Assembly (NCBI RefSeq): GCF_001895005.1
Contig: NZ_BCXH01000005.1
Coordinates: 186,001-250,000 of the forward strand
Length of the DNA stretch: 64,000 nt
Reading direction: 5' to 3'
Source of the DNA: Rhodococcus yunnanensis NBRC 103083
GTDB lineage: Bacteria; Actinomycetota; Actinomycetes; Mycobacteriales; Mycobacteriaceae
A model generated the notes under the pieces. It was given only the letters and a program-made list of their open reading frames with translations, searched no databases and was not told the origin of the DNA. The stretch's first letter is position 1. The number at the start of each line of letters is the position of its first letter. This document shows, in pieces, positions 1-64,000 of this stretch. A program made the position numbers and the translations under genes.

Positions 1-1
1 C

Positions 2-244
2 CGCATGGGCGTCGGCACCCCGGAACAGATCGCCGACGACATCGAGCTGTGGTTTCGCAGCCGTGCCGCAGATGGATTCAACCTCAACTTCGACGTGTAT
101 CCCGATGGTCTACAACGGTTCGCGGACCACGTTGTTCCAGAACTCCGTCGGCGAGGCATCTTCCGGCACGAGTACACCGAATCCACGCTGCGCGACAACC
201 TCGGGTTGCCGAACGTCGACGCCGGAGAGGGAGCGCCGGTATGA
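2..244 (+). CDS. DszA/NtaA-family FMN-dependent monooxygenase, C-terminal fragment (5' end outside window)
   Basis: Only the last 80 or so codons are present; the reading frame is open to the left edge. The visible part carries the family's C-terminal signature: VGTPEQIADDIELWF, then AADGFNLNFD, then VVPELRRRGIFR and a TLRDNLGLP end. The same series closes the monooxygenases at 3113-4411 and 4498-5844. Characterised members of this bacterial-luciferase-like family take reduced FMN from a separate reductase and oxidise sulfones, thioethers or aminocarboxylates. The stop overlaps the permease start at 241 by 4 bases, so it is translationally coupled to the sulfonate-type importer downstream. 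Substrate unknown. Confidence 0.9.
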   Translation, partial: RMGVGTPEQIADDIELWFRSRAADGFNLNFDVYPDGLQRFADHVVPELRRRGIFRHEYTESTLRDNLGLPNVDAGEGAPV

Positions 245-1167
245 CCATCGACAGTGACTCGACCACGGCTTCAGGGCCGGCGACGGCGCCGAATCGCGGG
301 CCGGTGGAGGCACCTTCTCGCCCTGCTGAACAGCTAGACAAGCACATAGTGACACTGGAGGCTTCGGGCGCGCCGCGCCGTTTTTCACTCCCCAGGGGTG
401 GAAAGACCCTCGCGCGCATCGCGTTGCCGATCGCACTCGTGGTCGTGTGGGAGTTACTGTGCCGCGGCGGCGTCGTGCCGCCGACCAAACTCGATTCGCC
501 GACCACCATCGCTTCGGCCTTGGCAGATCTGATCGAATCGGGCACCCTTCAGGAAAGCCTCGCGGTGTCTCTGCACCGCGCTGGACTCGGCTTTGCATTC
601 GGCGCCGTCGTCGCATTGGTGTTGGGTGTCGTGGCAGGTCTGTCGGAATTCGGTGAACGAGCGTTCGACGCCCTGTTGCAGATGCTGCGCACAGTGCCCT
701 TCCTTGCACTGATTCCGCTCTTCGTCATTTGGTTCGGGGTCGGCGAGCAACCCAAGATCACCCTCATTGCAGTTGCGTGCATCTTCCCGATCTACCTCAA
801 CACCTTCGCCGGAGTACGCAACGTCGATCCGAAGGTCGTCGAAGCAGCCACAGTGTTCGGACTGTCCAGGTTCGCGGTAGCCACTCGCATCGTTCTCCCG
901 CTGGCGCTGCCGACGATCCTCGTCGGAATTCGCTACGCCATGGGTGTTGCGCTTCTCGCTCTCGTTGCGGCCGAGCAGGTCAACGCGAATTCGGGCATCG
1001 GCTACCTTGCGCTCTCTCCACGAGCGGCTCTGCGAACCGACATCGTGCTGGCCATCGTCGTCGTGTACGCGGTATTGGGCCTCGGCGTCGATCTGCTGGT
1101 GCGTGTCATCACGCGGCTGGCCTTGCCGTGGCATCGCACTCTCGTTCAGAAAGCAGGCGGGCAATGA
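241..1167 (+). CDS. sulfonate/nitrate/taurine-type ABC transporter permease (SsuC-like)
   Basis: 308-residue inner-membrane permease of the BPD_transp_1 family. A polar N-terminal tail of about 55 residues precedes roughly six hydrophobic segments. The cytoplasmic EAA loop that contacts the ATPase reads EAATVFGLSRFAVATRIVLP. The block MLRTVPFLALIPLFVIWFG is typical of SsuC/TauC. The ATG at 241 is chosen because it overlaps the preceding stop (ATGA). It ends overlapping the ATPase start at 1164. It closely resembles the permease at 7694-8584, so the two are probably duplicates. Substrate is inferred as a small sulfonate or other organosulfur compound from family and neighbours only. Confidence 0.93.
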   Translation: MTIDSDSTTASGPATAPNRGPVEAPSRPAEQLDKHIVTLEASGAPRRFSLPRGGKTLARIALPIALVVVWELLCRGGVVPPTKLDSPTTIASALADLIESGTLQESLAVSLHRAGLGFAFGAVVALVLGVVAGLSEFGERAFDALLQMLRTVPFLALIPLFVIWFGVGEQPKITLIAVACIFPIYLNTFAGVRNVDPKVVEAATVFGLSRFAVATRIVLPLALPTILVGIRYAMGVALLALVAAEQVNANSGIGYLALSPRAALRTDIVLAIVVVYAVLGLGVDLLVRVITRLALPWHRTLVQKAGGQ

Positions 1168-1883
1168 CCACCGACGGGTACTCGGTCGTCCTGAAGAACA
1201 TCACCAAATCGTATGGGACGCGCAAGATCTTCGACGGAATCGACCTGAGCATTCGTAAAGGTGAGTTCGTGGCCTTGCTGGGTGCATCGGGATCGGGGAA
1301 GACGACGCTGCTTCGGGTCCTGCTCGGTTTGGAAAAGATCGACAGCGGCGACGGATCGGTGTCGGTGCCACGTTCGGTGGTGTTCCAGGAGCCGAGGCTC
1401 GTCCCCTCGCAGAAGGTATGGCGCAACGTCAACCTCGGGGTCGCACGTGCGGATCGGAGCAAGGAGCGAGCCGTCGAGGCATTGGGCGAGGTCAGTCTCG
1501 ACCGACACGTCGACGTCTGGCCTGCAACGCTTTCCGGCGGTGAGGCGCAGAGGGTCGCCCTGGCGAGGGCATTGATCAGGGAACCTCGTCTGTTGCTGCT
1601 CGACGAACCGTTCGCCGCACTCGATGCCTTGACACGGCTGAGGATGCAGGACCTCGTGCGCCGGTTGTGCCGCAAGCACGAACCCGGCGTGCTGTTGGTC
1701 ACCCACGACGTGGACGAGGCAATCCGACTCGCCGACCGCGTGCTCGTATTGAAGGACGCGCAGTTGTCCCTCGACGTCGAAATTCCCGGAGACGCTGCAC
1801 CCGACACGGCCGAGCTGGCAGCAATCAGAATCAGGCTCTTTCGGGAGTTGGGAGTCGAGACCGAGATCGCAGTCCAGATCTAG
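1164..1883 (+). CDS. sulfonate-type ABC transporter ATP-binding protein (SsuB-like)
   Basis: 239-residue cytoplasmic ATPase that powers the permease at 241. Visible elements: Walker A GASGSGKT near residues 40-47, Q-loop in VVFQEPRLVPS around residue 75, signature LSGGE at about 123-127, Walker B LLLLDE at 143-148 and the switch His of LVTHDVDEA near 181. The FQEPRL...VWRNV block is characteristic of SsuB/TauB/NrtD ATPases. The start ATG overlaps the permease stop by 4 bases. It is closely similar to the ATPase at 6973-7710. The short C-terminal extension after residue 200 has no recognisable domain. Confidence 0.93.
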   Translation: MTTDGYSVVLKNITKSYGTRKIFDGIDLSIRKGEFVALLGASGSGKTTLLRVLLGLEKIDSGDGSVSVPRSVVFQEPRLVPSQKVWRNVNLGVARADRSKERAVEALGEVSLDRHVDVWPATLSGGEAQRVALARALIREPRLLLLDEPFAALDALTRLRMQDLVRRLCRKHEPGVLLVTHDVDEAIRLADRVLVLKDAQLSLDVEIPGDAAPDTAELAAIRIRLFRELGVETEIAVQI

Positions 1884-1941
1884 TACACGCGCTCGAACCG
1901 CCCCAAGACACGGCAATCGAAAACTCAGGAGTATCAACACA

Positions 1942-3021
1942 ATGCGTATACCTCGTCACATGAGCGCAGTCGGTGCACTGGCACTCGGATTGGCCATGGT
2001 CGTCAGTGGCTGCAGTGGTAGCGAATCAACAGAGTCGGACTCTGTGAGCTCGTCGGTTTCGTCGATCGTGAACGGCGTCGATGTCTCAGGTACGACGTTG
2101 CGTGTCGGCATTTTTCAAGATGTCACACGTGTCCAAACCGAGAACACGGAGTTCTTCGACGATACTCCGTACAACATCGAATGGGTGCGACTCAATGGAG
2201 CGGGTCCCACGGTGCAGGCGCTGGGCGGTGACGCAATCGATATCAGTTGGGGGCTCAGTGACACCGCCGTTCCGAAAGCGGCGGCAGAGGCCAAAGAAGA
2301 CTGGACGGCAGAAAACGCGCGGCTGAAGATCGTGGCCTTGCTGAAGCCGTTCGATCCGGAGAACTATCCGTCGGGAATCATCGCTGCGAACAAGGACGCG
2401 GGAATCTCTTCTCTCGAAGATCTTCGCGGAAAGTCCTACACCTTCAACGAAGGTGGAAATGCGCACGCAGCAGCGGTGTTGGCCCTGTACAAGGCAGGTC
2501 TGACACGCGATGACGTCAATGTCCAACTCTTGCAGAGCGATTCCATAGCCTCGGCTATCACCACCGGAGCCGTGCAGGCGGGATCGAGCTCGACCAGTGC
2601 CCTTGCCGCTGCGCTGGATGCCGGTGCCGTCGAGCGAGTGGCGACCGCCGCTGAGGTGGGGTTCCCCGGATACGTATCCATCGTGGCGCGTTCCGGCGCG
2701 CTCGCGGACGCGAAGATCGACGCGGCGATCGGTGACTTCGTCGGGCGCGCCACCAAGTTCCACAAGTGGTCGGCAGCCAATCCCGACGACGTGGCCGACG
2801 CGTTCGTCAAGGCCCAGCAGCTGACCGACGAGCAAGCATTGCTTGCGGCGAAGACCACCGCATCGACCGTGCTTCCTGTCGGGCAGGATGACCCGGGCAC
2901 CAAGGTGGAGGTCGATCTGACCGATCTTCTCGTCAAGTCGGGCTTCCTGCCGAGAGTAGTCGACGTGCGATCTCTCGTCGACGATCGTTACTCCGCGCAG
3001 ATCGAAGCCGGTAACCAGTAG
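1942..3021 (+). CDS. SsuA/NMT1-like substrate-binding lipoprotein of ABC transporter
   Basis: 359-residue extracytoplasmic binding protein. A signal peptide ends in the lipobox VSGC, with Cys24 the expected lipidated residue. The mature part has the two-lobed periplasmic binding-protein pattern of the SsuA/THI5 group: an early strand (TLRVGIFQD), a DISWGLSD segment, then SSLEDLRGKSYTFNEGG and a helical C-terminal half. A CAGGAG ribosome site lies 11 bases before the ATG; Met7 is a possible later start. It follows the ATPase by 58 bases and is the last gene of this + strand operon, followed by a strong hairpin. It differs clearly from the binding protein at 5841-6923. Confidence 0.9.
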   Translation: MRIPRHMSAVGALALGLAMVVSGCSGSESTESDSVSSSVSSIVNGVDVSGTTLRVGIFQDVTRVQTENTEFFDDTPYNIEWVRLNGAGPTVQALGGDAIDISWGLSDTAVPKAAAEAKEDWTAENARLKIVALLKPFDPENYPSGIIAANKDAGISSLEDLRGKSYTFNEGGNAHAAAVLALYKAGLTRDDVNVQLLQSDSIASAITTGAVQAGSSSTSALAAALDAGAVERVATAAEVGFPGYVSIVARSGALADAKIDAAIGDFVGRATKFHKWSAANPDDVADAFVKAQQLTDEQALLAAKTTASTVLPVGQDDPGTKVEVDLTDLLVKSGFLPRVVDVRSLVDDRYSAQIEAGNQ

Positions 3022-3046
3022 ACCGACCAGCAAGGCGAATCACGAA

Positions 3047-3081
3047 ACAATGCCCCGGCCGTGCCAGAGCCGGGGCATTGT
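3047..3081. terminator. bidirectional transcription terminator hairpin
   Basis: A perfect 13-base inverted repeat (3047-3059 with 3069-3081) encloses a 9-base loop, with a GC-rich core next to the loop. It lies between two genes that end toward each other (1942-3021 + and 3113-4411 -). There is no clear T-run on either side, as is common in high-GC actinobacteria. Its position and symmetry suggest it stops transcripts from both directions. Confidence 0.8.
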
Positions 3082-3112
3082 GATTGTCGGTGCACCATAA
3101 ATCTTTCGCGGG

Positions 3113-4411
3113 TCAGAACGGCGAACGGAGGCCCAAGTTCCCGCGCAGCGTGGTCGATTCGTAGTCCCTCCGGAACAGGCCGCGCCGTTGTAGTTCGGGG
3201 ATCAGGTGATCCACCGTCAGTTCGAGTCCCGAATTGAAGAAGTCGGCATTGAGGTTGAATCCGTCTGCCGCACCGGCGCGAAACCACTCCTCGATCGTGT
3301 CCGCGATCTGCTCCGGTGTTCCGACGACGACTCGGTGGCCGTTGGGGTTCCGGCGCAGCAGCTCCCTGACCGTCAGGTCCTCCTCGCGCGCGAGGGTGAG
3401 GATCGCGGAGGTGAAGCCCTGGCTGGACGTCGAGCGAGCAGCCGCGGCGTCGATTCGGTCCCACGGCAGGCGTCGGTCGAGTTCGAGGTGTCCCGGATCC
3501 AGACCGAGAGTGCGGGACAGAGATTCGATCTCGGTATCGAAGCCTGCCACCTCGTCGAGCCAATCCTTGCGTCTCTTCGCCTCGTTCTCGGTGCTCCCGA
3601 TGATCGGAAGCAAGCCGGGCAGCACGAGTATCGATTCCGGTTCACGGCCGTAGGTGGATGCGCGCGATTTGATCGTTCGATAGAACTCCTGCGCCGCGGG
3701 CAATGTGTGGTTCACGGTGAACACGGCGTCCGCATGTCGTGCGGCCAGGTCGATGCCCTGTGGGGAACCGCCGGCCTGCAGCAGTACCGGATTGCCCTGC
3801 GGTGAGCGAGGAACGTTGAGTGCACCGCGCACTCGAAAGTACTTCCCCTCGAAATCTATCGGGTGAATTCGGGAGAGATCGGCGAACTTGCCCGACGCCT
3901 GATCGGCTACGAGTGCTCCGCGCTCCCAGGAATTCCACAGTGCCTTGACGACGCGAACCGACTCCTCCGCGCGGCCGTAGCGTTCGTCGTGAGATGCGAC
4001 GCCGTCCTGGCCGAACAACTGAGCCGCGGAGTCGGATCGAGTGCCGACGACGTTCCAGGCGACCCTGCCACCGGACGCATAGTCGAGCGAGGCGATCTTG
4101 CGAGCGATGTTGTACGGATGATCGAAACTCGACGACACCGTCGCTACCAATCCCACATGCTCGGTCACCCGCGCGATGGCGGTGAGCGGAATGATGGGGT
4201 CCAACGACTGCCACGGACGTACGGCGCCTGCATAGTCGTAACCGTCTGAGAAGAACACGGCATCGAGCAGTCCGCGCTCGGCTGTTCGGCCGATCTTCTC
4301 GAAGTAATCAAGATCGAGAAATCCGAGTGGATCCTCCTGCACGCGCCACGAGGCCGCGTGTCTGCCGCTACTCGTCACGTTGACATTGAGGTGAAGTTTA
4401 CGTTCGGTCAT
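3113..4411 (-). CDS. DszA/NtaA-family FMN-dependent monooxygenase
   Basis: 432 residues, usual length for the NtaA/SnaA/DszA branch of the luciferase-like TIM-barrel monooxygenases. N-terminal strand KLHLNVNVTSSGRH is followed by RTAERGLLDAVFFSD, then HPYNIARKIASLDYASGGR (about 98-116) and a GRAEE...LWNSWERGA segment. The FMN-phosphate region PRSPQGNPVLLQAGGS is near residues 201-216. The C-terminal signature is VVVGTPEQIADTIEEWF. Known relatives use FMNH2 and O2 to break C-S or C-N bonds. It is the last gene of the - strand operon beginning at 11050, 86 bases after the related monooxygenase at 4498-5844. Substrate unknown. Confidence 0.93.
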   Translation of the reverse strand: MTERKLHLNVNVTSSGRHAASWRVQEDPLGFLDLDYFEKIGRTAERGLLDAVFFSDGYDYAGAVRPWQSLDPIIPLTAIARVTEHVGLVATVSSSFDHPYNIARKIASLDYASGGRVAWNVVGTRSDSAAQLFGQDGVASHDERYGRAEESVRVVKALWNSWERGALVADQASGKFADLSRIHPIDFEGKYFRVRGALNVPRSPQGNPVLLQAGGSPQGIDLAARHADAVFTVNHTLPAAQEFYRTIKSRASTYGREPESILVLPGLLPIIGSTENEAKRRKDWLDEVAGFDTEIESLSRTLGLDPGHLELDRRLPWDRIDAAAARSTSSQGFTSAILTLAREEDLTVRELLRRNPNGHRVVVGTPEQIADTIEEWFRAGAADGFNLNADFFNSGLELTVDHLIPELQRRGLFRRDYESTTLRGNLGLRSPF

Positions 4412-4497
4412 GGTGGCTTTCCGTGAGGTCCGGCGAGGCGTGTAGGTCGGTCAGGTGGCGTAACGGATGTCGGCGACGACAGCGTCACGCTCGGGGC

Positions 4498-5844
4498 TCA
4501 TGTCGGGACCACGGTGAGTGCGTAGCGGCTCGGTGGGACCGGAATGCCGAAGTGCTCTCGCAGGGTCGTGCCGGAATACTCGGACCTGAACAGCCCGCGC
4601 CTGCGTAGCTCCGGGACGACATGATCGACGAAAATCTCCAAGCTCGCCGGAAAGACGTCGAAATTGAGGTTGAATCCATCTGCGCCGCGCGTCAGGAACC
4701 ACTCTTCCATGTGATCGGCGACCTGCTCCGGTGTGCCCACTACCTGGCGATGGAATCCGGCGCTGTGTTGGATCAACTGCCGGACGGTGAATCGCTCCGA
4801 GAACGCCAGGTCTGCGGTGGCCGCCAGCATGCCGTGTGACCCGGCGAAGTTCTCCGTCGACGAAACCTTCTCGTACGGAATCTCGCGATCGAGCTTCAGC
4901 TCTGCAGGGTCAAGACCCAATGTCGCTGCCAGTCGTGGAATCTCGCGGTCGAAGTCGAACAGTTCGTTCAGCCGGGCCTTTCGCGCCGTTGCCTCTGCCT
5001 CCGTGGACCCGACCACCGGGAAGAATCCAGGAAGCACGAACAATTGCTCGGGGTCACGTCCGTGTGCGGATGCACGAGATTTGATGTCTCGGTAGAACTC
5101 CTGAGCGCCGTGCAGCGTGGTCTGCGTGGTGAAGATGGCATCGGCGGCCCTGGCACCGAATGCTCGGCCCGGTTCCGACGAGCCTGCCTGCACGATCAAC
5201 GGGCGGCCCTGCGGTGATCGAGGCGAGACAGCAGGACCTCGTACCGAAAAGAACTCGCCCACATGGTCGATGGTGTGAATTTTGGAGCCGTCCGCGAACA
5301 CCTTCGACAGTCGGTCGCCGACAATGGCGCCGTCTTCCCAACTGTCCCATAGCTTGCCGAGTACATCGACGAACTCCTCCGCCCGTCGATAGCGCATCCG
5401 GTGATCGGGTAGCGCGGACAGGCCGAAGTTCAGCGCGGCGGTCGGCGAATAGGTGGTGACCAGATTGACTGCAGCTCGGCCCCGACTGACGTGGTCGAGA
5501 GTGGCGTAACGCCTGGCGAGGCCGAACGGATCGTTGAACGTGGTCGAGGCGGTACCGACCAGACCGATGCGCTCGGTTGCCACTGCAAGAGCTCCGAGCA
5601 GCACGCTGTTGTCGAGTGCTTGGTAAGTGTCGACCGGCGGTTCCGCGGGGACCGCGGAGAGGTCGGCGAGGAACACTGCGTCGAAAGTTCCTCGCTCCGC
5701 GATCCGTGCGATGTTCGTGTAGAAGTCGACGTCCACGAACAGATTCGGATCGTCCTGCAGCTGCCACGCCCCTGGATGTCGGCCGCTGCCGGTGACATTG
5801 ACGTTGAGGTGCAGTGTGCGCGTGTGGTGCCTCGAGACGGTCAC
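4498..5844 (-). CDS. DszA/NtaA-family FMN-dependent monooxygenase
   Basis: 448-residue paralogue of the next gene in the operon. The N-terminus reads TLHLNVNVTGSGRH, followed by RIAERGTFDAVFLAD; DPFGLARRYATLDHVSRGR lies at 105-123, RRAEEFVDVLGKLWDSWED at 153-171, PRSPQG at 208-213 with VQAGSS after it, and VVGTPEQVADHMEEWF near the C-terminus. Its ATG overlaps the stop of the binding-protein gene at 5841 by 4 bases, so transporter and oxygenase are translationally coupled. Two adjacent family members may act on different substrates or on successive steps. Like the others, it needs reduced FMN from a reductase that is not in this window. Confidence 0.93.
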   Translation of the reverse strand: MTVSRHHTRTLHLNVNVTGSGRHPGAWQLQDDPNLFVDVDFYTNIARIAERGTFDAVFLADLSAVPAEPPVDTYQALDNSVLLGALAVATERIGLVGTASTTFNDPFGLARRYATLDHVSRGRAAVNLVTTYSPTAALNFGLSALPDHRMRYRRAEEFVDVLGKLWDSWEDGAIVGDRLSKVFADGSKIHTIDHVGEFFSVRGPAVSPRSPQGRPLIVQAGSSEPGRAFGARAADAIFTTQTTLHGAQEFYRDIKSRASAHGRDPEQLFVLPGFFPVVGSTEAEATARKARLNELFDFDREIPRLAATLGLDPAELKLDREIPYEKVSSTENFAGSHGMLAATADLAFSERFTVRQLIQHSAGFHRQVVGTPEQVADHMEEWFLTRGADGFNLNFDVFPASLEIFVDHVVPELRRRGLFRSEYSGTTLREHFGIPVPPSRYALTVVPT

Positions 5845-6923
5845 TGGGTGAACTGTGGATCGAAGATCGGGTTGTAGGCGATCGCGATGTCCCGCTGGTT
5901 CTTCACACCACCGGCCTTGAAGGCCTGATCGACCGTGAGTTGCTGCTTGGCGATCAGTTCGGGATCACCCAGCTTCAGCAATCTGGTCGTTGCCGACGCA
6001 TCGAAGTTGATGTTCGCGATCTCCTCGGTCTGCTTCAATTCGTTCCTGTAGACCTCGATGACCTCGTCCTTGTGCGCCGGATACCACTCGGTCCAGAAAG
6101 TGTCGTACCTGCCGAAGAAGTCTCGAAGGGCGTCGACTTTGGCGGGATCGTCGAGGACATCAGGGCGGGTGATGTGGCTTCCACCACCGACGATGGTGTA
6201 CAGCTCCGGATTCGTCGGGAGTGCAACAGCGTCTCCGGTCGACAGGAGACGCTGCACGGAACCGTACGTTGTCAGTACCGCGTCGACTTCGCCTGCGACG
6301 AACGCGGCGGCCGCGGCTTGATTGTCCGCAAGAGCGACCGGCTGAACGTCCGCCGGTGTCAATCCGGCTTGGAACAATGCGATCACGTAGGCGGCGTAGA
6401 TGTTGCCACCGACGTTGTAGGCGATCTTCTTGCCCCGCAGATCGGCAAGAGTATCGATCCCGGCGGACTTCTGCACGAACAATGACGGCGATGGGTACGG
6501 CGAATCGATCTGGTTGTAGATGGCGATGGCCTCGATCGCAGCCTGCCCGGTCACGTTGGGGTCGTCCTTCTGGTTGGCCGCCTCGACTGCGGCGGTGCCC
6601 GCACCGGTCAGCCCGACGTCGATGGCCTTGGAGTGCAGCGCCGAAATCTGCGCTGCGGGCCCGCTGATGACGGGCACGTCGAGCTTGTAGGGCAGATCCT
6701 CGAACAGCCCGGACTTCTCGAACAGTGCTGGGTAGTCGGCGGTCTGGACACCGAAGGTCAGCGTCGGAGTATCTGCGGATGCGGTACCGAACGAAGAAGA
6801 ATTTTCCTCGCTGCTCGCGTTCGAACCGGCGCATGCGGCGACGAGCCCGCCTGCGAGGACCAATGCGATGACGGCAAGAGACCGGCGTGACTTGGCCGGC
6901 CTCGGTTGTGCGAACCGGGACAC
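5841..6923 (-). CDS. SsuA/NMT1-like substrate-binding lipoprotein of ABC transporter
   Basis: 360 residues. A basic N-terminus (two Arg pairs before residue 15) and hydrophobic core end at the lipobox VAAC, with Cys31 the predicted lipid anchor. The mature protein has features of NMT1/SsuA-like receptors: TLTFGVQTADYPALF, DVGLTGAGTAAVEA, IDTLADLRGKKIAYNVGGN and a C-terminal helical region with LTVDQAFKAGGV. It sits between the ATPase (6973-7710) and the monooxygenase whose start it overlaps. The gap to the ATPase is 49 bases. It probably delivers the substrate that the two monooxygenases downstream attack. Confidence 0.9.
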   Translation of the reverse strand: MSRFAQPRPAKSRRSLAVIALVLAGGLVAACAGSNASSEENSSSFGTASADTPTLTFGVQTADYPALFEKSGLFEDLPYKLDVPVISGPAAQISALHSKAIDVGLTGAGTAAVEAANQKDDPNVTGQAAIEAIAIYNQIDSPYPSPSLFVQKSAGIDTLADLRGKKIAYNVGGNIYAAYVIALFQAGLTPADVQPVALADNQAAAAAFVAGEVDAVLTTYGSVQRLLSTGDAVALPTNPELYTIVGGGSHITRPDVLDDPAKVDALRDFFGRYDTFWTEWYPAHKDEVIEVYRNELKQTEEIANINFDASATTRLLKLGDPELIAKQQLTVDQAFKAGGVKNQRDIAIAYNPIFDPQFTQ

Positions 6924-6972
6924 GATGGCAGCGCTCCTAATTTTCGACGAGTGATTCCGGACGAATCGGTTT

Positions 6973-7710
6973 TCAGTGAGGGTTCGTCACCGAGTCGACC
7001 ACTCCGAGTTGGTCGAGCAACAGTGCGCGGAGTTCGAGAAATCGGGGGTCGGTGCGCGGACGTGGCTTGTCGATGTCCACCGGTACATCGAGCTCGACAG
7101 AGCCGTTGTTCAACACCAGGATTCGATCTGCAAGAAGAATGGCTTCGTCGACATCGTGCGTGACGAGAACCACGGCTGGACGGTGCAGTTCCACGAGCTC
7201 GGCGACGAGATCCTGCATCTTGATCCGGGTCAGCGCGTCGAGCGCTGCGAACGGCTCGTCGAGAAGGAGTAGACCAGGCTCGGTGACCAGTGCGCGCGCC
7301 AACGCGACACGCTGAGCCTCACCACCCGATAATGTGACCGGCCACGCACTCCCGTGGTTCGACAGACCGACTTCGCTCAGCGCGGCATCCGCTCGTGACC
7401 GCAATTTTCGAGGGCTGTGTCCACCGAGAACCACGTTGCGCCACACTCGACGGGATGGGACCAACCGTGGCTCCTGGAACACGACAGAGCGTGCTCGCGG
7501 TACGACCACTCGACCGCTGTCCGCGGAGTCGAGGCCGGCCAGTATTCGAAGGAGGGTTGTCTTGCCGGTTCCCGACGGTCCGAGCAGCGCAACGAATTCA
7601 CCGGACCTCAACTGCAGATCGATTCCATCGAGAACCGGGCGATCACCGAATGCTCGTCGTACATTCCTGATGTCGACGACGGCATCAGGGATGTCAGCCG
7701 ATGGTGACAT
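6973..7710 (-). CDS. sulfonate-type ABC transporter ATP-binding protein (SsuB-like)
   Basis: 245-residue ATPase. Walker A GPSGTGKT at 44-51, Q-loop in VVFQEPRLVPSRRVWRNV near 79, signature LSGGE at 127-131, Walker B LLLLDE at 147-152 and switch region LVTHDVDEA are all present. Over most of its length it matches the ATPase at 1164-1883, which indicates duplication of the importer. The chosen ATG overlaps the 3' end of the permease gene by 17 bases. Confidence 0.93.
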   Translation of the reverse strand: MSPSADIPDAVVDIRNVRRAFGDRPVLDGIDLQLRSGEFVALLGPSGTGKTTLLRILAGLDSADSGRVVVPRARSVVFQEPRLVPSRRVWRNVVLGGHSPRKLRSRADAALSEVGLSNHGSAWPVTLSGGEAQRVALARALVTEPGLLLLDEPFAALDALTRIKMQDLVAELVELHRPAVVLVTHDVDEAILLADRILVLNNGSVELDVPVDIDKPRPRTDPRFLELRALLLDQLGVVDSVTNPH

Positions 7711-8584
7711 GTGGCCTCCACGGGAGTGCGTATCGTTCGATCAAGCGCATGACGACGTCGACGAGGATTCCCAGGATTGCGTAGACGAGAATTCCGGCGA
7801 TCACGATGTCGGGGCGCTGATTCTGGTTCGCGTTGTTCAACAGATAACCGATGCCCTCACGGGCGTTGATCTGCTCGGCGAGTACCAAGGCGAGCAGTGC
7901 GACGCCGGATGCGTATCGGATTCCGGTCAGCGCGGAGGGAAGAGCAGTGGGCAGAATAACTCTCGTGGCCAGCCGCCACCCCGACAGGCCGAAAGTCTGC
8001 CCGGCCTCCACCAGTTTCTTGTCGACGCCACGCACACCGTGATAGGTGTTCAGATACACCGGGAACACGGTTGCGGCAGCGATCAATATCAGCTTCGGTT
8101 GTTCGCCGATACCGAACCAGGTGATGAACAGTGGAAGGACCGCGATGAACGGGATGGTTCTCAGCATCTGCAGCGGTGCATCGAAGATCTCTTCACCGAT
8201 CTTCCACAGCCCGGCAGTGAGGCCGAGTACCAGTCCGATGCTCACCCCGGCGAGCAGTCCAATTCCCGCCCGCTGCAAGGAGATCGGCAGCGCTGCATTC
8301 AGGTCACCCGCAGACCAGAGTTCTCTGTAGGCCTCGAGAATCGCGCTCGGGGGCGGAAGCGTGAACTCCGTCGTCCATCCCAGGGCCGACGACAGCTGCC
8401 AGAGTGCGACGAGCGCGAGCGGTACGAGAACCCGGAGTGCTCGGCCTCGCCACGTACGGAACACTCCGCGCGAGACGTGCCGACCGGACTTCGGACTCAG
8501 GTCCACGAGCGGCGTCGAGGTTGCGGCGCCTCGTTCGATGGTCGTCTCGGTCGTGGGGCGTACATCGGTGGGTGTAGCCGTCAT
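7694..8584 (-). CDS. sulfonate/nitrate/taurine-type ABC transporter permease (SsuC-like)
   Basis: 296-residue inner-membrane permease with about six membrane segments after a polar N-terminal tail of about 55 residues. The EAA loop appears as VEAGQTFGLSGWRLATRVIL. The stretch MLRTIPFIAVLPLFITWFG nearly repeats the one in the permease at 241-1167, and the two proteins are alike throughout. It is the third gene of the - strand operon, 37 bases after the rhodanese gene, and overlaps the ATPase start by 17 bases. Import of a small organosulfur compound is inferred from the family and from the rhodanese and monooxygenase neighbours. Confidence 0.93.
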   Translation of the reverse strand: MTATPTDVRPTTETTIERGAATSTPLVDLSPKSGRHVSRGVFRTWRGRALRVLVPLALVALWQLSSALGWTTEFTLPPPSAILEAYRELWSAGDLNAALPISLQRAGIGLLAGVSIGLVLGLTAGLWKIGEEIFDAPLQMLRTIPFIAVLPLFITWFGIGEQPKLILIAAATVFPVYLNTYHGVRGVDKKLVEAGQTFGLSGWRLATRVILPTALPSALTGIRYASGVALLALVLAEQINAREGIGYLLNNANQNQRPDIVIAGILVYAILGILVDVVMRLIERYALPWRPHVTIG

Positions 8585-8621
8585 GCGCTGGCTCCCGTCC
8601 AGTTCCGGCGAATCTCCGACA

Positions 8622-10241
8622 TCAGTTGAAGGACTTGAACGGAACGGTGTCGTCCTCGCTCAGCTCGGCGACGAGGCCCAGCTCCCAGGACAGGTAGCGC
8701 CGGAAGCCTGCCTTGCGCTCTTCCGGATCGGTCTCGCGCCAACCGGACCTGACGACGTCGTCGCCGGCATGGAGCCACGACGCGTTCTCGGTGTCGAGAG
8801 CGAACCCGGCCTTCGTCCATGCATCGGTGCCGCCGTCGAGCACGCGAATCGGCCTGGAGGTGACCGCGGACAGCTCGGTGGCAGCCAAGCGTGCGAGCAC
8901 ACCGTCGGTGCTGGTCAAGGTGATCGCACCGGCACCGGAAATCTCGCTCACCGACTGTGCGAGGCGAGAGCGGATGGCAAAGACCGACCCCGGTATGTGA
9001 CCGGCCACGTAACTCGGGCTCGGCTGTAGGTCGATGACGGTCACCTCGGCTGTGCCCAGCTCGGTGTTCAGCGCCGTCGGGTCGATCGACGAGTAGCCGT
9101 CGTCGACGACGCCGAGCACCGTGCGCGCCACCGGACCTGTGTTCAAGTCGGCATCGGACAGGGCGTCCTCGAGCACGAAGACTTCACCCCATCCGAACTG
9201 CACGATCCACGAGGCGGCGACGGTTGCGCGTACCAGGTCGTTGTCGATGAGCACGATGCGTGAATTGTGAACCGCGATGTAACGGAACACCCATGGTGCA
9301 ACATCCCAGCTGGGGGCCGAGAGCGAGCCGGGAAGGTGACCTGACTCGAACTCCTCGGGCGTGCGCACGTCGAGCAGGTAGAGGGACCGCTCGTCGCGGT
9401 TCTCCTCGAACGATCGAAGGGTGGCGCTGTCAATCGTGCGCACACCGAAACGTTCCGCGATGCGCGCGGCAGCCGCCTTGGCCGATTCGAGCGACGAGCC
9501 CGTGGGAAGCGGCGCAGCCGAGCTCGTATCGTGCACGAGCTGATGGCCCTCGAGAACCCAGGACTGCGTGCCGCCTTCGAGAGAGACGACGCGGTTCTGC
9601 AGCCCGGCGTTGATCAAGACCTGCGCACCGAGAATGCTTCGAGTTCTCCCCGCGCAGTTGACGACGACCAAGGTGTCCGGCGACGTGACCACTTCGCCTG
9701 CGCGATAGACCAACTCGGCACCGGGGATGGACGTGCCGCCTGGAAGGCTGTGATTCTCGAACTCACCGATGGGGCGGCTGTCGAGAAGGACCACGTCCTC
9801 GCCCGCGTCGACCTTCTTCAAGAACTCGGGAACGCTGATGTGCGGGGTCTGGTAGATCTCCTCGATCCACTCACCGAACGCCTGCCCGATCACATGTTCA
9901 CCGCCTGTTTGGACTTTGAAGCCCGCCTCGGACCATGCGCGCAGTCCACCTGTCAGAACCCGTACGTTGGTGTACCCCAGTTCGCGAAGACGACGAGCGC
10001 TGCGGTCCGCCAGTTCGTCGTCACCTCCGTCGTAGACGACCACCGCGGTGGATCGCCGAGGAATGAGGGCATCGACCCGCAGTTCCAGCGCGCTGGCGGG
10101 CAGCGAGACGCCGAGCAGGATGGATCCGTGCTCAGCGGTGATGCGGGGTTCTCGGACGTCGATCAGCGCGTACTCCTCGGCGCTCGTCAGGAGTGTGTGG
10201 AGGGCGGCTGCGTCGATGGTTGAGCTAAGGGTGCTGGTCAT
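8622..10241 (-). CDS. four-domain rhodanese-like protein with a single active-site Cys
   Basis: 539 residues made of four consecutive rhodanese-like domains (about 8-112, 133-237, 267-360 and 386-485) plus a C-terminal tail. Rhodaneses move a sulfane sulfur through a Cys in a six-residue loop. Here only domain 2 has it, Cys196 in NCAGRTRS. The equivalent loops read YDGGDD (domain 1), LIDNDLVR (domain 3) and TSTDGV (domain 4), without Cys. No signal peptide, so probably cytoplasmic. The ATG at 10241 is chosen because it has a strong AGGAGG ribosome site and begins at the first domain; the frame is open further upstream, inside the SDR gene. It lies between the SDR and the sulfonate-type importer, which supports a sulfur role. 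Confidence 0.9.
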   Translation of the reverse strand: MTSTLSSTIDAAALHTLLTSAEEYALIDVREPRITAEHGSILLGVSLPASALELRVDALIPRRSTAVVVYDGGDDELADRSARRLRELGYTNVRVLTGGLRAWSEAGFKVQTGGEHVIGQAFGEWIEEIYQTPHISVPEFLKKVDAGEDVVLLDSRPIGEFENHSLPGGTSIPGAELVYRAGEVVTSPDTLVVVNCAGRTRSILGAQVLINAGLQNRVVSLEGGTQSWVLEGHQLVHDTSSAAPLPTGSSLESAKAAAARIAERFGVRTIDSATLRSFEENRDERSLYLLDVRTPEEFESGHLPGSLSAPSWDVAPWVFRYIAVHNSRIVLIDNDLVRATVAASWIVQFGWGEVFVLEDALSDADLNTGPVARTVLGVVDDGYSSIDPTALNTELGTAEVTVIDLQPSPSYVAGHIPGSVFAIRSRLAQSVSEISGAGAITLTSTDGVLARLAATELSAVTSRPIRVLDGGTDAWTKAGFALDTENASWLHAGDDVVRSGWRETDPEERKAGFRRYLSWELGLVAELSEDDTVPFKSFN

Positions 10242-10276
10242 GGGTTTCCTCCTGGAGTACTTCGGTCGAAAAGTGG

Positions 10277-11050
10277 TCAGTAGTAGATGAAGCCCGGCAC
10301 TCCGCCGCCGGCGAGGATGCCGTCTCCGGTGATGGCCACGCTGCGCGGAGATGCGAGGAATGCGACGACCCACGCGACTTCTTCGGGTTCGACGATGCGG
10401 CCGATGACGTTGTCGACCGGGATGTCCTGGTCGTTGTCTGCGTGGTCCTGTCTGAGCGACAGATAGCGTTCGGTTCGTGTGGGACCGGGGTGCACGACCG
10501 TGACGTTGATTCCGTGCGGACCCAGTTCGTCGGCGATGTTCTTGGTGAGTGCGGTGACCGACGCATTGCGTACCGATCCGATGACGGAGACGGTTTGGCG
10601 CGCACCGGTTCCGCTGATATTGATGATGCGGCCCCACTTGTTCTCGATCAGATGCGGCGCGACCGCGCGAATGGTACGCAGATAACCGATGACCTTGACG
10701 TTGATCTGGCGCTGGAACCACTCGTCGTCTGCGTCGATGTAACTGGAGCCGTGCTGAGCGGGCTGTTCCGCGGCGTTGTTGACAAGAATGTCGATTCCAC
10801 CGAGCGAATTCACCACCGTCTCGACGAGCTTCTGCACCGACGCATCGTCACCGGTATCGGCGGTGACTGCGAGTGTCTTGGTACCGGTCTCGGCGGTGAT
10901 CCGCTCGGCCGCGGACTCGATCACCTCGGTGCGGCGCGAGGTGATCGCCACCGACACCCCGTTGCGGGCGAGCTCGAGTGCGATCGCGTATCCGATACCT
11001 GTTCCTCCGCCGGTCACGAGTGCACGCTTGCCGGCAAGATCGAGAGTCAT
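10277..11050 (-). CDS. atypical short-chain dehydrogenase/reductase (catalytic Tyr/Lys replaced)
   Basis: 257 residues with an SDR Rossmann fold: cofactor motif GGGTGIG at 14-20, NNAA at 91-94, Ser146 in the catalytic-Ser position and a VVHPGPTRTER loop. Where classical SDRs have YxxxK, this protein has GSVRN (158-162), so both the catalytic Tyr and Lys are missing. I recall Ser/Arg/Asn-type motifs here in some actinobacterial SDRs, so this may be a natural subgroup rather than decay. It is the first gene of the - strand operon, 35 bases before the rhodanese, with a GGAAAGG ribosome site and a plausible promoter just upstream. Reaction unknown. Confidence 0.88.
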   Translation of the reverse strand: MTLDLAGKRALVTGGGTGIGYAIALELARNGVSVAITSRRTEVIESAAERITAETGTKTLAVTADTGDDASVQKLVETVVNSLGGIDILVNNAAEQPAQHGSSYIDADDEWFQRQINVKVIGYLRTIRAVAPHLIENKWGRIINISGTGARQTVSVIGSVRNASVTALTKNIADELGPHGINVTVVHPGPTRTERYLSLRQDHADNDQDIPVDNVIGRIVEPEEVAWVVAFLASPRSVAITGDGILAGGGVPGFIYY

Positions 11051-11079
11051 GGATGGCCTTTCCGAGTGGGTATCGATGA

Positions 11080-11108
11080 ACTATGTTCTTGTGCATCGGT
11101 ATTGACAA
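11080..11108 (-). promoter_or_regulatory. probable sigma70-type promoter of the SDR-rhodanese operon
   Basis: On the - strand, TTGTCA (5 of 6 to the -35 consensus, at 11103-11108) is followed after 17 bases by CATAGT (4 of 6 to the -10 consensus, at 11080-11085). It lies about 30 bases before the SDR start codon at 11050. The rest of the divergent gap 11051-11311 shows no clear promoter for the + strand operon. The box overlaps a palindrome noted separately. Confidence 0.5.
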
Positions 11109-11109
11109 T
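11101..11109. promoter_or_regulatory. ATTG-A-CAAT palindrome in the divergent promoter region (possible operator)
   Basis: A perfect 4+1+4 palindrome overlapping the proposed -35 box of the SDR operon. The identical 9-mer lies at 24107-24115 in front of the ACAD operon, and a related CTTGACAAG at 63002-63010 in front of another ACAD gene. It could be a shared regulator site or just the -35 element read on both strands. Confidence 0.35.
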
Positions 11110-11311
11110 GATTGCGATCAGACTGAATTTCTGAACTCACGCGTAAGTTTTTCTTGAAGGTTCGGCGTGCTCACTTGCTCGCGTTGTCGACACCGTTCGC
11201 GTCACCGTGATCGCAACCCTTCGCCGAAGGCTCGGGACAACCTAGTGTGGCCTTCCACGGGCCGGTCGGTCCTGCTTTCTTCCGTCCTGAACGAAAGTAG
11301 TGCGTTCGCAA

Positions 11312-12637
11312 ATGTCGACGTTGGTGCTGAACTCCGTGATCCGCGCAATCGGGTTCACCCAAGGGGCATGGAGACATTCGTCGTCGCGTGCCGACGGAGC
11401 CCTCGATCTCGACTTCTACCGCAGCTACGCCGAGATCTCGGAGCGGGGGCTGTTCGACGGGCTGTTCATCGCCAACACGCCGGCTCTCCACGACAACGAG
11501 TGGTCGTACCTGTTCTCGCCTCTGGAGCCGGTCGCTCTACTGTCCGCACTGGCGCCCTTGACCACACACATCAAACTCATTGCAACCGTGTCGTCTTCGT
11601 TCACGCACCCGTACAACATCGCTCGGCAGATCGCGACGGTCGACCATTTGAGCAGCGGCAGAGCAGGCGTCAACATCGTGACCACCGGATCCGAATCTGC
11701 CGGGCAGAACTTCGGGTTCGACGAGTTGCCGCCGCACGCCGACCGGTACGAGCGCGCCGACGAGTACATCGAAGTTCTCCTGAAGCTGTGGGACAGTTGG
11801 GCGCCCGACGCCATCGTGCTCGACAAGATCGCAGGCGTGCAGGTACGACCGAACGCCGTCTCGGCCATCGATCACCGTGGGCGACACTTCTCGGTCAGAG
11901 GACCGCTCGACACGCCGCGCTCACCGCAGGACCGGCCGCTGCTGTACCAGTCCGGATCGTCCGATGCGGGTAGGAGACTCGCAGCCAAATACGCCGACGC
12001 TGTCTACACCGTCCAGCAGGAGATCGACCAGTCTCGGGAGTTCAGACGGTCCCTGCACGAGTTGCAGGCACGATTCGGGACGCCGAGGCCGCCGGTGAAA
12101 GTGCTTCCAGGGCTGATCCCGATCATCGGTCGCACCCAACGCGAGGCCGAGGATCTACACGAGGAAATCAGTGCGCTCAACCCTCCCGAGCGCGGAATCG
12201 CCTCGTTGGAACAACGGCTTTCGGTGGATCTGCGCGGCGCAGCATTGGACGACCCCTTTCCGATCGAGCGCCTTCCTGCACTGTCCGAGGTGGAGGGGAG
12301 CATCAGCTCCCACGAAGCGATCCGGCGGTTCGTATCGGGGCCGGATGTCACACACCGGGGCGTCACACTGCGCCAGGTGCTGCGCATCACCGACTCCGGT
12401 AACAGCCACCTGCGGGTGGTCGGAACTGCCGAGCATGTCGCCGATCGGATCGAGGAATGGTTCGTCAGCGGGGCCGCCGACGGATTCAACATCAACCCCG
12501 CAATAACACCGACCGGATTGACCGACTTCGTCGATCACGTCGTACCGATTCTGCAGGACAGAGGAATCTACCGCGAGTCGTACGAGGACGTCGACAGAAG
12601 TCTCTCGAATGTCACTGACAGAGTGAGGAACTCATGA
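11312..12637 (+). CDS. DszA/NtaA-family FMN-dependent monooxygenase
   Basis: 441 residues from ATG 11312; a GTG at 11300 would add four residues. MSTLVLNS is kept because paralogues begin similarly (MSTLHLN at 46293). Family landmarks: EISERGLFDGLFIAN, HPYNIARQIATVDHLSSGR, ERADEYIEVLLKLWDSW, the PRSPQ-containing loop followed by YQSGSSDAG, and VVGTAEHVADRIEEWF then AADGFNIN near the end. It is the first gene of a + strand operon and its stop overlaps the start of a Dpp-type binding protein by 4 bases, linking the oxygenase to import of a peptide-sized substrate. Substrate unknown. Confidence 0.92.
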   Translation: MSTLVLNSVIRAIGFTQGAWRHSSSRADGALDLDFYRSYAEISERGLFDGLFIANTPALHDNEWSYLFSPLEPVALLSALAPLTTHIKLIATVSSSFTHPYNIARQIATVDHLSSGRAGVNIVTTGSESAGQNFGFDELPPHADRYERADEYIEVLLKLWDSWAPDAIVLDKIAGVQVRPNAVSAIDHRGRHFSVRGPLDTPRSPQDRPLLYQSGSSDAGRRLAAKYADAVYTVQQEIDQSREFRRSLHELQARFGTPRPPVKVLPGLIPIIGRTQREAEDLHEEISALNPPERGIASLEQRLSVDLRGAALDDPFPIERLPALSEVEGSISSHEAIRRFVSGPDVTHRGVTLRQVLRITDSGNSHLRVVGTAEHVADRIEEWFVSGAADGFNINPAITPTGLTDFVDHVVPILQDRGIYRESYEDVDRSLSNVTDRVRNS

Positions 12638-14232
12638 AGAAGATACGAAAGCTGTCCGCCGTGTTTCTCGCGGTGGGTCTGCTCGCCGGTTGTTCGCAGG
12701 GCGCAAGCCAGTCCGCATCCGACGCCACCGGGCCATCGGGAGAGCCCCAGAAAGGCGGAACGGTCGTCTACTCCGACGTCATGTATGTCACCGACGCGTT
12801 GAGTGGGTTCTACTCGACGGGCAACCTGTCGCTGCAGCTGGTCGACCGGCTGGTCTACATCGACCCCTCGAACGGAGAAGTGACCCCTTGGCTGGCAGAG
12901 GCCTTCTCGCGCAACGACGACGCAACGCAGTACACCTTCACCATTCGCGACGGCGTCACCTTCAGCGATGGGTCGGCGCTCACCGCGGATGTCGTCAAGG
13001 CGAACCTCGAACAGATCGCGAAGGGCGATCCCGACAAGAAGATCCCGGTCTTCAGCGAGTTCGTCGGGTACGACAGATCCGAGGTATCGGGTAACACGGT
13101 AACGGTGTTCCTGAATCAGCCCAACGCCAACCTGTACCGCGTTCTCGCGGGTCACAGGTCCGGTATTCGCGGTGAGGCCACACTGGCTCGCGACTACGAA
13201 GGGCAGTCCAAGATCGAGAACGTCATCGGCTCGGGCGCATTCGTCTACGCATCGCACGTGCCGGATCAGAAGGTCGAGCTGACGCGTCGGGACGACTATG
13301 CGTGGCCGCCCGCGGTGTCCCCGAATCAGGGACCGGCATACCTGGACAAGCTGGAGCTGCGCGCCATCGGCGAACCAGGTCTTCGAGCCGGAGCGGTGCA
13401 ATCGGGTCAAGTCGACGTGGCACGCGGGATCCAGCCGACGGACGAAGCATCTCTTGCCGCGTCGGGCAACCAGGTCATCTCCGTCCCCGCGCCACTACTG
13501 ACCACCAACATCGCGGCGGTCCGCATCGGCAACGAGGAGTTGTCGGACGTGCGGGTGCGCCGAGCACTCCAGCTCGGTATCGATCGCCAGGCTCTCGTCG
13601 AGACGGTGTTGTCGGACAGCTATCGGCCGGCGGAGTCCGTGCTCAACCACGACGATCCGGCCTTCACCGATCTCAGTGGTGAAATCGGGTACGACCCCGA
13701 GGAAGCAGCCGCGCTTCTCGACGAAGCCGGTTGGGTCGAGGGCGCCGACGGCGTGCGCGAGAAGGACGGCAAGAAGCTGGAACTGAGCATCTCTGCGTCC
13801 GTGCAGAGCGTCGTGATCAGACCGGCGTTCGAGTTCATCGAGTCGCAGTGGCGTGATCTCGGCGTCGGCCTCGTCAACAACGCAGGCGACACCACGGCGT
13901 ACAACATCGCTGTCTCCGACCCCACCAAACCGCTCATCGGCACACGGACCGGGTACAACGTCGGTCTTGCTTTGCTGTTCGGCCGGGACAAGAACACACT
14001 GACGTTCGCGGCGGATCCCGAGCTGCAGGAGTTGTCCAAGCAAGAACTCAGCGCAACGGACGAAGCCGACCAGGCACAGGTTCTCGGCGAGATCCAGAAG
14101 CAGGTCATCGACAAGCATCTGGCGTTGGTTCTGTGGGACGAGGTTCAGGTCCATTCGGCCACACCCGAGGTGCACGTCGAGTTCGACACACTGACAGAGC
14201 CGCTCTTCCAGAGCGCATGGAAGACCTCGTAG
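12634..14232 (+). CDS. family 5 (peptide/nickel-type) substrate-binding lipoprotein
   Basis: 532 residues of the SBP_bac_5 (DppA/OppA) family. Signal peptide with lipobox LAGC, Cys20 the lipid anchor, then a low-complexity linker and the hallmark KGGTVVYSD. Family motifs follow: LVDRLVYIDPSNGEVTPWLAE, FTIRDGVTFSDGSALTADVV, a VRRALQLGIDRQALVETV region and a DEAGW block. Coupled to the monooxygenase upstream by ATGA and 34 bases before the first permease. It is related to the receptor at 21254-22873 in the mirror-image operon. Although the family is annotated for peptides, members bind many small molecules, so the ligand is open. Confidence 0.92.
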   Translation: MKKIRKLSAVFLAVGLLAGCSQGASQSASDATGPSGEPQKGGTVVYSDVMYVTDALSGFYSTGNLSLQLVDRLVYIDPSNGEVTPWLAEAFSRNDDATQYTFTIRDGVTFSDGSALTADVVKANLEQIAKGDPDKKIPVFSEFVGYDRSEVSGNTVTVFLNQPNANLYRVLAGHRSGIRGEATLARDYEGQSKIENVIGSGAFVYASHVPDQKVELTRRDDYAWPPAVSPNQGPAYLDKLELRAIGEPGLRAGAVQSGQVDVARGIQPTDEASLAASGNQVISVPAPLLTTNIAAVRIGNEELSDVRVRRALQLGIDRQALVETVLSDSYRPAESVLNHDDPAFTDLSGEIGYDPEEAAALLDEAGWVEGADGVREKDGKKLELSISASVQSVVIRPAFEFIESQWRDLGVGLVNNAGDTTAYNIAVSDPTKPLIGTRTGYNVGLALLFGRDKNTLTFAADPELQELSKQELSATDEADQAQVLGEIQKQVIDKHLALVLWDEVQVHSATPEVHVEFDTLTEPLFQSAWKTS

Positions 14233-14266
14233 GGCGCAGGCGGACGATGAACGGGAGGGGTCGATA

Positions 14267-15235
14267 GTGTTGCGCTACACGGTGACTCGTATAGGACAGT
14301 CGCTCCTTGTGCTGCTTCTGGCATACACGGTCGTATTCTGGGGTGTCACATTGCTCCCGTCCGATCCGGCCGAGATCTTCGTCTCCAAGGGTGAGGCGTA
14401 CTACAACCCCGAGGTCGTCGAGCAGGTCAAGCAGTTCTACGGATACGACAAGCCCGTGCTCGTGCAATATTTCGGCCAGTTGGGACAGCTCGTGACCGGC
14501 AACTTCGGATTCTCGCTGTCGAGTGGGCAGACCGTGATCGAACGAATCGGCGACGTGGTGGGGGAGACGTTGAAACTCGCCTCGGCGGCCACTGTTTTCG
14601 CGCTGATCTTCTCCGTCGCGATCGTGGTGGTGGCGACGGCGGGCAAGTCCGTCAGGTTGAGGAATGCGGTTCGAAACATCCCACCGCTGTTCAGTGCCGT
14701 GCCGACGTTCTGGCTCGGTCTGGTCATCCTGCAGATATTCTCGGTGCAACTCGGTTTGTTCTCGTTGTTCCCCGACGGTTCCGTCCTGTCGTTCGTCATA
14801 CCTGCTCTCGTCCTTGCGGTTCCGATCTCGGCGCCCATTGCGCAAGTGTTGCTGAAGAACGCGGAAAGCACTCTCGGGCTGCCGCACGTGAACACCGCGC
14901 GAGCGAAAGGTGGCACGCCGGGATGGGTGTTTCGCAAGCACGTACTGAAGAATGCGGCAGGACCGGCGCTCACCGTGACCGCCACTACTGTCGGCGCTCT
15001 GCTCGGCGGCTCGGTCATCACCGAGACGGTGTTCTCGAGATCAGGACTCGGCTCGGTCCTCATGGACGGCGTTGCCAACCAGGATATTTCACTCATCCAG
15101 GGTCTGGTCCTGTTGACGACCGTCGTCATCGTTGCGGTGAACCTCGCCGTCGACCTCGTGTATCCGATACTCGATCCGCGAGTGACGAGAACTCAGATCA
15201 AAGGATTCAACACCCGCCTAGGTAGGTTCAATTGA
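14267..15235 (+). CDS. Dpp/Opp-type ABC transporter permease (DppB-like)
   Basis: 322-residue inner-membrane protein with the DppB layout: first helix right at the N-terminus (RIGQSLLVLLLAYTVVFWG), the LLPSDPAEIF motif after it, a periplasmic segment, then five more helices. The coupling loop reads NTARAKGGTPGWVFRKHVLKN. Start is GTG at 14267 with a GGGAGGGG ribosome site. The stop overlaps the TTG start of the next permease. Partner of the DppC-like protein at 15232. Confidence 0.93.
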   Translation: MLRYTVTRIGQSLLVLLLAYTVVFWGVTLLPSDPAEIFVSKGEAYYNPEVVEQVKQFYGYDKPVLVQYFGQLGQLVTGNFGFSLSSGQTVIERIGDVVGETLKLASAATVFALIFSVAIVVVATAGKSVRLRNAVRNIPPLFSAVPTFWLGLVILQIFSVQLGLFSLFPDGSVLSFVIPALVLAVPISAPIAQVLLKNAESTLGLPHVNTARAKGGTPGWVFRKHVLKNAAGPALTVTATTVGALLGGSVITETVFSRSGLGSVLMDGVANQDISLIQGLVLLTTVVIVAVNLAVDLVYPILDPRVTRTQIKGFNTRLGRFN

Positions 15236-16101
15236 GTGAGAACACAACGACGGTCGAGGCCGGGACGCGCAAGAACCGCCTCGGTGCCGTGGTGTCGCGG
15301 CTGCGCGGCACTCCGGTCTCGGTGCTGCTGTCGGGTGCGCTTCTGATCGTGACCGTGCTCTGGACGTTGTTTCCGAGCGTCTTCACCGGCTACGACCCAC
15401 TGTCCGGTGATCACTGGGAGAAGTTCCTTCCGCCGAACCTGACCCACTGGTTCGGCACCGACCATCTCGGCCGAGATGTACTCGCCCGAGTCATTCACGG
15501 AACCTCGCAGACGGTCCTGACGGCCGGTCTCGCGGTCGCCGTGGGTCTGGTCGTCGGGAGCATCATCGGTGTGCTGGCCGGTGTCTCGGGGCCCGTGGTC
15601 GACGCGGTCGGTATGCGGGCCAGCGATGTGTTGCTTGCGCTTCCGAGCTTTCTGGTGTCGATCTGGATCGTCACCGCATACGGCTCGGGACGACTGTCCG
15701 TCGGAATCGGCGTCGGTATCGGCTCGATTGCGATCTTCGCCCGCGTATTTCGATCCGAGGTTCTGCGCGTACGTTCGCTCGACTACGTCGAGGCGTCGTT
15801 CCTGTCCGGTGCAAGCAGATGGTCGGTCATCCGGGGACACATCCTGCCGAATGCGGTCGGAGCCGTGATCGCGTTGGCAGTGATCGATCTCAGTGCTGCG
15901 ATTCTCGCGATCGCGGCACTGGGTTACCTCGGGTACAGCGCACCGCCGCCCACCCCGGAATGGGGACTCCTCGTTGCGGACGGACGTAACTACATTGCCA
16001 CCGCCTGGTGGCTCACCACACTTCCCGGGGTCGTGATTCTGCTGGTGATCATCGCTCTGGGCGTCGTCAGTCGACGTGTGCTGGCCTCCAACCGCATCTG
16101 A
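15232..16101 (+). CDS. Dpp/Opp-type ABC transporter permease (DppC-like)
   Basis: 289 residues. DppC pattern: N-terminal hydrophobic helix, then HWFGTDHLGRDVLARVIHGT, the conserved motif that opens the permease domain. Five further helices follow, with the EAA-type loop DYVEASFLSGASRWSVIRGHILPN and the late motif PPPTPEWG. The start is TTG at 15232, which overlaps the preceding stop as TTGA; no better in-frame start lies nearby. It is followed after 14 bases by the fused ATPase. Confidence 0.93.
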   Translation: MSENTTTVEAGTRKNRLGAVVSRLRGTPVSVLLSGALLIVTVLWTLFPSVFTGYDPLSGDHWEKFLPPNLTHWFGTDHLGRDVLARVIHGTSQTVLTAGLAVAVGLVVGSIIGVLAGVSGPVVDAVGMRASDVLLALPSFLVSIWIVTAYGSGRLSVGIGVGIGSIAIFARVFRSEVLRVRSLDYVEASFLSGASRWSVIRGHILPNAVGAVIALAVIDLSAAILAIAALGYLGYSAPPPTPEWGLLVADGRNYIATAWWLTTLPGVVILLVIIALGVVSRRVLASNRI

Positions 16102-16115
16102 CGAAAGAGCGCAAC

Positions 16116-17747
16116 GTGTCCGAAATACTTCTCGAAATCGATGATCTCGTCGTCACCTACGGATCCGGCGACACATCGCACACCGCGCTGGCAGGCGTCG
16201 GGCTTGCACTGTCGGTGGGTGAGTTCGTCGCCGTCGTCGGCGAATCCGGCTCAGGGAAAACCACTTTGGCCAATGCCGTGGTGGGGTTGCTCCCGGAATC
16301 GGCCCACGTGCAGGCCGGTGCGCTCACACTCGGAGGTCAGGACCTCCGCGGGCTGAGCGAGAAACAGTGGAGCGGCGTTCGAGGCAGGGCCGTCGGACTC
16401 GTTCCACAGGACCCGGGAGCCTCGCTCAATCCGGTCCGTACCATCGGCTCGCAGCTCGCCGAGGTCTTCGAACTGAAGGGATCGAAGCTGGGGCGCAGAG
16501 AAATTCGACGCCGGTGCATCGAGTTGCTCGAGCAAGTCGAGATCGACGATCCCGCACGGCGGTTGAAGCAGTATCCGTTCGAGCTGTCCGGCGGAATGCG
16601 CCAGCGGGTGCTCATCGCGATCGCATTCGGCCTCGATCCGACGCTGCTGGTGGCCGACGAACCGACATCGGCACTGGATGTGACAGTGCAGGCACAGGTG
16701 TTGGGTGTGCTCGATCGACTGGTCGCCGAGCACGGAACCACCGTGCTGTTCGTGACCCATGACATCGGCGTCGCCACCGATCACGCGTCGCGAATCGTCG
16801 TCATGCGTCACGGACGTATCGTGGAGGAGAACGATGTGGAATCGATCGTTCGACATCCGCAGTCGGAGTACACGAAGACGCTCCTCGGACGGTTGCGCGA
16901 CGGTGCGCCCTCGGGCCGACGGCCGCCGGGTGCGGTGATCGACGCCGATCTCGAGGTGGTCGTTCGAGTCACCGACCTGGTGAAGGAGTACCGGATCGAC
17001 GGACGTCGAAAGCACCGCGCTGTCGACGGCGTCGGGTTCACCGTGCGACGAGGGGAGACACTTGCGCTCGTCGGCGAATCAGGTTCGGGTAAGTCGACGA
17101 TCGCGAAGACCATCATCGGGCTGACGAAGCCCAGCGGAGGCGCGGTCGAGGTGCTGGGGTCGGACATCGCGCATGTGAAGCACCGAGACCGCCGTCAGCA
17201 CTGGAAGAACATCCAGTTCGTCTATCAGAATCCGGACTCGGCACTCGATCCCCGGTGGAGCGTCCGCGATATCCTCGAAGAACCGTTGAGCGCGTTCGAC
17301 ATCGGTGCCAAGAGCGAGCGCCCGAAGCTCATCGACGACGTGCTCGACGACGTCAACCTGCCTCGCACGGCACTCGACAAGTACGCGGCCGAACTCTCCG
17401 GCGGGCAGCGGCAGCGCGTGGCGATCGCCCGAGCACTCATCGTGCGACCCGAGGTCGTACTTCTCGACGAACCGTTGTCAGCGCTCGACGTCATCACTCA
17501 GGAGCAGGTGATCTCGCTGCTGGTCGATCTACAGGCCGAGCGGGGTCTGACCTACCTCTTCATCTCCCACGACCTGGCTGTGGTGCGGCAGATCTCGCAT
17601 CGGGTGGCCGTCCTTCGCGCTGGTCGGCTCGTCGAGGTAGGTGACACCGGATCGGTATTCGCCGATCCGGCATCCGAGTACACCCGCACTCTGATCGACG
17701 CCATCCCCGGGCGTCGATTCGAGGAATCGTTGCTCACCAATTCCTGA
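16116..17747 (+). CDS. fused Dpp-type ABC ATPase with two nucleotide-binding domains (DppD-DppF)
   Basis: 543 residues holding both ATPase domains of a peptide-type importer in one chain. Domain 1 (about 1-260) has GESGSGKT, LSGGMRQRVLIA and VADEPTSALDVT. Domain 2 (about 275-540) has GESGSGKS, LSGGQRQRVAIA and LLDEPLSALD. Start GTG at 16116, giving VSEILLEIDDL, is chosen from the GAAAGAG ribosome site; the frame is open upstream but overlaps the permease. The last 14 bases overlap the 3' end of the opposing fused ATPase gene (17734-19428). Confidence 0.93.
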   Translation: MSEILLEIDDLVVTYGSGDTSHTALAGVGLALSVGEFVAVVGESGSGKTTLANAVVGLLPESAHVQAGALTLGGQDLRGLSEKQWSGVRGRAVGLVPQDPGASLNPVRTIGSQLAEVFELKGSKLGRREIRRRCIELLEQVEIDDPARRLKQYPFELSGGMRQRVLIAIAFGLDPTLLVADEPTSALDVTVQAQVLGVLDRLVAEHGTTVLFVTHDIGVATDHASRIVVMRHGRIVEENDVESIVRHPQSEYTKTLLGRLRDGAPSGRRPPGAVIDADLEVVVRVTDLVKEYRIDGRRKHRAVDGVGFTVRRGETLALVGESGSGKSTIAKTIIGLTKPSGGAVEVLGSDIAHVKHRDRRQHWKNIQFVYQNPDSALDPRWSVRDILEEPLSAFDIGAKSERPKLIDDVLDDVNLPRTALDKYAAELSGGQRQRVAIARALIVRPEVVLLDEPLSALDVITQEQVISLLVDLQAERGLTYLFISHDLAVVRQISHRVAVLRAGRLVEVGDTGSVFADPASEYTRTLIDAIPGRRFEESLLTNS

Positions 17748-19428
17748 CCGTCACGGGGAGCTGGGCGAACCGATTCCCCGGTACCGACTCGATCAGATTC
17801 TGGGTATAGGAGTGCTGGGGGTCGTCGAAGACATCCTCGACCGTGCCCTGCTCGACTATCTTTCCCGCTCGCATGACGGCAACGGAGTCGGAGATCGCGC
17901 GCACCACAGCGAGATCGTGGGAGATGAACAGGTAGGTGAGTCCCTGCTCGTGCTGCAACCGTTCGAGGAGGGCGAGGACCTGCGCCTGAGTCACCACGTC
18001 GAGAGCGGAGAGCGCCTCGTCGAGCACGATGATCTCGGGGTCGACGACCAGTGCCCGCGCGATCGCCACACGCTGCTGTTGCCCACCCGACAACTCGCCT
18101 GGCCGCCTGGTCAGCACCGAGGTGGGCAGTCCGACCCGATCGAGGACGTCGGCGATTCGCGCCGGCCGACGAGCACGATCAGCGATCCCGTAGGAGCGCA
18201 ACGGCTCGCCGACGATCTCGCGAATCGACCACCGCGGATCGAGGGCTGCGCGCGGGTTCTGGTACACGAGTTGGATATTCCGCCAGAGCTCTCGCCGCCG
18301 CCGTGACGTGGCGCCGACCACCTCGTGGCCGAGCACCGAGATGCTTCCGTCGTTCGCGGACTGCAAGCCCATGATCAGACCTGCCGTGGTGGACTTCCCC
18401 GAACCTGACTCGCCGACGAGCGCAAACGTCGACCCGGCCGCGACGGTGAACGACACGTCGTCGACCGCGAGGATCGCCTTGCCCTTTCCGGTGGGCGTCT
18501 GGAACGTCTTTCGTACACCGCGGACGGTGATGGCGGGCGTCGCCGAGGAACCGGCTCGCTGCTCCGAGCGTGACCGTCCGCCGCCGAGAACGCTGAATGC
18601 GAAAGCTTCTCGAAGCAGCTCAGCGGTGTACGGGTCCTGTGGTGCGCGCGCGATGTCGGCTACATCGCCCTGTTCCACGATGTGGCCGCCTCGCATGACG
18701 ACGACTCTGCTCGCGCGGTCGGTGGCGACGGCCAGGTTGTGCGTCACGAACAGCACGGCCACCGAGAACTCGCGGGCGAGGTCGTCGAGAACGTCGAGGA
18801 CCTGCCGTTGCACGGTGACGTCCAATGCGGACGTTGGCTCGTCTGCGATCAGTAGCGACGGGCGGAGACCGAATGCGATCGCGATCAACACGCGCTGGCG
18901 CATACCACCGGACAGCTCGTGCGGGTACTGGTCGAATCTGACCGACGGTCGGTCGATGCCGACGAGTTCGAGCAAGTCGAGCGACCGCCTACGGATCTCG
19001 GCGGCATCGATACCGAGTGCGCGGCGGTGCAGCCGAAAGACCTCCGATACTTGCTTTCCGATGGTCAGGACGGGATTGAGTGCGGTGGCGGGGTCTTGCG
19101 GGACCAGTGCGATCTCGCGGCCAAGGACGTCGGCGAGCTCTCTCTTCGACAAGGTGGTCAGTTCGCGTCCGGCGAGCCGAATGCTGCCACCGGTCACCCT
19201 GCCCGTCTTGGGTAGGAGTCCGATGACGGCTCGGCTGAGAGTTGTTTTCCCGGAGCCGGATTCACCGACCACGGCGACGATCTCACCGGGGTCGATGTGC
19301 AGGCTCACACCGTGCAGGGTCGGGGTCGCCGAGTGTCTGGAGGAGCGGTACTCGACGGACAGATCCTCGATCTCGACGACGGGCGACGGAACTGTGTACG
19401 GGGTGTGTGGGGCGTTGATTGTCGACAT
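17734..19428 (-). CDS. fused Dpp-type ABC ATPase with two nucleotide-binding domains (DppD-DppF)
   Basis: 564 residues, two ABC domains in tandem: domain 1 with GESGSGKTT, LSGGMRQRV and IADEPTSALDVT, domain 2 with GESGSGKSTT, LSGGQQQRVAIA and VLDEALSALDVV. Note Ala in place of the usual Pro after the second Walker B Glu (DEA rather than DEP), a mild variation that keeps the catalytic Glu. The start ATG at 19428 gives MSTINAPHTPYT; the open frame upstream lies in the permease gene. It ends the - strand operon that starts at 24039 and overlaps the convergent ATPase by 14 bases. Confidence 0.92.
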   Translation of the reverse strand: MSTINAPHTPYTVPSPVVEIEDLSVEYRSSRHSATPTLHGVSLHIDPGEIVAVVGESGSGKTTLSRAVIGLLPKTGRVTGGSIRLAGRELTTLSKRELADVLGREIALVPQDPATALNPVLTIGKQVSEVFRLHRRALGIDAAEIRRRSLDLLELVGIDRPSVRFDQYPHELSGGMRQRVLIAIAFGLRPSLLIADEPTSALDVTVQRQVLDVLDDLAREFSVAVLFVTHNLAVATDRASRVVVMRGGHIVEQGDVADIARAPQDPYTAELLREAFAFSVLGGGRSRSEQRAGSSATPAITVRGVRKTFQTPTGKGKAILAVDDVSFTVAAGSTFALVGESGSGKSTTAGLIMGLQSANDGSISVLGHEVVGATSRRRRELWRNIQLVYQNPRAALDPRWSIREIVGEPLRSYGIADRARRPARIADVLDRVGLPTSVLTRRPGELSGGQQQRVAIARALVVDPEIIVLDEALSALDVVTQAQVLALLERLQHEQGLTYLFISHDLAVVRAISDSVAVMRAGKIVEQGTVEDVFDDPQHSYTQNLIESVPGNRFAQLPVTVRNW

Positions 19429-19435
19429 CGTGACC

Positions 19436-20293
19436 TCAGATTCGGTAGAGGGCTTGGATCCAGTGGCTGATGCGCGCGAAGGCCAGAACCGCCACGACGA
19501 CCACCACACCGGGAAGGGTGGTCAACCACCACGCGTTGGCCAGAAAGCTTCGTCCTTCGGCAATCAGCGTCCCCCATTCCGGCGTCGGGGGAGGTGCTCC
19601 GTAACCGAGGAAACCGAGTGCAGCGATGGACAATACGGTCGACCCGAGCTCGACCGCCACCAGCGCGAGCACCGGGCCGATGGAGTTGGGGAGGACATGG
19701 CGGAACAACACTGCGGGCGCGCGAGTCCCCGAGATGCGTGCGGCGTGGACGTACTGCAGTTCTGTCACTCGCAATGCCTCGGACCGGATCAACCGAGCGA
19801 ACGGTGCGATGGCCGCGATACCGACGCCGAACGCGATCTGCACGGTGCCGGGTCCGAGTGCCGTCACCACGATCAGCGCGAGCAGGAAACCGGGAACGGC
19901 CAGCAGTACGTCGACGACCCGCATGATCGCGGACTCGATCGCGCCTCTCGCCAGCGCTGCGATCAGACCCAGAATCGACCCGACGATGAGACCGATCACG
20001 ACTGCGACGAATGCGCCGTAGATGGTCAATCGTGTGCCGTGCACGACGCGAGAGTAGAGGTCTCGGCCGATCCGATCGGTGCCGAACCAATGCTCGGCGC
20101 CGGGGGGAACGAAGGCGTCACCGGGTATTCCGACCAGCGGATCGTACGAGCTGAACAGTCCTGGCACGGCGATCCACAGGGCGACGACTGCAATCACGAC
20201 GAGCGCCGCGATCAGCGTCGCGTCCACGTGGGGAGAGCCGAAGAATCGTCGACCGAACGGCTCGCGGACGGGTGAATCGAGTTGCTGCGTCAT
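19436..20293 (-). CDS. Dpp/Opp-type ABC transporter permease (DppC-like)
   Basis: 285 residues. N-terminal helix, then HWFGTDRIGRDLYSRVVHGT, five further helices, coupling loop YVHAARISGTRAPAVLFRHVLPN and late motif PPPTPEWG. The ATG at 20293 overlaps the stop of the DppB-like gene by 4 bases; the frame is open upstream but would duplicate the partner gene's span. Seven bases separate it from the ATPase. Pairs with the permease at 20290-21246. Confidence 0.93.
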   Translation of the reverse strand: MTQQLDSPVREPFGRRFFGSPHVDATLIAALVVIAVVALWIAVPGLFSSYDPLVGIPGDAFVPPGAEHWFGTDRIGRDLYSRVVHGTRLTIYGAFVAVVIGLIVGSILGLIAALARGAIESAIMRVVDVLLAVPGFLLALIVVTALGPGTVQIAFGVGIAAIAPFARLIRSEALRVTELQYVHAARISGTRAPAVLFRHVLPNSIGPVLALVAVELGSTVLSIAALGFLGYGAPPPTPEWGTLIAEGRSFLANAWWLTTLPGVVVVVAVLAFARISHWIQALYRI

Positions 20294-21246
20294 CGCTGTG
20301 CTCCTGCCGTGGAGTTGCCGACGATTCGAGGGTCCAGAAGTGGATAGACCAGATCGACGGCGAGGTTGACCACGACGAACACCGCGGCGATGAGCAGAAC
20401 GAAACCCTGGACGAGTGCAAGGTCCTGGGACGAGACAGCTTCTTCCAGTACCGATCCGACGCCTGCCCTGGAGAACACGGTCTCGGTCACGACGGCGCCG
20501 CCGACGAGAACCCCGAGTGTGTTGGCGGCCACGGTGATCGTGGGACCGCCCGCATTCTTGAGCACGTGCCTGAAGAAGATCCAGTGCTCGCCGGCGCCCT
20601 TGGCTCGGGCGACCTCGATGAAGTCCTGCTCCAGCGTCGTGTCGATGCTCTTGAGTAGAACCTGCGAGAGGGCCGCCGACAGCGGCAAGCCGAGGACGAC
20701 GGCGGGCACGACGTCGGACAGCAGGGAACCGTCGGGAAAGACCGAAAGCCAACCCAATTGGAACGAGAGAACCTGCAGGGCGATGATTCCGATCCAGAAC
20801 GGAGGCGCCGCGGAGAACAGTGGCGGCACGGCCCGCGCGATCGAACCGATACGGCCAGGAAAGAACAAGTACACCGACGCCACCACCAGCGCGGTGATGA
20901 CGCCTGCCGCGACGAATGCGAGCCCCGCCAGCACCAGGGTCGACGGCAGGACCGAACCGATGCGGTGCAGCACGGTCTGGCCGGTGGCGATCGAGTAGCC
21001 GAAGTTGCCGGTGAGCAACTCGAACAGCTGGCCGAAATACCTACCGACGAACGACGAATCGTAGCCGTAGTAGGTCTTCATCGAGTCCACGACCGAATCG
21101 TCGATGCCTGCGCCGTCGCTGATCTGGTTCACCAACATCGTCACCGGATCGGACGGCAACAGACTCACACCGACGAAAATGAACGTGTAGGCCAACCAGA
21201 GCACCACGAGGGCGTGGACCAGTCGCCTACCGACATAGGACAGCAT
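20290..21246 (-). CDS. Dpp/Opp-type ABC transporter permease (DppB-like)
   Basis: 318 residues. N-terminal helix HALVVLWLAYTFIFVG, LLPSDP motif, periplasmic segment, and five further helices with the loop EVARAKGAGEHWIFFRHVLKN. Very similar in layout to the permease at 14267-15235 of the convergent operon. It lies 7 bases after the binding-protein gene. Confidence 0.93.
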   Translation of the reverse strand: MLSYVGRRLVHALVVLWLAYTFIFVGVSLLPSDPVTMLVNQISDGAGIDDSVVDSMKTYYGYDSSFVGRYFGQLFELLTGNFGYSIATGQTVLHRIGSVLPSTLVLAGLAFVAAGVITALVVASVYLFFPGRIGSIARAVPPLFSAAPPFWIGIIALQVLSFQLGWLSVFPDGSLLSDVVPAVVLGLPLSAALSQVLLKSIDTTLEQDFIEVARAKGAGEHWIFFRHVLKNAGGPTITVAANTLGVLVGGAVVTETVFSRAGVGSVLEEAVSSQDLALVQGFVLLIAAVFVVVNLAVDLVYPLLDPRIVGNSTAGAQR

Positions 21247-21253
21247 CGCGGAC

Positions 21254-22873
21254 TCAGCCGGCTTTCCATGCGGTATGGAACAGCGGATAGGTGGTGGCGT
21301 TGAACTCGAGATTCACCTGGGGGGATGCGCCGAACACCTGAGCCTCCTCGAACGTCGGTATGACGTAGGCCTTCTCGATGAGGTAGCGCTGCTCTTCGCG
21401 CTGGATGTCGGCCAAGGCGGCGTTGTCGGCGGCGGCGAGTTCGCGCTTGCGAAACTCGACGAGCGTCGGCTCCTCCGCGACGAGGGCCGTGTTTCCCTTG
21501 GCACCGAACTGCTGAGCGAGAGAGACGATGGAGATTCGGCTCAGATTGAGCGGAACGTTCGAGTCGGTGGCAGCCGCCGCGGCGAAGGAGGCGTCGTTGC
21601 GCACGTTGAGCACGACGCCCAACTCCTGACGCCATTGCTGGGCTATGTACTCCCAGGCACCACCGAGTGCCGCTTGCTGTGCGGACTGGGGGATCTCGAG
21701 CTCCAGTCGCGTGCCGTCCTTGGTTCGAACGCCGTCGGAACCGGCAACCCAGCCGGCCTCCTCCAACAGTGCACGAGCACGGTCGGGATCGAACGCGAAC
21801 TCACTGGACAGATCTACGAAGGCAGGATGCTCGACGTTGAGGATGGATTTGGCCGGTGGGAAGCTCGGTGACAGGGTGGTCGCGACCATCTCGTCGCGGT
21901 CGATGCCGATCAGCAGCGCCCGTCGAACTCGCTCGTCGGACACGAGCGGGTTGTCGATACGGAACGAGGCCCAGTTCGAAGTTCCCAGAACGGGTCTCGT
22001 TGCCAGTACCTGAAAGCCCGCGGCGGTGATCACGGCCTCGTCCAACGGTTGGATACCGCGGGCGACGTCGACCTGGCCGGATTGCAGTGCTCCGGTACGC
22101 AGACCGATCTCGGGTAGCACTCGCCACACGATCTTGTCGAGGTAGGCAGGGCCTTGATTCGACGAGGACTCGGGTGCCCACTGGTAGTCCTCGCGGCGCA
22201 CCAGAACTACCTCCTGTTCCGGAATCTGCGATTCGAAGACGAACGGGCCTGCGGAGACGACGTTCTCGGGCTTTCCTGCTTCGGTGCCGTCGAGCTCGAG
22301 GGTGGACGCGGCCACCAGGCCGTTCTGGTTCTGCGTGGTGCGGAGGAGGAAGTCCTGATTGGGGCTGTTCAGAATCACTTTCACGGTGTCCTCGGACACC
22401 AGCTCCGCGTGGTCGTATCCCGGCCGCAGATACGGATTCGGGTTGATGTTCTTCGCGGCGTCGCCGAGGCCGAAGCGGTCGAGGTTGCGGCGGACGATCT
22501 CGGCATCGAGGGGGGTGCCGTCGCTGAAGGTGACGCCCGGTCTGATCTTGAACGTGAACTCGGTGTTCTCGGTGTTGTGGGAGAACTCCGAGGCGATCCA
22601 CGGTACGAGTGTGCGCGAGAGCGGATCGAAATACAGCAGATAGGCAAGGACGCTGAACGAGAGATTGCCCGCGCTGTAGGTACCGAGCCGCTGGTTCTGC
22701 CACGACGGAACGGATTCGGTGTCGGAGAAGATCAGCGTCCCACCGCGCACCGGATCACCGGATGGTGCCGACACCGCCCCGGCAGTGCCCGACGAACTTC
22801 GTCCGCCGCAGGCAGCCAGGAGGGCGACGCTCACGGCGCCCGAGCCGAACAACAAGAAGTCACGCCTGTTCAT
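21254..22873 (-). CDS. family 5 (peptide/nickel-type) substrate-binding lipoprotein with a twin-arginine signal
   Basis: 539 residues from ATG 22873. The signal begins MNRRDFLLFG, which resembles a twin-arginine (Tat) motif, and ends in the lipobox LAAC with Cys22. Mature features of SBP_bac_5: RGGTLIFSD, FKIRPGVTFSDGTPLDAEIV, VRRALLIGIDRDEMV and EEAGWVAGSDGV. An alternative GTG at 22885 adds four residues and has a GAGGA ribosome site at good spacing, so the start is undecided. It is the second gene of the operon, 62 bases after the ACAD-fold flavoprotein. Related to, but clearly diverged from, the receptor at 12634-14232. Confidence 0.9.
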   Translation of the reverse strand: MNRRDFLLFGSGAVSVALLAACGGRSSSGTAGAVSAPSGDPVRGGTLIFSDTESVPSWQNQRLGTYSAGNLSFSVLAYLLYFDPLSRTLVPWIASEFSHNTENTEFTFKIRPGVTFSDGTPLDAEIVRRNLDRFGLGDAAKNINPNPYLRPGYDHAELVSEDTVKVILNSPNQDFLLRTTQNQNGLVAASTLELDGTEAGKPENVVSAGPFVFESQIPEQEVVLVRREDYQWAPESSSNQGPAYLDKIVWRVLPEIGLRTGALQSGQVDVARGIQPLDEAVITAAGFQVLATRPVLGTSNWASFRIDNPLVSDERVRRALLIGIDRDEMVATTLSPSFPPAKSILNVEHPAFVDLSSEFAFDPDRARALLEEAGWVAGSDGVRTKDGTRLELEIPQSAQQAALGGAWEYIAQQWRQELGVVLNVRNDASFAAAAATDSNVPLNLSRISIVSLAQQFGAKGNTALVAEEPTLVEFRKRELAAADNAALADIQREEQRYLIEKAYVIPTFEEAQVFGASPQVNLEFNATTYPLFHTAWKAG

Positions 22874-22935
22874 CGAAAATCCCACAGTGATACATCCTCA
22901 GTTCTGTTGTGCTGTAGCAATACACGTGGAGTACG

Positions 22936-24039
22936 TCAGCGCACGTAACGCTCGAAATGCGCTGTCCGCACGACCGGGGCGAGTCCGCGCACCTGGAGGA
23001 ACGTCGCGGCCCTGGCTCGCACGGAGGTGATCTCGTCGTCGAGCAGGCCGACGCCACCGCGCGCGACGACACCAGCAGTGGTCGCGCGGACCGCGATCTC
23101 GTCGAGAGTGACGCGCCACAGCGGATCGGGCAACGGCGTCGACACCGCCGCTTCCAGCTCGTCGGCGATCGCCAGCAACGACGGCTCGTCCGGGTGCAGG
23201 ACGAGTGCGTCGTTCAGTGCTGCGCGTGCCAGACCGTACGGGCCGACCGGAGGAAGATGGGGAACGTCGTCGGGATCGACGTCGGGGTCGAGTTGCAGAG
23301 CCCACCGCAGTTCCGGACGCAGAAAACCGTCCCGTGCTTTCCACTCGGCGACGGGAACGACCTCGGTGACGTACTCGTCGGGTAGGAAGACATCGTTCAA
23401 GGTGACGGTGGCCGTGCGGGAGCCGAACACGGCGGTCAGCCTGAGCACCTCACCGGTGATGCCCGGCTGGTGCAGGCTCGCGATGCCGAACACGTAGTCC
23501 TCGCGTTCCTCGTCGACGGCGCCCAGCCAGATGACGTCGGTCAGACCCCAGCCGGAGTGCCAACCGATGACGCCGTCGATCCGATAGCCGCCCGGTACGC
23601 GTCGGGCGACGGTTCCGCGTTTCTGCGGCCAGGACCGAACGTGTCCCATTCCTGCGCCGCCGATCAGTTCTCCGGAGGCCAATTTCGGTAGCAACGCCAA
23701 TGTTCCGGGGGTACCCGCCTTGATCGCAGGTACGACGGGAGCGCCGTGCTGGGTGACGACCGTTGCTGTCGACGGGTCGGCCCCGAAGAGGAGATCGTCG
23801 GCGGCATTACGTACGGCCGGCGGAATGTCGAGGCCCCCGAACTCCTCCGGGACGGACCAGCGGTAGTACCCGACGTCACGTAGTGCCTCGATGTGCGAGC
23901 GCGGCACCTCGGTGCGGTCGACCTCCACCGCGCGGGGTGCGATCACCTCCTCGACGAGGCGGGCGAACTCGACGTACGCGGGATGCGACCGAGGGTCCGA
24001 CGACGTGACCGCCGCGACAGCAGGTGCAGTGCTCGTCAT
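22936..24039 (-). CDS. acyl-CoA-dehydrogenase-fold flavoprotein (possible flavin monooxygenase)
   Basis: 367 residues from ATG 24039, which has an AAGGAGA ribosome site. ACAD pattern: N-terminal helical region with VPEEFGGLDIPPAVR, a middle beta domain with RVPGGYRIDGVIGWHSGWG and a LNDVFLPDEYV hinge, and a shortened C-terminal helical domain ending FLQVRGLAPVVRTAHFERYVR. The acyl-CoA base and the usual C-terminal GG(T/A) block are not evident, so it may be a monooxygenase of the DszC type rather than a dehydrogenase. It heads the operon with a Dpp-type importer. It is more diverged from the ACAD proteins at 59405 and 61625 than those are from each other. Substrate unknown. Confidence 0.82.
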   Translation of the reverse strand: MTSTAPAVAAVTSSDPRSHPAYVEFARLVEEVIAPRAVEVDRTEVPRSHIEALRDVGYYRWSVPEEFGGLDIPPAVRNAADDLLFGADPSTATVVTQHGAPVVPAIKAGTPGTLALLPKLASGELIGGAGMGHVRSWPQKRGTVARRVPGGYRIDGVIGWHSGWGLTDVIWLGAVDEEREDYVFGIASLHQPGITGEVLRLTAVFGSRTATVTLNDVFLPDEYVTEVVPVAEWKARDGFLRPELRWALQLDPDVDPDDVPHLPPVGPYGLARAALNDALVLHPDEPSLLAIADELEAAVSTPLPDPLWRVTLDEIAVRATTAGVVARGGVGLLDDEITSVRARAATFLQVRGLAPVVRTAHFERYVR

Positions 24040-24392
24040 GAAATCTCCTTGGCTCCTGACGGGTGAATTCGTGTGTGCATCGAATCTATTGCCGGGGCGA
24101 ACGAGAATTGACAATTAATATCGCAGAGATTTCATTTCGACCTCAAGATTTACTTCAACTCCGAAGGTTCGAACGGTTCGGTGTAGAAGAGCTGTCGACA
24201 CGGTGAAGTAGCGCCTGACCTTTCGCTTCGGCAACGGAATTCATCATGGTTTCGAGCTTGGATCACGATGAATCTATTTATGGAGAACCATCGTGGGCAC
24301 GTTTATCGTTCTTGGAATGCTCTCCGGGCGGCAACTGTGCGGCCATCGAGAAAGCTGAATCTTGTCGAACCCTAAGCCAGAGAGGAATTGCC
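24040..24392. promoter_or_regulatory. divergent promoter region between the ACAD operon (-) and the transporter operon (+)
   Basis: About 350 bases, clearly AT-richer than its surroundings. It holds an ATTGACAAT palindrome at 24107-24115, whose - strand reading TTGTCA can serve as the -35 of the ACAD operon, with AATAGA (24085-24090) 18 bases downstream as a weak -10. The word AATCTATT occurs twice (24083-24090 and 24271-24278). An inverted repeat lies at 24264-24295. An open frame crosses the right half but its third-codon-position GC is low, so I read it as untranslated leader. Confidence 0.5.
24264..24295. repeat. inverted repeat CACGATG - 18 bases - CATCGTG in the leader region
   Basis: Perfect 7-base arms at 24264-24270 and 24289-24295. 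The spacer starts exactly with the AT-rich word AATCTATTTA, which is also found at 62974-62983. It could be a dimeric operator for the + strand transporter operon or a stem in its 5' leader RNA. Confidence 0.4.
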
Positions 24393-24431
24393 GTGAGCGG
24401 CACTACAACACATCGGCGGGCGCACGCATGA
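24393..24431 (+). CDS. probable 12-residue leader peptide upstream of transporter operon
   Basis: A GTG at 24393 has a near-ideal ribosome site (AGAGAGGA, 24379-24386, 6 bases before it) and reads VSGTTTHRRAHA before a TGA. That stop overlaps the ATG of the binding-protein gene at 24428 as ATGA. The binding-protein gene itself has no good ribosome site, so its translation probably depends on this peptide. The peptide has three Thr in a row and a basic HRRAH end. Short basic leader peptides precede some actinobacterial sulfur-related transporter operons, but I cannot assign this one to a known family. Confidence 0.5.
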   Translation: MSGTTTHRRAHA

Positions 24432-25540
24432 GCATCTTCATCAACAGGCGCCTGACCAAGAAGCTGACCATCGCCGCGGCGGCACTCGTGGCAGCACCAC
24501 TCGTACTGGCCGGATGCAGTAGTTCCGATGACGACGGCGCAGTCACCTTCCGCTTCGCGAACTCGCCGACGGCCCTGTCGCTGGTGCGTATCGCCGACGA
24601 GCTCGGCTACTGGGACGACGCGGGCGTCAAGCCCGAATACGTAGGACCCGCGACTGCCGTACCCGCAGTCCAGCTGCTCGACCAAGGTGCCGTCGACATC
24701 GCCACCGGCATGTTCAACAACGACATCGACGGCAAGGTCAAGGGATTCAAGTTCACCGCGATCGCGTCGAGCATGTTGGATCTGCCGGAAGAACCGCACA
24801 TGTCCTACTTCACCCGTGCAGGATCGGACATCACCAAGGACAACCTGAAGGCCATCGAAGGCAAGACCGTCGGACTGTCGGGCTTCAACAGCTGCACCGA
24901 CCTCGTGCTCAAGCGCTACCTGCAGAACAACGGCGTCGACCTGGACAAGGTCAAGTTCCTCGAGCTGAAGAACGAGCTCGTCGCGCCCGCCATCGAGCGA
25001 GGCGAAGTCGATCTCGGCGTGTTCCACCCGCCGCTGATCGGTGTGCTGCTCAGCCAGCCGGACAAGTTCACCCAGGCATTCACCTCGTACGAGGACTGGG
25101 GTCCCCTCGGTGGGCAGGCGCCGTACGTCGCGAGCAACGCGTGGCTGCAGGCGCATCCGAAGGAAGCCCGCGAGTTCGTCGGCGTCATCGCCCGAACGGC
25201 CAACTGGGCCAACGCCCACCCGAAGGAGTCCGCCGAGATCGCAGGCAAGACAACCGGATACCCCGTCGAGCAGACGACCAACTGGCACTACGCCCCCAAC
25301 GCGCTGCTGGACAAGGCGTCCCTTCAGCTGTGGTGGGACCTGGTGGAAGAAGTGGGCAATCCGCTCCCCGGTTCGGAGAACCTCAAGCCCGAGGACATCG
25401 CGACCAACGCCTTCAACCCGTACGCGACATCCGCGGACCTCATCGAGTCCCAGGACTTCAATACGACGATCGTCACCGAGGAACAGAACGACGGGATATT
25501 CAAGACCCATCTCGTCGACATCGAAGGGCTAGAGAAGTGA
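24428..25540 (+). CDS. SsuA/TauA/NrtA-like substrate-binding lipoprotein
   Basis: 370 residues. Signal peptide with a basic start (NRRLTKK) and lipobox LAGC, Cys30. Mature features: VTFRFANSPTALSLVRIADELGYWDDAGV, an early block typical of SsuA/TauA/NrtA receptors, then LLDQGAVDIATGMFNND, GKTVGLSGFNSCTD and a C-terminal helical region. The ATG at 24428 fits the signal peptide and overlaps the leader-peptide stop. It is followed by ATPase and permease genes. It belongs to the same broad group as the receptors at 1942 and 5841 but to a different branch. Confidence 0.9.
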   Translation: MSIFINRRLTKKLTIAAAALVAAPLVLAGCSSSDDDGAVTFRFANSPTALSLVRIADELGYWDDAGVKPEYVGPATAVPAVQLLDQGAVDIATGMFNNDIDGKVKGFKFTAIASSMLDLPEEPHMSYFTRAGSDITKDNLKAIEGKTVGLSGFNSCTDLVLKRYLQNNGVDLDKVKFLELKNELVAPAIERGEVDLGVFHPPLIGVLLSQPDKFTQAFTSYEDWGPLGGQAPYVASNAWLQAHPKEAREFVGVIARTANWANAHPKESAEIAGKTTGYPVEQTTNWHYAPNALLDKASLQLWWDLVEEVGNPLPGSENLKPEDIATNAFNPYATSADLIESQDFNTTIVTEEQNDGIFKTHLVDIEGLEK

Positions 25541-25568
25541 TATCCGCACTCGCAGAGAGGGAATGGAC

Positions 25569-26426
25569 ATGAGTCAACAGCTCCTGGAGGAGTCCGTCAC
25601 CGGCGGCTCGGCGCCGGACGGCCCTCGGTCGCACGCGAAGATCGAGGCCAAGCGAGTCGCGAAGCTGTATCCGAAGCCCGGTTCCAAACGTGAGACGACC
25701 GCTGTCCTCGACGGTTTCGACCTGCGCATCGAGAGCGGGGAGTTCCTGTCGCTCCTCGGCCCCAGTGGATGCGGCAAGTCGACGTTCCTGAACATTCTCG
25801 CCGGCCTGGAGACCTACAACGGCGGCACCGTCCTCATCGACGGCAAGCGGGTCGACGGCGTCGACAAGAACGTCGGTGTGGTGTTCCAGGGGTACGCGCT
25901 GTTCCCGTGGCTCACCGCGCAGAAGAACGTCGAGGTGGGCCTCAAGATTCGCGGAGTTCCCCGAGCGGATCGCCGCGCCAGGGCTGCCGAGGTGCTCGAG
26001 ACCGTCGGGTTGACGGCAGCAGCGGACAGGCTGCCACATCAGCTGTCCGGTGGCATGCGTCAGCGTGTCGCCATCGCACGTGTTCTCGCGTACGAGCCCG
26101 AGATCCTGGTCTTCGACGAGCCGTTCGCCGCGTTGGATGCGCAGACGCGTGAATTTCTCCAAGGCGAGCTTCTCCGCATCTGGGAGTCCGGGGAGAACAA
26201 GAAGACGGTACTGTTCGTCACCCACTCGATCGACGAGGCAGTCTTCCTGTCCGACCGTATCGCAGTCATGACGCGGTCTCCCGGTTCGGTGAAGGCGTTG
26301 ATCGACGTCGATCTGCCCCGTCATCGAACCAACGAGCTACGCAGCTCCGAGGACTTCGTCCACGTTCGTTCACGCGTGGCACGTGTGCTCGAGGAGGAGG
26401 TGAACTATGGTAGCGACGCTCGATGA
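25569..26426 (+). CDS. sulfonate/nitrate/taurine-type ABC transporter ATP-binding protein
   Basis: 285 residues from ATG 25569, about 8 bases after a GAGAGGGA ribosome site; ATG 25563 is also possible but too close to it. A 30-residue leader precedes the ABC domain. Walker A GPSGCGKS at 64-71, Q-loop VVFQGYALFPWLT near 107, signature LSGGM at 159-163, Walker B ILVFDE at 179-184, and a THSIDEAVFLSDR switch region. The Q-loop sequence is typical of NrtD/TauB/SsuB ATPases. The 3' end overlaps the permease start by 20 bases. Confidence 0.93.
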   Translation: MSQQLLEESVTGGSAPDGPRSHAKIEAKRVAKLYPKPGSKRETTAVLDGFDLRIESGEFLSLLGPSGCGKSTFLNILAGLETYNGGTVLIDGKRVDGVDKNVGVVFQGYALFPWLTAQKNVEVGLKIRGVPRADRRARAAEVLETVGLTAAADRLPHQLSGGMRQRVAIARVLAYEPEILVFDEPFAALDAQTREFLQGELLRIWESGENKKTVLFVTHSIDEAVFLSDRIAVMTRSPGSVKALIDVDLPRHRTNELRSSEDFVHVRSRVARVLEEEVNYGSDAR

Positions 26427-27237
26427 GGCAACGGAGGTCATCACCCCTCCCAAAGCCCCCAACCCGTGGCTCGCCAAATACGACCGCTACCTCTACGGGT
26501 TGATCGGACTCGCCGGATTCATCGCCGTGTGGTGGGCGGTCGTCCAATTCGGGTACGTGAGCGACCTGTACCTGTCGAAGCCGCTCGACGTACTCAACGC
26601 CTTCATCGATGGAATCGCCGACGGCACATTGACATCGGAGATCTGGCCGAGCGTGCAGCGCGCGTTGGTCGGTTTCGCGTCGGCGTTGGTGGCGGGTATC
26701 GCTCTCGGGATCCTGGTCGGCTCGGTCCGCATCTTCCAGAAGTTGACCGAACCGGTGTTGCTCTTCTTCCGCAACCTCTCGTTGCTGGCTCTGCTGCCGG
26801 TGTTCGTGGTGTTCCTCGGTATCGGCGAGGAGTCGAAGATCGCGATCGTCTTCTGGGCGTGCTTCTGGCCGATCTTCGTCACCGCAGTGGGAGCGGTGTC
26901 GAACGTCGAACGCATTCTGCTGAACGCTGCCCGCACGTTGGGGGCGGGCCGGGTGTACATCTTCACCCGCGTCGTGCTGCCTGCCGCGATACCCGGGATC
27001 TTCCCCGGCATCCGGCTGGCAGCGGCCAACGCGTTCACCGCGCTCGTCGCGGCCGAACTCGTCGGTGGTGCACAAGGTATCGGCATCTACATCAACAACG
27101 CCGCGCTTCGGTACCAGACTCCGCAGATGTATGCGGGCATCCTGACGCTCGGTTTGATCGGCATTCTCGTCAACGGTGTCATGACTGCGGTGGAGTGGCG
27201 CGTCACCGGATGGCAGCGAGGGCTGACGAGCAAATGA
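26407..27237 (+). CDS. sulfonate/nitrate/taurine-type ABC transporter permease
   Basis: 276-residue inner-membrane permease with about six helices. Coupling loop NAARTLGAGRVYIFTRVVLP, followed by GIRLAAANAFTALVAAELVGG, typical of SsuC/TauC. A strong GAGGAGG ribosome site inside the ATPase gene precedes the ATG. It is diverged from the two near-twin permeases at 241 and 7694. The stop overlaps the next start (27234) as ATGA, so an NlpA-like receptor is coupled to this transporter. Confidence 0.93.
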   Translation: MVATLDEATEVITPPKAPNPWLAKYDRYLYGLIGLAGFIAVWWAVVQFGYVSDLYLSKPLDVLNAFIDGIADGTLTSEIWPSVQRALVGFASALVAGIALGILVGSVRIFQKLTEPVLLFFRNLSLLALLPVFVVFLGIGEESKIAIVFWACFWPIFVTAVGAVSNVERILLNAARTLGAGRVYIFTRVVLPAAIPGIFPGIRLAAANAFTALVAAELVGGAQGIGIYINNAALRYQTPQMYAGILTLGLIGILVNGVMTAVEWRVTGWQRGLTSK

Positions 27238-28136
27238 GATTCGCCACCCTTGTCGTCGCCGCACTTCTGATTCCCGCGCTGGTTGCGTGCGGATCGGAGG
27301 TGCGGGCCGGCGACGAGTCCTCCGGCACCGACGTTCTGAAGGTGTACGTCGGTGCCGGTGAGGATCGGGACATACTGCAGTACGCCGTCGACACTCTTCT
27401 GCCCGAGACGACCACGGTCGAATTGATAGATGCAGACTCCGATTCCAATGCGAAGATCGCGGCAGGGGACGGCGATCTGTCCTACTACCAACATATTCCG
27501 GCATTCGAGGCGGACAAGGAACAGAACGGATTGGACACTCTGAGTATCGTCTCGAAGGTCAACGTCGTTCCCTACGGCCTGTATTCGTCGAAGTGGAAGG
27601 ACCTGGCCGACACCGCGGACTGGTTGAACGTGGACCTCATCGAGGATCAGGTGACCGGAAGCAGCCTGCCGCACGGCTCGAAAGTAGTTCTGCCGAACAC
27701 ACCGACCGGATTCGCACGCGGACTCTACCTTTTGCAGAGCGCAGGGCTGACCCAGCTCGACCGGCCGTTCGGCGGCACAACGGTGCAGGATCTGACGATC
27801 ACCGAAGCGAACGTCGTCGACTCGCTGCGGCACCTGTCGTTGCTGCCGCTCGAATACGGCGAGTTCATCGACGGGCTGTACGCCAACTACGACGCCGTGG
27901 TGCTCAACCCGACACAAGCCGAATCCATCGGCCTCGACCCGGAAAAGGACGCGCTCGCACTCGAACCCGGCCCGGAGAACCCGTACGCTCACGTACTCGT
28001 CGCACCGTCGCGACTGGCAGGTGACGAGCGAGTACTCGAACTGACTCACGCCCTCGAAAGCCCGGAGGCAGCGGAGTATCTGAAGACGAAGTATCACGGC
28101 GCGAACATCCCAGTGACTGCCACCGCAACAAACTGA
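27234..28136 (+). CDS. NlpA/MetQ-family lipoprotein
   Basis: 300 residues. Signal peptide with lipobox LVAC, Cys19. The mature part resembles the lipoprotein-9 (NlpA/MetQ) family: LKVYVGAGEDRDILQYAV, GDGDLSYYQHIPAFE, VPYGLYSSKWKDLADT, GSKVVLPNTPTGFARGLYLLQ and SLLPLEYGEFIDGLYANYDAVV. Known members bind methionine or related amino acids and work with MetN and MetI, neither of which is here. It is coupled by ATGA to a sulfonate-type permease, so it may be a second receptor for that transporter, or bind a methionine-like sulfur compound. The ATG is fixed by the overlap and the signal peptide. Confidence 0.88.
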   Translation: MRFATLVVAALLIPALVACGSEVRAGDESSGTDVLKVYVGAGEDRDILQYAVDTLLPETTTVELIDADSDSNAKIAAGDGDLSYYQHIPAFEADKEQNGLDTLSIVSKVNVVPYGLYSSKWKDLADTADWLNVDLIEDQVTGSSLPHGSKVVLPNTPTGFARGLYLLQSAGLTQLDRPFGGTTVQDLTITEANVVDSLRHLSLLPLEYGEFIDGLYANYDAVVLNPTQAESIGLDPEKDALALEPGPENPYAHVLVAPSRLAGDERVLELTHALESPEAAEYLKTKYHGANIPVTATATN

Positions 28137-28166
28137 CCAGCACTCGATCCGAGAAGAAAGACAATC

Positions 28167-28883
28167 ATGAAACTCTCGATGCGGCGGAGCTGCTCCGTCG
28201 TCGTGGCGGCGACGGTGGCAGTCCTCGCGTTCGCCGCCCCGGCGTCCGCGCACGTCCGAACCGATGGAAACCCCGTTCCGCAAGGCGGATACGGGATCGT
28301 GCGATTGATCGTGCCGGGTGAAGTGGAGGGCGTCTCGACCGTCGGTCTGACGGTCACCCTGCCCGACGGCGTCGACCTCACCTCCGCGCGAACGCTGCCG
28401 ATACCGGGATGGACGGCAACCGTCGAGCGAGAGCAATCCGCCGGCGCCGAACGCGTGGCGAAGATCGTATGGAAGGCAACCGATCCGGCAGCCGGATACG
28501 GTGTCGCGGAATACCGCGAGTTCGCATTCTCTGCAGGACCGTGGCCCGAGGATGTCGAATCCGTCGCGTTGGCGTCGGATCAGCAGTACTCGGATGGTTC
28601 GGTCGTGGCGTGGAACGAGGTAGCGGTCGACGACGCAAGTGAACCCGAACACCCGGCACCCGAAGTGGTACTCGCTGCCGCAGAGGCGCACGGCCACGGT
28701 GACGGACACGGAACGGACGCAGCGGAGTCCGCCGCACACGCAGACGACCATCACGAGGATGTGGACACCTCCGATTCGAGCTGGGTATGGCCGACGGTAT
28801 CCGTGGTGAGCCTGGTGCTCGCAGTCGCGGCCGTGGCCGGAGTCGGAGTGGTGTTGCGGCGGGGTCGTGGCGCAGGCTCGTAA
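28167..28883 (+). CDS. YcnI-like (DUF1775) copper-binding membrane protein
   Basis: 238 residues. A Sec signal peptide ends ASA, leaving His29 as the likely first mature residue; in YcnI homologues an N-terminal His forms a copper-binding brace. The DUF1775 domain (about 29-160) includes PVPQGGYGIVRLIVPGEVEG, LPIPGWT and a YREFAFSAGPWP stretch. A His/Asp-rich linker near 172-195 (HGHGDGHG and DDHHED) could bind more metal. A C-terminal membrane helix with an RRGRG end gives an outside-facing anchor. The gene is 30 bases after the NlpA-like gene and overlaps the CopC-CopD gene by 17 bases. Confidence 0.88.
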   Translation: MKLSMRRSCSVVVAATVAVLAFAAPASAHVRTDGNPVPQGGYGIVRLIVPGEVEGVSTVGLTVTLPDGVDLTSARTLPIPGWTATVEREQSAGAERVAKIVWKATDPAAGYGVAEYREFAFSAGPWPEDVESVALASDQQYSDGSVVAWNEVAVDDASEPEHPAPEVVLAAAEAHGHGDGHGTDAAESAAHADDHHEDVDTSDSSWVWPTVSVVSLVLAVAAVAGVGVVLRRGRGAGS

Positions 28884-30405
28884 ACTCTGCTTGCTGCTCT
28901 TGATCGTTGTCACTGGACTGTTCGCCGGTGCCGGGGTGGCGTCGGCGCATGCGAGCCTGATCTCCACAGCGCCGGCCAACGGATCACACGTCGACGAGGC
29001 ACCGAGCGAGTTGGTTCTGCAACTGAACGAACCGGTGACCTTGATCGACGGCTCCGCACAGCTGATCGACGGTGACGGAACACGATTCGAATTCTCGGAC
29101 GTGCGATTGGACGACGGGGCGCGGCGGATCGTGCTCGTTCCCGCCGATGCGGTACCGGACGGTGCCTACCTGGCCACCGCACGGGTGGTGTCCGCGGACA
29201 CGCACGTGGTGTCGCTGTCCATTCAGTTCACCGTCGGATCGGTCACCGCGCAAGGCGAATTCGCCAGCGACGCAGGCCACGGCATCGAACAGTATTTGAA
29301 TTACCCGAGCAAGACCGCGACGTATCTCGGTCTTGTCCTGTCTGCCGGACTGCTGCTCGCCTCGATGTGGGCCATGCGATCGGCGACGACCACCACGCGG
29401 TTCCGGCCGGTGTACCGGATCGGTGCGGGTCTTCTCGTGGCCGGATTGCTCGGGCGTCTGCTGGTTCTCATCGCGCAACAATCCGGCGGGGTGGGTGAGA
29501 TCTCGTCGGCGGGCGCCCGCACGGTACTGACGACGCCGTACGGTGGCGCGATCGTTGCTGCGGTTGTCCTGTCGCTGATCACCGTAGTGGTTCCGCCTGG
29601 TCGAGCGGCAGGCTCGATCGTGGTCGGTCTCGTGCAGGCCGCAGCCGCGATCGCGGCCGTGACGCTGGGAGGTCACGGAGGCTCGGCGCAAGGGTGGCCG
29701 CTGGCTTTCTTCGCCACCGTGCTGCACGTCTACGGAATCACGGTGTGGCTGGGCGGACTCGCGGTGATCCTCCTGGTTCTCCGTGGAACATTCGACGTGC
29801 AGCGCTGGCATGTCGTGGCGGCGGCCCACGTCGGTTTGGTCGTGTTCGCCGGTGTGGTGCTGTCCGTGCTGCAGGTACGTCCGATCGCAGCTCTCGCGGA
29901 CACCTCGTACGGACTCGTTCTGTTGGCCAAGGTGTTCGGCGTTGCGGTCGTCGTGGGTCTGGGATATCTGACCTACCGACGCGTCGGCCGTGGAACGCTC
30001 GCGCTCGAGTCGGCGGTAGCGGCGGTGGTACTGGCGGCGACGTCGGTGTTGTCGACGCTGGCTCCGGCGAAGGACGTGTACACCACCGACATTGCGACCA
30101 CTCTGGATTTCGGCTCCTCGGAAGTGGTGAACATCGGCATCGATTCGATCCGCCGCGGACCGCAGCAGCTGAGCATCGAATATCCCTCCGAAGGCTCCGC
30201 CTCGGTCAGTGTCGATCTGTCCTCGGCGGCCGCGAATGTCGCCCGATTGCCGGTGGAGTTGTCCGAGCCGGCCCGAGAGAACGGGTCGGTGGTGTGGCGC
30301 AGTGAAGCGCTCATCGTTCCGGCCCCCGGCGAATGGAAGGTAACCGTCCGCTTCGATGGGAGTCACGGTCCGAAGGTGGCGTCCTTCTTCTACGACGCCT
30401 TGTAG
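28867..30405 (+). CDS. CopC-CopD fusion copper import/resistance protein (YcnJ-like)
   Basis: 512 residues from GTG 28867, inside the end of the upstream gene. Signal peptide ending VASA, so His28 is the mature N-terminus and probable Cu ligand. The CopC domain (about 28-125) shows AHASLISTAPANG and a conserved SADTHVVSLS with the usual Asp and His ligands. A CopD-like membrane domain with about eight helices follows (about 140-400). The C-terminal 110 residues form a further extracytoplasmic beta-rich domain. Together with the DUF1775 protein this is the common bacterial copper-uptake pair. Transcription with a sulfonate-type importer is unusual. Confidence 0.9.
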   Translation: MAQARKLCLLLLIVVTGLFAGAGVASAHASLISTAPANGSHVDEAPSELVLQLNEPVTLIDGSAQLIDGDGTRFEFSDVRLDDGARRIVLVPADAVPDGAYLATARVVSADTHVVSLSIQFTVGSVTAQGEFASDAGHGIEQYLNYPSKTATYLGLVLSAGLLLASMWAMRSATTTTRFRPVYRIGAGLLVAGLLGRLLVLIAQQSGGVGEISSAGARTVLTTPYGGAIVAAVVLSLITVVVPPGRAAGSIVVGLVQAAAAIAAVTLGGHGGSAQGWPLAFFATVLHVYGITVWLGGLAVILLVLRGTFDVQRWHVVAAAHVGLVVFAGVVLSVLQVRPIAALADTSYGLVLLAKVFGVAVVVGLGYLTYRRVGRGTLALESAVAAVVLAATSVLSTLAPAKDVYTTDIATTLDFGSSEVVNIGIDSIRRGPQQLSIEYPSEGSASVSVDLSSAAANVARLPVELSEPARENGSVVWRSEALIVPAPGEWKVTVRFDGSHGPKVASFFYDAL

Positions 30406-30470
30406 TATTTTGTCCGGATCGTGCCGTGTATCCGCGTGCGCACATTAAAATCCACAGTGATGCAAAACCT

Positions 30471-30486
30471 CGACATGCCCATGTCG
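30471..30486. repeat. 16-base inverted repeat (CGACATG-CC-CATGTCG) before the metalloprotease gene
   Basis: Perfect 7-base arms around a 2-base centre, ending 19 bases before the ATG at 30506. The stem could extend by a G-T and two G-C pairs in RNA. No T-run follows, so an operator is more likely than a terminator. The gap 30406-30505 also holds GGATACACG (- strand, 30425-30433), a word repeated before the GntR operon. Confidence 0.45.
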
Positions 30487-30505
30487 GGGCAATAGCGTCG
30501 TACCC

Positions 30506-32794
30506 ATGACTGTCGCATCACCGAGTGTTTTCGAAGGCTTGTTTCCGGTCGTCGCCGATCACGGCGCAGGTCGGGTCTATCTGGGAATCCGCAACTTCGA
30601 CACCGCCTTCCTGCTGTCCGGGGGACTGGAGACGGGGGTGGGCGCAAGCGAGATTCCCCTCGACCGCGGCTTTCCCGGTCCGGTGCGGCTCGCGAGATTC
30701 GTCGCGCTCGGGCCCTCGGTCGTGCTGGAGTACCTCACGGCTTCGTTCGCAGGCGGTCGGCCCAGTGCGGACGCGACACAGCGGCCCGTCGACGATTCCT
30801 TCGCCCGGTCGATCGTGTTCTCCGGGCCCGCGGTCGACCTCGACACACTGTCGAGTTCGATCGAGGGTGACCTCCCGCACGCGCAGGCGTACGTCGACAT
30901 CACCGACTTCCTGACCTCGGACATCCACAACTTCGCGGCCGCGATCTACCCGGGTGTGTTTCCCGTGGGCGCACCGGAAGGTTCGGTGCGGTACCGCCCG
31001 CTCCCCGACAGGTCGTTCGCGCTCACCGACCGTGCCCGATCGTTCTCGGGCAACACCGAACTGATCGGCGCGGTGACGTTCGAGGCGACGGACACCCCTC
31101 CCGCAGCTCTGGCCCGCGTGGTTCCCGATCCCCGGTTTCTTACATTCACCCAGCGGCTCTCGCTCGTCCCACTGCCCAGCGGATTCTCCCCGCGCAGGTA
31201 CCACCCGGGCTCCGGCGGGTGGCGCAATCGCTACGAGGATCCGGCACTGGTCGGCGCGCCGAGCATCGACGTCTCCTTCCAGCCTCGCTTCCGTATCGCC
31301 GACGGCCCGATCGTGTTCTCCGTCGACCCGGGCATCCCGGATCCGTATCGCACCGCGGTACTCGACGGCGCCTCCTGGTGGCAGCAGGCATTCGCCGCGA
31401 TCGGCAAGCCCGACGCCTATTCCGTGGAACTGCTTCCCGCCGAGCGTGATCCGTGGGAGATCGGCACCAATCCGATCTGGTGGGTGCACCGGTCCGGCCG
31501 CGGCTGGTCCATCGGCCATTCGGTCGCAGATCCGTTCACCGGCGAGATTCTTCGCGGTAGCGTCCGCCTCGGGTCGCAGCGGGTGACGCAGTTGCGCATT
31601 CTGTTCGAGGCGCTGTTGAGCCCGTACGGCCGGGACGACGAGGCTGCGCGCTTGGCGGACATCGAGCAGGCGATCGTTGCTCGGATCCGGCAGCTCGCCG
31701 CGCACGAGGTCGGTCACGCGCTGGGATTCCAGCACAACTTCGCGTCGAACGGGCACCCGATTCCGTCGGTGATGGACTACCCGCACGCAACCATCGACAT
31801 CACACCGGACGGCGCACTCTCGCTGAGCAACGCCTATCCGAACGAACTGGGCCCGTGGGATCATTTCCTCGTCGCACATGCTTATGGGGACGCGGACCTC
31901 GAGGAGCTGCGCGCATCGACGGCGCATCTGCCGTATCTCAATGATCCCGACGGACATTCACCTCGTGCCAGCAGTTGGCGTGCGGTGCCGTGGACGGTAC
32001 GTCATTCGGCGGGTGTCACCGATGCATTCGACGCGCTCGAGCACATCCTCAGGGTGCGCAGACACGCGTTGGCGGACTTCGGGGTGGGCGCGGCGCCGCT
32101 GGATTCGCCGCTGGGGGAGGTGGAGGCGAGGTTGGGTTCGGTGTACTTCCTGCACCGTTTCCAGGTGCAGGCCGTCGTTCGGTATCTCGGCGGCGTCGAC
32201 TATTCGTACGGCCAGGGCAGGGGCGGGGCGGACAGGGTGAGTGCTGCACCGTCCGAGCTGCAACGTCGCGCGCTGCGTCAGGTGTCGGCATTGTTGTCGA
32301 AGGATGTCATCGGGTTCGATCAGGCGTTGACGGACAGGGTGACACCGCCGTCGATCGGGTACGAACGATCAGCAGCCCAGCTCGGCAGCCGTGCGGGCGC
32401 ACCGTTCGATCCGGCCGCCTACATCGAGGCCGCCGCGTCCCTCGTCGCGACCGAAGTGTTGTCCGCGGAGCGGCTCAACAGGATCGAGGATCAACACGCG
32501 GCCGACTCGGCGGTGCCGTCGATCGGGTCGGTCGTCGGAACGCTGCTGCGGGAGGCGGATTCGCGTCCGGCTCGGTTCACGGTCGCGCGCGCCGTGCTGC
32601 ACACACTCGCGTCGGGCCGATTGACCGACGCGGCGCGGGTGGCGACGCACCGGGCGGTGGTCCGACAGAGTGCCAAGGTGGACAAGGCAACCGGGGAGTT
32701 CCTGCGACGCGGACTGAGCAGAGTGGCCGACGGACGGTCCTTGGACGACGGCGAGTTCTCGCTCCCCGTCGTTCCGGGCGGAATTCCTCTCTGA
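30506..32794 (+). CDS. zinc-dependent metalloprotease (DUF5117/DUF4953 type)
   Basis: 762 residues. The catalytic motif is HEVGHALGFQH at 400-410, the HExxHxxGxxH signature of metzincin-like zinc proteases, with Glu401 the catalytic base. Upstream, PYRTAVLDGASWWQQAFAAIG matches the region preceding the catalytic domain in this family; downstream, SVMDYPH supplies the usual Met turn. The N-terminal 250 residues are beta-rich (DUF5117-like) and the C-terminal 250 mostly helical. No signal peptide is visible at the chosen ATG, so it looks cytoplasmic, which is notable for a large protease. It stands alone between the copper genes and the convergent GntR gene, which ends 8 bases away. Confidence 0.85.
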   Translation: MTVASPSVFEGLFPVVADHGAGRVYLGIRNFDTAFLLSGGLETGVGASEIPLDRGFPGPVRLARFVALGPSVVLEYLTASFAGGRPSADATQRPVDDSFARSIVFSGPAVDLDTLSSSIEGDLPHAQAYVDITDFLTSDIHNFAAAIYPGVFPVGAPEGSVRYRPLPDRSFALTDRARSFSGNTELIGAVTFEATDTPPAALARVVPDPRFLTFTQRLSLVPLPSGFSPRRYHPGSGGWRNRYEDPALVGAPSIDVSFQPRFRIADGPIVFSVDPGIPDPYRTAVLDGASWWQQAFAAIGKPDAYSVELLPAERDPWEIGTNPIWWVHRSGRGWSIGHSVADPFTGEILRGSVRLGSQRVTQLRILFEALLSPYGRDDEAARLADIEQAIVARIRQLAAHEVGHALGFQHNFASNGHPIPSVMDYPHATIDITPDGALSLSNAYPNELGPWDHFLVAHAYGDADLEELRASTAHLPYLNDPDGHSPRASSWRAVPWTVRHSAGVTDAFDALEHILRVRRHALADFGVGAAPLDSPLGEVEARLGSVYFLHRFQVQAVVRYLGGVDYSYGQGRGGADRVSAAPSELQRRALRQVSALLSKDVIGFDQALTDRVTPPSIGYERSAAQLGSRAGAPFDPAAYIEAAASLVATEVLSAERLNRIEDQHAADSAVPSIGSVVGTLLREADSRPARFTVARAVLHTLASGRLTDAARVATHRAVVRQSAKVDKATGEFLRRGLSRVADGRSLDDGEFSLPVVPGGIPL

Positions 32795-32802
32795 CCGAAC
32801 GC

Positions 32803-33489
32803 TTACGGCCGTACCTGCGCCAACGCCGCGAGGCGGATGTCGCGGGTACGGCTGAGGTGCGCGATCACCTCGGTACGTGCTGTTTCGGCGTCGTTCGCCC
32901 TGAGCGCCAGCAGAATTGCATCGTGTTCGGCGACGGTCTTCTCCAGACTCGGCGGAGCGCCCACCGGTGAGTCGTCGAACAGCCTCATCTGGGTGATGAC
33001 ACGGTCCAACAGTCCGGTGAGGACGCTGTTGTGGGCCGCGGTCCAGAGCGCCCGATGCCAATCGGCGTTGACCGAGGTGATCTCCTCGATCTCGGTGGCC
33101 TCGCCCAGCAGCTCGGCAAGATGTTGGAGGCGGGCGAGATCCAGCTCGGTTCGCCGTAGCGCAGCCGCGGCGGCCGCTGCCGACTCCAACGCGATGCGGG
33201 CCTCGTACAACTCCATGATGTCCTCGGCGGTGGCCACCCGAATGCGGTAGCCACGCACGACGCGTTCGAGCAGTCCGTCGTGTTCGAGACGGGTGAGTGC
33301 ATCCCTGATCGGCGTCCGCGATACTCCGTAGCGCGCGCTGAGCATCGTCTCGAGAAGCACGGTGCCGGGAGGGAAGACGTGGTCGACGAGCTCGGCCCGC
33401 AGTCGCGCGTACTGCAACGATGCGGAGTCGGTCGCGGCAGGGCGCTCCGGTTCGGACGCACTGCTCGGGCCCGGGCGGGTGGATGGCAT
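32803..33489 (-). CDS. GntR-family (FadR/FCD-type) transcriptional regulator
   Basis: 228 residues from ATG 33489; an in-frame ATG at 33525 would overlap the ATPase stop and add 12 residues, and neither start has a clear ribosome site. The winged helix covers about 25-85, with LSARYGVSRTPIRDALTRLEHDGL as recognition region. The rest is the all-helical FCD ligand-binding domain, with ARIALESAAAAAAAL, NADWHRALWTAAHN and VAEHDAILLALRAND, whose Asp and His residues often bind a metal. It is the last gene of the - strand operon that starts at 42776 and probably regulates it. Ligand likely a carboxylate, as is usual for this class. Confidence 0.9.
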   Translation of the reverse strand: MPSTRPGPSSASEPERPAATDSASLQYARLRAELVDHVFPPGTVLLETMLSARYGVSRTPIRDALTRLEHDGLLERVVRGYRIRVATAEDIMELYEARIALESAAAAAAALRRTELDLARLQHLAELLGEATEIEEITSVNADWHRALWTAAHNSVLTGLLDRVITQMRLFDDSPVGAPPSLEKTVAEHDAILLALRANDAETARTEVIAHLSRTRDIRLAALAQVRP

Positions 33490-33502
33490 TGGCACATCAT
33501 AT

Positions 33503-35146
33503 TTACCCACGGAACGTTGACCCATGGACGGTTCCCGTAGACGTACGTCTGCCAGGGATGGCGTCGATCAGTGCGGCGGTGTACTCGTGTGCGGGGGAGT
33601 CGAAAACGTCCGCGACGGGACCGTGCTCGACGATCCGGCCTGCCTGCATGACGGCGACGTCGTCGGCGATCAACCGCACCACCGACAGATCGTGCGAGAT
33701 GAACAGGTAGCTCACCTCCAGTTCGCGTTGCAGTTCGGCGAGCAGGTCCAGAATCTGCGCCTGCACCGACACGTCGAGCGCGGAAATGGGCTCGTCGCAC
33801 ACGATGAGATCGGGGCGAAGCGCCAGCGCCCTCGCGATGGCCACGCGTTGGCGCTGGCCACCGGACAGCTCGCCCGCGCGGCGCGAGGCGAACGACGACG
33901 GCAGCCCCACCTGGTCGAGTAGTTCGCGTGACCGCGCTGCGCGTTCGGTGCGCGAGCCGACCCCGAACGCGCGTAGTGGCTCCTCGATGATCTTGGCCAA
34001 CGACCAGCGTGGGCTCAGCGAGCTGTAGGGATTCTGCTGGATCAACTGGAACCGTCTGCGCAGCAACCGGAGTTCACCTGCTCCCAACGCGCCGGTGTCG
34101 GTGCCGTCGAACGTGACGGTGCCCGAAGTCGGGGAGTCCAGATTCGTGATCAACCGAGCCGTCGTCGACTTGCCCGAGCCGGATTCGCCGACGAGCGCGA
34201 AGGTTCGACCGCGGCCGATGGAGAAACTGACGTCGTCCACCGCGGTGACACGGGTTCGCCCGCCCGCGGGGTCGACCGCGTCGAACTTCTTGACGAGGCT
34301 CTCGGCCACGACGATGGGGTCGGCGTTGGTTGCGCTCCGAGCGGATCCGAGTGCGAACGCGGCCTTCTCGCTGGGGACCGTCGACAGCAGCTTCTTCGTG
34401 TACTCGTGTTGCGGATCGCCGAGTACCGCATCGGTCGGGCCCTGTTCGACGACGCGACCCTCGGACATGACCACGAGGTGATCCGCGCGGTCGGCGGCGA
34501 CGGCGAGATCGTGGGTGACGAGCAGAATTGCCGTGCCCCGATCGAGTCGAAGCGTATCGAGTCGGTCGAGTACCTGGCGTTGCACGGTGACGTCGAGAGC
34601 ACTCGTCGGCTCGTCGGCGATGATCAACTGGGGCTCGCATGCCCAGGCCATTCCGATGAGGACACGTTGACGCATTCCCCCGGACAGCTCATGTGGGTAC
34701 TGGCGGGCACGTCGTTCGGGTTCGGTCAGCCCGACAGCTCGGAGGATCTCCACGGCACGCGCAGCCGCCTCGGTGCGTCGCGCACGCCCGTGAATTTCGA
34801 GAACCTCCGCGATCTGAGCGCCGATCCGCTGCGTCGGATCGAGCGAGACCGTCGGGTCCTGTGGCACGAATCCGATTGCGTTGCCGCGTAATCTGCGAAG
34901 CGCTCGATCGTCGAGGCTGGTGAGTTCGGTGCCGTCGTAGCGAATACTGCCCGACTCCACGTGTGCGGAACGTCCGAGCAGCCCGATGATCGACAGTGCC
35001 GTTGTGCTCTTACCCGACCCCGATTCGCCGACGACGGCAACCATCGAACCGCGTTCGACGTCGAAGGTGACATCGTCGAGTGCTCGGGCGTTCGAGCCGT
35101 ATCGGACCGACAGTCCACTGACCGACAGCAGAGGCGTCTGTGTCAT
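33503..35146 (-). CDS. fused Dpp-type ABC ATPase with two nucleotide-binding domains (DppD-DppF)
   Basis: 547 residues. Domain 1: GESGSGKSTT, LSGGMRQRVLIG, IADEPTSALDVT. Domain 2: GESGSGKSTT, LSGGQRQRVAIA, VCDEPISALDVS. Both have Q-loop and switch His regions (LVTHDLAVA, FISHDLSVV). Start ATG 35146 overlaps the DppC-like stop by 4 bases; seven more in-frame codons upstream are not needed. Supplies energy for the permeases at 35143 and 36045. Confidence 0.93.
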   Translation of the reverse strand: MTQTPLLSVSGLSVRYGSNARALDDVTFDVERGSMVAVVGESGSGKSTTALSIIGLLGRSAHVESGSIRYDGTELTSLDDRALRRLRGNAIGFVPQDPTVSLDPTQRIGAQIAEVLEIHGRARRTEAAARAVEILRAVGLTEPERRARQYPHELSGGMRQRVLIGMAWACEPQLIIADEPTSALDVTVQRQVLDRLDTLRLDRGTAILLVTHDLAVAADRADHLVVMSEGRVVEQGPTDAVLGDPQHEYTKKLLSTVPSEKAAFALGSARSATNADPIVVAESLVKKFDAVDPAGGRTRVTAVDDVSFSIGRGRTFALVGESGSGKSTTARLITNLDSPTSGTVTFDGTDTGALGAGELRLLRRRFQLIQQNPYSSLSPRWSLAKIIEEPLRAFGVGSRTERAARSRELLDQVGLPSSFASRRAGELSGGQRQRVAIARALALRPDLIVCDEPISALDVSVQAQILDLLAELQRELEVSYLFISHDLSVVRLIADDVAVMQAGRIVEHGPVADVFDSPAHEYTAALIDAIPGRRTSTGTVHGSTFRG

Positions 35147-36048
35147 TTCCTCTTCCTTCCGCGCCACGTGAAATCCTTACGATCGGACAACGCGTGCGAG
35201 ACGCGATTGAGCGACAACACGACTGCGACGATGACCAGACCGGGAATCGTGATGAGCCACCACGAGGTGGCCATGTAGTCGCGTCCGGTCGAGATCAACG
35301 CGCCCCACTCGGGGGCAGGCGCAGGCTCGCCGTATCCGAGGAAGCTCAGGCCCGCGATCGCGAGCAGTGCGGTGCCGAACTCGATGGTGGCCAGCACGAC
35401 GACGGGTCCGCGCGCATTGGGCAGGACGTGGGTGAACATGATGGTCCACCACCGGACACCGGCGGCCCGTGCAGCGTCGGTGTAGTCCGCGATACGTACC
35501 TTCAGTACCTCGCTTCGCATCGTGCGAGCCACGCTGGCGATGCTTGCGATACCGACCGACACTGCGACGACCACGACACCTCGCCCCAGGACGGTGATGA
35601 TGGCCATCGAGAGCAGGATGCTGGGAATCGACAGCATGACATCGGCTCCGCGCATGATGATGTCGTCGACGCGGCCGCCGACGAAGCCGGCGAGCAGTCC
35701 CAGCAGTGAGCCGAGCACCACCGCGAGCGCGACCGCGATCACCGCGCCGGTCAGCGACAGTGACGCCCCGTGCACGATGCGGCTGAACAGATCTCGGCCG
35801 ACCTGGTCGGTGCCGAACCAGTGGGCGCCGCTCGGAGGCTGAAGCTTGTCGGCGCCGACGCCGAGGAGCGGATCCTGATCGGTGAACACCGACGGGAACA
35901 GAGCCCACAGTACGACGAGTACCAGTACGGCCGCCGAGACGACCAGTACCGTACGACTGAAGATCCGGCCGGCCTTGCCGGTGCGCCGCCGCGGCGGCGC
36001 GGAGCCGGACACGGACTGCCCGACGACTGTCTCGAGTGCGGTGCTCAT
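35143..36048 (-). CDS. Dpp/Opp-type ABC transporter permease (DppC-like)
   Basis: 301 residues. A polar, Arg-rich N-terminus of about 30 residues precedes the first helix. Then comes HWFGTDQVGRDLFSRIVHGA, five helices, the coupling loop DYTDAARAAGVRWWTIMFTHVLPN, and the late motif PAPEWG. Overlaps both neighbours by 4 bases. Confidence 0.93.
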   Translation of the reverse strand: MSTALETVVGQSVSGSAPPRRRTGKAGRIFSRTVLVVSAAVLVLVVLWALFPSVFTDQDPLLGVGADKLQPPSGAHWFGTDQVGRDLFSRIVHGASLSLTGAVIAVALAVVLGSLLGLLAGFVGGRVDDIIMRGADVMLSIPSILLSMAIITVLGRGVVVVAVSVGIASIASVARTMRSEVLKVRIADYTDAARAAGVRWWTIMFTHVLPNARGPVVVLATIEFGTALLAIAGLSFLGYGEPAPAPEWGALISTGRDYMATSWWLITIPGLVIVAVVLSLNRVSHALSDRKDFTWRGRKRK

Positions 36049-36989
36049 GCTGTGGCTCCTTCGATTCGAACCCGTGGATCGAGCACCGAATACAGCAGGT
36101 CGATGATCAGGCTGACGACGACGAACACGACGGCGGAGATCAGGACGACACCCATCACGACGGGAATGTCCTTCTGCCCGACAGCAGTCGCGGCGATCTG
36201 ACCGAGGCCGTTGCGAGAGAACACCGTCTCGGTCAGCACCGAACCACCGAGCAACGTGGCAACCGTGACGCCGACGGTCGTCAACGCAGGCAGTGACGCG
36301 TTACGCAGAGCATGTCGAAAGAACAGCCGGAAGCGTCCGACGCCCTTGGCGCGCAACACATCGGCGTACGGCTCGGCGATCGTGGTTCTCAGGCTCTTGA
36401 TCAGCACCTGGGAGGTGATGGCCGCCACCGGGATCGACAGGGTGACGGCAGGCAACACCAGTCCGGACAGGCCGCGCTCGCCGAATGCCGGGAACCACCC
36501 GAGCTGGAACGAGAACACCTGCAGCAGCACGAGTCCGATCCAGAACGACGGCACCGACACACCGAGCGGCGGCAGCGCCACGAGGATCTCGCGCAGCCAA
36601 TCCGAGCGGGTGAGTGTTGCGAAGACGGCCAACGCGATACCGAGGACGATACCGAGAATCAGTGCGGACGCGGCGAGTTGGAGTGTGGACGGCGCCGCGT
36701 CCGCGAGTGTTTGCGTCACGGATACACCGTTGCGATACGAGTGGCCCAGATCGCCGTGGAGTGCATTCCACAACTGACTGAAGTACTGGACCACGAACGG
36801 ACGATCGGTACCGGCCTGGGCTCGGAGCTCGTCGACCTGCTCGGGCGTCAGCGATTGCAACTGCTCGGTGCCCAGTCCCATGGTCACCGGATCACCCGGG
36901 ACGACGAACAGCACGGCGAATGCCACCGTGAAGGCTGCCCACAGCACCAGGATTGCATGCCGCGTACGGCGAAAGATGTATCGTGACAT
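36045..36989 (-). CDS. Dpp/Opp-type ABC transporter permease (DppB-like)
   Basis: 314 residues. N-terminal helix ILVLWAAFTVAFAVLFV with VPGDPVTMGL, a periplasmic segment, then five helices with the loop DVLRAKGVGRFRLFFRHALRN and GGSVLTETVFSRNGLG. The start lies 4 bases after the binding-protein stop at 36994. Confidence 0.93.
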   Translation of the reverse strand: MSRYIFRRTRHAILVLWAAFTVAFAVLFVVPGDPVTMGLGTEQLQSLTPEQVDELRAQAGTDRPFVVQYFSQLWNALHGDLGHSYRNGVSVTQTLADAAPSTLQLAASALILGIVLGIALAVFATLTRSDWLREILVALPPLGVSVPSFWIGLVLLQVFSFQLGWFPAFGERGLSGLVLPAVTLSIPVAAITSQVLIKSLRTTIAEPYADVLRAKGVGRFRLFFRHALRNASLPALTTVGVTVATLLGGSVLTETVFSRNGLGQIAATAVGQKDIPVVMGVVLISAVVFVVVSLIIDLLYSVLDPRVRIEGATA

Positions 36990-36993
36990 GGCT

Positions 36994-38649
36994 TTACTCG
37001 CTGAATCCTGCGTCGTAGACCAGGAAGCGGGAGAACGAGTCGAACCGCAGGCCGGTCACGTTGTCGGACACACCGATCACCTGGACGAGCTGGCTCAGTG
37101 GGTACGCCCAGTTGTTCTCCAACAGTGTGCTCTGGATATCGGAGGCGACCTCGTTCCGCTGCGACTGGTCGGTCGTCTCGCGCTGCGCGGCCAGCAGGCC
37201 CTCGAATTCGACCGTGGCCGGATCGGCGGGATCGAGACCGGCGGAGTTCAAATTGGCCTGGCCGAACACGGTACGCAGGATGTCCGGATCGGGACGCGAG
37301 AACGAGAAGGAGCGAAGGTCGTACTCATGGGTGTTGAACGCAGGGGTGAACTCACTGGAGGTCACCTGGTTGAGCTGCAGGTCGATACCGACCGCGCGCA
37401 GCTGCTGCTGCAGGTATTCGTAGACGTTGACCTGGTAGAAGTACAGGATGCTCAGCGAGAGCTTCTTGCCGTCCTTCTCGCGGATTCCGTCGGAGCCGAG
37501 CTTCCACCCGGCGTCGTCGAGGAGCGTGCCCGCCTCCTCCTTGTTCGGAGTCAGCTCGGCGGACTCGTCGGCGAATCCCGGTGTGGTGTCACCGAGAACG
37601 CTGCGTGCGGTGCCGTAGGTGGGTGTCAGGACGGTGTCGGCGATGTCCTGCTGGTCGATCGCGAGTTGCAGAGCCTTGCGGACCTGAGGGTCCTGCAGGA
37701 TCACCGAATGCGAGAGGTCGGGGGCCGCACCGATGAGAACTCCCGGATTGGTTCGCGAGAGAATCGAGAACCCGCCGCCGGTCAACGCCTGCTCGTCCTG
37801 CGACTGAATGGTGGTGGCGACATCGACTTGACCGGACTTCAGCCCGCCGCTGCGGACGCTCGGCTCGGTGCTGACGAGGTACGTCACCGAATCGAGGTGA
37901 GCGCGCCCGGTGTGGGCCGCGCCTGCCGGTGCCCAGTCGTAGCCCTCGCGTGCGGTGATCTTGGCGCTTTCACCGGCGGTGTAGTCGTCGAGCACGAAGG
38001 GGCCGGAACCGACGATTCCGATTCCGCGGCAACGATCCTCGAAGGACGTCTTCAGCGTCGTCTCGCCCAGGATTCCGAGTGAGGCACTGGATGCACCCAT
38101 CAGGAACGGCGCGTTGGGTGCCGAGAATGCCACGGTGAAATGCGTCGGATCGACGACGGTCGTGCCGGTGTATCCCGCGAGATAGCCTGCGGCGGTGGCA
38201 GTCTTGCCCGGGCTCGCAACAAGCTGATCGAAGAAGTTCTTGACGGCAGTGCTGTCGAGCGGCGTGCCGTCCGAGAAGCTCACTCCGTCCTTCAGTGTGA
38301 AGTCGTAGCTCGTTCCATCGGCATTCGCCGACCACTCGGTGGCGAGCCACGGCTCGAATTCACCGGTTTCGGAGTTCTGCTCCACCAGTGAATCGACGAC
38401 CTGACGCCCGATCACCGCACTGGCGATCAAGTTGGTCTGGCTCGGGTCGATGCAGATGGGATCGGAGTCGATCGCGATCTTCAGGTCGCCGCCCTCACGG
38501 GCAGTTCCGGACTGTGATGACGCGTCGCTGCTCGATCCGCCCGAGCATGCCGCCAGCAACAGTGCCGACGACGCTGCAAAGGAAACCGCGGCGATCCGGG
38601 CGCCGCGGCGGCCCGATCGCTGGGGAGATGTACTCATCGACTTTCTCAT
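36994..38649 (-). CDS. family 5 (peptide/nickel-type) substrate-binding lipoprotein
   Basis: 551 residues from ATG 38649, chosen because it overlaps the upstream stop as ATGA; Met5 (38637) is an alternative. The signal has several Arg residues and ends in lipobox LAAC, Cys35. Mature SBP_bac_5 features: EGGDLKIAIDSDPICIDP, LVEQNSETGEFEPWLATEW, FTLKDGVSFSDGTPLDST, VRKALQLAIDQQDIA and DDAGWKLGSDGI. It delivers ligand to the permeases downstream. Coupling to hydrolase and reductase genes suggests the ligand is processed by them. Confidence 0.92.
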   Translation of the reverse strand: MRKSMSTSPQRSGRRGARIAAVSFAASSALLLAACSGGSSSDASSQSGTAREGGDLKIAIDSDPICIDPSQTNLIASAVIGRQVVDSLVEQNSETGEFEPWLATEWSANADGTSYDFTLKDGVSFSDGTPLDSTAVKNFFDQLVASPGKTATAAGYLAGYTGTTVVDPTHFTVAFSAPNAPFLMGASSASLGILGETTLKTSFEDRCRGIGIVGSGPFVLDDYTAGESAKITAREGYDWAPAGAAHTGRAHLDSVTYLVSTEPSVRSGGLKSGQVDVATTIQSQDEQALTGGGFSILSRTNPGVLIGAAPDLSHSVILQDPQVRKALQLAIDQQDIADTVLTPTYGTARSVLGDTTPGFADESAELTPNKEEAGTLLDDAGWKLGSDGIREKDGKKLSLSILYFYQVNVYEYLQQQLRAVGIDLQLNQVTSSEFTPAFNTHEYDLRSFSFSRPDPDILRTVFGQANLNSAGLDPADPATVEFEGLLAAQRETTDQSQRNEVASDIQSTLLENNWAYPLSQLVQVIGVSDNVTGLRFDSFSRFLVYDAGFSE

Positions 38650-39689
38650 TTCGTGTTCAGAAGGGTACGGAGTGTGTCCAGATGGGTTGGCGAGAAGTCC
38701 GCCTCGCCCGCCGAGATGTCCCGAAGGATGGCCAGGACCGCAGTGGTGAACGAGGTGTCGACACCGTGCTTTTCGGCGAGCGCGGCATACCCGTCGTCGA
38801 GCAGTCCGCGTTCGGTCGGACGCTTGCGGACGGCGATGTCGCGGAAGACCCCGCTTCGATCCTTGGGCTGGCCGGCGAGGAAGGCCACGATACGGTCGAG
38901 GGCTGCGTCACGGACATCGGCCGGTGCGTCGGCGCGGAAGGCGTACGGCTCGTATCCGTCGAAGCTCTCCAGTACGAGTCCGGAGCGGATCGCCACCTCG
39001 GTGCTCTCGACGGCCACTGCAGCCGCGAGATCGCGATTGGCGTCGACGATCTCGGCCATCGGTGCGTCGACGAGCGTGGTGAGGCCGAGGATCCCGCCGA
39101 AGCCGCGCTTGGCGAAACGGTAGCCGGCAACGTTAGCGGTGGATTCGACCGGTCCGTAGCGGCGGAAGTCGGCGGCAACTTCGAGCGCCCGCGAGTCGGG
39201 TGCACCGCCGTCGGGCAGCCCGACCGCGAGAGCGCCTGCACCGCCGAAGGATACGACGCCGGGCTCGAGGTAGTCGGTGAAGATGTTGACGAAAGCGCCG
39301 ATGACCCGGTCTGCCCCCACCTCGGCGGCGATGACCGGCTCGTTGTGGCCGTTCTGCAGCGACACGACGTAACCGAACTCGGCGAGCCGGGGCGCGGCCC
39401 ACTGCGCCGCGTCACGGGTGTGCTGGGACTTGGTGGAGATCACGACGCGCTCGATCTTCGGCGCATCGGCCGGATAGTTCGCCGGTGTGTAGGCATGCGC
39501 GACGCGAACGACGTCGTCGGTGCCGTCGACTCCGCGGATCCGAAGTCCGTCCGCTCGGATGGCGTCGATGTGCTGCTCGTCGGTGTCGACGAGGGTGATC
39601 TCGTGACCTGCTGCGGCCAGCGCGTGCGCGACGGTGCCGCCGATCGCGCCCGCGCCGACGAATGTGTAGGAACGTAGTGGTGAGGTCAT
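38646..39689 (-). CDS. ketopantoate reductase-like (ApbA/PanE family) oxidoreductase
   Basis: 347 residues. N-terminal NAD(P) Rossmann motif GAGAIGG at 12-18, with ITLVDTDEQHIDAIRADGL after it; then STKSQHT with the conserved Lys, SLQNGHNE with the conserved Asn, and a helical C-terminal domain starting around 185 (FAKRGFGGILGLT). Known members reduce 2-ketopantoate to pantoate, but the family is broad, and linkage to a transporter and hydrolases argues for a catabolic 2-oxo-acid or 2-hydroxy-acid step. ATG 39689 overlaps the SDR stop by 4 bases. Confidence 0.85.
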   Translation of the reverse strand: MTSPLRSYTFVGAGAIGGTVAHALAAAGHEITLVDTDEQHIDAIRADGLRIRGVDGTDDVVRVAHAYTPANYPADAPKIERVVISTKSQHTRDAAQWAAPRLAEFGYVVSLQNGHNEPVIAAEVGADRVIGAFVNIFTDYLEPGVVSFGGAGALAVGLPDGGAPDSRALEVAADFRRYGPVESTANVAGYRFAKRGFGGILGLTTLVDAPMAEIVDANRDLAAAVAVESTEVAIRSGLVLESFDGYEPYAFRADAPADVRDAALDRIVAFLAGQPKDRSGVFRDIAVRKRPTERGLLDDGYAALAEKHGVDTSFTTAVLAILRDISAGEADFSPTHLDTLRTLLNTK

Positions 39690-40498
39690 GCGCCGACTCC
39701 TGCGGTGTTCGTGGGGGTTTGCCATTCGGTGCTGTCGGCCCAGTGCTGCGGCAGTGAGCGGGTACCGGCCGAGCTGCCGCCGTCGACGGGTACGTTCGCG
39801 CCGGAGATCCACCGAGCGTCGTCGGTCAGCAGGAACTGCACTGCGTCGGCGACGTACTCGGTTCTGGCCGGTCCGGGAAGCACTGTCGTGGACAGCAGTT
39901 CCGCGTATTCGTCGGTGACGGGATTGACGTCGCTGTCGACCGCGAAGAATCCAGGTGAGACCGCGTTGACACGAATGCCGTGCTGCCCCAGTTCGATAGC
40001 CGATGCCTTGGTGAGCATGACGAGCGCGGCCTTCGACGTCGAATAGTGCGCGGTGCCCGGCCGTGCGCGGGTGGCGGCACCGGAGGCGATGTTGACCACC
40101 GACGGCGTTCTCGACGCGGCGATGGCGCGGCGCGCGAGTTCCTGCGTGGCGAGCAGGGGTGCGACGACGTTGACGGCTTGGACGCGATTCCATGCCGCCG
40201 CGTCGACGTCGAGAAACGGGATCGCGGGATAGATGCCCGCGGCGTTGACGAGCCCGTCGATCGGTGCGAGATCCCATGCTCTGCCTATGAATTCGGTCGC
40301 GAAGACGGCGTCGCCGAGGTCGCCGACGATGGTGTCGACCCGCTCGGCCGAGGTCTGTGCGAGCTGCTGCGCTGCACCCAGCAGCGTGGACTCGCGCACG
40401 TCGACGAGGGTCAGTGCCCACCCGTCCGCGGCGAGCCGTGCGGCGATGGCCAGCCCGATGCCGGATGCAGCACCTGTGACGACGGCATGTCGAGTCAT
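39686..40498 (-). CDS. short-chain dehydrogenase/reductase (classical)
   Basis: 270 residues. Cofactor motif TGAASGIG near 8-15, with an Asp at the end of the second strand (LVDVRE) that favours NAD over NADP. NAAG at 85-88, and a complete catalytic set: Ser139, Tyr152 and Lys156 (YSTSK). Typical C-terminal PVDGGSS, then a 25-residue tail. ATG 40498 overlaps the upstream stop as ATGA. It probably oxidises or reduces an alcohol/ketone intermediate of the operon's pathway. Confidence 0.9.
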   Translation of the reverse strand: MTRHAVVTGAASGIGLAIAARLAADGWALTLVDVRESTLLGAAQQLAQTSAERVDTIVGDLGDAVFATEFIGRAWDLAPIDGLVNAAGIYPAIPFLDVDAAAWNRVQAVNVVAPLLATQELARRAIAASRTPSVVNIASGAATRARPGTAHYSTSKAALVMLTKASAIELGQHGIRVNAVSPGFFAVDSDVNPVTDEYAELLSTTVLPGPARTEYVADAVQFLLTDDARWISGANVPVDGGSSAGTRSLPQHWADSTEWQTPTNTAGVGA

Positions 40499-41397
40499 GA
40501 ATTGTCCTTTCCTGCAACGTATGTTGCGAGCTGTTCGTGCGTCGCGAACCACACGTCACCCGATTCGCGAATGTAGGTCAGTAGTTCGTCGAGAATCCAC
40601 AGACGAGACCGGTGGCCGATGATCGAGGGATGCATCGTCAACTGGAAGACGCCACGGTCGGCTCGTGCGCCGTCGAATTCACGCTTCCAGATCTCGAGCA
40701 CGGCCGACGGTGCGGTGTAGGGGCGTATACCGGCGAATCGGGCCATCCCGAAGTACGGTGCATCGTCGCGAATCCACTCCACCGGAAGCTCGACGATTCC
40801 GGTGGGCTCTCCCGCGGCGACCAGTTCGTACGGGTCGTCGTCGGCCATCAGCGACGAGTCGTACAGGAAGCCGAGCTCGCGGATGATGTCGAGCGTGTTG
40901 GGGGAGAAATCCCAGGAGGGAGTGCGAATTCCGACCGGTCGCCTGCCGGACAGCTTCTCGAGCGTATCGAGACTGCGGAGTGTGAGATCGCGTTCGTCGG
41001 CACGCTCGAGCAATGTGTTCCGCTCGTGGATCCACCCGTGCACGCCGATTTCATGACCGTCCTCCACGGCGGCATCGATCTGTTCGGGGTACAGCAGCGC
41101 CGAGACGGCGGGGACGAAGAACGATGCCGGAACACGCTGACGTGCAAGCAGTTTCCTGATGCGAGGCAGAGCGACCCGGGCGCCGTACTGTCCGCCGGAC
41201 AACACGCCAGGGGTCACCGCGGAGTCGCGGAGCGCAGGCGTCTCGTGATCGGAGTCGAACGAGATGGCCACCGCGACCGAGGCGTCGTCCGGCCATGCCT
41301 GCGGCGTCAGGCTCCGGCCGGCGCGCACGTGCTCCACGATGGGACGCCACGTCGATTCCGGCCACTGCCAGGGTTGTTCGTCTGTAGGTGCGCTCAT
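40495..41397 (-). CDS. polysaccharide-deacetylase-fold hydrolase (PgdA/PuuE-like)
   Basis: 300 residues, NodB-homology domain. Motif 1 SFDSDHE with Asp48 and Asp50; motif 2 HGWIH with His120 and His124 as metal ligands; motif 3 RTPSWDF (158-164); later motifs LYDSSLMADDDPY and LTMHPSIIGHRSR. No signal peptide, so cytoplasmic. This resembles the Helicobacter PgdA/allantoinase-like branch, whose cytoplasmic members include cyclic-imide and amide hydrolases, rather than secreted peptidoglycan deacetylases. ATG 41397 overlaps the M20 hydrolase stop by 4 bases, so the two hydrolases are coupled. Substrate inferred to be an amide or imide. Confidence 0.85.
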   Translation of the reverse strand: MSAPTDEQPWQWPESTWRPIVEHVRAGRSLTPQAWPDDASVAVAISFDSDHETPALRDSAVTPGVLSGGQYGARVALPRIRKLLARQRVPASFFVPAVSALLYPEQIDAAVEDGHEIGVHGWIHERNTLLERADERDLTLRSLDTLEKLSGRRPVGIRTPSWDFSPNTLDIIRELGFLYDSSLMADDDPYELVAAGEPTGIVELPVEWIRDDAPYFGMARFAGIRPYTAPSAVLEIWKREFDGARADRGVFQLTMHPSIIGHRSRLWILDELLTYIRESGDVWFATHEQLATYVAGKDNS

Positions 41398-42776
41398 GCG
41401 GAAGTCCGTTCCAGTGGGTGTGGGTAAGCGGAGTGGGGTGCGAGGAACTCGTCGACGACGTGTCCGAGTGCGCGTGTGGTTCGCATCAGACTCGCGATGT
41501 CGATGTGCTCGTCCTCGCCGTGGAACAACGTTCGGTAGCGGCCGATGTCCCAGTCGGGTTCGAACAGCGCGAACCCGTACGCATTGCCGCCGCGGCCACG
41601 AACCCAACGTGCGTCGGTGCCGCCACCGGTGAGGACCGGAACCGTCGTCGCACCGGGAAATTCGGTGGTCACTGCGCTCTGCAGCGTGCGATAGAGCCGG
41701 GTGTCGGTGGACGAGCGAGAGGGGTTCCCGGTACCGAGGTGCACGATCTCGAACTGGTCGGCGATGTCGCCGAGTGCATGACGCAGCTCGTCCGCGACGT
41801 CGTCGGCGGTCTGCCCGGCCAGAATTCGGATGTCGAGATCGAGTCGGCCCTCACCGGGGATGACGTTCGACTTCGATCCGGATCGCAGGATGGTCGGAGT
41901 GATCGTCAGGTGCGACACCGCGTGCGCGAAACGCGTGGCGGTGCCGAAGACGTGCAGGTGATCGTCGATGGTGCGGGCGTCGAGCAGAGCCTGCTCGATG
42001 TCGGCGTCGAACCCGTGTGCGCGAACGAACGTGCGCCAACTGTCGTCGAGTTGGGTCGGGGTGCGGTGACGTGCGATGCGGACGACGGCCGCGGCGATCA
42101 GGACCGCGGCATTGTCGACCCCGTAGGGCATCGAGGCGTGTCCGCTGGAGGTGCGCGCCACGATGCGGTGCGGCGCTCCGCCCTTCTCGCCGACCGTGAC
42201 GGTCACCACGGGACCGTCCGACGGCAGCCGGCCGTGCGGGATGTGGGCGCCCCCGCTCTCGGTCAGAGCGTTCTCCCAGGGAAGCAGTTCGGGACGGTGC
42301 TGCGAGATCCATCCGGCGCCGAACCGGCTGCCTGCTTCCTCGTCGGCGACCGCCGCGAACACGAGGTCGCCTGCGAGCGGGCGCGGTAGCTGCGCGATGC
42401 GTTTGGTCACCACGGCCATCGCCGACGTCAGATTGAGCATGTCGATGGCACCGCGGCCCCACACGACGCCGTCCGCGACCTCGCCGGAGAACGGATCGCG
42501 TGACCACCGAGTCGGGTCTGCCGGTACGACGTCGGTGTGACCGAGAAGCGTGAGCGGCGGTGCATCGGCGTCGTGACCCTTGACCGTGAAGATCGCGCTG
42601 ACGCGTCCTGGATGCGGCTCGACGCGGGTGACCGCCGCCCCGGTCCCGTCGAGAAACTCCTCGATGGTGTCGGCGTTGCGGACTTCCTGCCCCGAGTCGG
42701 GTGTGCCGTCGTTGACGCAACCGTTGGTGATCAACCTCGACAGCAAGGCAACGGATTCGTCGGTGGAGAAATACAT
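41394..42776 (-). CDS. M20-family metallopeptidase/amidohydrolase
   Basis: 460 residues, usual for ArgE/DapE/CPG2-type enzymes. Visible zinc-site residues: His80 and Asp82 in LLGHTDVVP, Asp112 in GRGAIDML, Glu146-Glu147 in DEEAGS and a late His in LFHGEDEHID. The dimerisation lid lies in the middle (SSGHASMPYGVDNAA). Members cleave N-acyl or C-terminal amino-acid amide bonds. It is the first gene of the nine-gene - strand operon. With the deacetylase-fold enzyme, it fits stepwise hydrolysis of an imported N-acyl or cyclic amide compound. Confidence 0.9.
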   Translation of the reverse strand: MYFSTDESVALLSRLITNGCVNDGTPDSGQEVRNADTIEEFLDGTGAAVTRVEPHPGRVSAIFTVKGHDADAPPLTLLGHTDVVPADPTRWSRDPFSGEVADGVVWGRGAIDMLNLTSAMAVVTKRIAQLPRPLAGDLVFAAVADEEAGSRFGAGWISQHRPELLPWENALTESGGAHIPHGRLPSDGPVVTVTVGEKGGAPHRIVARTSSGHASMPYGVDNAAVLIAAAVVRIARHRTPTQLDDSWRTFVRAHGFDADIEQALLDARTIDDHLHVFGTATRFAHAVSHLTITPTILRSGSKSNVIPGEGRLDLDIRILAGQTADDVADELRHALGDIADQFEIVHLGTGNPSRSSTDTRLYRTLQSAVTTEFPGATTVPVLTGGGTDARWVRGRGGNAYGFALFEPDWDIGRYRTLFHGEDEHIDIASLMRTTRALGHVVDEFLAPHSAYPHPLERTSA

Positions 42777-42795
42777 TGTCAGTACATTACGAACT

Positions 42796-42891
42796 GTGGA
42801 TACACGTGGCTACATTAATAATCACCGTGAATCCAATTGCGTCCAGAGCCACTACGGCGGCGTATCCACCTAAGGTGAGCCGCGTGGATAC
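42796..42891. promoter_or_regulatory. divergent promoter region with three GTGGATAC words (candidate GntR operator)
   Basis: GTGGATAC occurs at 42796-42803 and 42884-42891 on the + strand and at 42862-42869 on the - strand. The gap between the divergent genes is only about 107 bases. An AT-rich core (ACATTAATAATCA) lies between. The longer word GGATACACG (42798-42806) also occurs in the gap before 30506. The third copy covers the start codon of the + strand gene. A GntR regulator encoded in the - strand operon is the natural candidate to bind here. Confidence 0.4.
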
Positions 42892-44227
42892 CGTCATCGT
42901 CGGAGGTGGCGCCGGCGGAGTGATCGCGGCGCTGACTCTGCTGCACCGCGCGCGCACCGGAGATCGCATACATCTGATCGAGCGATCGGAGAGCATCGGC
43001 GAAGGCGTCGCCTACTCGACCACCGTCCCGGTACATCGGGTGAACGTGCCTGCGAACCGAATGAGCGCGCGCCCCGACTTTCCCGACCACTTCGTTCGGT
43101 ACCTCGAATCGGAAGGCCTCGGCTCGACGTTCACCTACGCACCGAGGCAGGTGTACGGGCAGTACCTTCGGCACTCGCTCGCCGTCGCCGTCGCCGGGTC
43201 CGCAGCCGACTTCGTGCAGTGGCACGACGCAGTGATATCGGTGGATGGTGCCCAAGTCGGTGCACAAGATGGTGCACTGGACGTGCGACTCGGTTCAGGG
43301 GCATCCATCGTCGCCGACCACGTGATCCTGGCCGTCGGGCACGGCTCGTTCTCGGTTCCGGTTCCCGCAGGTCCTGGCGTCGTCACGCATCCATGGACGG
43401 CGGATCTGCGCGCGGTGGTCGCCGAACACGACGCATACGGCAGGCCGATCGTGGTCGTCGGAACCGGGCTGAGCGCCGCCGACGTCGTCGCAGAACTCGA
43501 CACGTACGGATGCCGCGACATCACCGCCATCTCGCAGCGCGGGCGATTCCCCGAGGCGCAGTTGGCGCAGCCCGAACCTCCGTTGCTGTACGAGCAGGTC
43601 GAGCACCTCATCGGTGCCACGACGGCCGCGGAGATCATCCACGCCGCGCGGCTGCTGTTCCGCCGACACCGGGATCTCGACTGGCGCCGGGTGGTCGACG
43701 GGCTACGGCACGTCATCCCCGATGTGTGGCCTCAGGTATCGGACGCCGAGCGCGAGAAATTGTTCCGACGCGTTCTGCTGATCTGGGAGCAGCACCGCAA
43801 TCGCATGCCGCCCGAGACGGCGGACGTTCTGACGCGCCTGATCGACGACGGTTCCCTGACCCTGGTGTCCGGCCGGGTCCACGGCTACCGCGACGGTTCG
43901 GTGCTGGTGCGGCGATTCGAGAACGAGTGGGCAGTGCGGGCAGATCTCGTGATCTGCTGCACCGGCCCGTCCCGATTCGCCCGGAAGATGGGCGAACCGC
44001 TCGTCGACCACCTGCTCGATCGCGGCTACGCCAGTCCTGGACGGACGAACATCGGCCTCGGCACCGACCTGGAGGGCCGTGTACTCGGTCCGCTCGTCGA
44101 TCGGCTGTGGGCGATCGGATCGGTTCGGCGTGGTTCGAACTGGGAGAGTTTCAACATCACCGAGATTCGCACGCAAGCAGAGGTCGTGGCGTCACGGATC
44201 ACCGCGCAGCACGGTGCGCGCGTCTGA
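42884..44227 (+). CDS. FAD/NAD(P)-binding oxidoreductase (NAD_binding_9 type)
   Basis: 447 residues from GTG 42884, preceded by AAGGTGAG; GTG 42875 would add three residues. N-terminal FAD motif VDTVIVGGGAGGVIAA, then HLIERSESIGEGVAYST and a second nucleotide motif PIVVVGTGLSAADVVAEL near 190-207. The late stretch VICCTGPSRF plus LWAIGSVRRGSNWESFNITEIR closes the fold. The GEGVAYST and RVNVPANRMSARP blocks are typical of the FAD-NAD(P)-binding family related to N-hydroxylating monooxygenases. Reaction unknown. It is divergent from the M20 operon and ends 5 bases from the convergent small gene. Confidence 0.85.
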   Translation: MDTVIVGGGAGGVIAALTLLHRARTGDRIHLIERSESIGEGVAYSTTVPVHRVNVPANRMSARPDFPDHFVRYLESEGLGSTFTYAPRQVYGQYLRHSLAVAVAGSAADFVQWHDAVISVDGAQVGAQDGALDVRLGSGASIVADHVILAVGHGSFSVPVPAGPGVVTHPWTADLRAVVAEHDAYGRPIVVVGTGLSAADVVAELDTYGCRDITAISQRGRFPEAQLAQPEPPLLYEQVEHLIGATTAAEIIHAARLLFRRHRDLDWRRVVDGLRHVIPDVWPQVSDAEREKLFRRVLLIWEQHRNRMPPETADVLTRLIDDGSLTLVSGRVHGYRDGSVLVRRFENEWAVRADLVICCTGPSRFARKMGEPLVDHLLDRGYASPGRTNIGLGTDLEGRVLGPLVDRLWAIGSVRRGSNWESFNITEIRTQAEVVASRITAQHGARV

Positions 44228-44232
44228 TCGGA

Positions 44233-44673
44233 TCAGGCGGAGACGTACCCGTGGGCTCGAAGAGTGGCGGCATACAGAGGCCGCCGCGACGCTCCGACGA
44301 GGTAACGACGCTTGCTCTTCACCGCGCGAGATCTGGTGAGAACGGACGGGCTCTCCGACCACGACCAGCTGCGCCTGCTGTCGGCGAGCTGGTCCGCCAG
44401 GCTCTGCACCACGCGCTCCTTGGTCGAGTATTTGGGAACGTCACCCACGATCGGGCCGAAGGCCCCGGACAGCGACGTGCACAGTTGGACGAGCAGGTCG
44501 GTCGCCGGCGGCAGCACGAAATGCAGGTGCGTCTGCGACGGCGTTCGGCACAAAGCCTCGAACACCTCGGTCTCCCAACCGTCGGTCTCACCGAACGCGG
44601 ACAGCAGCACCGCCGCGACGGAGTGCGCCGTGTCGATGGCAGGTAACGTCGCTGGGTCGTGCAGGGGGTTCAT
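44233..44673 (-). CDS. hypothetical protein (146 residues)
   Basis: Not recognised. The frame has GC-rich third positions like its neighbours, so it is probably real. The N-terminal half is mixed alpha/beta with Cys residues (EALCRTPSQTHLHFVLPPATDLLVQLCTS read in two parts); the C-terminal third is basic and Ser/Arg-rich (SRRSWSWSESPSV, RAVKSKRRYL). No signal peptide, membrane helix or clear motif. A TATGAG-like -10 lies about 40 bases upstream of the ATG on the - strand. It stands alone, convergent with the FAD protein. Confidence 0.6.
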   Translation of the reverse strand: MNPLHDPATLPAIDTAHSVAAVLLSAFGETDGWETEVFEALCRTPSQTHLHFVLPPATDLLVQLCTSLSGAFGPIVGDVPKYSTKERVVQSLADQLADSRRSWSWSESPSVLTRSRAVKSKRRYLVGASRRPLYAATLRAHGYVSA

Positions 44674-44865
44674 CGGACGACCCGTCCGTGCGTTCGCGCA
44701 CCGGTACTCATAACAAAGATTAAAACCGATCGGCGCGGATTTTGCAGAATGTTCGGAACTTCGGGACTCACTACCTTCGCTTGAGACGAAAGAAATCCGC
44801 CTGATTCCAACCGTGTCGGATCCGTCTCGCCCGATCGATACTGAGCCGGGGCACTCATCCCCACC

Positions 44866-44894
44866 ATCAGTGAATCCTGAAGATCAGTGAATCC
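44866..44894. repeat. direct repeat of ATCAGTGAATCC, 17-base period, before a monooxygenase operon
   Basis: Two identical 12-base copies (44866-44877 and 44883-44894) separated by TGAAG, just upstream of the TTG start at 44912. The remainder of the 44674-44911 gap shows an AT-rich stretch near 44708-44725 but no clear promoter. Possibly a regulator site for the long + strand operon. Confidence 0.45.
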
Positions 44895-44911
44895 GAGACG
44901 ACGAGGCAGCG

Positions 44912-46246
44912 TTGACATCATCGATACCGGACCTACCACCGTTGATACTGAGCGCGGGTATCAACAGTACGGGCTACAGCGCAGGATCGTGGAACTCGCC
45001 CGGGCGGTCGTGGAACCGTTTTCTCGACTATTCGCATTACCGGAACGCCGCGGAGATCGCACACGACGGCGGACTCGACGCGCTCTTCCTCTCGGACCAT
45101 CCTGCATTGCAGCGTGACAACACCTCCAGACCAATTCACACGTTCGACCCGATCGTGCTGTTCGCGTCGCTGGCTGCCGCCGTTCCGGACATCGGCTTCT
45201 TCCTCACCGCGTCCACGTCGTACAACTCTCCGTACAACCTTGCCCGTCGGCTCGCGAGCCTCGACCACATCAGCGGCGGCCGCGTCGTCTGGAATGCGGT
45301 GACGAGTTTCAACCCCGACGTCGCCAGCAACTTCGGATCCGATCCGCTCCCCGAGCGTGAGGAACGCTACCGACGCGGGACGGAGTTCATCGACGTCGTC
45401 AAGAAGCTGTGGCGCAGTTGGGATGCGGACGCAGAAGGATTCCCGGACGCCGGGACGCTGTGGGACGACACCACGGCACGTCGCATCGATCACCGCGGTG
45501 AGTTCTTCTCGGTGCAGGGCCCACTCAACGTTCCTATCGGGCCTCAGGGCTACCCGCTCGTCGCGCAGGCAGGAGGTTCGGTTCAGGGAATCGACCTCGC
45601 GGGCCGCCATGCCGATCTCGTCTACGCCCCGCTGCTGTCCATTCCTGCGGCTCGGACCTTCACGGCGGAGGTGCGGGCACAGGCGCTCGCGCACGGTCGG
45701 AGCGCAGGCGAGGTGAAGTTCGTTCCAGGGCTCGTCCCGATCATCGCCGCCACCCGTGCGGAGGCACGCCGCAAGCACGAACGCCTCAACGGGCACGACG
45801 GTGAGGCATCCCTCGTGGCGGCGGTGGTGAAACGTCTCGCCCCTGCCCTCGACGGGCTGTCCGCACATGACATCGTGCCGCCCGAGCGGCTCGATCCCGT
45901 TCCAGGACAACGAGGTCCGATCGGATTCGCGCGGTCCTTCCGCGACGTCGCTGCGGCCGCGCCGACGACGCTGCGTGAACTGGCCCGCACAGCCGAAGGC
46001 GGACATCGGCTGGTGGTGGGCACACCGGAGGACATTGCCGCCGACATCACCGAGTGGTGGAAATCGGGGACCGTCGACGGGTTCACTCTGCAGTTCCCCG
46101 TTCTGCCCGACGACCTGCAGCTGTTCGTCGACGAGGTGATCCCGTTGCTGGTGCGCGCAGGAGTCCGCAGGCCGGGATACGTCCCTGGCACACTGCGCGA
46201 CAAGTTCGGGTTCGGCTACCCGGTGGAGCGCATAAAATCAGCGTGA
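44912..46246 (+). CDS. DszA/NtaA-family FMN-dependent monooxygenase
   Basis: 444 residues from TTG 44912, preceded by GACGAGGC; a later TTG at 44940 is possible but would cut into the first strand. Family landmarks: EIAHDGGLDALFLSDHPAL, SPYNLARRLASLDHISGGR, RRGTEFIDVVKKLWRSW, the FMN-phosphate loop IGPQGYPLVAQAGGS and VVGTPEDIAADITEWW, then a VDGFTLQF end. The usual PRSPQG is IGPQG here. It is the first gene of a 14-gene co-directional run and lies 46 bases before the next monooxygenase. It is distinct from the other copies in the window. Substrate unknown. Confidence 0.92.
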   Translation: MTSSIPDLPPLILSAGINSTGYSAGSWNSPGRSWNRFLDYSHYRNAAEIAHDGGLDALFLSDHPALQRDNTSRPIHTFDPIVLFASLAAAVPDIGFFLTASTSYNSPYNLARRLASLDHISGGRVVWNAVTSFNPDVASNFGSDPLPEREERYRRGTEFIDVVKKLWRSWDADAEGFPDAGTLWDDTTARRIDHRGEFFSVQGPLNVPIGPQGYPLVAQAGGSVQGIDLAGRHADLVYAPLLSIPAARTFTAEVRAQALAHGRSAGEVKFVPGLVPIIAATRAEARRKHERLNGHDGEASLVAAVVKRLAPALDGLSAHDIVPPERLDPVPGQRGPIGFARSFRDVAAAAPTTLRELARTAEGGHRLVVGTPEDIAADITEWWKSGTVDGFTLQFPVLPDDLQLFVDEVIPLLVRAGVRRPGYVPGTLRDKFGFGYPVERIKSA

Positions 46247-46292
46247 GGCAATCCATTTTCTCTATCAACTCTGTAGAGAAAGATTGTCCCGC

Positions 46293-47621
46293 GTGAGCAC
46301 TCTCCACTTGAACATCGCGTTGTCCACGCCGGGGCACCTCCGATCCGCCTGGAGGCAACCGGGTATCGATCCGCGTGCGTTCGTCGACCCGCTGCATTTC
46401 ACGCGCCTGGTGAAGATCGCCGAGGACGCCAAGATCGATGCGGTGTTCATCGGCGACTCACCGGCATTGCCAGGCGATATCGCGTCCGCGCCGGGAAATG
46501 CTCTGGACCCACTGCTGATGATGACGCACGCCGCGGCGTCGAGCACGCACATCGGTCTGCTGGCGACATCGACGACGACATACAGCAATCCGTACGAACT
46601 TGCGCGACGCTATCTGACGATGGATCACCTGACGGGCGGGCGCTCGGCCTTCAACGCCGTCACGTCCTACAGTGCCGACGCTGCCGGAAACTTCGGTCTG
46701 GAGCCGTTGGCCAAGGCGGCGCGCTATGCACGCGCCGACGAGTTCGTCGGACTCGTGGTGCGGCTGTGGGACAGTTGGGAATCCGACGCGATCGTCGGTG
46801 ACGCGGAGAGCGGGCAGTTCGCGGACCGTTCACGGATCCACGACGTCGATCATCGCGGCGCGCATTTCGCCGTGAAAGGTGCTCTTCCTCTTCCCCGTTC
46901 GCCGCAGGGACGGCCCGTCATCGTCCAGGCAGGCGCGTCCGAGGGCGGGAAGGCGCTCGGATCGAAGTACGCCGACGTCGTGTTCGCCGCGGCTCAGACC
47001 ATCGGGCACGCCGTTGCCTTCCGCGACGATATTCGTGCGCGCGCAGAAGGATTCGGCCGCAGTCCGGACGACGTCAAGATCTCGCAGGGACTCGTCGTCA
47101 TCGTCGGGGAAACGGAATCGCATGCACTGCAGCGAGAGCTGCAGCTTCGTGACACCATCGACTACGCCTCGGCGCTGCGAGGACTGGAAGCCAAACTGGG
47201 TGCCGAGCCCGGATCGCTGGAACTCGATCGTGTCGTCGAACTGGGCCGGATCGCGGATCCGTCGACCAGTGATGCCGGTGGTCCGGCAGGGTTCCTGTCC
47301 AGCATTCGCTCGCTGGTCGCGCAGGAGCAGGTGACGGCCCGCCAGTTGATAGACCGAAGCGCCTCCGGCGCTGGGCATCGGCTCGCCGTCGGAAGTCCGG
47401 AGCAGATCGCGGACACGATCGAGGAATGGTTCGCAGCAGGTGCGGCCGACGGATTCACCGTCATGCCGGCCGATGTGCACACCGACTACGAGCTCTTCGC
47501 GAAACATGTTGTTCCGCTTCTTGTTGCGCGTGGTCTGTTCCATGCGGAGTATCCGTCGACGACGTACCGGGGGAATCTGGGACTCACATCGACGCTGCGC
47601 TCGGAGATCGAATCATCCTGA
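46293..47621 (+). CDS. DszA/NtaA-family FMN-dependent monooxygenase
   Basis: 442 residues from GTG 46293 (VSTLHLNIAL); a TTG at 46284 adds three residues. Landmarks: KIAEDAKIDAVFIGDSPALPG, NPYELARRYLTMDHLTGGR, ARADEFVGLVVRLWDSW, PRSPQGRPVIVQAGAS and AVGSPEQIADTIEEWF, with AADGFTVMP near the end. A 119-base gap separates it from the aldo/keto reductase, so a transcript boundary there is possible; a TTGACG at 47634 could be a -35 but no good -10 follows. Confidence 0.92.
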   Translation: MSTLHLNIALSTPGHLRSAWRQPGIDPRAFVDPLHFTRLVKIAEDAKIDAVFIGDSPALPGDIASAPGNALDPLLMMTHAAASSTHIGLLATSTTTYSNPYELARRYLTMDHLTGGRSAFNAVTSYSADAAGNFGLEPLAKAARYARADEFVGLVVRLWDSWESDAIVGDAESGQFADRSRIHDVDHRGAHFAVKGALPLPRSPQGRPVIVQAGASEGGKALGSKYADVVFAAAQTIGHAVAFRDDIRARAEGFGRSPDDVKISQGLVVIVGETESHALQRELQLRDTIDYASALRGLEAKLGAEPGSLELDRVVELGRIADPSTSDAGGPAGFLSSIRSLVAQEQVTARQLIDRSASGAGHRLAVGSPEQIADTIEEWFAAGAADGFTVMPADVHTDYELFAKHVVPLLVARGLFHAEYPSTTYRGNLGLTSTLRSEIESS

Positions 47622-47740
47622 TTCTATTGCCGATTGACGTAGTGGAACTTGCTTGTTCATTCAATCCTGTTGCGCCAGACTGGTATCACACACGAAATGT
47701 GTTCGAATGCCAGTAGTGTCGGATGGATTGGACAACAAGC

Positions 47741-48811
47741 ATGAGTTATCGCACCCTGGGCAAGACCGGTGTCAAGGTCAGTCAATTGACATTGGGCGCA
47801 ATGAATTTCGGATCCCGCTCGGGCGCGCTGAGTGATCACGACGAGGCCGTCTCGATCATTCATCACGCGTTCGATTCCGGAATCAACATCGTCGACACCG
47901 CAGACTCGTACTCGCAGGGCGAGAGCGAGGAAATCGTCGGAAAGGCGATCAAAGGACGTCGCGACGACATCATCGTCGCGACCAAGTTCCACAGTCAGTG
48001 GAGCGACGGCGTCAACACCCGCGGCAGTTCACGCCGGTGGATCTTCCAGGAGGTCGAGAACTCGCTCCGCCGACTGGGTACCGACTACATCGATCTGTAC
48101 CAGCAGCACAAGCCGGACCCCGAGGTCGATATCAGTGAAACCGTCGGCGCGCTGGACGATCTGGTGCGTCAGGGCAAGATTCGGTACTACGGCACCACCA
48201 CCAACGAGGCTCATCTGCTGGTCGAGGCGCAGTGGGCGGCGTCCCGCGACGGTCGGAGCAAGCCCGCGACCGAGCAGGCTCCGTACTCGATTCTGGCGCG
48301 CGGCGCCGAGCGTGCAGTGTTCCCTGTCGCGCAGAAGTTCGACCTCGGTATTCTCACCTGGAGCCCGCTGGCAGGCGGATGGCTCTCCGGCAGGCACGTC
48401 GAAGGCAGCGAAGCGCCGCCGTCGGCACGGGCCGCGCGCATCCCGGCGCGCCACGATCCCGAGTTGCCGATCAACCGGACCAAGCGTGAACTGGCCATCC
48501 GGCTCGGCGACATCGCACGCGATGCAGGGTTGACGCTTCCCGAGCTCGCGGTGGCATTCGTGCTCAACCACCCGGCCGTATCGAGCGTTCTGGTCGGACC
48601 TCGCACGCGTGAACACCTCGACAGCCTGCTGTCGGTCCCGGAGATCGTGCTCGACGAGTCGGTCCTCGACGCTATCGACGAGGTCGTGCCCCCCGGCATC
48701 ACGATCAACCGGGCCGACGAGGGGTGGATCCCGACGTGGCTGACCAGCGACAAGGAAGGTCGACGACGGGTGCGCCCCTACCGCCCGACCGCAGTTCTCG
48801 CCGGCGCCTGA
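47741..48811 (+). CDS. aldo/keto reductase
   Basis: 356 residues from ATG 47741 (MSYRTLGKTG, the usual AKR start); ATG 47723 would add six residues. The full catalytic set is visible: Asp52 and Tyr57 in VDTADSYSQGESE, Lys82 in VATKFHSQ, His123 in LYQQHKPD. The TIM barrel continues with EQAPYSILARGAER and GILTWSPLAGGWLSG; a cofactor-binding PRTREHL near 295 is typical of NADPH-linked members. It lies 23 bases before another monooxygenase gene. It may reduce an aldehyde or ketone released by the monooxygenases. Confidence 0.92.
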   Translation: MSYRTLGKTGVKVSQLTLGAMNFGSRSGALSDHDEAVSIIHHAFDSGINIVDTADSYSQGESEEIVGKAIKGRRDDIIVATKFHSQWSDGVNTRGSSRRWIFQEVENSLRRLGTDYIDLYQQHKPDPEVDISETVGALDDLVRQGKIRYYGTTTNEAHLLVEAQWAASRDGRSKPATEQAPYSILARGAERAVFPVAQKFDLGILTWSPLAGGWLSGRHVEGSEAPPSARAARIPARHDPELPINRTKRELAIRLGDIARDAGLTLPELAVAFVLNHPAVSSVLVGPRTREHLDSLLSVPEIVLDESVLDAIDEVVPPGITINRADEGWIPTWLTSDKEGRRRVRPYRPTAVLAGA

Positions 48812-48834
48812 TCTCCGCCGAGAGGGGCGAGAAG

Positions 48835-50154
48835 ATGACCACTGAGAGCGGGCCCGGTTTGCATCTGGGTATCAATTGCCCAGGGCACGGTTCGTATCGA
48901 CATGCGTGGCGACGACCTGGCATCGATCCACTCGGTACCGCCGACCCGGATTTCTACGTTCGGATTGCGCGGACAGCCGAGCGGGGCTTGTTCGACGCCG
49001 TCTTCACCGCGGATGTTCCGGCGTTGACGCCGACGTGGGAGCACCAACCGCAGCGGATGACTCTCGATCCTTTTCTCGCCCTCTCGATCGCGGCACGCGA
49101 GACCGAGTTCGTGGGTTTGGTGGTGACGGCGTCGTCGACGGTCAATCACCCGTTCAACTTGGCGAGATCGATCTCGACTCTGGATCGTATCTCGCACGGC
49201 CGGGCAGGGTGGAACGTCGTGACGAGCTACAACCCGCTGGTCGCACCGACTTACGGCCTCGACGGTCTCCCGCCGAAGGAGCAGCGGTATGCGCGGGCGA
49301 GCGAGTTCCTCGAGGTCGTCGACGGGTTGTGGAGGACGTGGGCGCCCGATGCGATCGTGGCGAACAAGCAATCCGGTCTGTACGCCACCGCGGACAGGGT
49401 GCGACCGATCGATCACGACGGTGAGTTCTACTCGGTGCACGGCGGCGGATTGATTCCGCCGTCCGAGCAGGGACTTCCGGTGATCTTCCAGGCCGGGGCC
49501 TCGGCCGGCGGGCTGGAGCTTGCGGCGACGCACGCCGATGCGACGTTCGTGTCCGCGGTGTCGCTCGACGTCGCACGGGAGTACCGGCAGTCTCTCGACC
49601 GTGCGTCGGCGGCTCATCGGACGCCCGGTAGGCCGGGTGTGCTTGCCCTGCCCGGCCTTACGGTCACGCTCGGATCGACCGACGAGGAAGCCGAACGTCG
49701 CCGCGACGAGCTGTCCGACGCCGGAGCCGACGACGAAGCGTTGCAGATGCTCTCGCAGCGCCTCGGTGTTCCCGCCGCCGAGATCGACCTGGACGCACCG
49801 ATAGTGTTGAACGACAGTATTTTCGAGGGACAGCGTGGTGAGACGTCCGAGGGTTTCCTGCGGTCACTCAAGTCTCAGGCAGACGAGGGCGCGACGGCCA
49901 GGGACGTCATCCGCAGAGGCGTCGGGCATCTGTCGGTCATCGGTGGGCCGAAGAAGGTCGCCGACCTGATCGAGGAATGGTTCTCGACGGGCACGGTGGA
50001 CGGCTTCAACCTCATGTTCGATGTGATCGACGAGACGTTCGATCCGTTCGTCGACGAAGTTGTTCCCATTCTGCAGGAGCGCGGATTGTTCCGAAAGCAG
50101 TACCGAGGCCGAACGTTGCGCGAGCACATGGGCCTGCCGATCCCGACCTGGTGA
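48835..50154 (+). CDS. DszA/NtaA-family FMN-dependent monooxygenase
   Basis: 439 residues from ATG 48835. The N-terminus LHLGINCPGHGSYRHAWR is typical. Then ARTAERGLFDAVFTADVPAL, HPFNLARSISTLDRISHGR, RASEFLEVVDGLWRTW, IPPSEQGLPVIFQAGAS and VIGGPKKVADLIEEWF, VDGFNLMFD. The PRSPQG motif is changed to PPSEQG, so substrate range may differ. It comes directly before three unusual enzyme-like genes and a two-receptor Dpp importer, probably in one transcript. Confidence 0.92.
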   Translation: MTTESGPGLHLGINCPGHGSYRHAWRRPGIDPLGTADPDFYVRIARTAERGLFDAVFTADVPALTPTWEHQPQRMTLDPFLALSIAARETEFVGLVVTASSTVNHPFNLARSISTLDRISHGRAGWNVVTSYNPLVAPTYGLDGLPPKEQRYARASEFLEVVDGLWRTWAPDAIVANKQSGLYATADRVRPIDHDGEFYSVHGGGLIPPSEQGLPVIFQAGASAGGLELAATHADATFVSAVSLDVAREYRQSLDRASAAHRTPGRPGVLALPGLTVTLGSTDEEAERRRDELSDAGADDEALQMLSQRLGVPAAEIDLDAPIVLNDSIFEGQRGETSEGFLRSLKSQADEGATARDVIRRGVGHLSVIGGPKKVADLIEEWFSTGTVDGFNLMFDVIDETFDPFVDEVVPILQERGLFRKQYRGRTLREHMGLPIPTW

Positions 50155-50182
50155 AAACACCCCAAGACAGCGAGGAAAGATC

Positions 50183-50884
50183 ATGACACGAATCGTCGAA
50201 TTCAGCCCGGTGTTCGCCGAGGCCACCAACAGCTCGTTCCATCACGTGCAGGGAATCTGGAACGCACGCGAGCACGCCGAACGGCAGGCGGCCGAGCGTG
50301 GGCACACCTACAGCAGCCCGGAGCAGGGCGGAGTATCGCAGGCGGCGGCGACCGAATTGCTCTCCACTGCAGATGCTCTCGTGCTCGCCCCGACCGTCGC
50401 CGCGCCGACCGGGATGTGGCAGCCGACCGACGGGGAGGAAGCGGGCCGCCTGATCGGGCACCGGCTGCTCGACGTTCTCAGCTCGCAGCGCCCCGACCTG
50501 CACATCGTGCTCGTCTCGCATTTCCTCGTCGGACACGGTGCAACGCACAAGAACTCGAAGCCGAGCACATGGGGGCTTCGCGCGTTGGAGGCGCATCTGC
50601 GCGGCGGCGACAATCCGTGGACCATCCTGCGGCCGACGTGGTTCTCCACCATTCACGACCCCGCCTACCAGACGCGACTGACCGGCGACCGCAACGCCGA
50701 CGGGCTGGTCAGTGCCGAGAGCGTCGCCGATGCAGTGTTGACCGCCATCGAGAACCCGCACGCTGCGGCAGGGCGTACCGCCGCGGTGTACAACCTGGCC
50801 ATCCCCGACGTGCCGCGCACAGCCCTGGTGGCGCAGTTCGAAAACCTCGATCGCGATGTCGAAGCACTGGTGGGGCAGCGATGA
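50183..50884 (+). CDS. NAD(P)-binding NmrA/SDR-a5-like protein lacking the glycine-rich motif
   Basis: 233 residues from ATG 50183 with a GAGGAAAGA ribosome site. The second half matches atypical SDRs of the NmrA/NAD(P)H-binding group: LHIVLVSHFLVGHG, a STWGLRALEAHLRGG helix where these proteins carry their K/A-rich helix, NPWTILRPTWFSTI, and SAESVADAVLTAIENP. The first 40 residues should hold GxTGxxG but read VEFSPVFAEATNSSFHHVQG, with no glycine loop. Cofactor binding is therefore doubtful. Coupled to the next gene by ATGA. Confidence 0.65.
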   Translation: MTRIVEFSPVFAEATNSSFHHVQGIWNAREHAERQAAERGHTYSSPEQGGVSQAAATELLSTADALVLAPTVAAPTGMWQPTDGEEAGRLIGHRLLDVLSSQRPDLHIVLVSHFLVGHGATHKNSKPSTWGLRALEAHLRGGDNPWTILRPTWFSTIHDPAYQTRLTGDRNADGLVSAESVADAVLTAIENPHAAAGRTAAVYNLAIPDVPRTALVAQFENLDRDVEALVGQR

Positions 50885-51942
50885 GTCGGCCTCGCGGGCA
50901 GCACGAATGGGAGTCGACGTTCGGCCACGATCACCTCGGGCGGCCGACCCCACCGAAATACCAGCTGCTGACGCTCGTCGATGTGGTGACGCCGAAGTCG
51001 GATGCCGCAGTGGCACATCTCGAGTCGACGCTCGGCGCGATCGAGAACCGATTCGTCCACGGCCCCGACGGCATCCTGTCCACTGTCGGGTGGGGGCCGT
51101 CGTGGTTCGACGGCCACACCGAGCACCGAGGGTTGGTCAACGTCCCCGCGCGCATGTCGCGGTGGGAGGATCCGGTGATCGACACTCCGCACGCACTGTT
51201 TCATCTGGCGAGCGACCACGAGGACATTCTCGAGGCTGCGTTCGACGAACTGTTCGGAATCGGCGAGGGTGCTCAGGGGGAATACCTTCGAGTGCAGGAA
51301 GTTCGACGCGGATTCGTCGGTGCCGGACTGCCGACGAACGCGCTTCCCGAGCTCGGTATACCCGAGAATTCGCCGTTGCTGTTCGGGTTTCATTCGATTC
51401 ACCGCGGCAATCAAGCGACCGAGGAGTCCATCACGATCGCCGACGGTCCGTTGCAGGGTGGAACCACCGCGCACGTATCTCGTATCGAGCTCGACGTCGA
51501 GCGCTGGCACGCCCGCGACCGCGATCAGCAGGCGGCACTGTTGTATGCGCCGACCGTCACCGCCAAGGAGGCCGAGGCGTTCGTCGACGACGCGCCGAGC
51601 GACTACCACGCGTACGAGAGCACCGTGAAAGAGCACGGCATCGTCGGCCACGCGCAGGCAGCGGCGCGGGCGCGAGTGAACAACGTACCCATCATCAACC
51701 GCAGGGATTTCGCGACGATCGAGGGCGGCAAGCCCGGCACACACTTCGTCTCACTGCAGCGAGAGCTCCGCGATTTCAACAACACTCGCGCGATCATGAA
51801 CGCAGCCGACGGAACCGACTATCACCGCAGCGTCGGTGCTCGCCGCCGCAACGGCATCAACGCGTTCTTCGACGTCACCCACCGCGCGACGTTCGGCATT
51901 CCGCAGCGCGCACAGCGCGCCTACCCGTACTGGAGAAACTGA
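50881..51942 (+). CDS. DyP-peroxidase-like protein (heme dimeric alpha/beta barrel), active-site motif altered
   Basis: 353 residues. The order of segments fits the dye-decolorising peroxidase fold: DTPHALFHLASDHEDILEAAF in the first barrel, SPLLFGFHSIHRGN where DyP enzymes have GFxDG, then GGTTAHVSRIELDVERW, a GHAQAAARAR stretch (His257, candidate proximal heme ligand) and INRRDFATIEGG. The distal Asp of GxxDG (expected near 172) is not visible. No Tat signal. Fold assignment is from pattern only; it may be a heme protein with a changed role. Overlaps the upstream stop as ATGA and lies 6 bases before the next gene. Confidence 0.5.
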   Translation: MSRPRGQHEWESTFGHDHLGRPTPPKYQLLTLVDVVTPKSDAAVAHLESTLGAIENRFVHGPDGILSTVGWGPSWFDGHTEHRGLVNVPARMSRWEDPVIDTPHALFHLASDHEDILEAAFDELFGIGEGAQGEYLRVQEVRRGFVGAGLPTNALPELGIPENSPLLFGFHSIHRGNQATEESITIADGPLQGGTTAHVSRIELDVERWHARDRDQQAALLYAPTVTAKEAEAFVDDAPSDYHAYESTVKEHGIVGHAQAAARARVNNVPIINRRDFATIEGGKPGTHFVSLQRELRDFNNTRAIMNAADGTDYHRSVGARRRNGINAFFDVTHRATFGIPQRAQRAYPYWRN

Positions 51943-51948
51943 ACAGCC

Positions 51949-52620
51949 ATGTCATCGAAGATTCTCGACCCCGACTCGGCACTCGTGCTGAGCGAGATCC
52001 TCGCCGAGCCCGCCCTTCCCGTCGGCACCGCCGCCGCGGGCCCCGGCGGCGCGAGGGGCGCCGCGCTCCGTGAGGCAGTCGACCACCTCACGTCGGTGCG
52101 CACGTCCGATGTGCGCGGGCGAACCGAGGACGAGACCGACGCGTTCCTGCGTGACCTCGCTGCCATCGATCCCGAGCTGGCGGATGTCCTGCGCTGGCAC
52201 GTGGCACTCATCGCCGTTCTCGAAGCGCATGGACCGTCGAGGGCCCGAAACGCGGTGTTGGGTGACATCGCCCGCGGTGACGTACTCACCCTCGCGACCG
52301 ATGTACGACGGTGGCAGTGGCGCGAGGGCCGGGCACCGGGCGAGGCGAATCCGATCGCAGCTGTCGACGGTGAGGTGTCGGTCGACGAATACCCCGGTTT
52401 GTACGACTACATCCTGGTCTCGGTCGACGGAACGCTCGTTGCGCTTCCCACTCACCGGGACCGCGTCGAGTGGGAACCACAGGGTGGTGCGTGGTCGGTA
52501 CGGCTCGATCGTGTGACCGTCCACCGAGACGAACTGATCGATCTGGGGCATCACCCACGCGAGGCCGCCGGCTGGCGCGAACCCATTCACACCGCACGCA
52601 GAATCGACGGAATCAGATGA
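51949..52620 (+). CDS. truncated acyl-CoA-dehydrogenase-like protein (mini-ACAD)
   Basis: 223 residues. The segment FLRDLAAIDPELADVLRWHVALI followed by DIARGDVLTLATDVR matches the N-terminal helical region of the DszC-like proteins in this window. LYDYILVSVDGTLVALPTHRDRV, then AWSVRLDRVTVHRDELI, matches their middle beta domain (SDYIRVSA, AVVPAHREGV, FDNVRVEKSELL at 61625-62839). It stops there: the C-terminal helix bundle of about 180 residues that completes the FAD site is absent, and so is the extreme N-terminus. The ends join neighbours cleanly (6-base gap, 4-base overlap), so it is not an obvious broken gene. Probably a non-catalytic or partner protein. Confidence 0.6.
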   Translation: MSSKILDPDSALVLSEILAEPALPVGTAAAGPGGARGAALREAVDHLTSVRTSDVRGRTEDETDAFLRDLAAIDPELADVLRWHVALIAVLEAHGPSRARNAVLGDIARGDVLTLATDVRRWQWREGRAPGEANPIAAVDGEVSVDEYPGLYDYILVSVDGTLVALPTHRDRVEWEPQGGAWSVRLDRVTVHRDELIDLGHHPREAAGWREPIHTARRIDGIR

Positions 52621-54224
52621 AGAAGCTTTCGACCGTGTTCGCCGCTGCCGTGCTGGCCGCCGCGCTCGTGGCCTGCTCGGGTGGCGGAACACCCGGAGCC
52701 TCCGCAGGCGGCGAGCCACAACAGGGCGGCGACATCATCTTCCTCGAGAACGGTGAGTTCACCGGCTTCGCGCAGCAGGACCTGCGGACGTGGCAGACGT
52801 CCTCCGTCGCGGTCAATCTGTTCGACCGGCTCGTCTACCTCGACCCGAAGACCGGTGAACTGGAGCCGTGGCTGGCCACGTCCTGGACCGTCGATGCCGA
52901 TGCCACCGAGATCGAACTGACCCTGCGCACCGACGTCACCTTCAGCGACGGCACCCCGCTCACCCCCGAGGTGATCGTCGCGAACCTCGACCGATTCGGC
53001 ACGGGCGACCCCGACAACGGCATCACCCCGTCGCGTCCTCAGTTCGCGCGATACGCGAGCTCGACGGCGGTGGGCAACGACAAGGTCGTCATCACCCTGT
53101 CGCAGCCGGATACCGGCTTCCTCAACAATCTGGCCGACCTGCGGCACTCCATCGTCGCGCAGTCGACCCTGGACCTGGGCTACGAGGACGCGTCGAAGCT
53201 CGAGAACGCCATCGGCACCGGCTCGTTCGTGTTCGACTCACAGAAGCCGGGCAGTGAGATCAAGATCGTGAAGCGCGACGGGTACGACTGGCCGCCTGCC
53301 TCCGCAGCGCACACCGGTGAGGCGTACCTGGACTCGATCACCTACATCATCTCCAGCGAAGGTGCATCACGCACAGGACTGTTGTTGTCGGGACAAGCTC
53401 AGGCGGCACGTGACGTCCTCATCACCGACGAGAAGCAGTTGCAGGACCAGGGATTCCACTACTACGGCGCCAGGCCGTTCGGTGGCGTGCGGGACCTCGA
53501 GATCAACCCGTCCGCGAACCCGATCATCGCGGATCCGAACGTGCGCAAGGCAATCCTGCACGCGATCGACCGTGACGAGTTGATCGACACCGTGTACAAC
53601 GACAACTGGACCACGGCAACAGGTTTGGTGCAGTCCAACACCCCCGGATACGTCGACATCGGCGACGAGTACGGCTTCGACGCCGAACAGGCCAACGAGC
53701 TGCTCGATCAGGCCGGGTGGACCGTGAAGGGCGCAGACGGCATTCGGACGAAGGACGGCCAGCGTCTGACGTTCACGATCTACCCGGAGTCGCAGTGGGT
53801 CGTCCCGATCCCCGACGCCGAGCTCATCGCAATTCAATTGGCACGTGTCGGAATAGAATTCGAGATCGTCAAGGTCGACCGATCCACCTACAACGCACAG
53901 GTCGCCAAGCCGGACAATCCGTTCTCGTGGGGCCACGCCACTGCAACCGACGTCAACCAGCTGTGGAACCGGTATCGCTCGGGCGGCGTCGGTGGTCTGA
54001 ACGATCCCGCGTTCGACGCGTTGCTCGACGTCATCAAGACCACCCCGATCGGCGAGGCACGCACCGAAGCCGTCGCCCAGGTGCAGAAGTACCTGCTCGA
54101 CAACGCCATCATCGTGCCGCTGCAGGAGACGCAGCAATCCTTCGTCACGGCACCTCAACTCAACGGATTCGAACCCGAAACGCTGGGACGGTCGTACTTC
54201 TACGACGCCTGGCTCGACGACTGA
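52617..54224 (+). CDS. family 5 (peptide/nickel-type) substrate-binding lipoprotein, first of a tandem pair
   Basis: 535 residues. Signal peptide with lipobox LVAC, Cys20. Features: QQGGDIIFLENGEFTGF, LVYLDPKTGELEPWLATSW, DVTFSDGTPLTPEVI, VRKAILHAIDRDELIDTVYND and LLDQAGWTVKGADGI. The whole protein lines up with the next gene product, including the shared GRSYFYDAWLDD-type end, so they arose by tandem duplication. The ATG overlaps the mini-ACAD stop as ATGA, tying these genes to one transcript. Ligand unknown. Confidence 0.93.
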   Translation: MKKLSTVFAAAVLAAALVACSGGGTPGASAGGEPQQGGDIIFLENGEFTGFAQQDLRTWQTSSVAVNLFDRLVYLDPKTGELEPWLATSWTVDADATEIELTLRTDVTFSDGTPLTPEVIVANLDRFGTGDPDNGITPSRPQFARYASSTAVGNDKVVITLSQPDTGFLNNLADLRHSIVAQSTLDLGYEDASKLENAIGTGSFVFDSQKPGSEIKIVKRDGYDWPPASAAHTGEAYLDSITYIISSEGASRTGLLLSGQAQAARDVLITDEKQLQDQGFHYYGARPFGGVRDLEINPSANPIIADPNVRKAILHAIDRDELIDTVYNDNWTTATGLVQSNTPGYVDIGDEYGFDAEQANELLDQAGWTVKGADGIRTKDGQRLTFTIYPESQWVVPIPDAELIAIQLARVGIEFEIVKVDRSTYNAQVAKPDNPFSWGHATATDVNQLWNRYRSGGVGGLNDPAFDALLDVIKTTPIGEARTEAVAQVQKYLLDNAIIVPLQETQQSFVTAPQLNGFEPETLGRSYFYDAWLDD

Positions 54225-54263
54225 TCCGCCCACACCCCGAGAACATCTGGAGAACACACGATC

Positions 54264-55892
54264 ATGACCACATCCATCCGATTCCGGCGATCGGCCGCCG
54301 GTCTCGCAGTCTCCGTCGTGGCAGTGCTCGTTGCTGCCTGCGGTGGGGCGGGTGCAAGCCCCGACAGCAGCGGTGGCGGTGAACCACAGCAGGGCGGCGA
54401 CGTCATCTTCCTCGAGAGCGGCGAGTTCACGAGTTTCGCGCAGCAGGACCTGCGCCTGTGGCAGAACTCGTCGGTCTCGGTGAATCTGTTCGATCAGCTG
54501 GTCTACCTCGATCCGGAGACCGGGACACTCGAACCGTGGCTCGCGGCGTCGTGGGAGATCAACGACGACTACACCGAGTTCCTGCTGACCCTGCGCGACG
54601 GCGTCACCTTCAGCGACGGCAGCCCGCTGACCCCCGAGGTCGTCGTCGCCAATCTCGATCGGTTCGGGTACGGCGACACCGCGCGGGGCTACTCGCCGTC
54701 GAAACCGCAGTTCAACAACTACGACCACGCCGAGAAGGCAAGCGAGAACCAGGTCAGGATCTTTCTGAAGAAGACCGACACCGGATTCCTCAACGGTCTG
54801 AGCGATCTTCGGCATTCGATCTTCGGTCAGGCCGCACTCGACCTCCCGTACGAGGAAGTCGCCGACGTGAGCCAGGCCGTCGGCAGCGGGCCGTTCGTCG
54901 TCGACTCGGTCGAAGGCAGCACCGAGATCAAGATCGTCAAGCGTGACGGATACGACTGGGGCCCGGGATCGGCCGACCACACCGGTGAGGCGTACCTCGA
55001 TTCGGTGACGTACATCGTCTCGAGCGAAGGTTCGTCGAGGACAGGACTGCTGCTGTCGAACCAGGCGCAGATCGCACGGGACATTCTCATCACCGACGAA
55101 AAGCAGCTGCAGGGCAAAGGCTTCCACTACATCGCCTCGCGGCCGTTCGGTGCCGTGCGGGAACTGTCGATCAACCCGTCCGCCAACGCGGCCGTGGCCG
55201 ACGTCCGTGTTCGACGCGCCATTCAGAAGGGGATCGACGTCGACGAAATTCTCGGTGCGATCTACAACGACAACTGGATCAAGGCCACCGGCCTGATTCA
55301 GGCCACCACACCCGGTTACAGCGAGGCGGTCAGCGATTACCCGTACGACGCTGCTGGGGCCGAGGCGTTGCTCGACGAAGCAGGCTGGACCACCCGCGAC
55401 AGCGACAACATCAGGACCAAGGACGGACAGCGGTTGGAGTTCACGCTCTACCCCGAGCTCAACTGGGTCGCCGCAGTGCAGGACGCCGAGCTCATCGCCA
55501 TCCAGCTCGAACGCATCGGGATCAAGATCGACGTCAGCAAGGTCGATCGCACGACGTACACGACCGTGACCACGGCGCCGGACAACGTCTTCTACTGGAA
55601 TCACCAGACAGGCGCCGACGTCAGCCAGCTGTGGACCAGGTACCGCGACGGCGGTGCAGGCGGGTACGACAACGCCGAATTCGATTCACTCGTCGGTGCC
55701 ATCGCCACCATTCCCGTCGGTGACGAGCGGACCGAGGCCGTCGACAAGGCGCAGCGGAAGTTGCTCGACGACGCCATTGTGATTCCGCTGGAGGAGACCC
55801 AGCAGTCCTTCGCGACGGCACCGAACCTGTACGGCTTCAAAGCGGAGACGCTCGGCCGCTCCTACCTCTACGACGCCTGGTTGGACGACTGA
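54264..55892 (+). CDS. family 5 (peptide/nickel-type) substrate-binding lipoprotein, second of a tandem pair
   Basis: 542 residues. Signal with lipobox VAAC, Cys26. Mature landmarks: QQGGDVIFLESGEFTSF, LVYLDPETGTLEPWLAASW, GVTFSDGSPLTPEVV, VRRAIQKGIDVDEILGAIYND and LLDEAGWTTRDSDNI. Close paralogue of the preceding protein, with different signal peptide and many changes in the middle, where ligand contacts lie. One base separates it from the permease start. Two receptors sharing one importer would widen the ligand range. Confidence 0.93.
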   Translation: MTTSIRFRRSAAGLAVSVVAVLVAACGGAGASPDSSGGGEPQQGGDVIFLESGEFTSFAQQDLRLWQNSSVSVNLFDQLVYLDPETGTLEPWLAASWEINDDYTEFLLTLRDGVTFSDGSPLTPEVVVANLDRFGYGDTARGYSPSKPQFNNYDHAEKASENQVRIFLKKTDTGFLNGLSDLRHSIFGQAALDLPYEEVADVSQAVGSGPFVVDSVEGSTEIKIVKRDGYDWGPGSADHTGEAYLDSVTYIVSSEGSSRTGLLLSNQAQIARDILITDEKQLQGKGFHYIASRPFGAVRELSINPSANAAVADVRVRRAIQKGIDVDEILGAIYNDNWIKATGLIQATTPGYSEAVSDYPYDAAGAEALLDEAGWTTRDSDNIRTKDGQRLEFTLYPELNWVAAVQDAELIAIQLERIGIKIDVSKVDRTTYTTVTTAPDNVFYWNHQTGADVSQLWTRYRDGGAGGYDNAEFDSLVGAIATIPVGDERTEAVDKAQRKLLDDAIVIPLEETQQSFATAPNLYGFKAETLGRSYLYDAWLDD

Positions 55893-55893
55893 C

Positions 55894-56895
55894 ATGGCTG
55901 CACCGATCGATTCCTACCGAAAGTACTCGCTGGTGCGGGTCGGGCACGGGCTGATCGTGCTTGCCCTGTCCTATCTGACGGTGTTCCTGCTCCTCTTCGT
56001 GCTGCCGGGTGATCCGATCAGCGCCAGGCTCAACGACCCCGATTCGAGCTATTCGCCCGAGCAGATCGATCAGTTGCTCGCCTACTACGGGATGGATCAG
56101 CCCCTGACGGTGCAGTTGTGGCGGGCCGTGTCTCGGCTGTTCCAGGGCGATCTCGGATACTCGTTGACCACGGTGGAGCCGGTCGGTGAGAGGATACTGC
56201 AGGCATTGCCGTCGACGATTCAGCTGTCGGTGATCACGCTCGTGTTCTCGGTGCTCATCGCGTTGGTGCTGACCGTGATCGCCACGGTCGCACCGGCGTT
56301 GCCGGTACGCCGGTTCGCGGCGTCGGTTCCCGCGGGTCTGCTGTCGGTGCCGACGTTCGTGTTCGGTCTGCTGGTGCTCCAGGTGTTCTCCTACAATCTC
56401 GGTCTGTTCAGCACCCTGAAGACCGACGGATGGGTCGGCGCACTTCCCGCCGCAGCGGTACTGGCGCTCCCCATTTCGGCGCCGTTCGCGAGGGTACTGA
56501 TCGAGAATGCGCGTGAAGTGCAGACCGAACCGTTCGTCACGTTCGCCAAATCCAAGGGTATGAGTACGCCGCGACTGCTGTTCGCGCACATCGCGCGTCC
56601 GTCGTCACTGCCGGGAGTCACCATGCTCGGTCTCGCCGCAGCCGAACTGATCACGGGCTCGGTCATCGTCGAGGCGATCTTCAACAGGCACGGAATCGGT
56701 TCGGTCATCGAATCCGCAGTGTCGAGCCAGGATTCACCGGTGCTACTGGGCGTCATTCTCCTCGCCGCCGGAGTGGTCGTCGTGGTCAACCTCGGCGTCG
56801 ACCTGCTCTATCCACTGCTCGACCCGCGACTCAAGGGTGCACCGACCGAAGCCGCGGCGACCGTCACCCCGACCAGTGTGGAGGCACTTCGATGA
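55894..56895 (+). CDS. Dpp/Opp-type ABC transporter permease (DppB-like)
   Basis: 333 residues. N-terminal helix LIVLALSYLTVFLLLFVL with the LPGDPISARL motif; a periplasmic segment; five more helices; coupling loop FVTFAKSKGMSTPRLLFAHIARP; then GSVIVEAIFNRHGIG. Begins one base after the receptor stop and overlaps the next permease by 4 bases. Confidence 0.93.
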   Translation: MAAPIDSYRKYSLVRVGHGLIVLALSYLTVFLLLFVLPGDPISARLNDPDSSYSPEQIDQLLAYYGMDQPLTVQLWRAVSRLFQGDLGYSLTTVEPVGERILQALPSTIQLSVITLVFSVLIALVLTVIATVAPALPVRRFAASVPAGLLSVPTFVFGLLVLQVFSYNLGLFSTLKTDGWVGALPAAAVLALPISAPFARVLIENAREVQTEPFVTFAKSKGMSTPRLLFAHIARPSSLPGVTMLGLAAAELITGSVIVEAIFNRHGIGSVIESAVSSQDSPVLLGVILLAAGVVVVVNLGVDLLYPLLDPRLKGAPTEAAATVTPTSVEALR

Positions 56896-57770
56896 CACTC
56901 ACTGCCGAGAAGCCGGACGCGGCGGTCACCCCGCCTCGCCGGTCGAGGGATTGGTCGGGACTGCGAAGACATCTGTCCCCGTTGACGATCCTGTCCTCGA
57001 TCGTCGTCGCGATCATCCTGATCGCCGCGATCGTCCCGGGACTGCTCCGCACGCACGATCCGTTCCAGGAACACTCGAACGAGGTGCTGCTCGCGCCGTC
57101 GGGTACGTACTTCCTCGGTACCGACTACCTCGGACGCGACATCTACTCGCGGCTCATCGAAGGCACGGGAATGTCGGTGGTCAGTGCACTGCTGGCCGTC
57201 GTGATCGGTCTCGTGGTGGGTTCGGCGATCGGTCTGATCGCCGGTTACTACGCAGGCGGCCCCGTGGAGAGTGTGTTGATGAGGTTGGTGGACACCCTCA
57301 TCGCGATCCCGGCGCTGCTGTTGTCGATGGCCATCGTCGTAGCACTGGGGTTCTCGACGATCAATGCCGCTATCGCAGTGGGTGTCTCGTCGGTGGCGAC
57401 GTTCGCTCGACTGATGCGATCGGAAGTCCTTCGTATCCGATCACTCCCGTATCTCGAAGCCGCCGAACTGGTCGGCGCACGAGGGCGTGCGTCGATTCTG
57501 TCCCACGTGCTGCCCAACGCTCGCTCCAGTGTGCTCGCGCTGTCGGTGCTGCAGTTCGGTGCGGCCATTCTGGCGATCGCGTCACTGGCATTCCTCGGCT
57601 ACGGTGATTCACCGCCCTCGCCCGAATGGGGAGTGCAGGTGGCCGAGGGAAAGAACTACGTGTTCTCCGCCCCGTGGATGGTCGCAGTTCCGTCGATCGC
57701 GATCGTCCTGACGGTACTTGCCTTCAATCGTCTTTCCGTCGTCGTGAAGGAGTTGACCAACGATGAGTGA
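56892..57770 (+). CDS. Dpp/Opp-type ABC transporter permease (DppC-like)
   Basis: 292 residues. Polar N-terminus, first helix, then YFLGTDYLGRDIYSRLIEGT, five helices with the loop YLEAAELVGARGRASILSHVLPN, and PPSPEWG late. The usual WFGTD is YFLGTD here. RBS GGAGG before the ATG; the stop overlaps the ATPase start by 8 bases. Confidence 0.93.
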   Translation: MTLTAEKPDAAVTPPRRSRDWSGLRRHLSPLTILSSIVVAIILIAAIVPGLLRTHDPFQEHSNEVLLAPSGTYFLGTDYLGRDIYSRLIEGTGMSVVSALLAVVIGLVVGSAIGLIAGYYAGGPVESVLMRLVDTLIAIPALLLSMAIVVALGFSTINAAIAVGVSSVATFARLMRSEVLRIRSLPYLEAAELVGARGRASILSHVLPNARSSVLALSVLQFGAAILAIASLAFLGYGDSPPSPEWGVQVAEGKNYVFSAPWMVAVPSIAIVLTVLAFNRLSVVVKELTNDE

Positions 57771-59379
57771 GATCGTGCTGGATGTGGACGGACTGACGGT
57801 GGGATACCGGACCCGCGGGAAGGTCCATCGCACGGTACACGAGGTGTCGTTCGCCGTGCCGAAGGGCGGCGCGGTGGCGCTCGTCGGTGAATCGGGCTCG
57901 GGGAAGTCGACACTGGCCAATGTGGTGCTGCGGCTCGCTGCGCCGAATGCCGTCATCGAGGCGGGTGAGGTGACCTACAACGGTGAGTCGCTGTCGACGG
58001 CGTCCACTGCACGGCTGCGGGCGTTGCGCGGAAACGACATCGCCTATGTCCCGCAGGATCCGGCGAACTCGCTCAACCCGGTGCGTACGATCGAGAGCCA
58101 GTTGCTCGAAACGCTCGCGGTGACCGGATCCGCGCATGACGGCAGTGCGACCGTCGTCGAACTGCTGACCGAGGTGGGGATTCCGCGTCCCGCCGAGGTC
58201 GCGACGAGGTACCCGCACCAACTCTCGGGCGGTATGTTGCAGCGTGTTCTCATCGCATCGGCCATCGCAGCGCGGCCGACGCTGCTGATCGCCGACGAGC
58301 CGACGTCCGCGCTCGATGTCACCGTGCAGCGCCGTGTACTCGACCTGCTCGATCATCTGCGCGGCGAGCTCGGCTCCTCGTTGTTGTTGATCACTCACGA
58401 CCTCGCGCTCGCCAAGGAGCGCTGCGATGATCTGGTGGTCCTCGAGGCGGGCAGAGTTCAGGAGACCGGCAGTGCCGCAGTGGTGTTCGAGAATCCGACG
58501 AGCGACTACACGCGCAGCCTGCTGGCCGATGTACCTGCTCTCAACGCGGACAAGTTCGGCAAACTGACCGCAGCTCCGGTGCAGCAATCCGGCAGTGCGG
58601 TTCGCATCGTCGATGTGAGCAAGAGGTTCGCGCGCGGGGGTGTACTGGCGCTCGACGGTGTGAATCTGAACGTCGGCCGCGGAACGACCCACGCGATCGT
58701 CGGCGAATCCGGTTCCGGTAAAACGACGCTCGCGCGCTTGATCCTCGGGCTCGATCATCCGACATCGGGTGAGGTGTTCATCGACGGAGCGCAGCTCGAT
58801 CATTCGAAGCCGGAGTCCCTACATGATGCGCGACGACGGCTGCAGCTGGTCTATCAGAATCCCTTCGTCTCACTCGATCCCACGTACACCGCGGCGCAGT
58901 CGGTGGCCGAGCCGCTGCTGCGGTACCGAATAGGCACCAGGGCCTCGCGCGCTGCGAAGGCCAGGGAACTGCTCACACTCGTCGGGCTTCCGGCAGCCGC
59001 GCACGATTCTCTACCCAAACGACTCAGCGGCGGACAGCGCCAGCGCGTCGCGATCGCTCGGGCGCTCGCACTCGAACCCGAGGTCCTTGTGCTCGACGAA
59101 CCCACCAGCGCGCTGGATGTCACGGTCCAGGCGCAGATTCTCGAGCTGCTCGTGGCCCTGCAACACGAGCTCGGGTCGACCTATCTGCTCATCTCGCACG
59201 ATCTCGGCGTCGTGCGGCAGATCGCCGACGACATCACGGTGCTGCGTCACGGCATCGTCGTCGAATCCGGTTCGGCGCGAGATGTGTTCGCCGCACCGAC
59301 CCAGGATTACACGCGTGACCTGATCGAATCGGTACCCGGGTGGGCCGAGTCCGGCGCACGCGACACCGTCCCAGCGTGA
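57763..59379 (+). CDS. fused Dpp-type ABC ATPase with two nucleotide-binding domains (DppD-DppF)
   Basis: 538 residues with two ABC domains. Domain 1: GESGSGKSTL, LSGGMLQRVLIA (Leu in place of the usual Arg), IADEPTSALDVT. Domain 2: GESGSGKTTL, LSGGQRQRVAIA, VLDEPTSALDVT, and LISHDLGVVRQ. AAGGAG ribosome site lies inside the permease gene. Energises the two-receptor importer; 25 bases before the DszC-like gene. Confidence 0.93.
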   Translation: MSEIVLDVDGLTVGYRTRGKVHRTVHEVSFAVPKGGAVALVGESGSGKSTLANVVLRLAAPNAVIEAGEVTYNGESLSTASTARLRALRGNDIAYVPQDPANSLNPVRTIESQLLETLAVTGSAHDGSATVVELLTEVGIPRPAEVATRYPHQLSGGMLQRVLIASAIAARPTLLIADEPTSALDVTVQRRVLDLLDHLRGELGSSLLLITHDLALAKERCDDLVVLEAGRVQETGSAAVVFENPTSDYTRSLLADVPALNADKFGKLTAAPVQQSGSAVRIVDVSKRFARGGVLALDGVNLNVGRGTTHAIVGESGSGKTTLARLILGLDHPTSGEVFIDGAQLDHSKPESLHDARRRLQLVYQNPFVSLDPTYTAAQSVAEPLLRYRIGTRASRAAKARELLTLVGLPAAAHDSLPKRLSGGQRQRVAIARALALEPEVLVLDEPTSALDVTVQAQILELLVALQHELGSTYLLISHDLGVVRQIADDITVLRHGIVVESGSARDVFAAPTQDYTRDLIESVPGWAESGARDTVPA

Positions 59380-59404
59380 CCACTTCTACCGGTAAGGACT
59401 ACTC

Positions 59405-60712
59405 ATGACCACATCGACAGCTCTACACATCGAGACGGCATTGACCGATGCTCAGTTGCTGGAACGCTTTCGGTCGACATTCGACCGTATCGCCGAGGGC
59501 GCGCTCGACCGCGAGACCGTACGCCGTGTTCCGATCGAGGAGGCGCGATGGCTCGGTGAACTCGGTTTCGGTGCGCTGCGCGTACCCCGTGAGCTCGGTG
59601 GCTTCGGGGTGTCGTTGCGGCAGCTCTTCGGCTTGTTCGTCGAACTGGGGGCGGCTGAATCGAATCTCGTGCAGGCACTTCGAGTCCATTTCCGGTTCAC
59701 CGAGGACCGATTGCGCGAGCGGGACACCGAACGCGGACAGCTGTGGCTGCAGCGAATCGCCGAGGGCGCCATCGTCGGCAACGCGAGCAGTGAGCGCGAA
59801 GGCAACATCCGCGGGCGCACCAACACGACGCTGCGCGCCGACGGGGATACGTTCCTGCTCAACGGAACCAAGTACTACAGCACCGGTGGACTGTATGCCG
59901 ACTACGTCTCCGTCGCCGTGGTCACCGACGAGGGCGAGCGCGTCACCGCCGTCGTCCGCAGCGACGCGCCCGGCGTCCAATTGCTCGACGACTACACCGG
60001 ATTCGGGCAGCGGACCAGCGGCAGCGGCACGACGGTCCTCACCGATGTCGTCGTATCGCCCGAGGACATCATCAGGCAGGAACAGGTACTCGCAGGGCAG
60101 CTGGCGGGGCTGCAGCTGACGCATCTGGCGACCATCGCAGGCATCGTACGGGCCGCGGTCGACGAGACGGCGGGCTTCGTCCGGCGTCGGCGCCGCTCCT
60201 ACAGTCAGGCCAGCGCCGACCTGCCCCGTGAGGATCCGCAGGTACAGCAGGTCATCGGGCGGGTCGACGCCGTCGCGCACGCGTTGAAGCAGATCGTGCT
60301 CGGTGCTGCGGACGAACTGGACTCCGCTGTCGACGCGCGCTACGCGCTGCGTGTCGCCGAACCTGCCGCACGCACCGAGGACGCCGAGGCGGCGGTGCGT
60401 GAGGCGGAGCTGACGGCCGAGCTGGGCTCCTACCGTGCGCAGTCATCGGTCATCGACCTCGCGCTGCGAGCGACGGCGGAGATCTTCGAGGTCGGTGGAG
60501 CGTCGGCACTCGACGAGAGCCTGCACCTGGATCGGCACTGGCGAAACGTGCGGACCCTGTCCTCGCACAACCCCGTCATCTACCGAGAGAGGGCCATCGG
60601 GGACTTCGTACTCAACGGGACCGAGCCCGTCAACGTGCCGTCGGTGGGGGAGGCGCCCGGTCTGGCGGAGGTATCGGATCAGGATGCGGTGGTGGCCGCG
60701 GCCACGCGCTGA
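59405..60712 (+). CDS. DszC-like acyl-CoA-dehydrogenase-fold flavin monooxygenase
   Basis: 435 residues. N-terminal helical domain with LGFGALRVPRELGGFGVSLRQL, middle beta domain with FLLNGTKYYSTGGLYADYVSVAVV and FGQRTSGSGTTVLTDVVV, then a helical C-terminal domain ending in GGASALDESLHLDRHWRN and SSHNPVIYRERAIGDF. The NGTKYYSTG, SGSGTT and DRHWRN...HNP blocks mark the DszC/SfnB branch, which uses reduced flavin and O2 rather than dehydrogenating acyl-CoA. A GGTAAGGA ribosome site precedes the ATG. It closes the + strand operon; its last 34 bases overlap the convergent LysR gene. Confidence 0.88.
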   Translation: MTTSTALHIETALTDAQLLERFRSTFDRIAEGALDRETVRRVPIEEARWLGELGFGALRVPRELGGFGVSLRQLFGLFVELGAAESNLVQALRVHFRFTEDRLRERDTERGQLWLQRIAEGAIVGNASSEREGNIRGRTNTTLRADGDTFLLNGTKYYSTGGLYADYVSVAVVTDEGERVTAVVRSDAPGVQLLDDYTGFGQRTSGSGTTVLTDVVVSPEDIIRQEQVLAGQLAGLQLTHLATIAGIVRAAVDETAGFVRRRRRSYSQASADLPREDPQVQQVIGRVDAVAHALKQIVLGAADELDSAVDARYALRVAEPAARTEDAEAAVREAELTAELGSYRAQSSVIDLALRATAEIFEVGGASALDESLHLDRHWRNVRTLSSHNPVIYRERAIGDFVLNGTEPVNVPSVGEAPGLAEVSDQDAVVAAATR

Positions 60713-61596
60713 TGCGCGATGTCCCGCAGTGTCTGCACGACGACGGACACTGCGGGATTCTCGAGCGCACCCTCGCGATGCACCACGTCGATGGTGCGGC
60801 TGCCGACATCGAAGCCGTCGACGATCATCGATTCGAGGGTCGGCGGCACCGACATTCGAGGCACGAGTGCCACCGCACCTCCGATAGCGGCGAGCTGGCA
60901 CATGTTCGGCGCCCCGACCACCCGATGTTCGATCTTGGGCGTGAACCCGTGCCGCTCGCCGAGCAGCGTGAGTGCCTCGGCGAGCCCGGTGTCCTGTGGC
61001 CCGGTGATCCACGCCTCGTCGGCCAACGACCGAAGGCCTACCGTCCGAACACGAAGTGCGACAGCAGCCGGTGCCAGCAGCACGAGGGGGTCACGCAGCA
61101 GCGCGTGGCTGTGCAGGCCGCTCAACGGATCGGCGGCGCGGAAGTCGAGTCGAGAGGTGAGCGCGACATCGGTGTCACCGTGCCGAAGCGACCGAAGCGA
61201 GACCGGCGTCGGCGCCTGAACGACACGGACGGTCAGCTCGGGTTTGTCTCGTCGGAGTCGATGCAACAGCGGAGCGGCGAGACCGGGTATGGACGTCTCG
61301 AATCCGGAGAGCGCGATGCGCCCGCCGTTGCGATCCCGTGTCCTGGCGACCGCGCTCGTCGCCTCGTCGACGACACGGAGAATCTCGCGCGCGTGCGAGA
61401 CGAGGGTCTCGCCGCTCTCGGTGAGGCGTAGATTACGGCCGTCGCGCCGGAACAGCACCGCGGACACCTCGTCCTCCAACACTCGAAGTTGAGAGGACAC
61501 CGCAGAACTGGTGATGTTGCGTCGCTCGGCGACGGCGGTGACCGTGCCGAGCTCGGCCAGATCGCGCAGCAACATCAACCGCCGAAAGTTCAGCAT
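60679..61596 (-). CDS. LysR-family transcriptional regulator
   Basis: 305 residues from ATG 61596 (MLNFRRLMLLRDLAELG), the usual LysR beginning; open frame further upstream is inside the next gene. Winged helix at about 4-62 with VAERRNITSSAVSSQLRVLEDEVSAVLFRR. The ligand-binding part spans about 90-290 with two alpha/beta lobes. It starts 28 bases after the stop of the DszC-like gene at 61625, so the two probably share a transcript. It is the likely regulator of this region. Such proteins often sense sulfur metabolites or pathway intermediates. Confidence 0.9.
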   Translation of the reverse strand: MLNFRRLMLLRDLAELGTVTAVAERRNITSSAVSSQLRVLEDEVSAVLFRRDGRNLRLTESGETLVSHAREILRVVDEATSAVARTRDRNGGRIALSGFETSIPGLAAPLLHRLRRDKPELTVRVVQAPTPVSLRSLRHGDTDVALTSRLDFRAADPLSGLHSHALLRDPLVLLAPAAVALRVRTVGLRSLADEAWITGPQDTGLAEALTLLGERHGFTPKIEHRVVGAPNMCQLAAIGGAVALVPRMSVPPTLESMIVDGFDVGSRTIDVVHREGALENPAVSVVVQTLRDIAHQRVAAATTAS

Positions 61597-61624
61597 CGGA
61601 GTTCTGTCCTGCGGCGCAGTCGCA

Positions 61625-62839
61625 TCAGAAGAAGCCCACCGACGGCAACGCGGTGTCGTTGACGACGAAGTCCCCCACGGCACGGGCCTTGTAGACGGTC
61701 GGGTTGTGGGAGAACAAGGTCCGAAGGTTCCGCCAATGCCGGTCGAGGTGTGCGCTCTGCCGAGTCGCCGAAGCACCACCGACGGCGAACAGATCGGTTG
61801 CCGAGTTCAGCGCCAAACCCTCCACCGAGATCTTCGCCTTGGCGGCTGCGAGGGCAGCGTCGTGCTCGAGCTTCTCATCGGGCTGCCCCGACGACAGCGC
61901 TGCGTCGGTGGCGAGGTCCTGCGCCTGCGCGGCGGTGAGAACGACGGCCTCCACGGCGTACGCCGCCGCCGACAGCGCCCCGATGATCTGGAGCAACTGA
62001 GGATCGTGCCGCGGTTCCTCGGCACTCGCGAAGGTGTACGACCTCGCCCTGCCTCGAACCAGGTCCGACGCGTCCGTCACGATCGAGCGAAGGATTCCTG
62101 CCGCGACTGCATGCAGCAGAAGCTGCGGGAACGCCTGACGGGGGCGGACGGTGTGCTCGGACCACTGGAACGGCAGGAGCTCGGACTTCTCCACCCGGAC
62201 GTTGTCGAAACGCGTCGTCCCACTTCCGGTGTGCCGCTGGCCGATGCCGTCCCAATCGTCGACGTGTACGACGCCTTCCCGGTGGGCCGGTACCACTGCC
62301 GAGATCTGCTTGCCGTCGGCGTCGTTCGCGGAGACTCGGATGTAGTCGGAGAACAAACTGCCGGTGCTGTAGAACTTGGTGCCGTTCAGACGGAAACCGT
62401 CGCCGTCGGGAAGCAATGTCGAATCGTAGGTGTAGACACCGACAGCGCGTGAGGTCAGCTCGCTGCTCGCACCCCCGATGAGCAGTCCTTCCCGTACCTT
62501 GTCGAGCCAGAATCGACCCGATTCTCGATCGGGGGTCCGCCGACGTTCCTCGACGAAGCCCAGATGAATGCGGATGATGTGGGGGACATCCGGATCTGCT
62601 TCGGCGAGCCGGATCAGCAGGGTGAAGAGCTCGTGCAGCGAATACCCGGCGCCCCCTTCGTCGACCGGCAGCCGCACTGCGCCGAGGCGATGTGTGCGGA
62701 TGAGCTCTATCGCCGCGAGCGGCGGCGCGTCCTCACCCTCGCGGCGCCGCTTGGCGTCCGCAGCTATGTCGTCGATGATCGACTGGAGTTCTTCCGAGTC
62801 GAGAGCCGGTGGGGCGATGCGCTCGATGGCCGTCGTCAT
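61625..62839 (-). CDS. DszC-like acyl-CoA-dehydrogenase-fold flavin monooxygenase
   Basis: 404 residues. LGAVRLPVDEGGAGYSLHEL in the N-terminal domain, then GASSELTSRAVG, FRLNGTKFYSTGSLFSDYIRV and GQRHTGSGTTRFDNVRV in the middle, and GGASATRQSAHLDRHWRN with FSHNPTVYKARAVGDFVV at the end. Same subgroup as the protein at 59405-60712 and the best full-length comparison for the mini-ACAD at 51949. Its upstream region carries CTTGACAAG and AATCTATTTA, words shared with other flavoprotein promoters here. Confidence 0.88.
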   Translation of the reverse strand: MTTAIERIAPPALDSEELQSIIDDIAADAKRRREGEDAPPLAAIELIRTHRLGAVRLPVDEGGAGYSLHELFTLLIRLAEADPDVPHIIRIHLGFVEERRRTPDRESGRFWLDKVREGLLIGGASSELTSRAVGVYTYDSTLLPDGDGFRLNGTKFYSTGSLFSDYIRVSANDADGKQISAVVPAHREGVVHVDDWDGIGQRHTGSGTTRFDNVRVEKSELLPFQWSEHTVRPRQAFPQLLLHAVAAGILRSIVTDASDLVRGRARSYTFASAEEPRHDPQLLQIIGALSAAAYAVEAVVLTAAQAQDLATDAALSSGQPDEKLEHDAALAAAKAKISVEGLALNSATDLFAVGGASATRQSAHLDRHWRNLRTLFSHNPTVYKARAVGDFVVNDTALPSVGFF

Positions 62840-63208
62840 GGTGTCGTGTCCTGTCCTCGTTGGGCTTCGAAGAATTTTCGCGCATCGACTTCAGCGGAGG
62901 AATGGATGAGATCAGCGTGAGTCGAACGCGCAGCGCAGTAACACCCGAGTTCCGGACGGGGAACTGGCACCACAATCTATTTACTCGAGCTGATTTGAAT
63001 TCTTGACAAGCGACGTCGGACATCCTGCGAATTTCAAGTAGGTGCTGGTAGACGGCCCGGGCCGCGAATTCGGTCCGTGTGCGCACGCTCGGGCATTTCC
63101 CTGAAATCCGGCGTAATTGCCGCTGTGCCGGTATCGTCGCCACCTGACACACGGGGGTGTCACCGGGAACCGTTGTGTCTTCTAAAGCATGCCGCAAGAA
63201 GGAGTTTC
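62840..63208. promoter_or_regulatory. divergent promoter region between DszC-like gene (-) and osmoprotectant-type transporter (+)
   Basis: No gene fits in these 369 bases. The palindrome CTTGACAAG is at 63002-63010; on the - strand it gives TTGTCA, with AATAGATT-type sequence (AATCTATTTA on +, 62974-62983) downstream, though 20-22 bases is long for a -35/-10 pair. A small inverted repeat TGACAC-6-GTGTCA is at 63145-63162, about 47 bases before the + strand start. A GAGGACAGGA stretch gives the DszC-like gene its ribosome site. Confidence 0.45.
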
Positions 63209-63853
63209 GTGAATCTCTGGAATTACCTTCAGGGGCGAGGTGAGTTTCTCTCGTTTCTGACCTATCAGCATGCATCCCTTGCATTTCAGACGGTCCTCGT
63301 GGGATCTCTCGTCGCCGTAGCCATTGCCATCGCGGTGCATCGCCTTCCGCTGTTCTCGGCCCTGACGTTGACGACCAGCCGAGTCGCACTGACCATCCCG
63401 TCACTTGCGCTGCTGGCGTTGCTCATCGTCCCGTTCGGACTCGGCGTGGTGCCGTCGTTCATCATGCTCGCGTTCTTCGCGGCGATGCCGGTGATCGGCA
63501 ATGCCATCGTCGGCCTCCGCGGTGTGCCGGACACGGTGATCGAGTCGGCGAAAGGAATCGGGCTCTCGCGCACCCGCATCCTGTTCTCCGTATCGCTACC
63601 GATGGCCTGGCCGGTGATCCTCACCGGAATTCGGGTGTCGACGCAGATGGTCGTCGGAGTCGCCGCCATCGTCGCCTACGTGCTCGGCCCCGGACTCGGC
63701 TCGCTGATCTTCAACGGACTGTCCCGCCTCGGCGGCACCAATTCCGTCGAAATGGCCTTCACCGGAACAATTCTCATCGTCGTCATCGCGCTGGTGTTCG
63801 ACGCTCTGCTCGTCCTACTCGGGCGCCTCACCATCTCGAAGGGATTGTCATGA
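63209..63853 (+). CDS. osmoprotectant-type (OpuC/ProW-like) ABC transporter permease
   Basis: 214 residues from GTG 63209, with AAGAAGGAG 5 bases before it. Five or six helices. The early FLSFLTYQHASLAFQTVLVG, the coupling region DTVIESAKGIGLSRTRILF and GVAAIVAYVLGPGLGSLIFNGL are typical of the glycine-betaine/carnitine/choline permease group. It is the first gene of a new + strand operon; its stop overlaps the ATPase start by 4 bases. In several actinobacteria such systems carry other quaternary or sulfonium compounds, so the ligand here is open. Confidence 0.9.
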   Translation: MNLWNYLQGRGEFLSFLTYQHASLAFQTVLVGSLVAVAIAIAVHRLPLFSALTLTTSRVALTIPSLALLALLIVPFGLGVVPSFIMLAFFAAMPVIGNAIVGLRGVPDTVIESAKGIGLSRTRILFSVSLPMAWPVILTGIRVSTQMVVGVAAIVAYVLGPGLGSLIFNGLSRLGGTNSVEMAFTGTILIVVIALVFDALLVLLGRLTISKGLS

Positions 63854-64000
63854 CCGACACCGAACGCACCGTCACCGGTGCATCGATTCGGCTCGACGGC
63901 GTCGTCAAGCAGTACCGCGGGCAGACCGAGCCCGCCGTACGGAAGATCGACCTCGAGATCGAAGCCGGGCACATCGTCGCCTTCGTCGGGCCGTCCGGGT
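63850..64000 (+). CDS. osmoprotectant-type ABC transporter ATP-binding protein (3' end outside window)
   Basis: Only the first 50 codons are present, ending inside the Walker A motif (VAFVGPSG). The start SIRLDGVVKQYRGQ, then IDLEIEAGHIVAFVG, is typical of OpuCA/OpuAA ATPases. ATG 63850 overlaps the permease stop. Confidence 0.85.
   Translation, partial: MTDTERTVTGASIRLDGVVKQYRGQTEPAVRKIDLEIEAGHIVAFVGPSG

What the first reader, a model, noticed from the sequence alone, without database searches (positions are those of the whole stretch)
48835..60712. Candidate undescribed oxidative uptake system: monooxygenase, three degenerate enzyme-like proteins, two-receptor importer and DszC-like flavoprotein
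Seen: ten co-directional genes joined by gaps of at most 39 bases or by overlaps. A DszA/NtaA-type monooxygenase is followed by an NmrA-like protein with no glycine loop, a DyP-like protein with no obvious GxxDG, a 223-residue mini-ACAD, two paralogous receptors, a Dpp importer and a full DszC-like protein. Known: DszA and DszC classes act together on organosulfur compounds. Inference: the three altered proteins form a non-enzymatic complex (scaffold, heme carrier or flavin/substrate chaperone) serving the two oxygenases. I know of no described pathway with this set.
Basis: partly seen in the sequence, partly recalled or inferred. Interest (0 to 1): 0.8.

Follow-up and report, generated by a model that had tools for sequence, protein, structure and literature searches.

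The report
Conserved heme-type trio in sulfur operon
Three neighbouring genes for odd, enzyme-like proteins travel together across distantly related actinobacteria beside genes of the kind used to scavenge sulfur, two of them are fused into one protein in some species, and they likely form a heme-centred complex that is predicted to help take sulfur from organic compounds.

Summary
In detail: ten co-directional genes, gaps at most 39 bases, all three oddities real and family-wide. B (Rossmann/NmrA-like), C (Pfam DUF7405, DyP fold) and D (mini acyl-CoA dehydrogenase) stand in the same order in 11 of 11 loci compared (10 of them own or found through D, one found through C), with a 4-base B/C overlap in all 11. 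Two natural C-D fusion proteins exist. All three are under purifying selection. Luciferase-like monooxygenases lie nearby in 11 of 11 loci, aldo-keto reductases in 10, SfnB/DszC-type flavoproteins in 9. 'Non-enzymatic' is only partly supported: C lacks the catalytic Asp (Ser in 73 of 73) but keeps the candidate proximal His and the distal Arg (73 of 73) and is about as conserved as the operon's enzymes, so it probably binds heme and reacts. D lost its C-terminal domain and evolves fastest: probably a docking subunit. B has no dinucleotide loop (0 of 48) but keeps a conserved pocket. The unit includes the upstream aldo-keto reductase; the receptor pair looks like a local duplication. Ten paper searches gave no description of DUF7405 or the module. 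Function is untested.

The parts
47723..48811 (+).
   Evidence: PF00248, 237.4 bits; directly before the A relative in L012, L013, L016, L018 at 78-87% identity
48835..50154 (+). A: NtaA/DmoA-subfamily luciferase-like FMN monooxygenase
   Evidence: TIGR03860 427.5 bits, over its cut-off; 70-73% identical in four loci
50183..50884 (+). B: Rossmann/NmrA-like protein without the glycine-rich dinucleotide loop
   Evidence: PF13460 33.9 bits, second half only; loop in 0 of 48 aligned relatives by four patterns; alignment A3
50881..51942 (+). C: DUF7405, DyP-peroxidase fold with Ser172 in place of the catalytic Asp, and invariant His257 and Arg274/275
51949..52620 (+). D: 223-residue mini acyl-CoA dehydrogenase: N-terminal and middle domain only
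52617..54224 (+). E: first solute-binding lipoprotein
   Evidence: PF00496 232.6 bits; lipobox-like LVAC
54264..55892 (+). F: second solute-binding lipoprotein, 63% identical to E
   Evidence: PF00496 213.4 bits
55894..56895 (+). G: Opp/Dpp-type permease
   Evidence: PF00528 84.2 bits
56892..57770 (+). H: Opp/Dpp-type permease
   Evidence: PF00528 88.9 bits
57763..59379 (+). I: ATPase with two ABC domains in one chain
   Evidence: PF00005, two stretches
59405..60712 (+). J: full-length SfnB/DszC-like flavoprotein with an intact C-terminal HNP segment
   Evidence: TIGR04022 266.3 bits, under its cut-off; alignment
60682..61779 (-). LysR-type regulator gene, convergent with J (coordinates of the open frame; the true start is probably further in); a relative follows the unit in L013 and L016
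   Evidence: PF00126 and PF03466

Best explanation
B, C and D are a co-inherited three-gene module inside an operon of the organosulfur uptake-and-oxidation type, and they likely form one heme-centred complex in which C is predicted to be the redox subunit, B its small-molecule-binding partner and D the part that would dock it to the flavin monooxygenases. Shown: the fixed gene order and coupling, the fusion of C with D in two proteins, the family-wide residue losses and retentions, and purifying selection. Predicted: the folds of C and D. Inferred: C holds heme through His257 with Arg274 on the distal side; with Ser in place of the catalytic Asp it would not run a normal fast peroxidase cycle but would use peroxide (for example leaked by the two flavin monooxygenases) or an oxygenated intermediate handed over by them. 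D, half an acyl-CoA dehydrogenase, would imitate a subunit of the SfnB/DszC-type enzyme (J or its kin) and so place C next to it. Pathway, inferred: the importer brings in an organosulfur compound, J oxidises the sulfur, A cleaves the C-S bond, the aldo-keto reductase reduces the carbonyl product, and the trio acts on a reactive intermediate or by-product of these steps.
Against: Nothing was measured; no heme, complex or substrate is shown. His257 falls one column from the EfeB His in the profile alignment. Nine of the ten relatives were found through D, so they cannot show how often C goes without D; on a Streptomyces plasmid a B-like/C pair has no D. The nearest flavoprotein differs between loci (J, ACAD2 kin, or only a 35-36% relative; none in L019 and none in the cut-off contig of L012), so docking to J itself is weakly supported. 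Haloarchaeal relatives of C point to metal rather than sulfur.
Confidence: 0.45

Rival explanations
1. One reading: all three proteins are catalytically dead and form a scaffold, heme carrier or flavin/substrate chaperone for A and J.
For: Each lacks a hallmark of its superfamily: no glycine loop in 0 of 48 B, Ser for Asp in 73 of 73 C, no HNP segment in 18 of 18 D. The C-D fusions fit a scaffold as well.
Against: C keeps the His and Arg of the heme pocket without exception and is as conserved as A and J. Loss of the Asp does not by itself kill a DyP (PMC6153280, passages).
Confidence: 0.22
2. C handles heme or iron (as proposed for EfeB-like DyPs) and the trio supplies or recycles heme/iron; its place beside sulfur genes would reflect co-regulation.
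For: In haloarchaea a Tat-type DUF7405 gene overlaps a gene annotated iron transporter in 3 of 8 loci read, with a similar-sized hypothetical gene there in a fourth and iron transporters about 4 kb on in a fifth.
Against: The other 3 of 8 haloarchaeal loci show no iron gene close by. The window's C begins without a signal peptide (sequence), and no iron gene was among the window ORFs scanned. B and D have no role in this view.
Confidence: 0.15
3. The trio serves the flavin cycle: B (and perhaps D) carries or reduces flavin for A and J, since no flavin reductase is in the operon.
For: A and J belong to two-component flavin monooxygenase types that need reduced flavin (established knowledge). 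No flavin reductase was found among the 50 window ORFs scanned with Pfam. B is of the NAD(P)H-binding type.
Against: B has no dinucleotide loop (0 of 48). D lacks the C-terminal domain with which ACADs close the flavin site (established knowledge; D length). C would have no role. Not every ORF of the window was scanned, and a reductase elsewhere in the genome may serve.
Confidence: 0.1
4. The three genes are decaying relics.
For: Hallmarks are missing; on G658 only fragments of C and J remain side by side, so decay happens somewhere.
Against: Same losses in all aligned relatives, dN/dS far below 1, invariant junctions in 11 of 11 loci.
Confidence: 0.02

Closest known systems
Two-component flavin monooxygenase sulfur systems (DszA/DszC, SfnG/SfnB, MsuD/MsuC, SsuD; names recalled, some seen in PMC11852219 passages) with an ABC importer
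   Same: NtaA/DszA-type and SfnB/DszC-type monooxygenases together with an importer and a LysR gene
   Different: Adds the B-C-D trio and an aldo-keto reductase; uses an Opp/Dpp-type importer; A and J are not over the equivalog cut-offs of DszC, SfnB, SfnG or SsuD models
DyP-type peroxidases, EfeB in particular (for C)
   Different: Ser for the GxxDG Asp in 73 of 73; own motif GF(H/R)Sxx(R/K)xxQAxE; coupled to B and D; no signal peptide in the window copy
Pfam DUF7405 (PF24152)
   Same: C is a full-length member, 270.5 bits against a cut-off of 27.1
   Different: The family has no described function (0 papers name it); the haloarchaeal members read here are 30-36% identical and stand without B or D among their annotated neighbours
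SfnB/DszC-type acyl-CoA dehydrogenase-like flavoproteins (for D)
   Same: N-terminal helical and middle beta domain; the His of the LRxH segment, 18 of 18 in D
   Different: No C-terminal helical domain, no HNP segment, 195-242 residues
NmrA-like / NAD_binding_10 atypical short-chain dehydrogenases (for B)
   Same: Second half of the Rossmann domain with the TILRPTW segment
   Different: First beta-alpha unit rebuilt: no glycine loop, an invariant Trp26 and near-invariant Gly24 and Asn27

Membership tests
DyP-type peroxidase (for C) | DyP (two-ferredoxin-like-domain) fold | tested here: met
DyP-type peroxidase (for C) | Catalytic Asp of GxxDG | tested here: not met
   Ser172 stands on the Asp in the profile alignment; Ser in 73 of 73. 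C is therefore not filed as a DyP peroxidase
DyP-type peroxidase (for C) | Distal Arg | tested here: met
   Arg274 on the first Arg of LRRGY; 73 of 73
DyP-type peroxidase (for C) | Proximal His heme ligand | tested here: inconclusive
   His257 is 73 of 73 but one column from the EfeB His in the alignment
DyP-type peroxidase (for C) | Heme binding and peroxide-dependent activity | not testable with these tools
   No experiment
DUF7405, PF24152 (for C) | Score over the curated cut-off across the model | tested here: met
   270.5 bits against 27.1, model positions 1-346 of 347
NAD_binding_10 / NmrA-like SDR (for B) | Score over the curated cut-off | tested here: met
   33.9 bits against 27.2, second half only
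NAD_binding_10 / NmrA-like SDR (for B) | Glycine-rich dinucleotide-binding loop | tested here: not met
   0 of 48 aligned relatives by four patterns in the first 60 residues. B is filed as Rossmann-derived, not as a dehydrogenase
Acyl-CoA dehydrogenase / DszC type (for D) | N-terminal helical plus middle beta-sheet domain | tested here: met
Acyl-CoA dehydrogenase / DszC type (for D) | C-terminal helical domain | tested here: not met
   195-242 residues in 18 of 18; no helix of four or more residues after residue 198 in the model
Acyl-CoA dehydrogenase / DszC type (for D) | Flavin binding | not testable with these tools
   No experiment; HNP segment of J absent in 18 of 18
NtaA/DmoA FMN monooxygenase (for A) | TIGR03860 over its cut-off | tested here: met
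   427.5 bits against 279.7
SfnB or DszC proper (for J) | Equivalog models TIGR04022 or NF043015 over their cut-offs | tested here: not met
   266.3 against 430.9, and 111.9 against 850
Opp/Dpp-type ABC importer (E-I) | SBP_bac_5 receptor, two permeases, ABC ATPase domains | tested here: met
   PF00496 twice, PF00528 twice, PF00005 two stretches
Organosulfur acquisition operon | Expression or growth dependent on an organosulfur source | not testable with these tools
   Inferred from gene content only

The most novel reading that the evidence does not exclude
B-C-D is a new type of heme oxygenase or peroxygenase complex, built from three re-tooled enzyme scaffolds, that performs a chemical step of organosulfur breakdown which flavin monooxygenases cannot do alone, and is fed directly by the neighbouring flavin enzyme through the half-ACAD subunit D.
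Probability: 0.2. Interest if true: 0.88.

Novelty: new variant of a known kind. Interest (0 to 1): 0.7.

Why it matters
Scavenging of sulfur from organic compounds is pictured as the work of flavin monooxygenases and importers. A conserved heme-fold protein that has kept its pocket but swapped the catalytic Asp, locked to a loop-less Rossmann protein and to half an acyl-CoA dehydrogenase, would add a third kind of component. It would also give a first functional handle on DUF7405, a family found in haloarchaea and actinobacteria. Half an ACAD fused to a heme-type fold is a clean case of an enzyme fold becoming, as it seems, an adaptor subunit.

Tried and rejected
Frameshift, split gene or pseudogene: rejected. 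The losses are the same in the aligned relatives (48 of the 60 B found, 73 of the 120 C listed out of 270 found, 18 of 18 D), and dN/dS is low. In one search the D interval of L020 showed two stops because the tblastn match ran past the true stop; one search gives its stop at 10639.

D as the front piece of an ACAD whose rest follows: rejected. In the window the next gene overlaps the stop of D. In the nine loci the next hit is a receptor, an aldo-keto reductase or a LysR gene; in L066 it is a relative of ACAD2 matched from residue 10 to 404.

Sequence profiles of C, B and D against PDB sequences gave only weak matches (C best E 0.019 to a DyP peroxidase, B best E 0.00059 to an NmrA family protein, D none meaningful), so folds were needed. 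hhalign of C with EfeB or YfeX alone was weak (probability 13.5 and 0.5) and was replaced by a profile of EfeB and 10 DyP-like frames. Of the 20 loci pooled for it, the 10 whose frame held G[FY].DG were used and the other 10 dropped, so the motif in that set is by construction.

Rarity: D in 1 of 396 genomes of the phylum. C at E up to 1e-20 in 2 of 397 of the order, own plus a distant partial match, and in 2 of 35 of G609's family, one a fragment. In the class 28 of 394 had a DUF7405 match, 10 over the cut-off; own and G609 belong to this clade. Seven of the other eight (L027, L028, L030-L034) showed no B or D in their short flanks; L035 was not looked at for this. A search around G468 (15 genomes) found nothing and shows nothing.

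This is indirect: equal length was taken for the same contig, and of the 120 C rows only the first 58 (P0019-P0076) were entered. The fusions were seen among the 120 listed of 270 C relatives, and that search takes no protein over 1.75 times the query's length, so more fusions may exist.

Papers (10 searches): DUF7405 in 0 papers; DyP residue terms, SfnB with Rhodococcus and sulfur, peroxidase with NtaA and sulfonate terms, inactive or heteromeric ACADs, haloarchaeal DyP with iron transporter, DyP with alkanesulfonate and LLM terms, DszC residues. No listing showed a description of this module; the listed papers were not read except passages of PMC6153280, PMC8197335 and PMC11852219.
Full report
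WHAT IS THERE. The ten genes are as described, with gaps of at most 39 bases. The window lies in a 6.37 Mb genome with 91 luciferase-like monooxygenase matches. Among the ORFs scanned it is a sulfur-type island: six luciferase-like monooxygenases, three further Opp-type importers, NMT1/phosphonate-type receptors and a protein with four rhodanese stretches. The unit reaches one gene further upstream than the finding says, to an aldo-keto reductase at 47723-48811.

CONSERVED TOGETHER. D relatives are few: 18 proteins with E up to 0.001, the window's own included, in a search limited to relatives sharing short exact words. All nine D loci in the genome collection (Nocardia, Acrocarpospora, Millisia, an actinobacterial MAG) have B-C-D in this order. 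These were found through D, so they cannot show how often C lacks D. One locus found through C in a class-wide sample, G609, also has B-C-D. B and C overlap by 4 bases in 11 of 11 loci; C and D are -4 to +6 bases apart. Two C proteins, P0077 and P0079, carry a D domain behind C. All three genes are under purifying selection. On a Streptomyces plasmid a C relative (51% identity) follows a B relative (profile E 2.9e-32 for that single comparison), with overlapping ends, beside a zinc-binding dehydrogenase and with no D within 17 kb. So B-C is probably the older core and D a third partner (inference).

SETTING. Within the flanks held, a luciferase-like monooxygenase lies in 11 of 11 loci, an aldo-keto reductase in 10 of 11 (not L019) and an SfnB/DszC-type flavoprotein in 9 of 11 (not L019, and not L012, which ends at a contig edge). 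In the three Acrocarpospora loci that flavoprotein is only 35-36% identical to J. Eight strong SfnB-type matches in the own genome (over 240 bits) would put about 2.6% of it within 10 kb of one (8 x 21 kb; own genome only, and the loci are not all independent). The order AKR-A-B-C-D-receptor-permease-permease-ATPase-J is kept in L013, L016 and L018 (L018 with a second flavoprotein before J), with one receptor each, so the pair E/F (63% identical) looks like a local duplication. In Nocardia aurea (L017) C is 83% and B 87% identical to L014 and L015 of Acrocarpospora, a genus of another order (recalled): horizontal transfer is likely.

HOW IT MAY WORK. D diverges fastest (45-56% to the ten other loci), C least (70-77%), B between (57-69%). 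In the operon relatives A stands at 70-73%, the aldo-keto reductase at 78-87% and J at 57-76%. A dead scaffold would not be expected to hold a whole heme-pocket set invariant, so I place chemistry in C, a bound small molecule in B and docking in D. [quoted passage not shown] Reports differ on which residue matters more, and D171N abolished Compound I in another DyP (PMC8197335, passages). In a Gordonia strain grown on dibenzothiophene an SfnB-family protein and an NtaA/DmoA monooxygenase are among the proteins linked to desulfurization (PMC11852219, passages). Substrate, use of peroxide and docking to J are inference.

AGAINST. Nothing was measured. Of eight haloarchaeal DUF7405 loci read, three have an overlapping gene annotated iron transporter, one a similar-sized hypothetical gene there, one iron transporters about 4 kb on, and three no iron gene close by; heme or iron handling remains a rival. 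B could serve the flavin cycle. D is lacking beside the Streptomyces pair, and the partner flavoprotein varies between loci.

VERDICT. Its 'non-enzymatic' inference fits D best and C least. Ten paper searches gave no description of the module.

Noticed in passing
window 8622-10721, - strand: A 699-residue open frame with four rhodanese stretches (PF00581), an unusual multi-domain sulfurtransferase candidate in the same island.
   Followed up: no
own genome (G000): 91 matches to the luciferase-like monooxygenase family in 6.37 Mb and 13 SfnB-model matches at E up to 1e-20, none over the cut-off.
   Followed up: no
L067 (G658) 7709-8112: A piece of C (residues 1-68) lies directly beside a piece of J (residues 44-109) on the same strand: a remnant of a lost copy of the operon.
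   Followed up: partly
L023, L062, L063 (haloarchaeal plasmids): DUF7405 gene overlapping a gene annotated iron transporter; in L064 a hypothetical gene of similar size stands there.
   Followed up: partly
L024 6446-9068 (Streptomyces plasmid): Zinc-binding dehydrogenase, B-like protein and DUF7405 protein with overlapping ends, without D: possibly the ancestral form.
   Followed up: partly
window 22939-24114, - strand; L015 7095-8126, - strand: Two frames that match only the N-terminal acyl-CoA dehydrogenase domain although they are 392 and 344 residues long: perhaps another diverged ACAD-like family in such islands.
   Followed up: no
L017: B and C of Nocardia aurea are 87% and 83% identical to those of Acrocarpospora, which suggests horizontal transfer of the trio.
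   Followed up: partly
window 61625-62839, - strand: A second SfnB/DszC-like flavoprotein (ACAD2), upstream of the LysR gene and convergent with J; relatives lie near the trio in L017, L018 and L066.
   Followed up: partly
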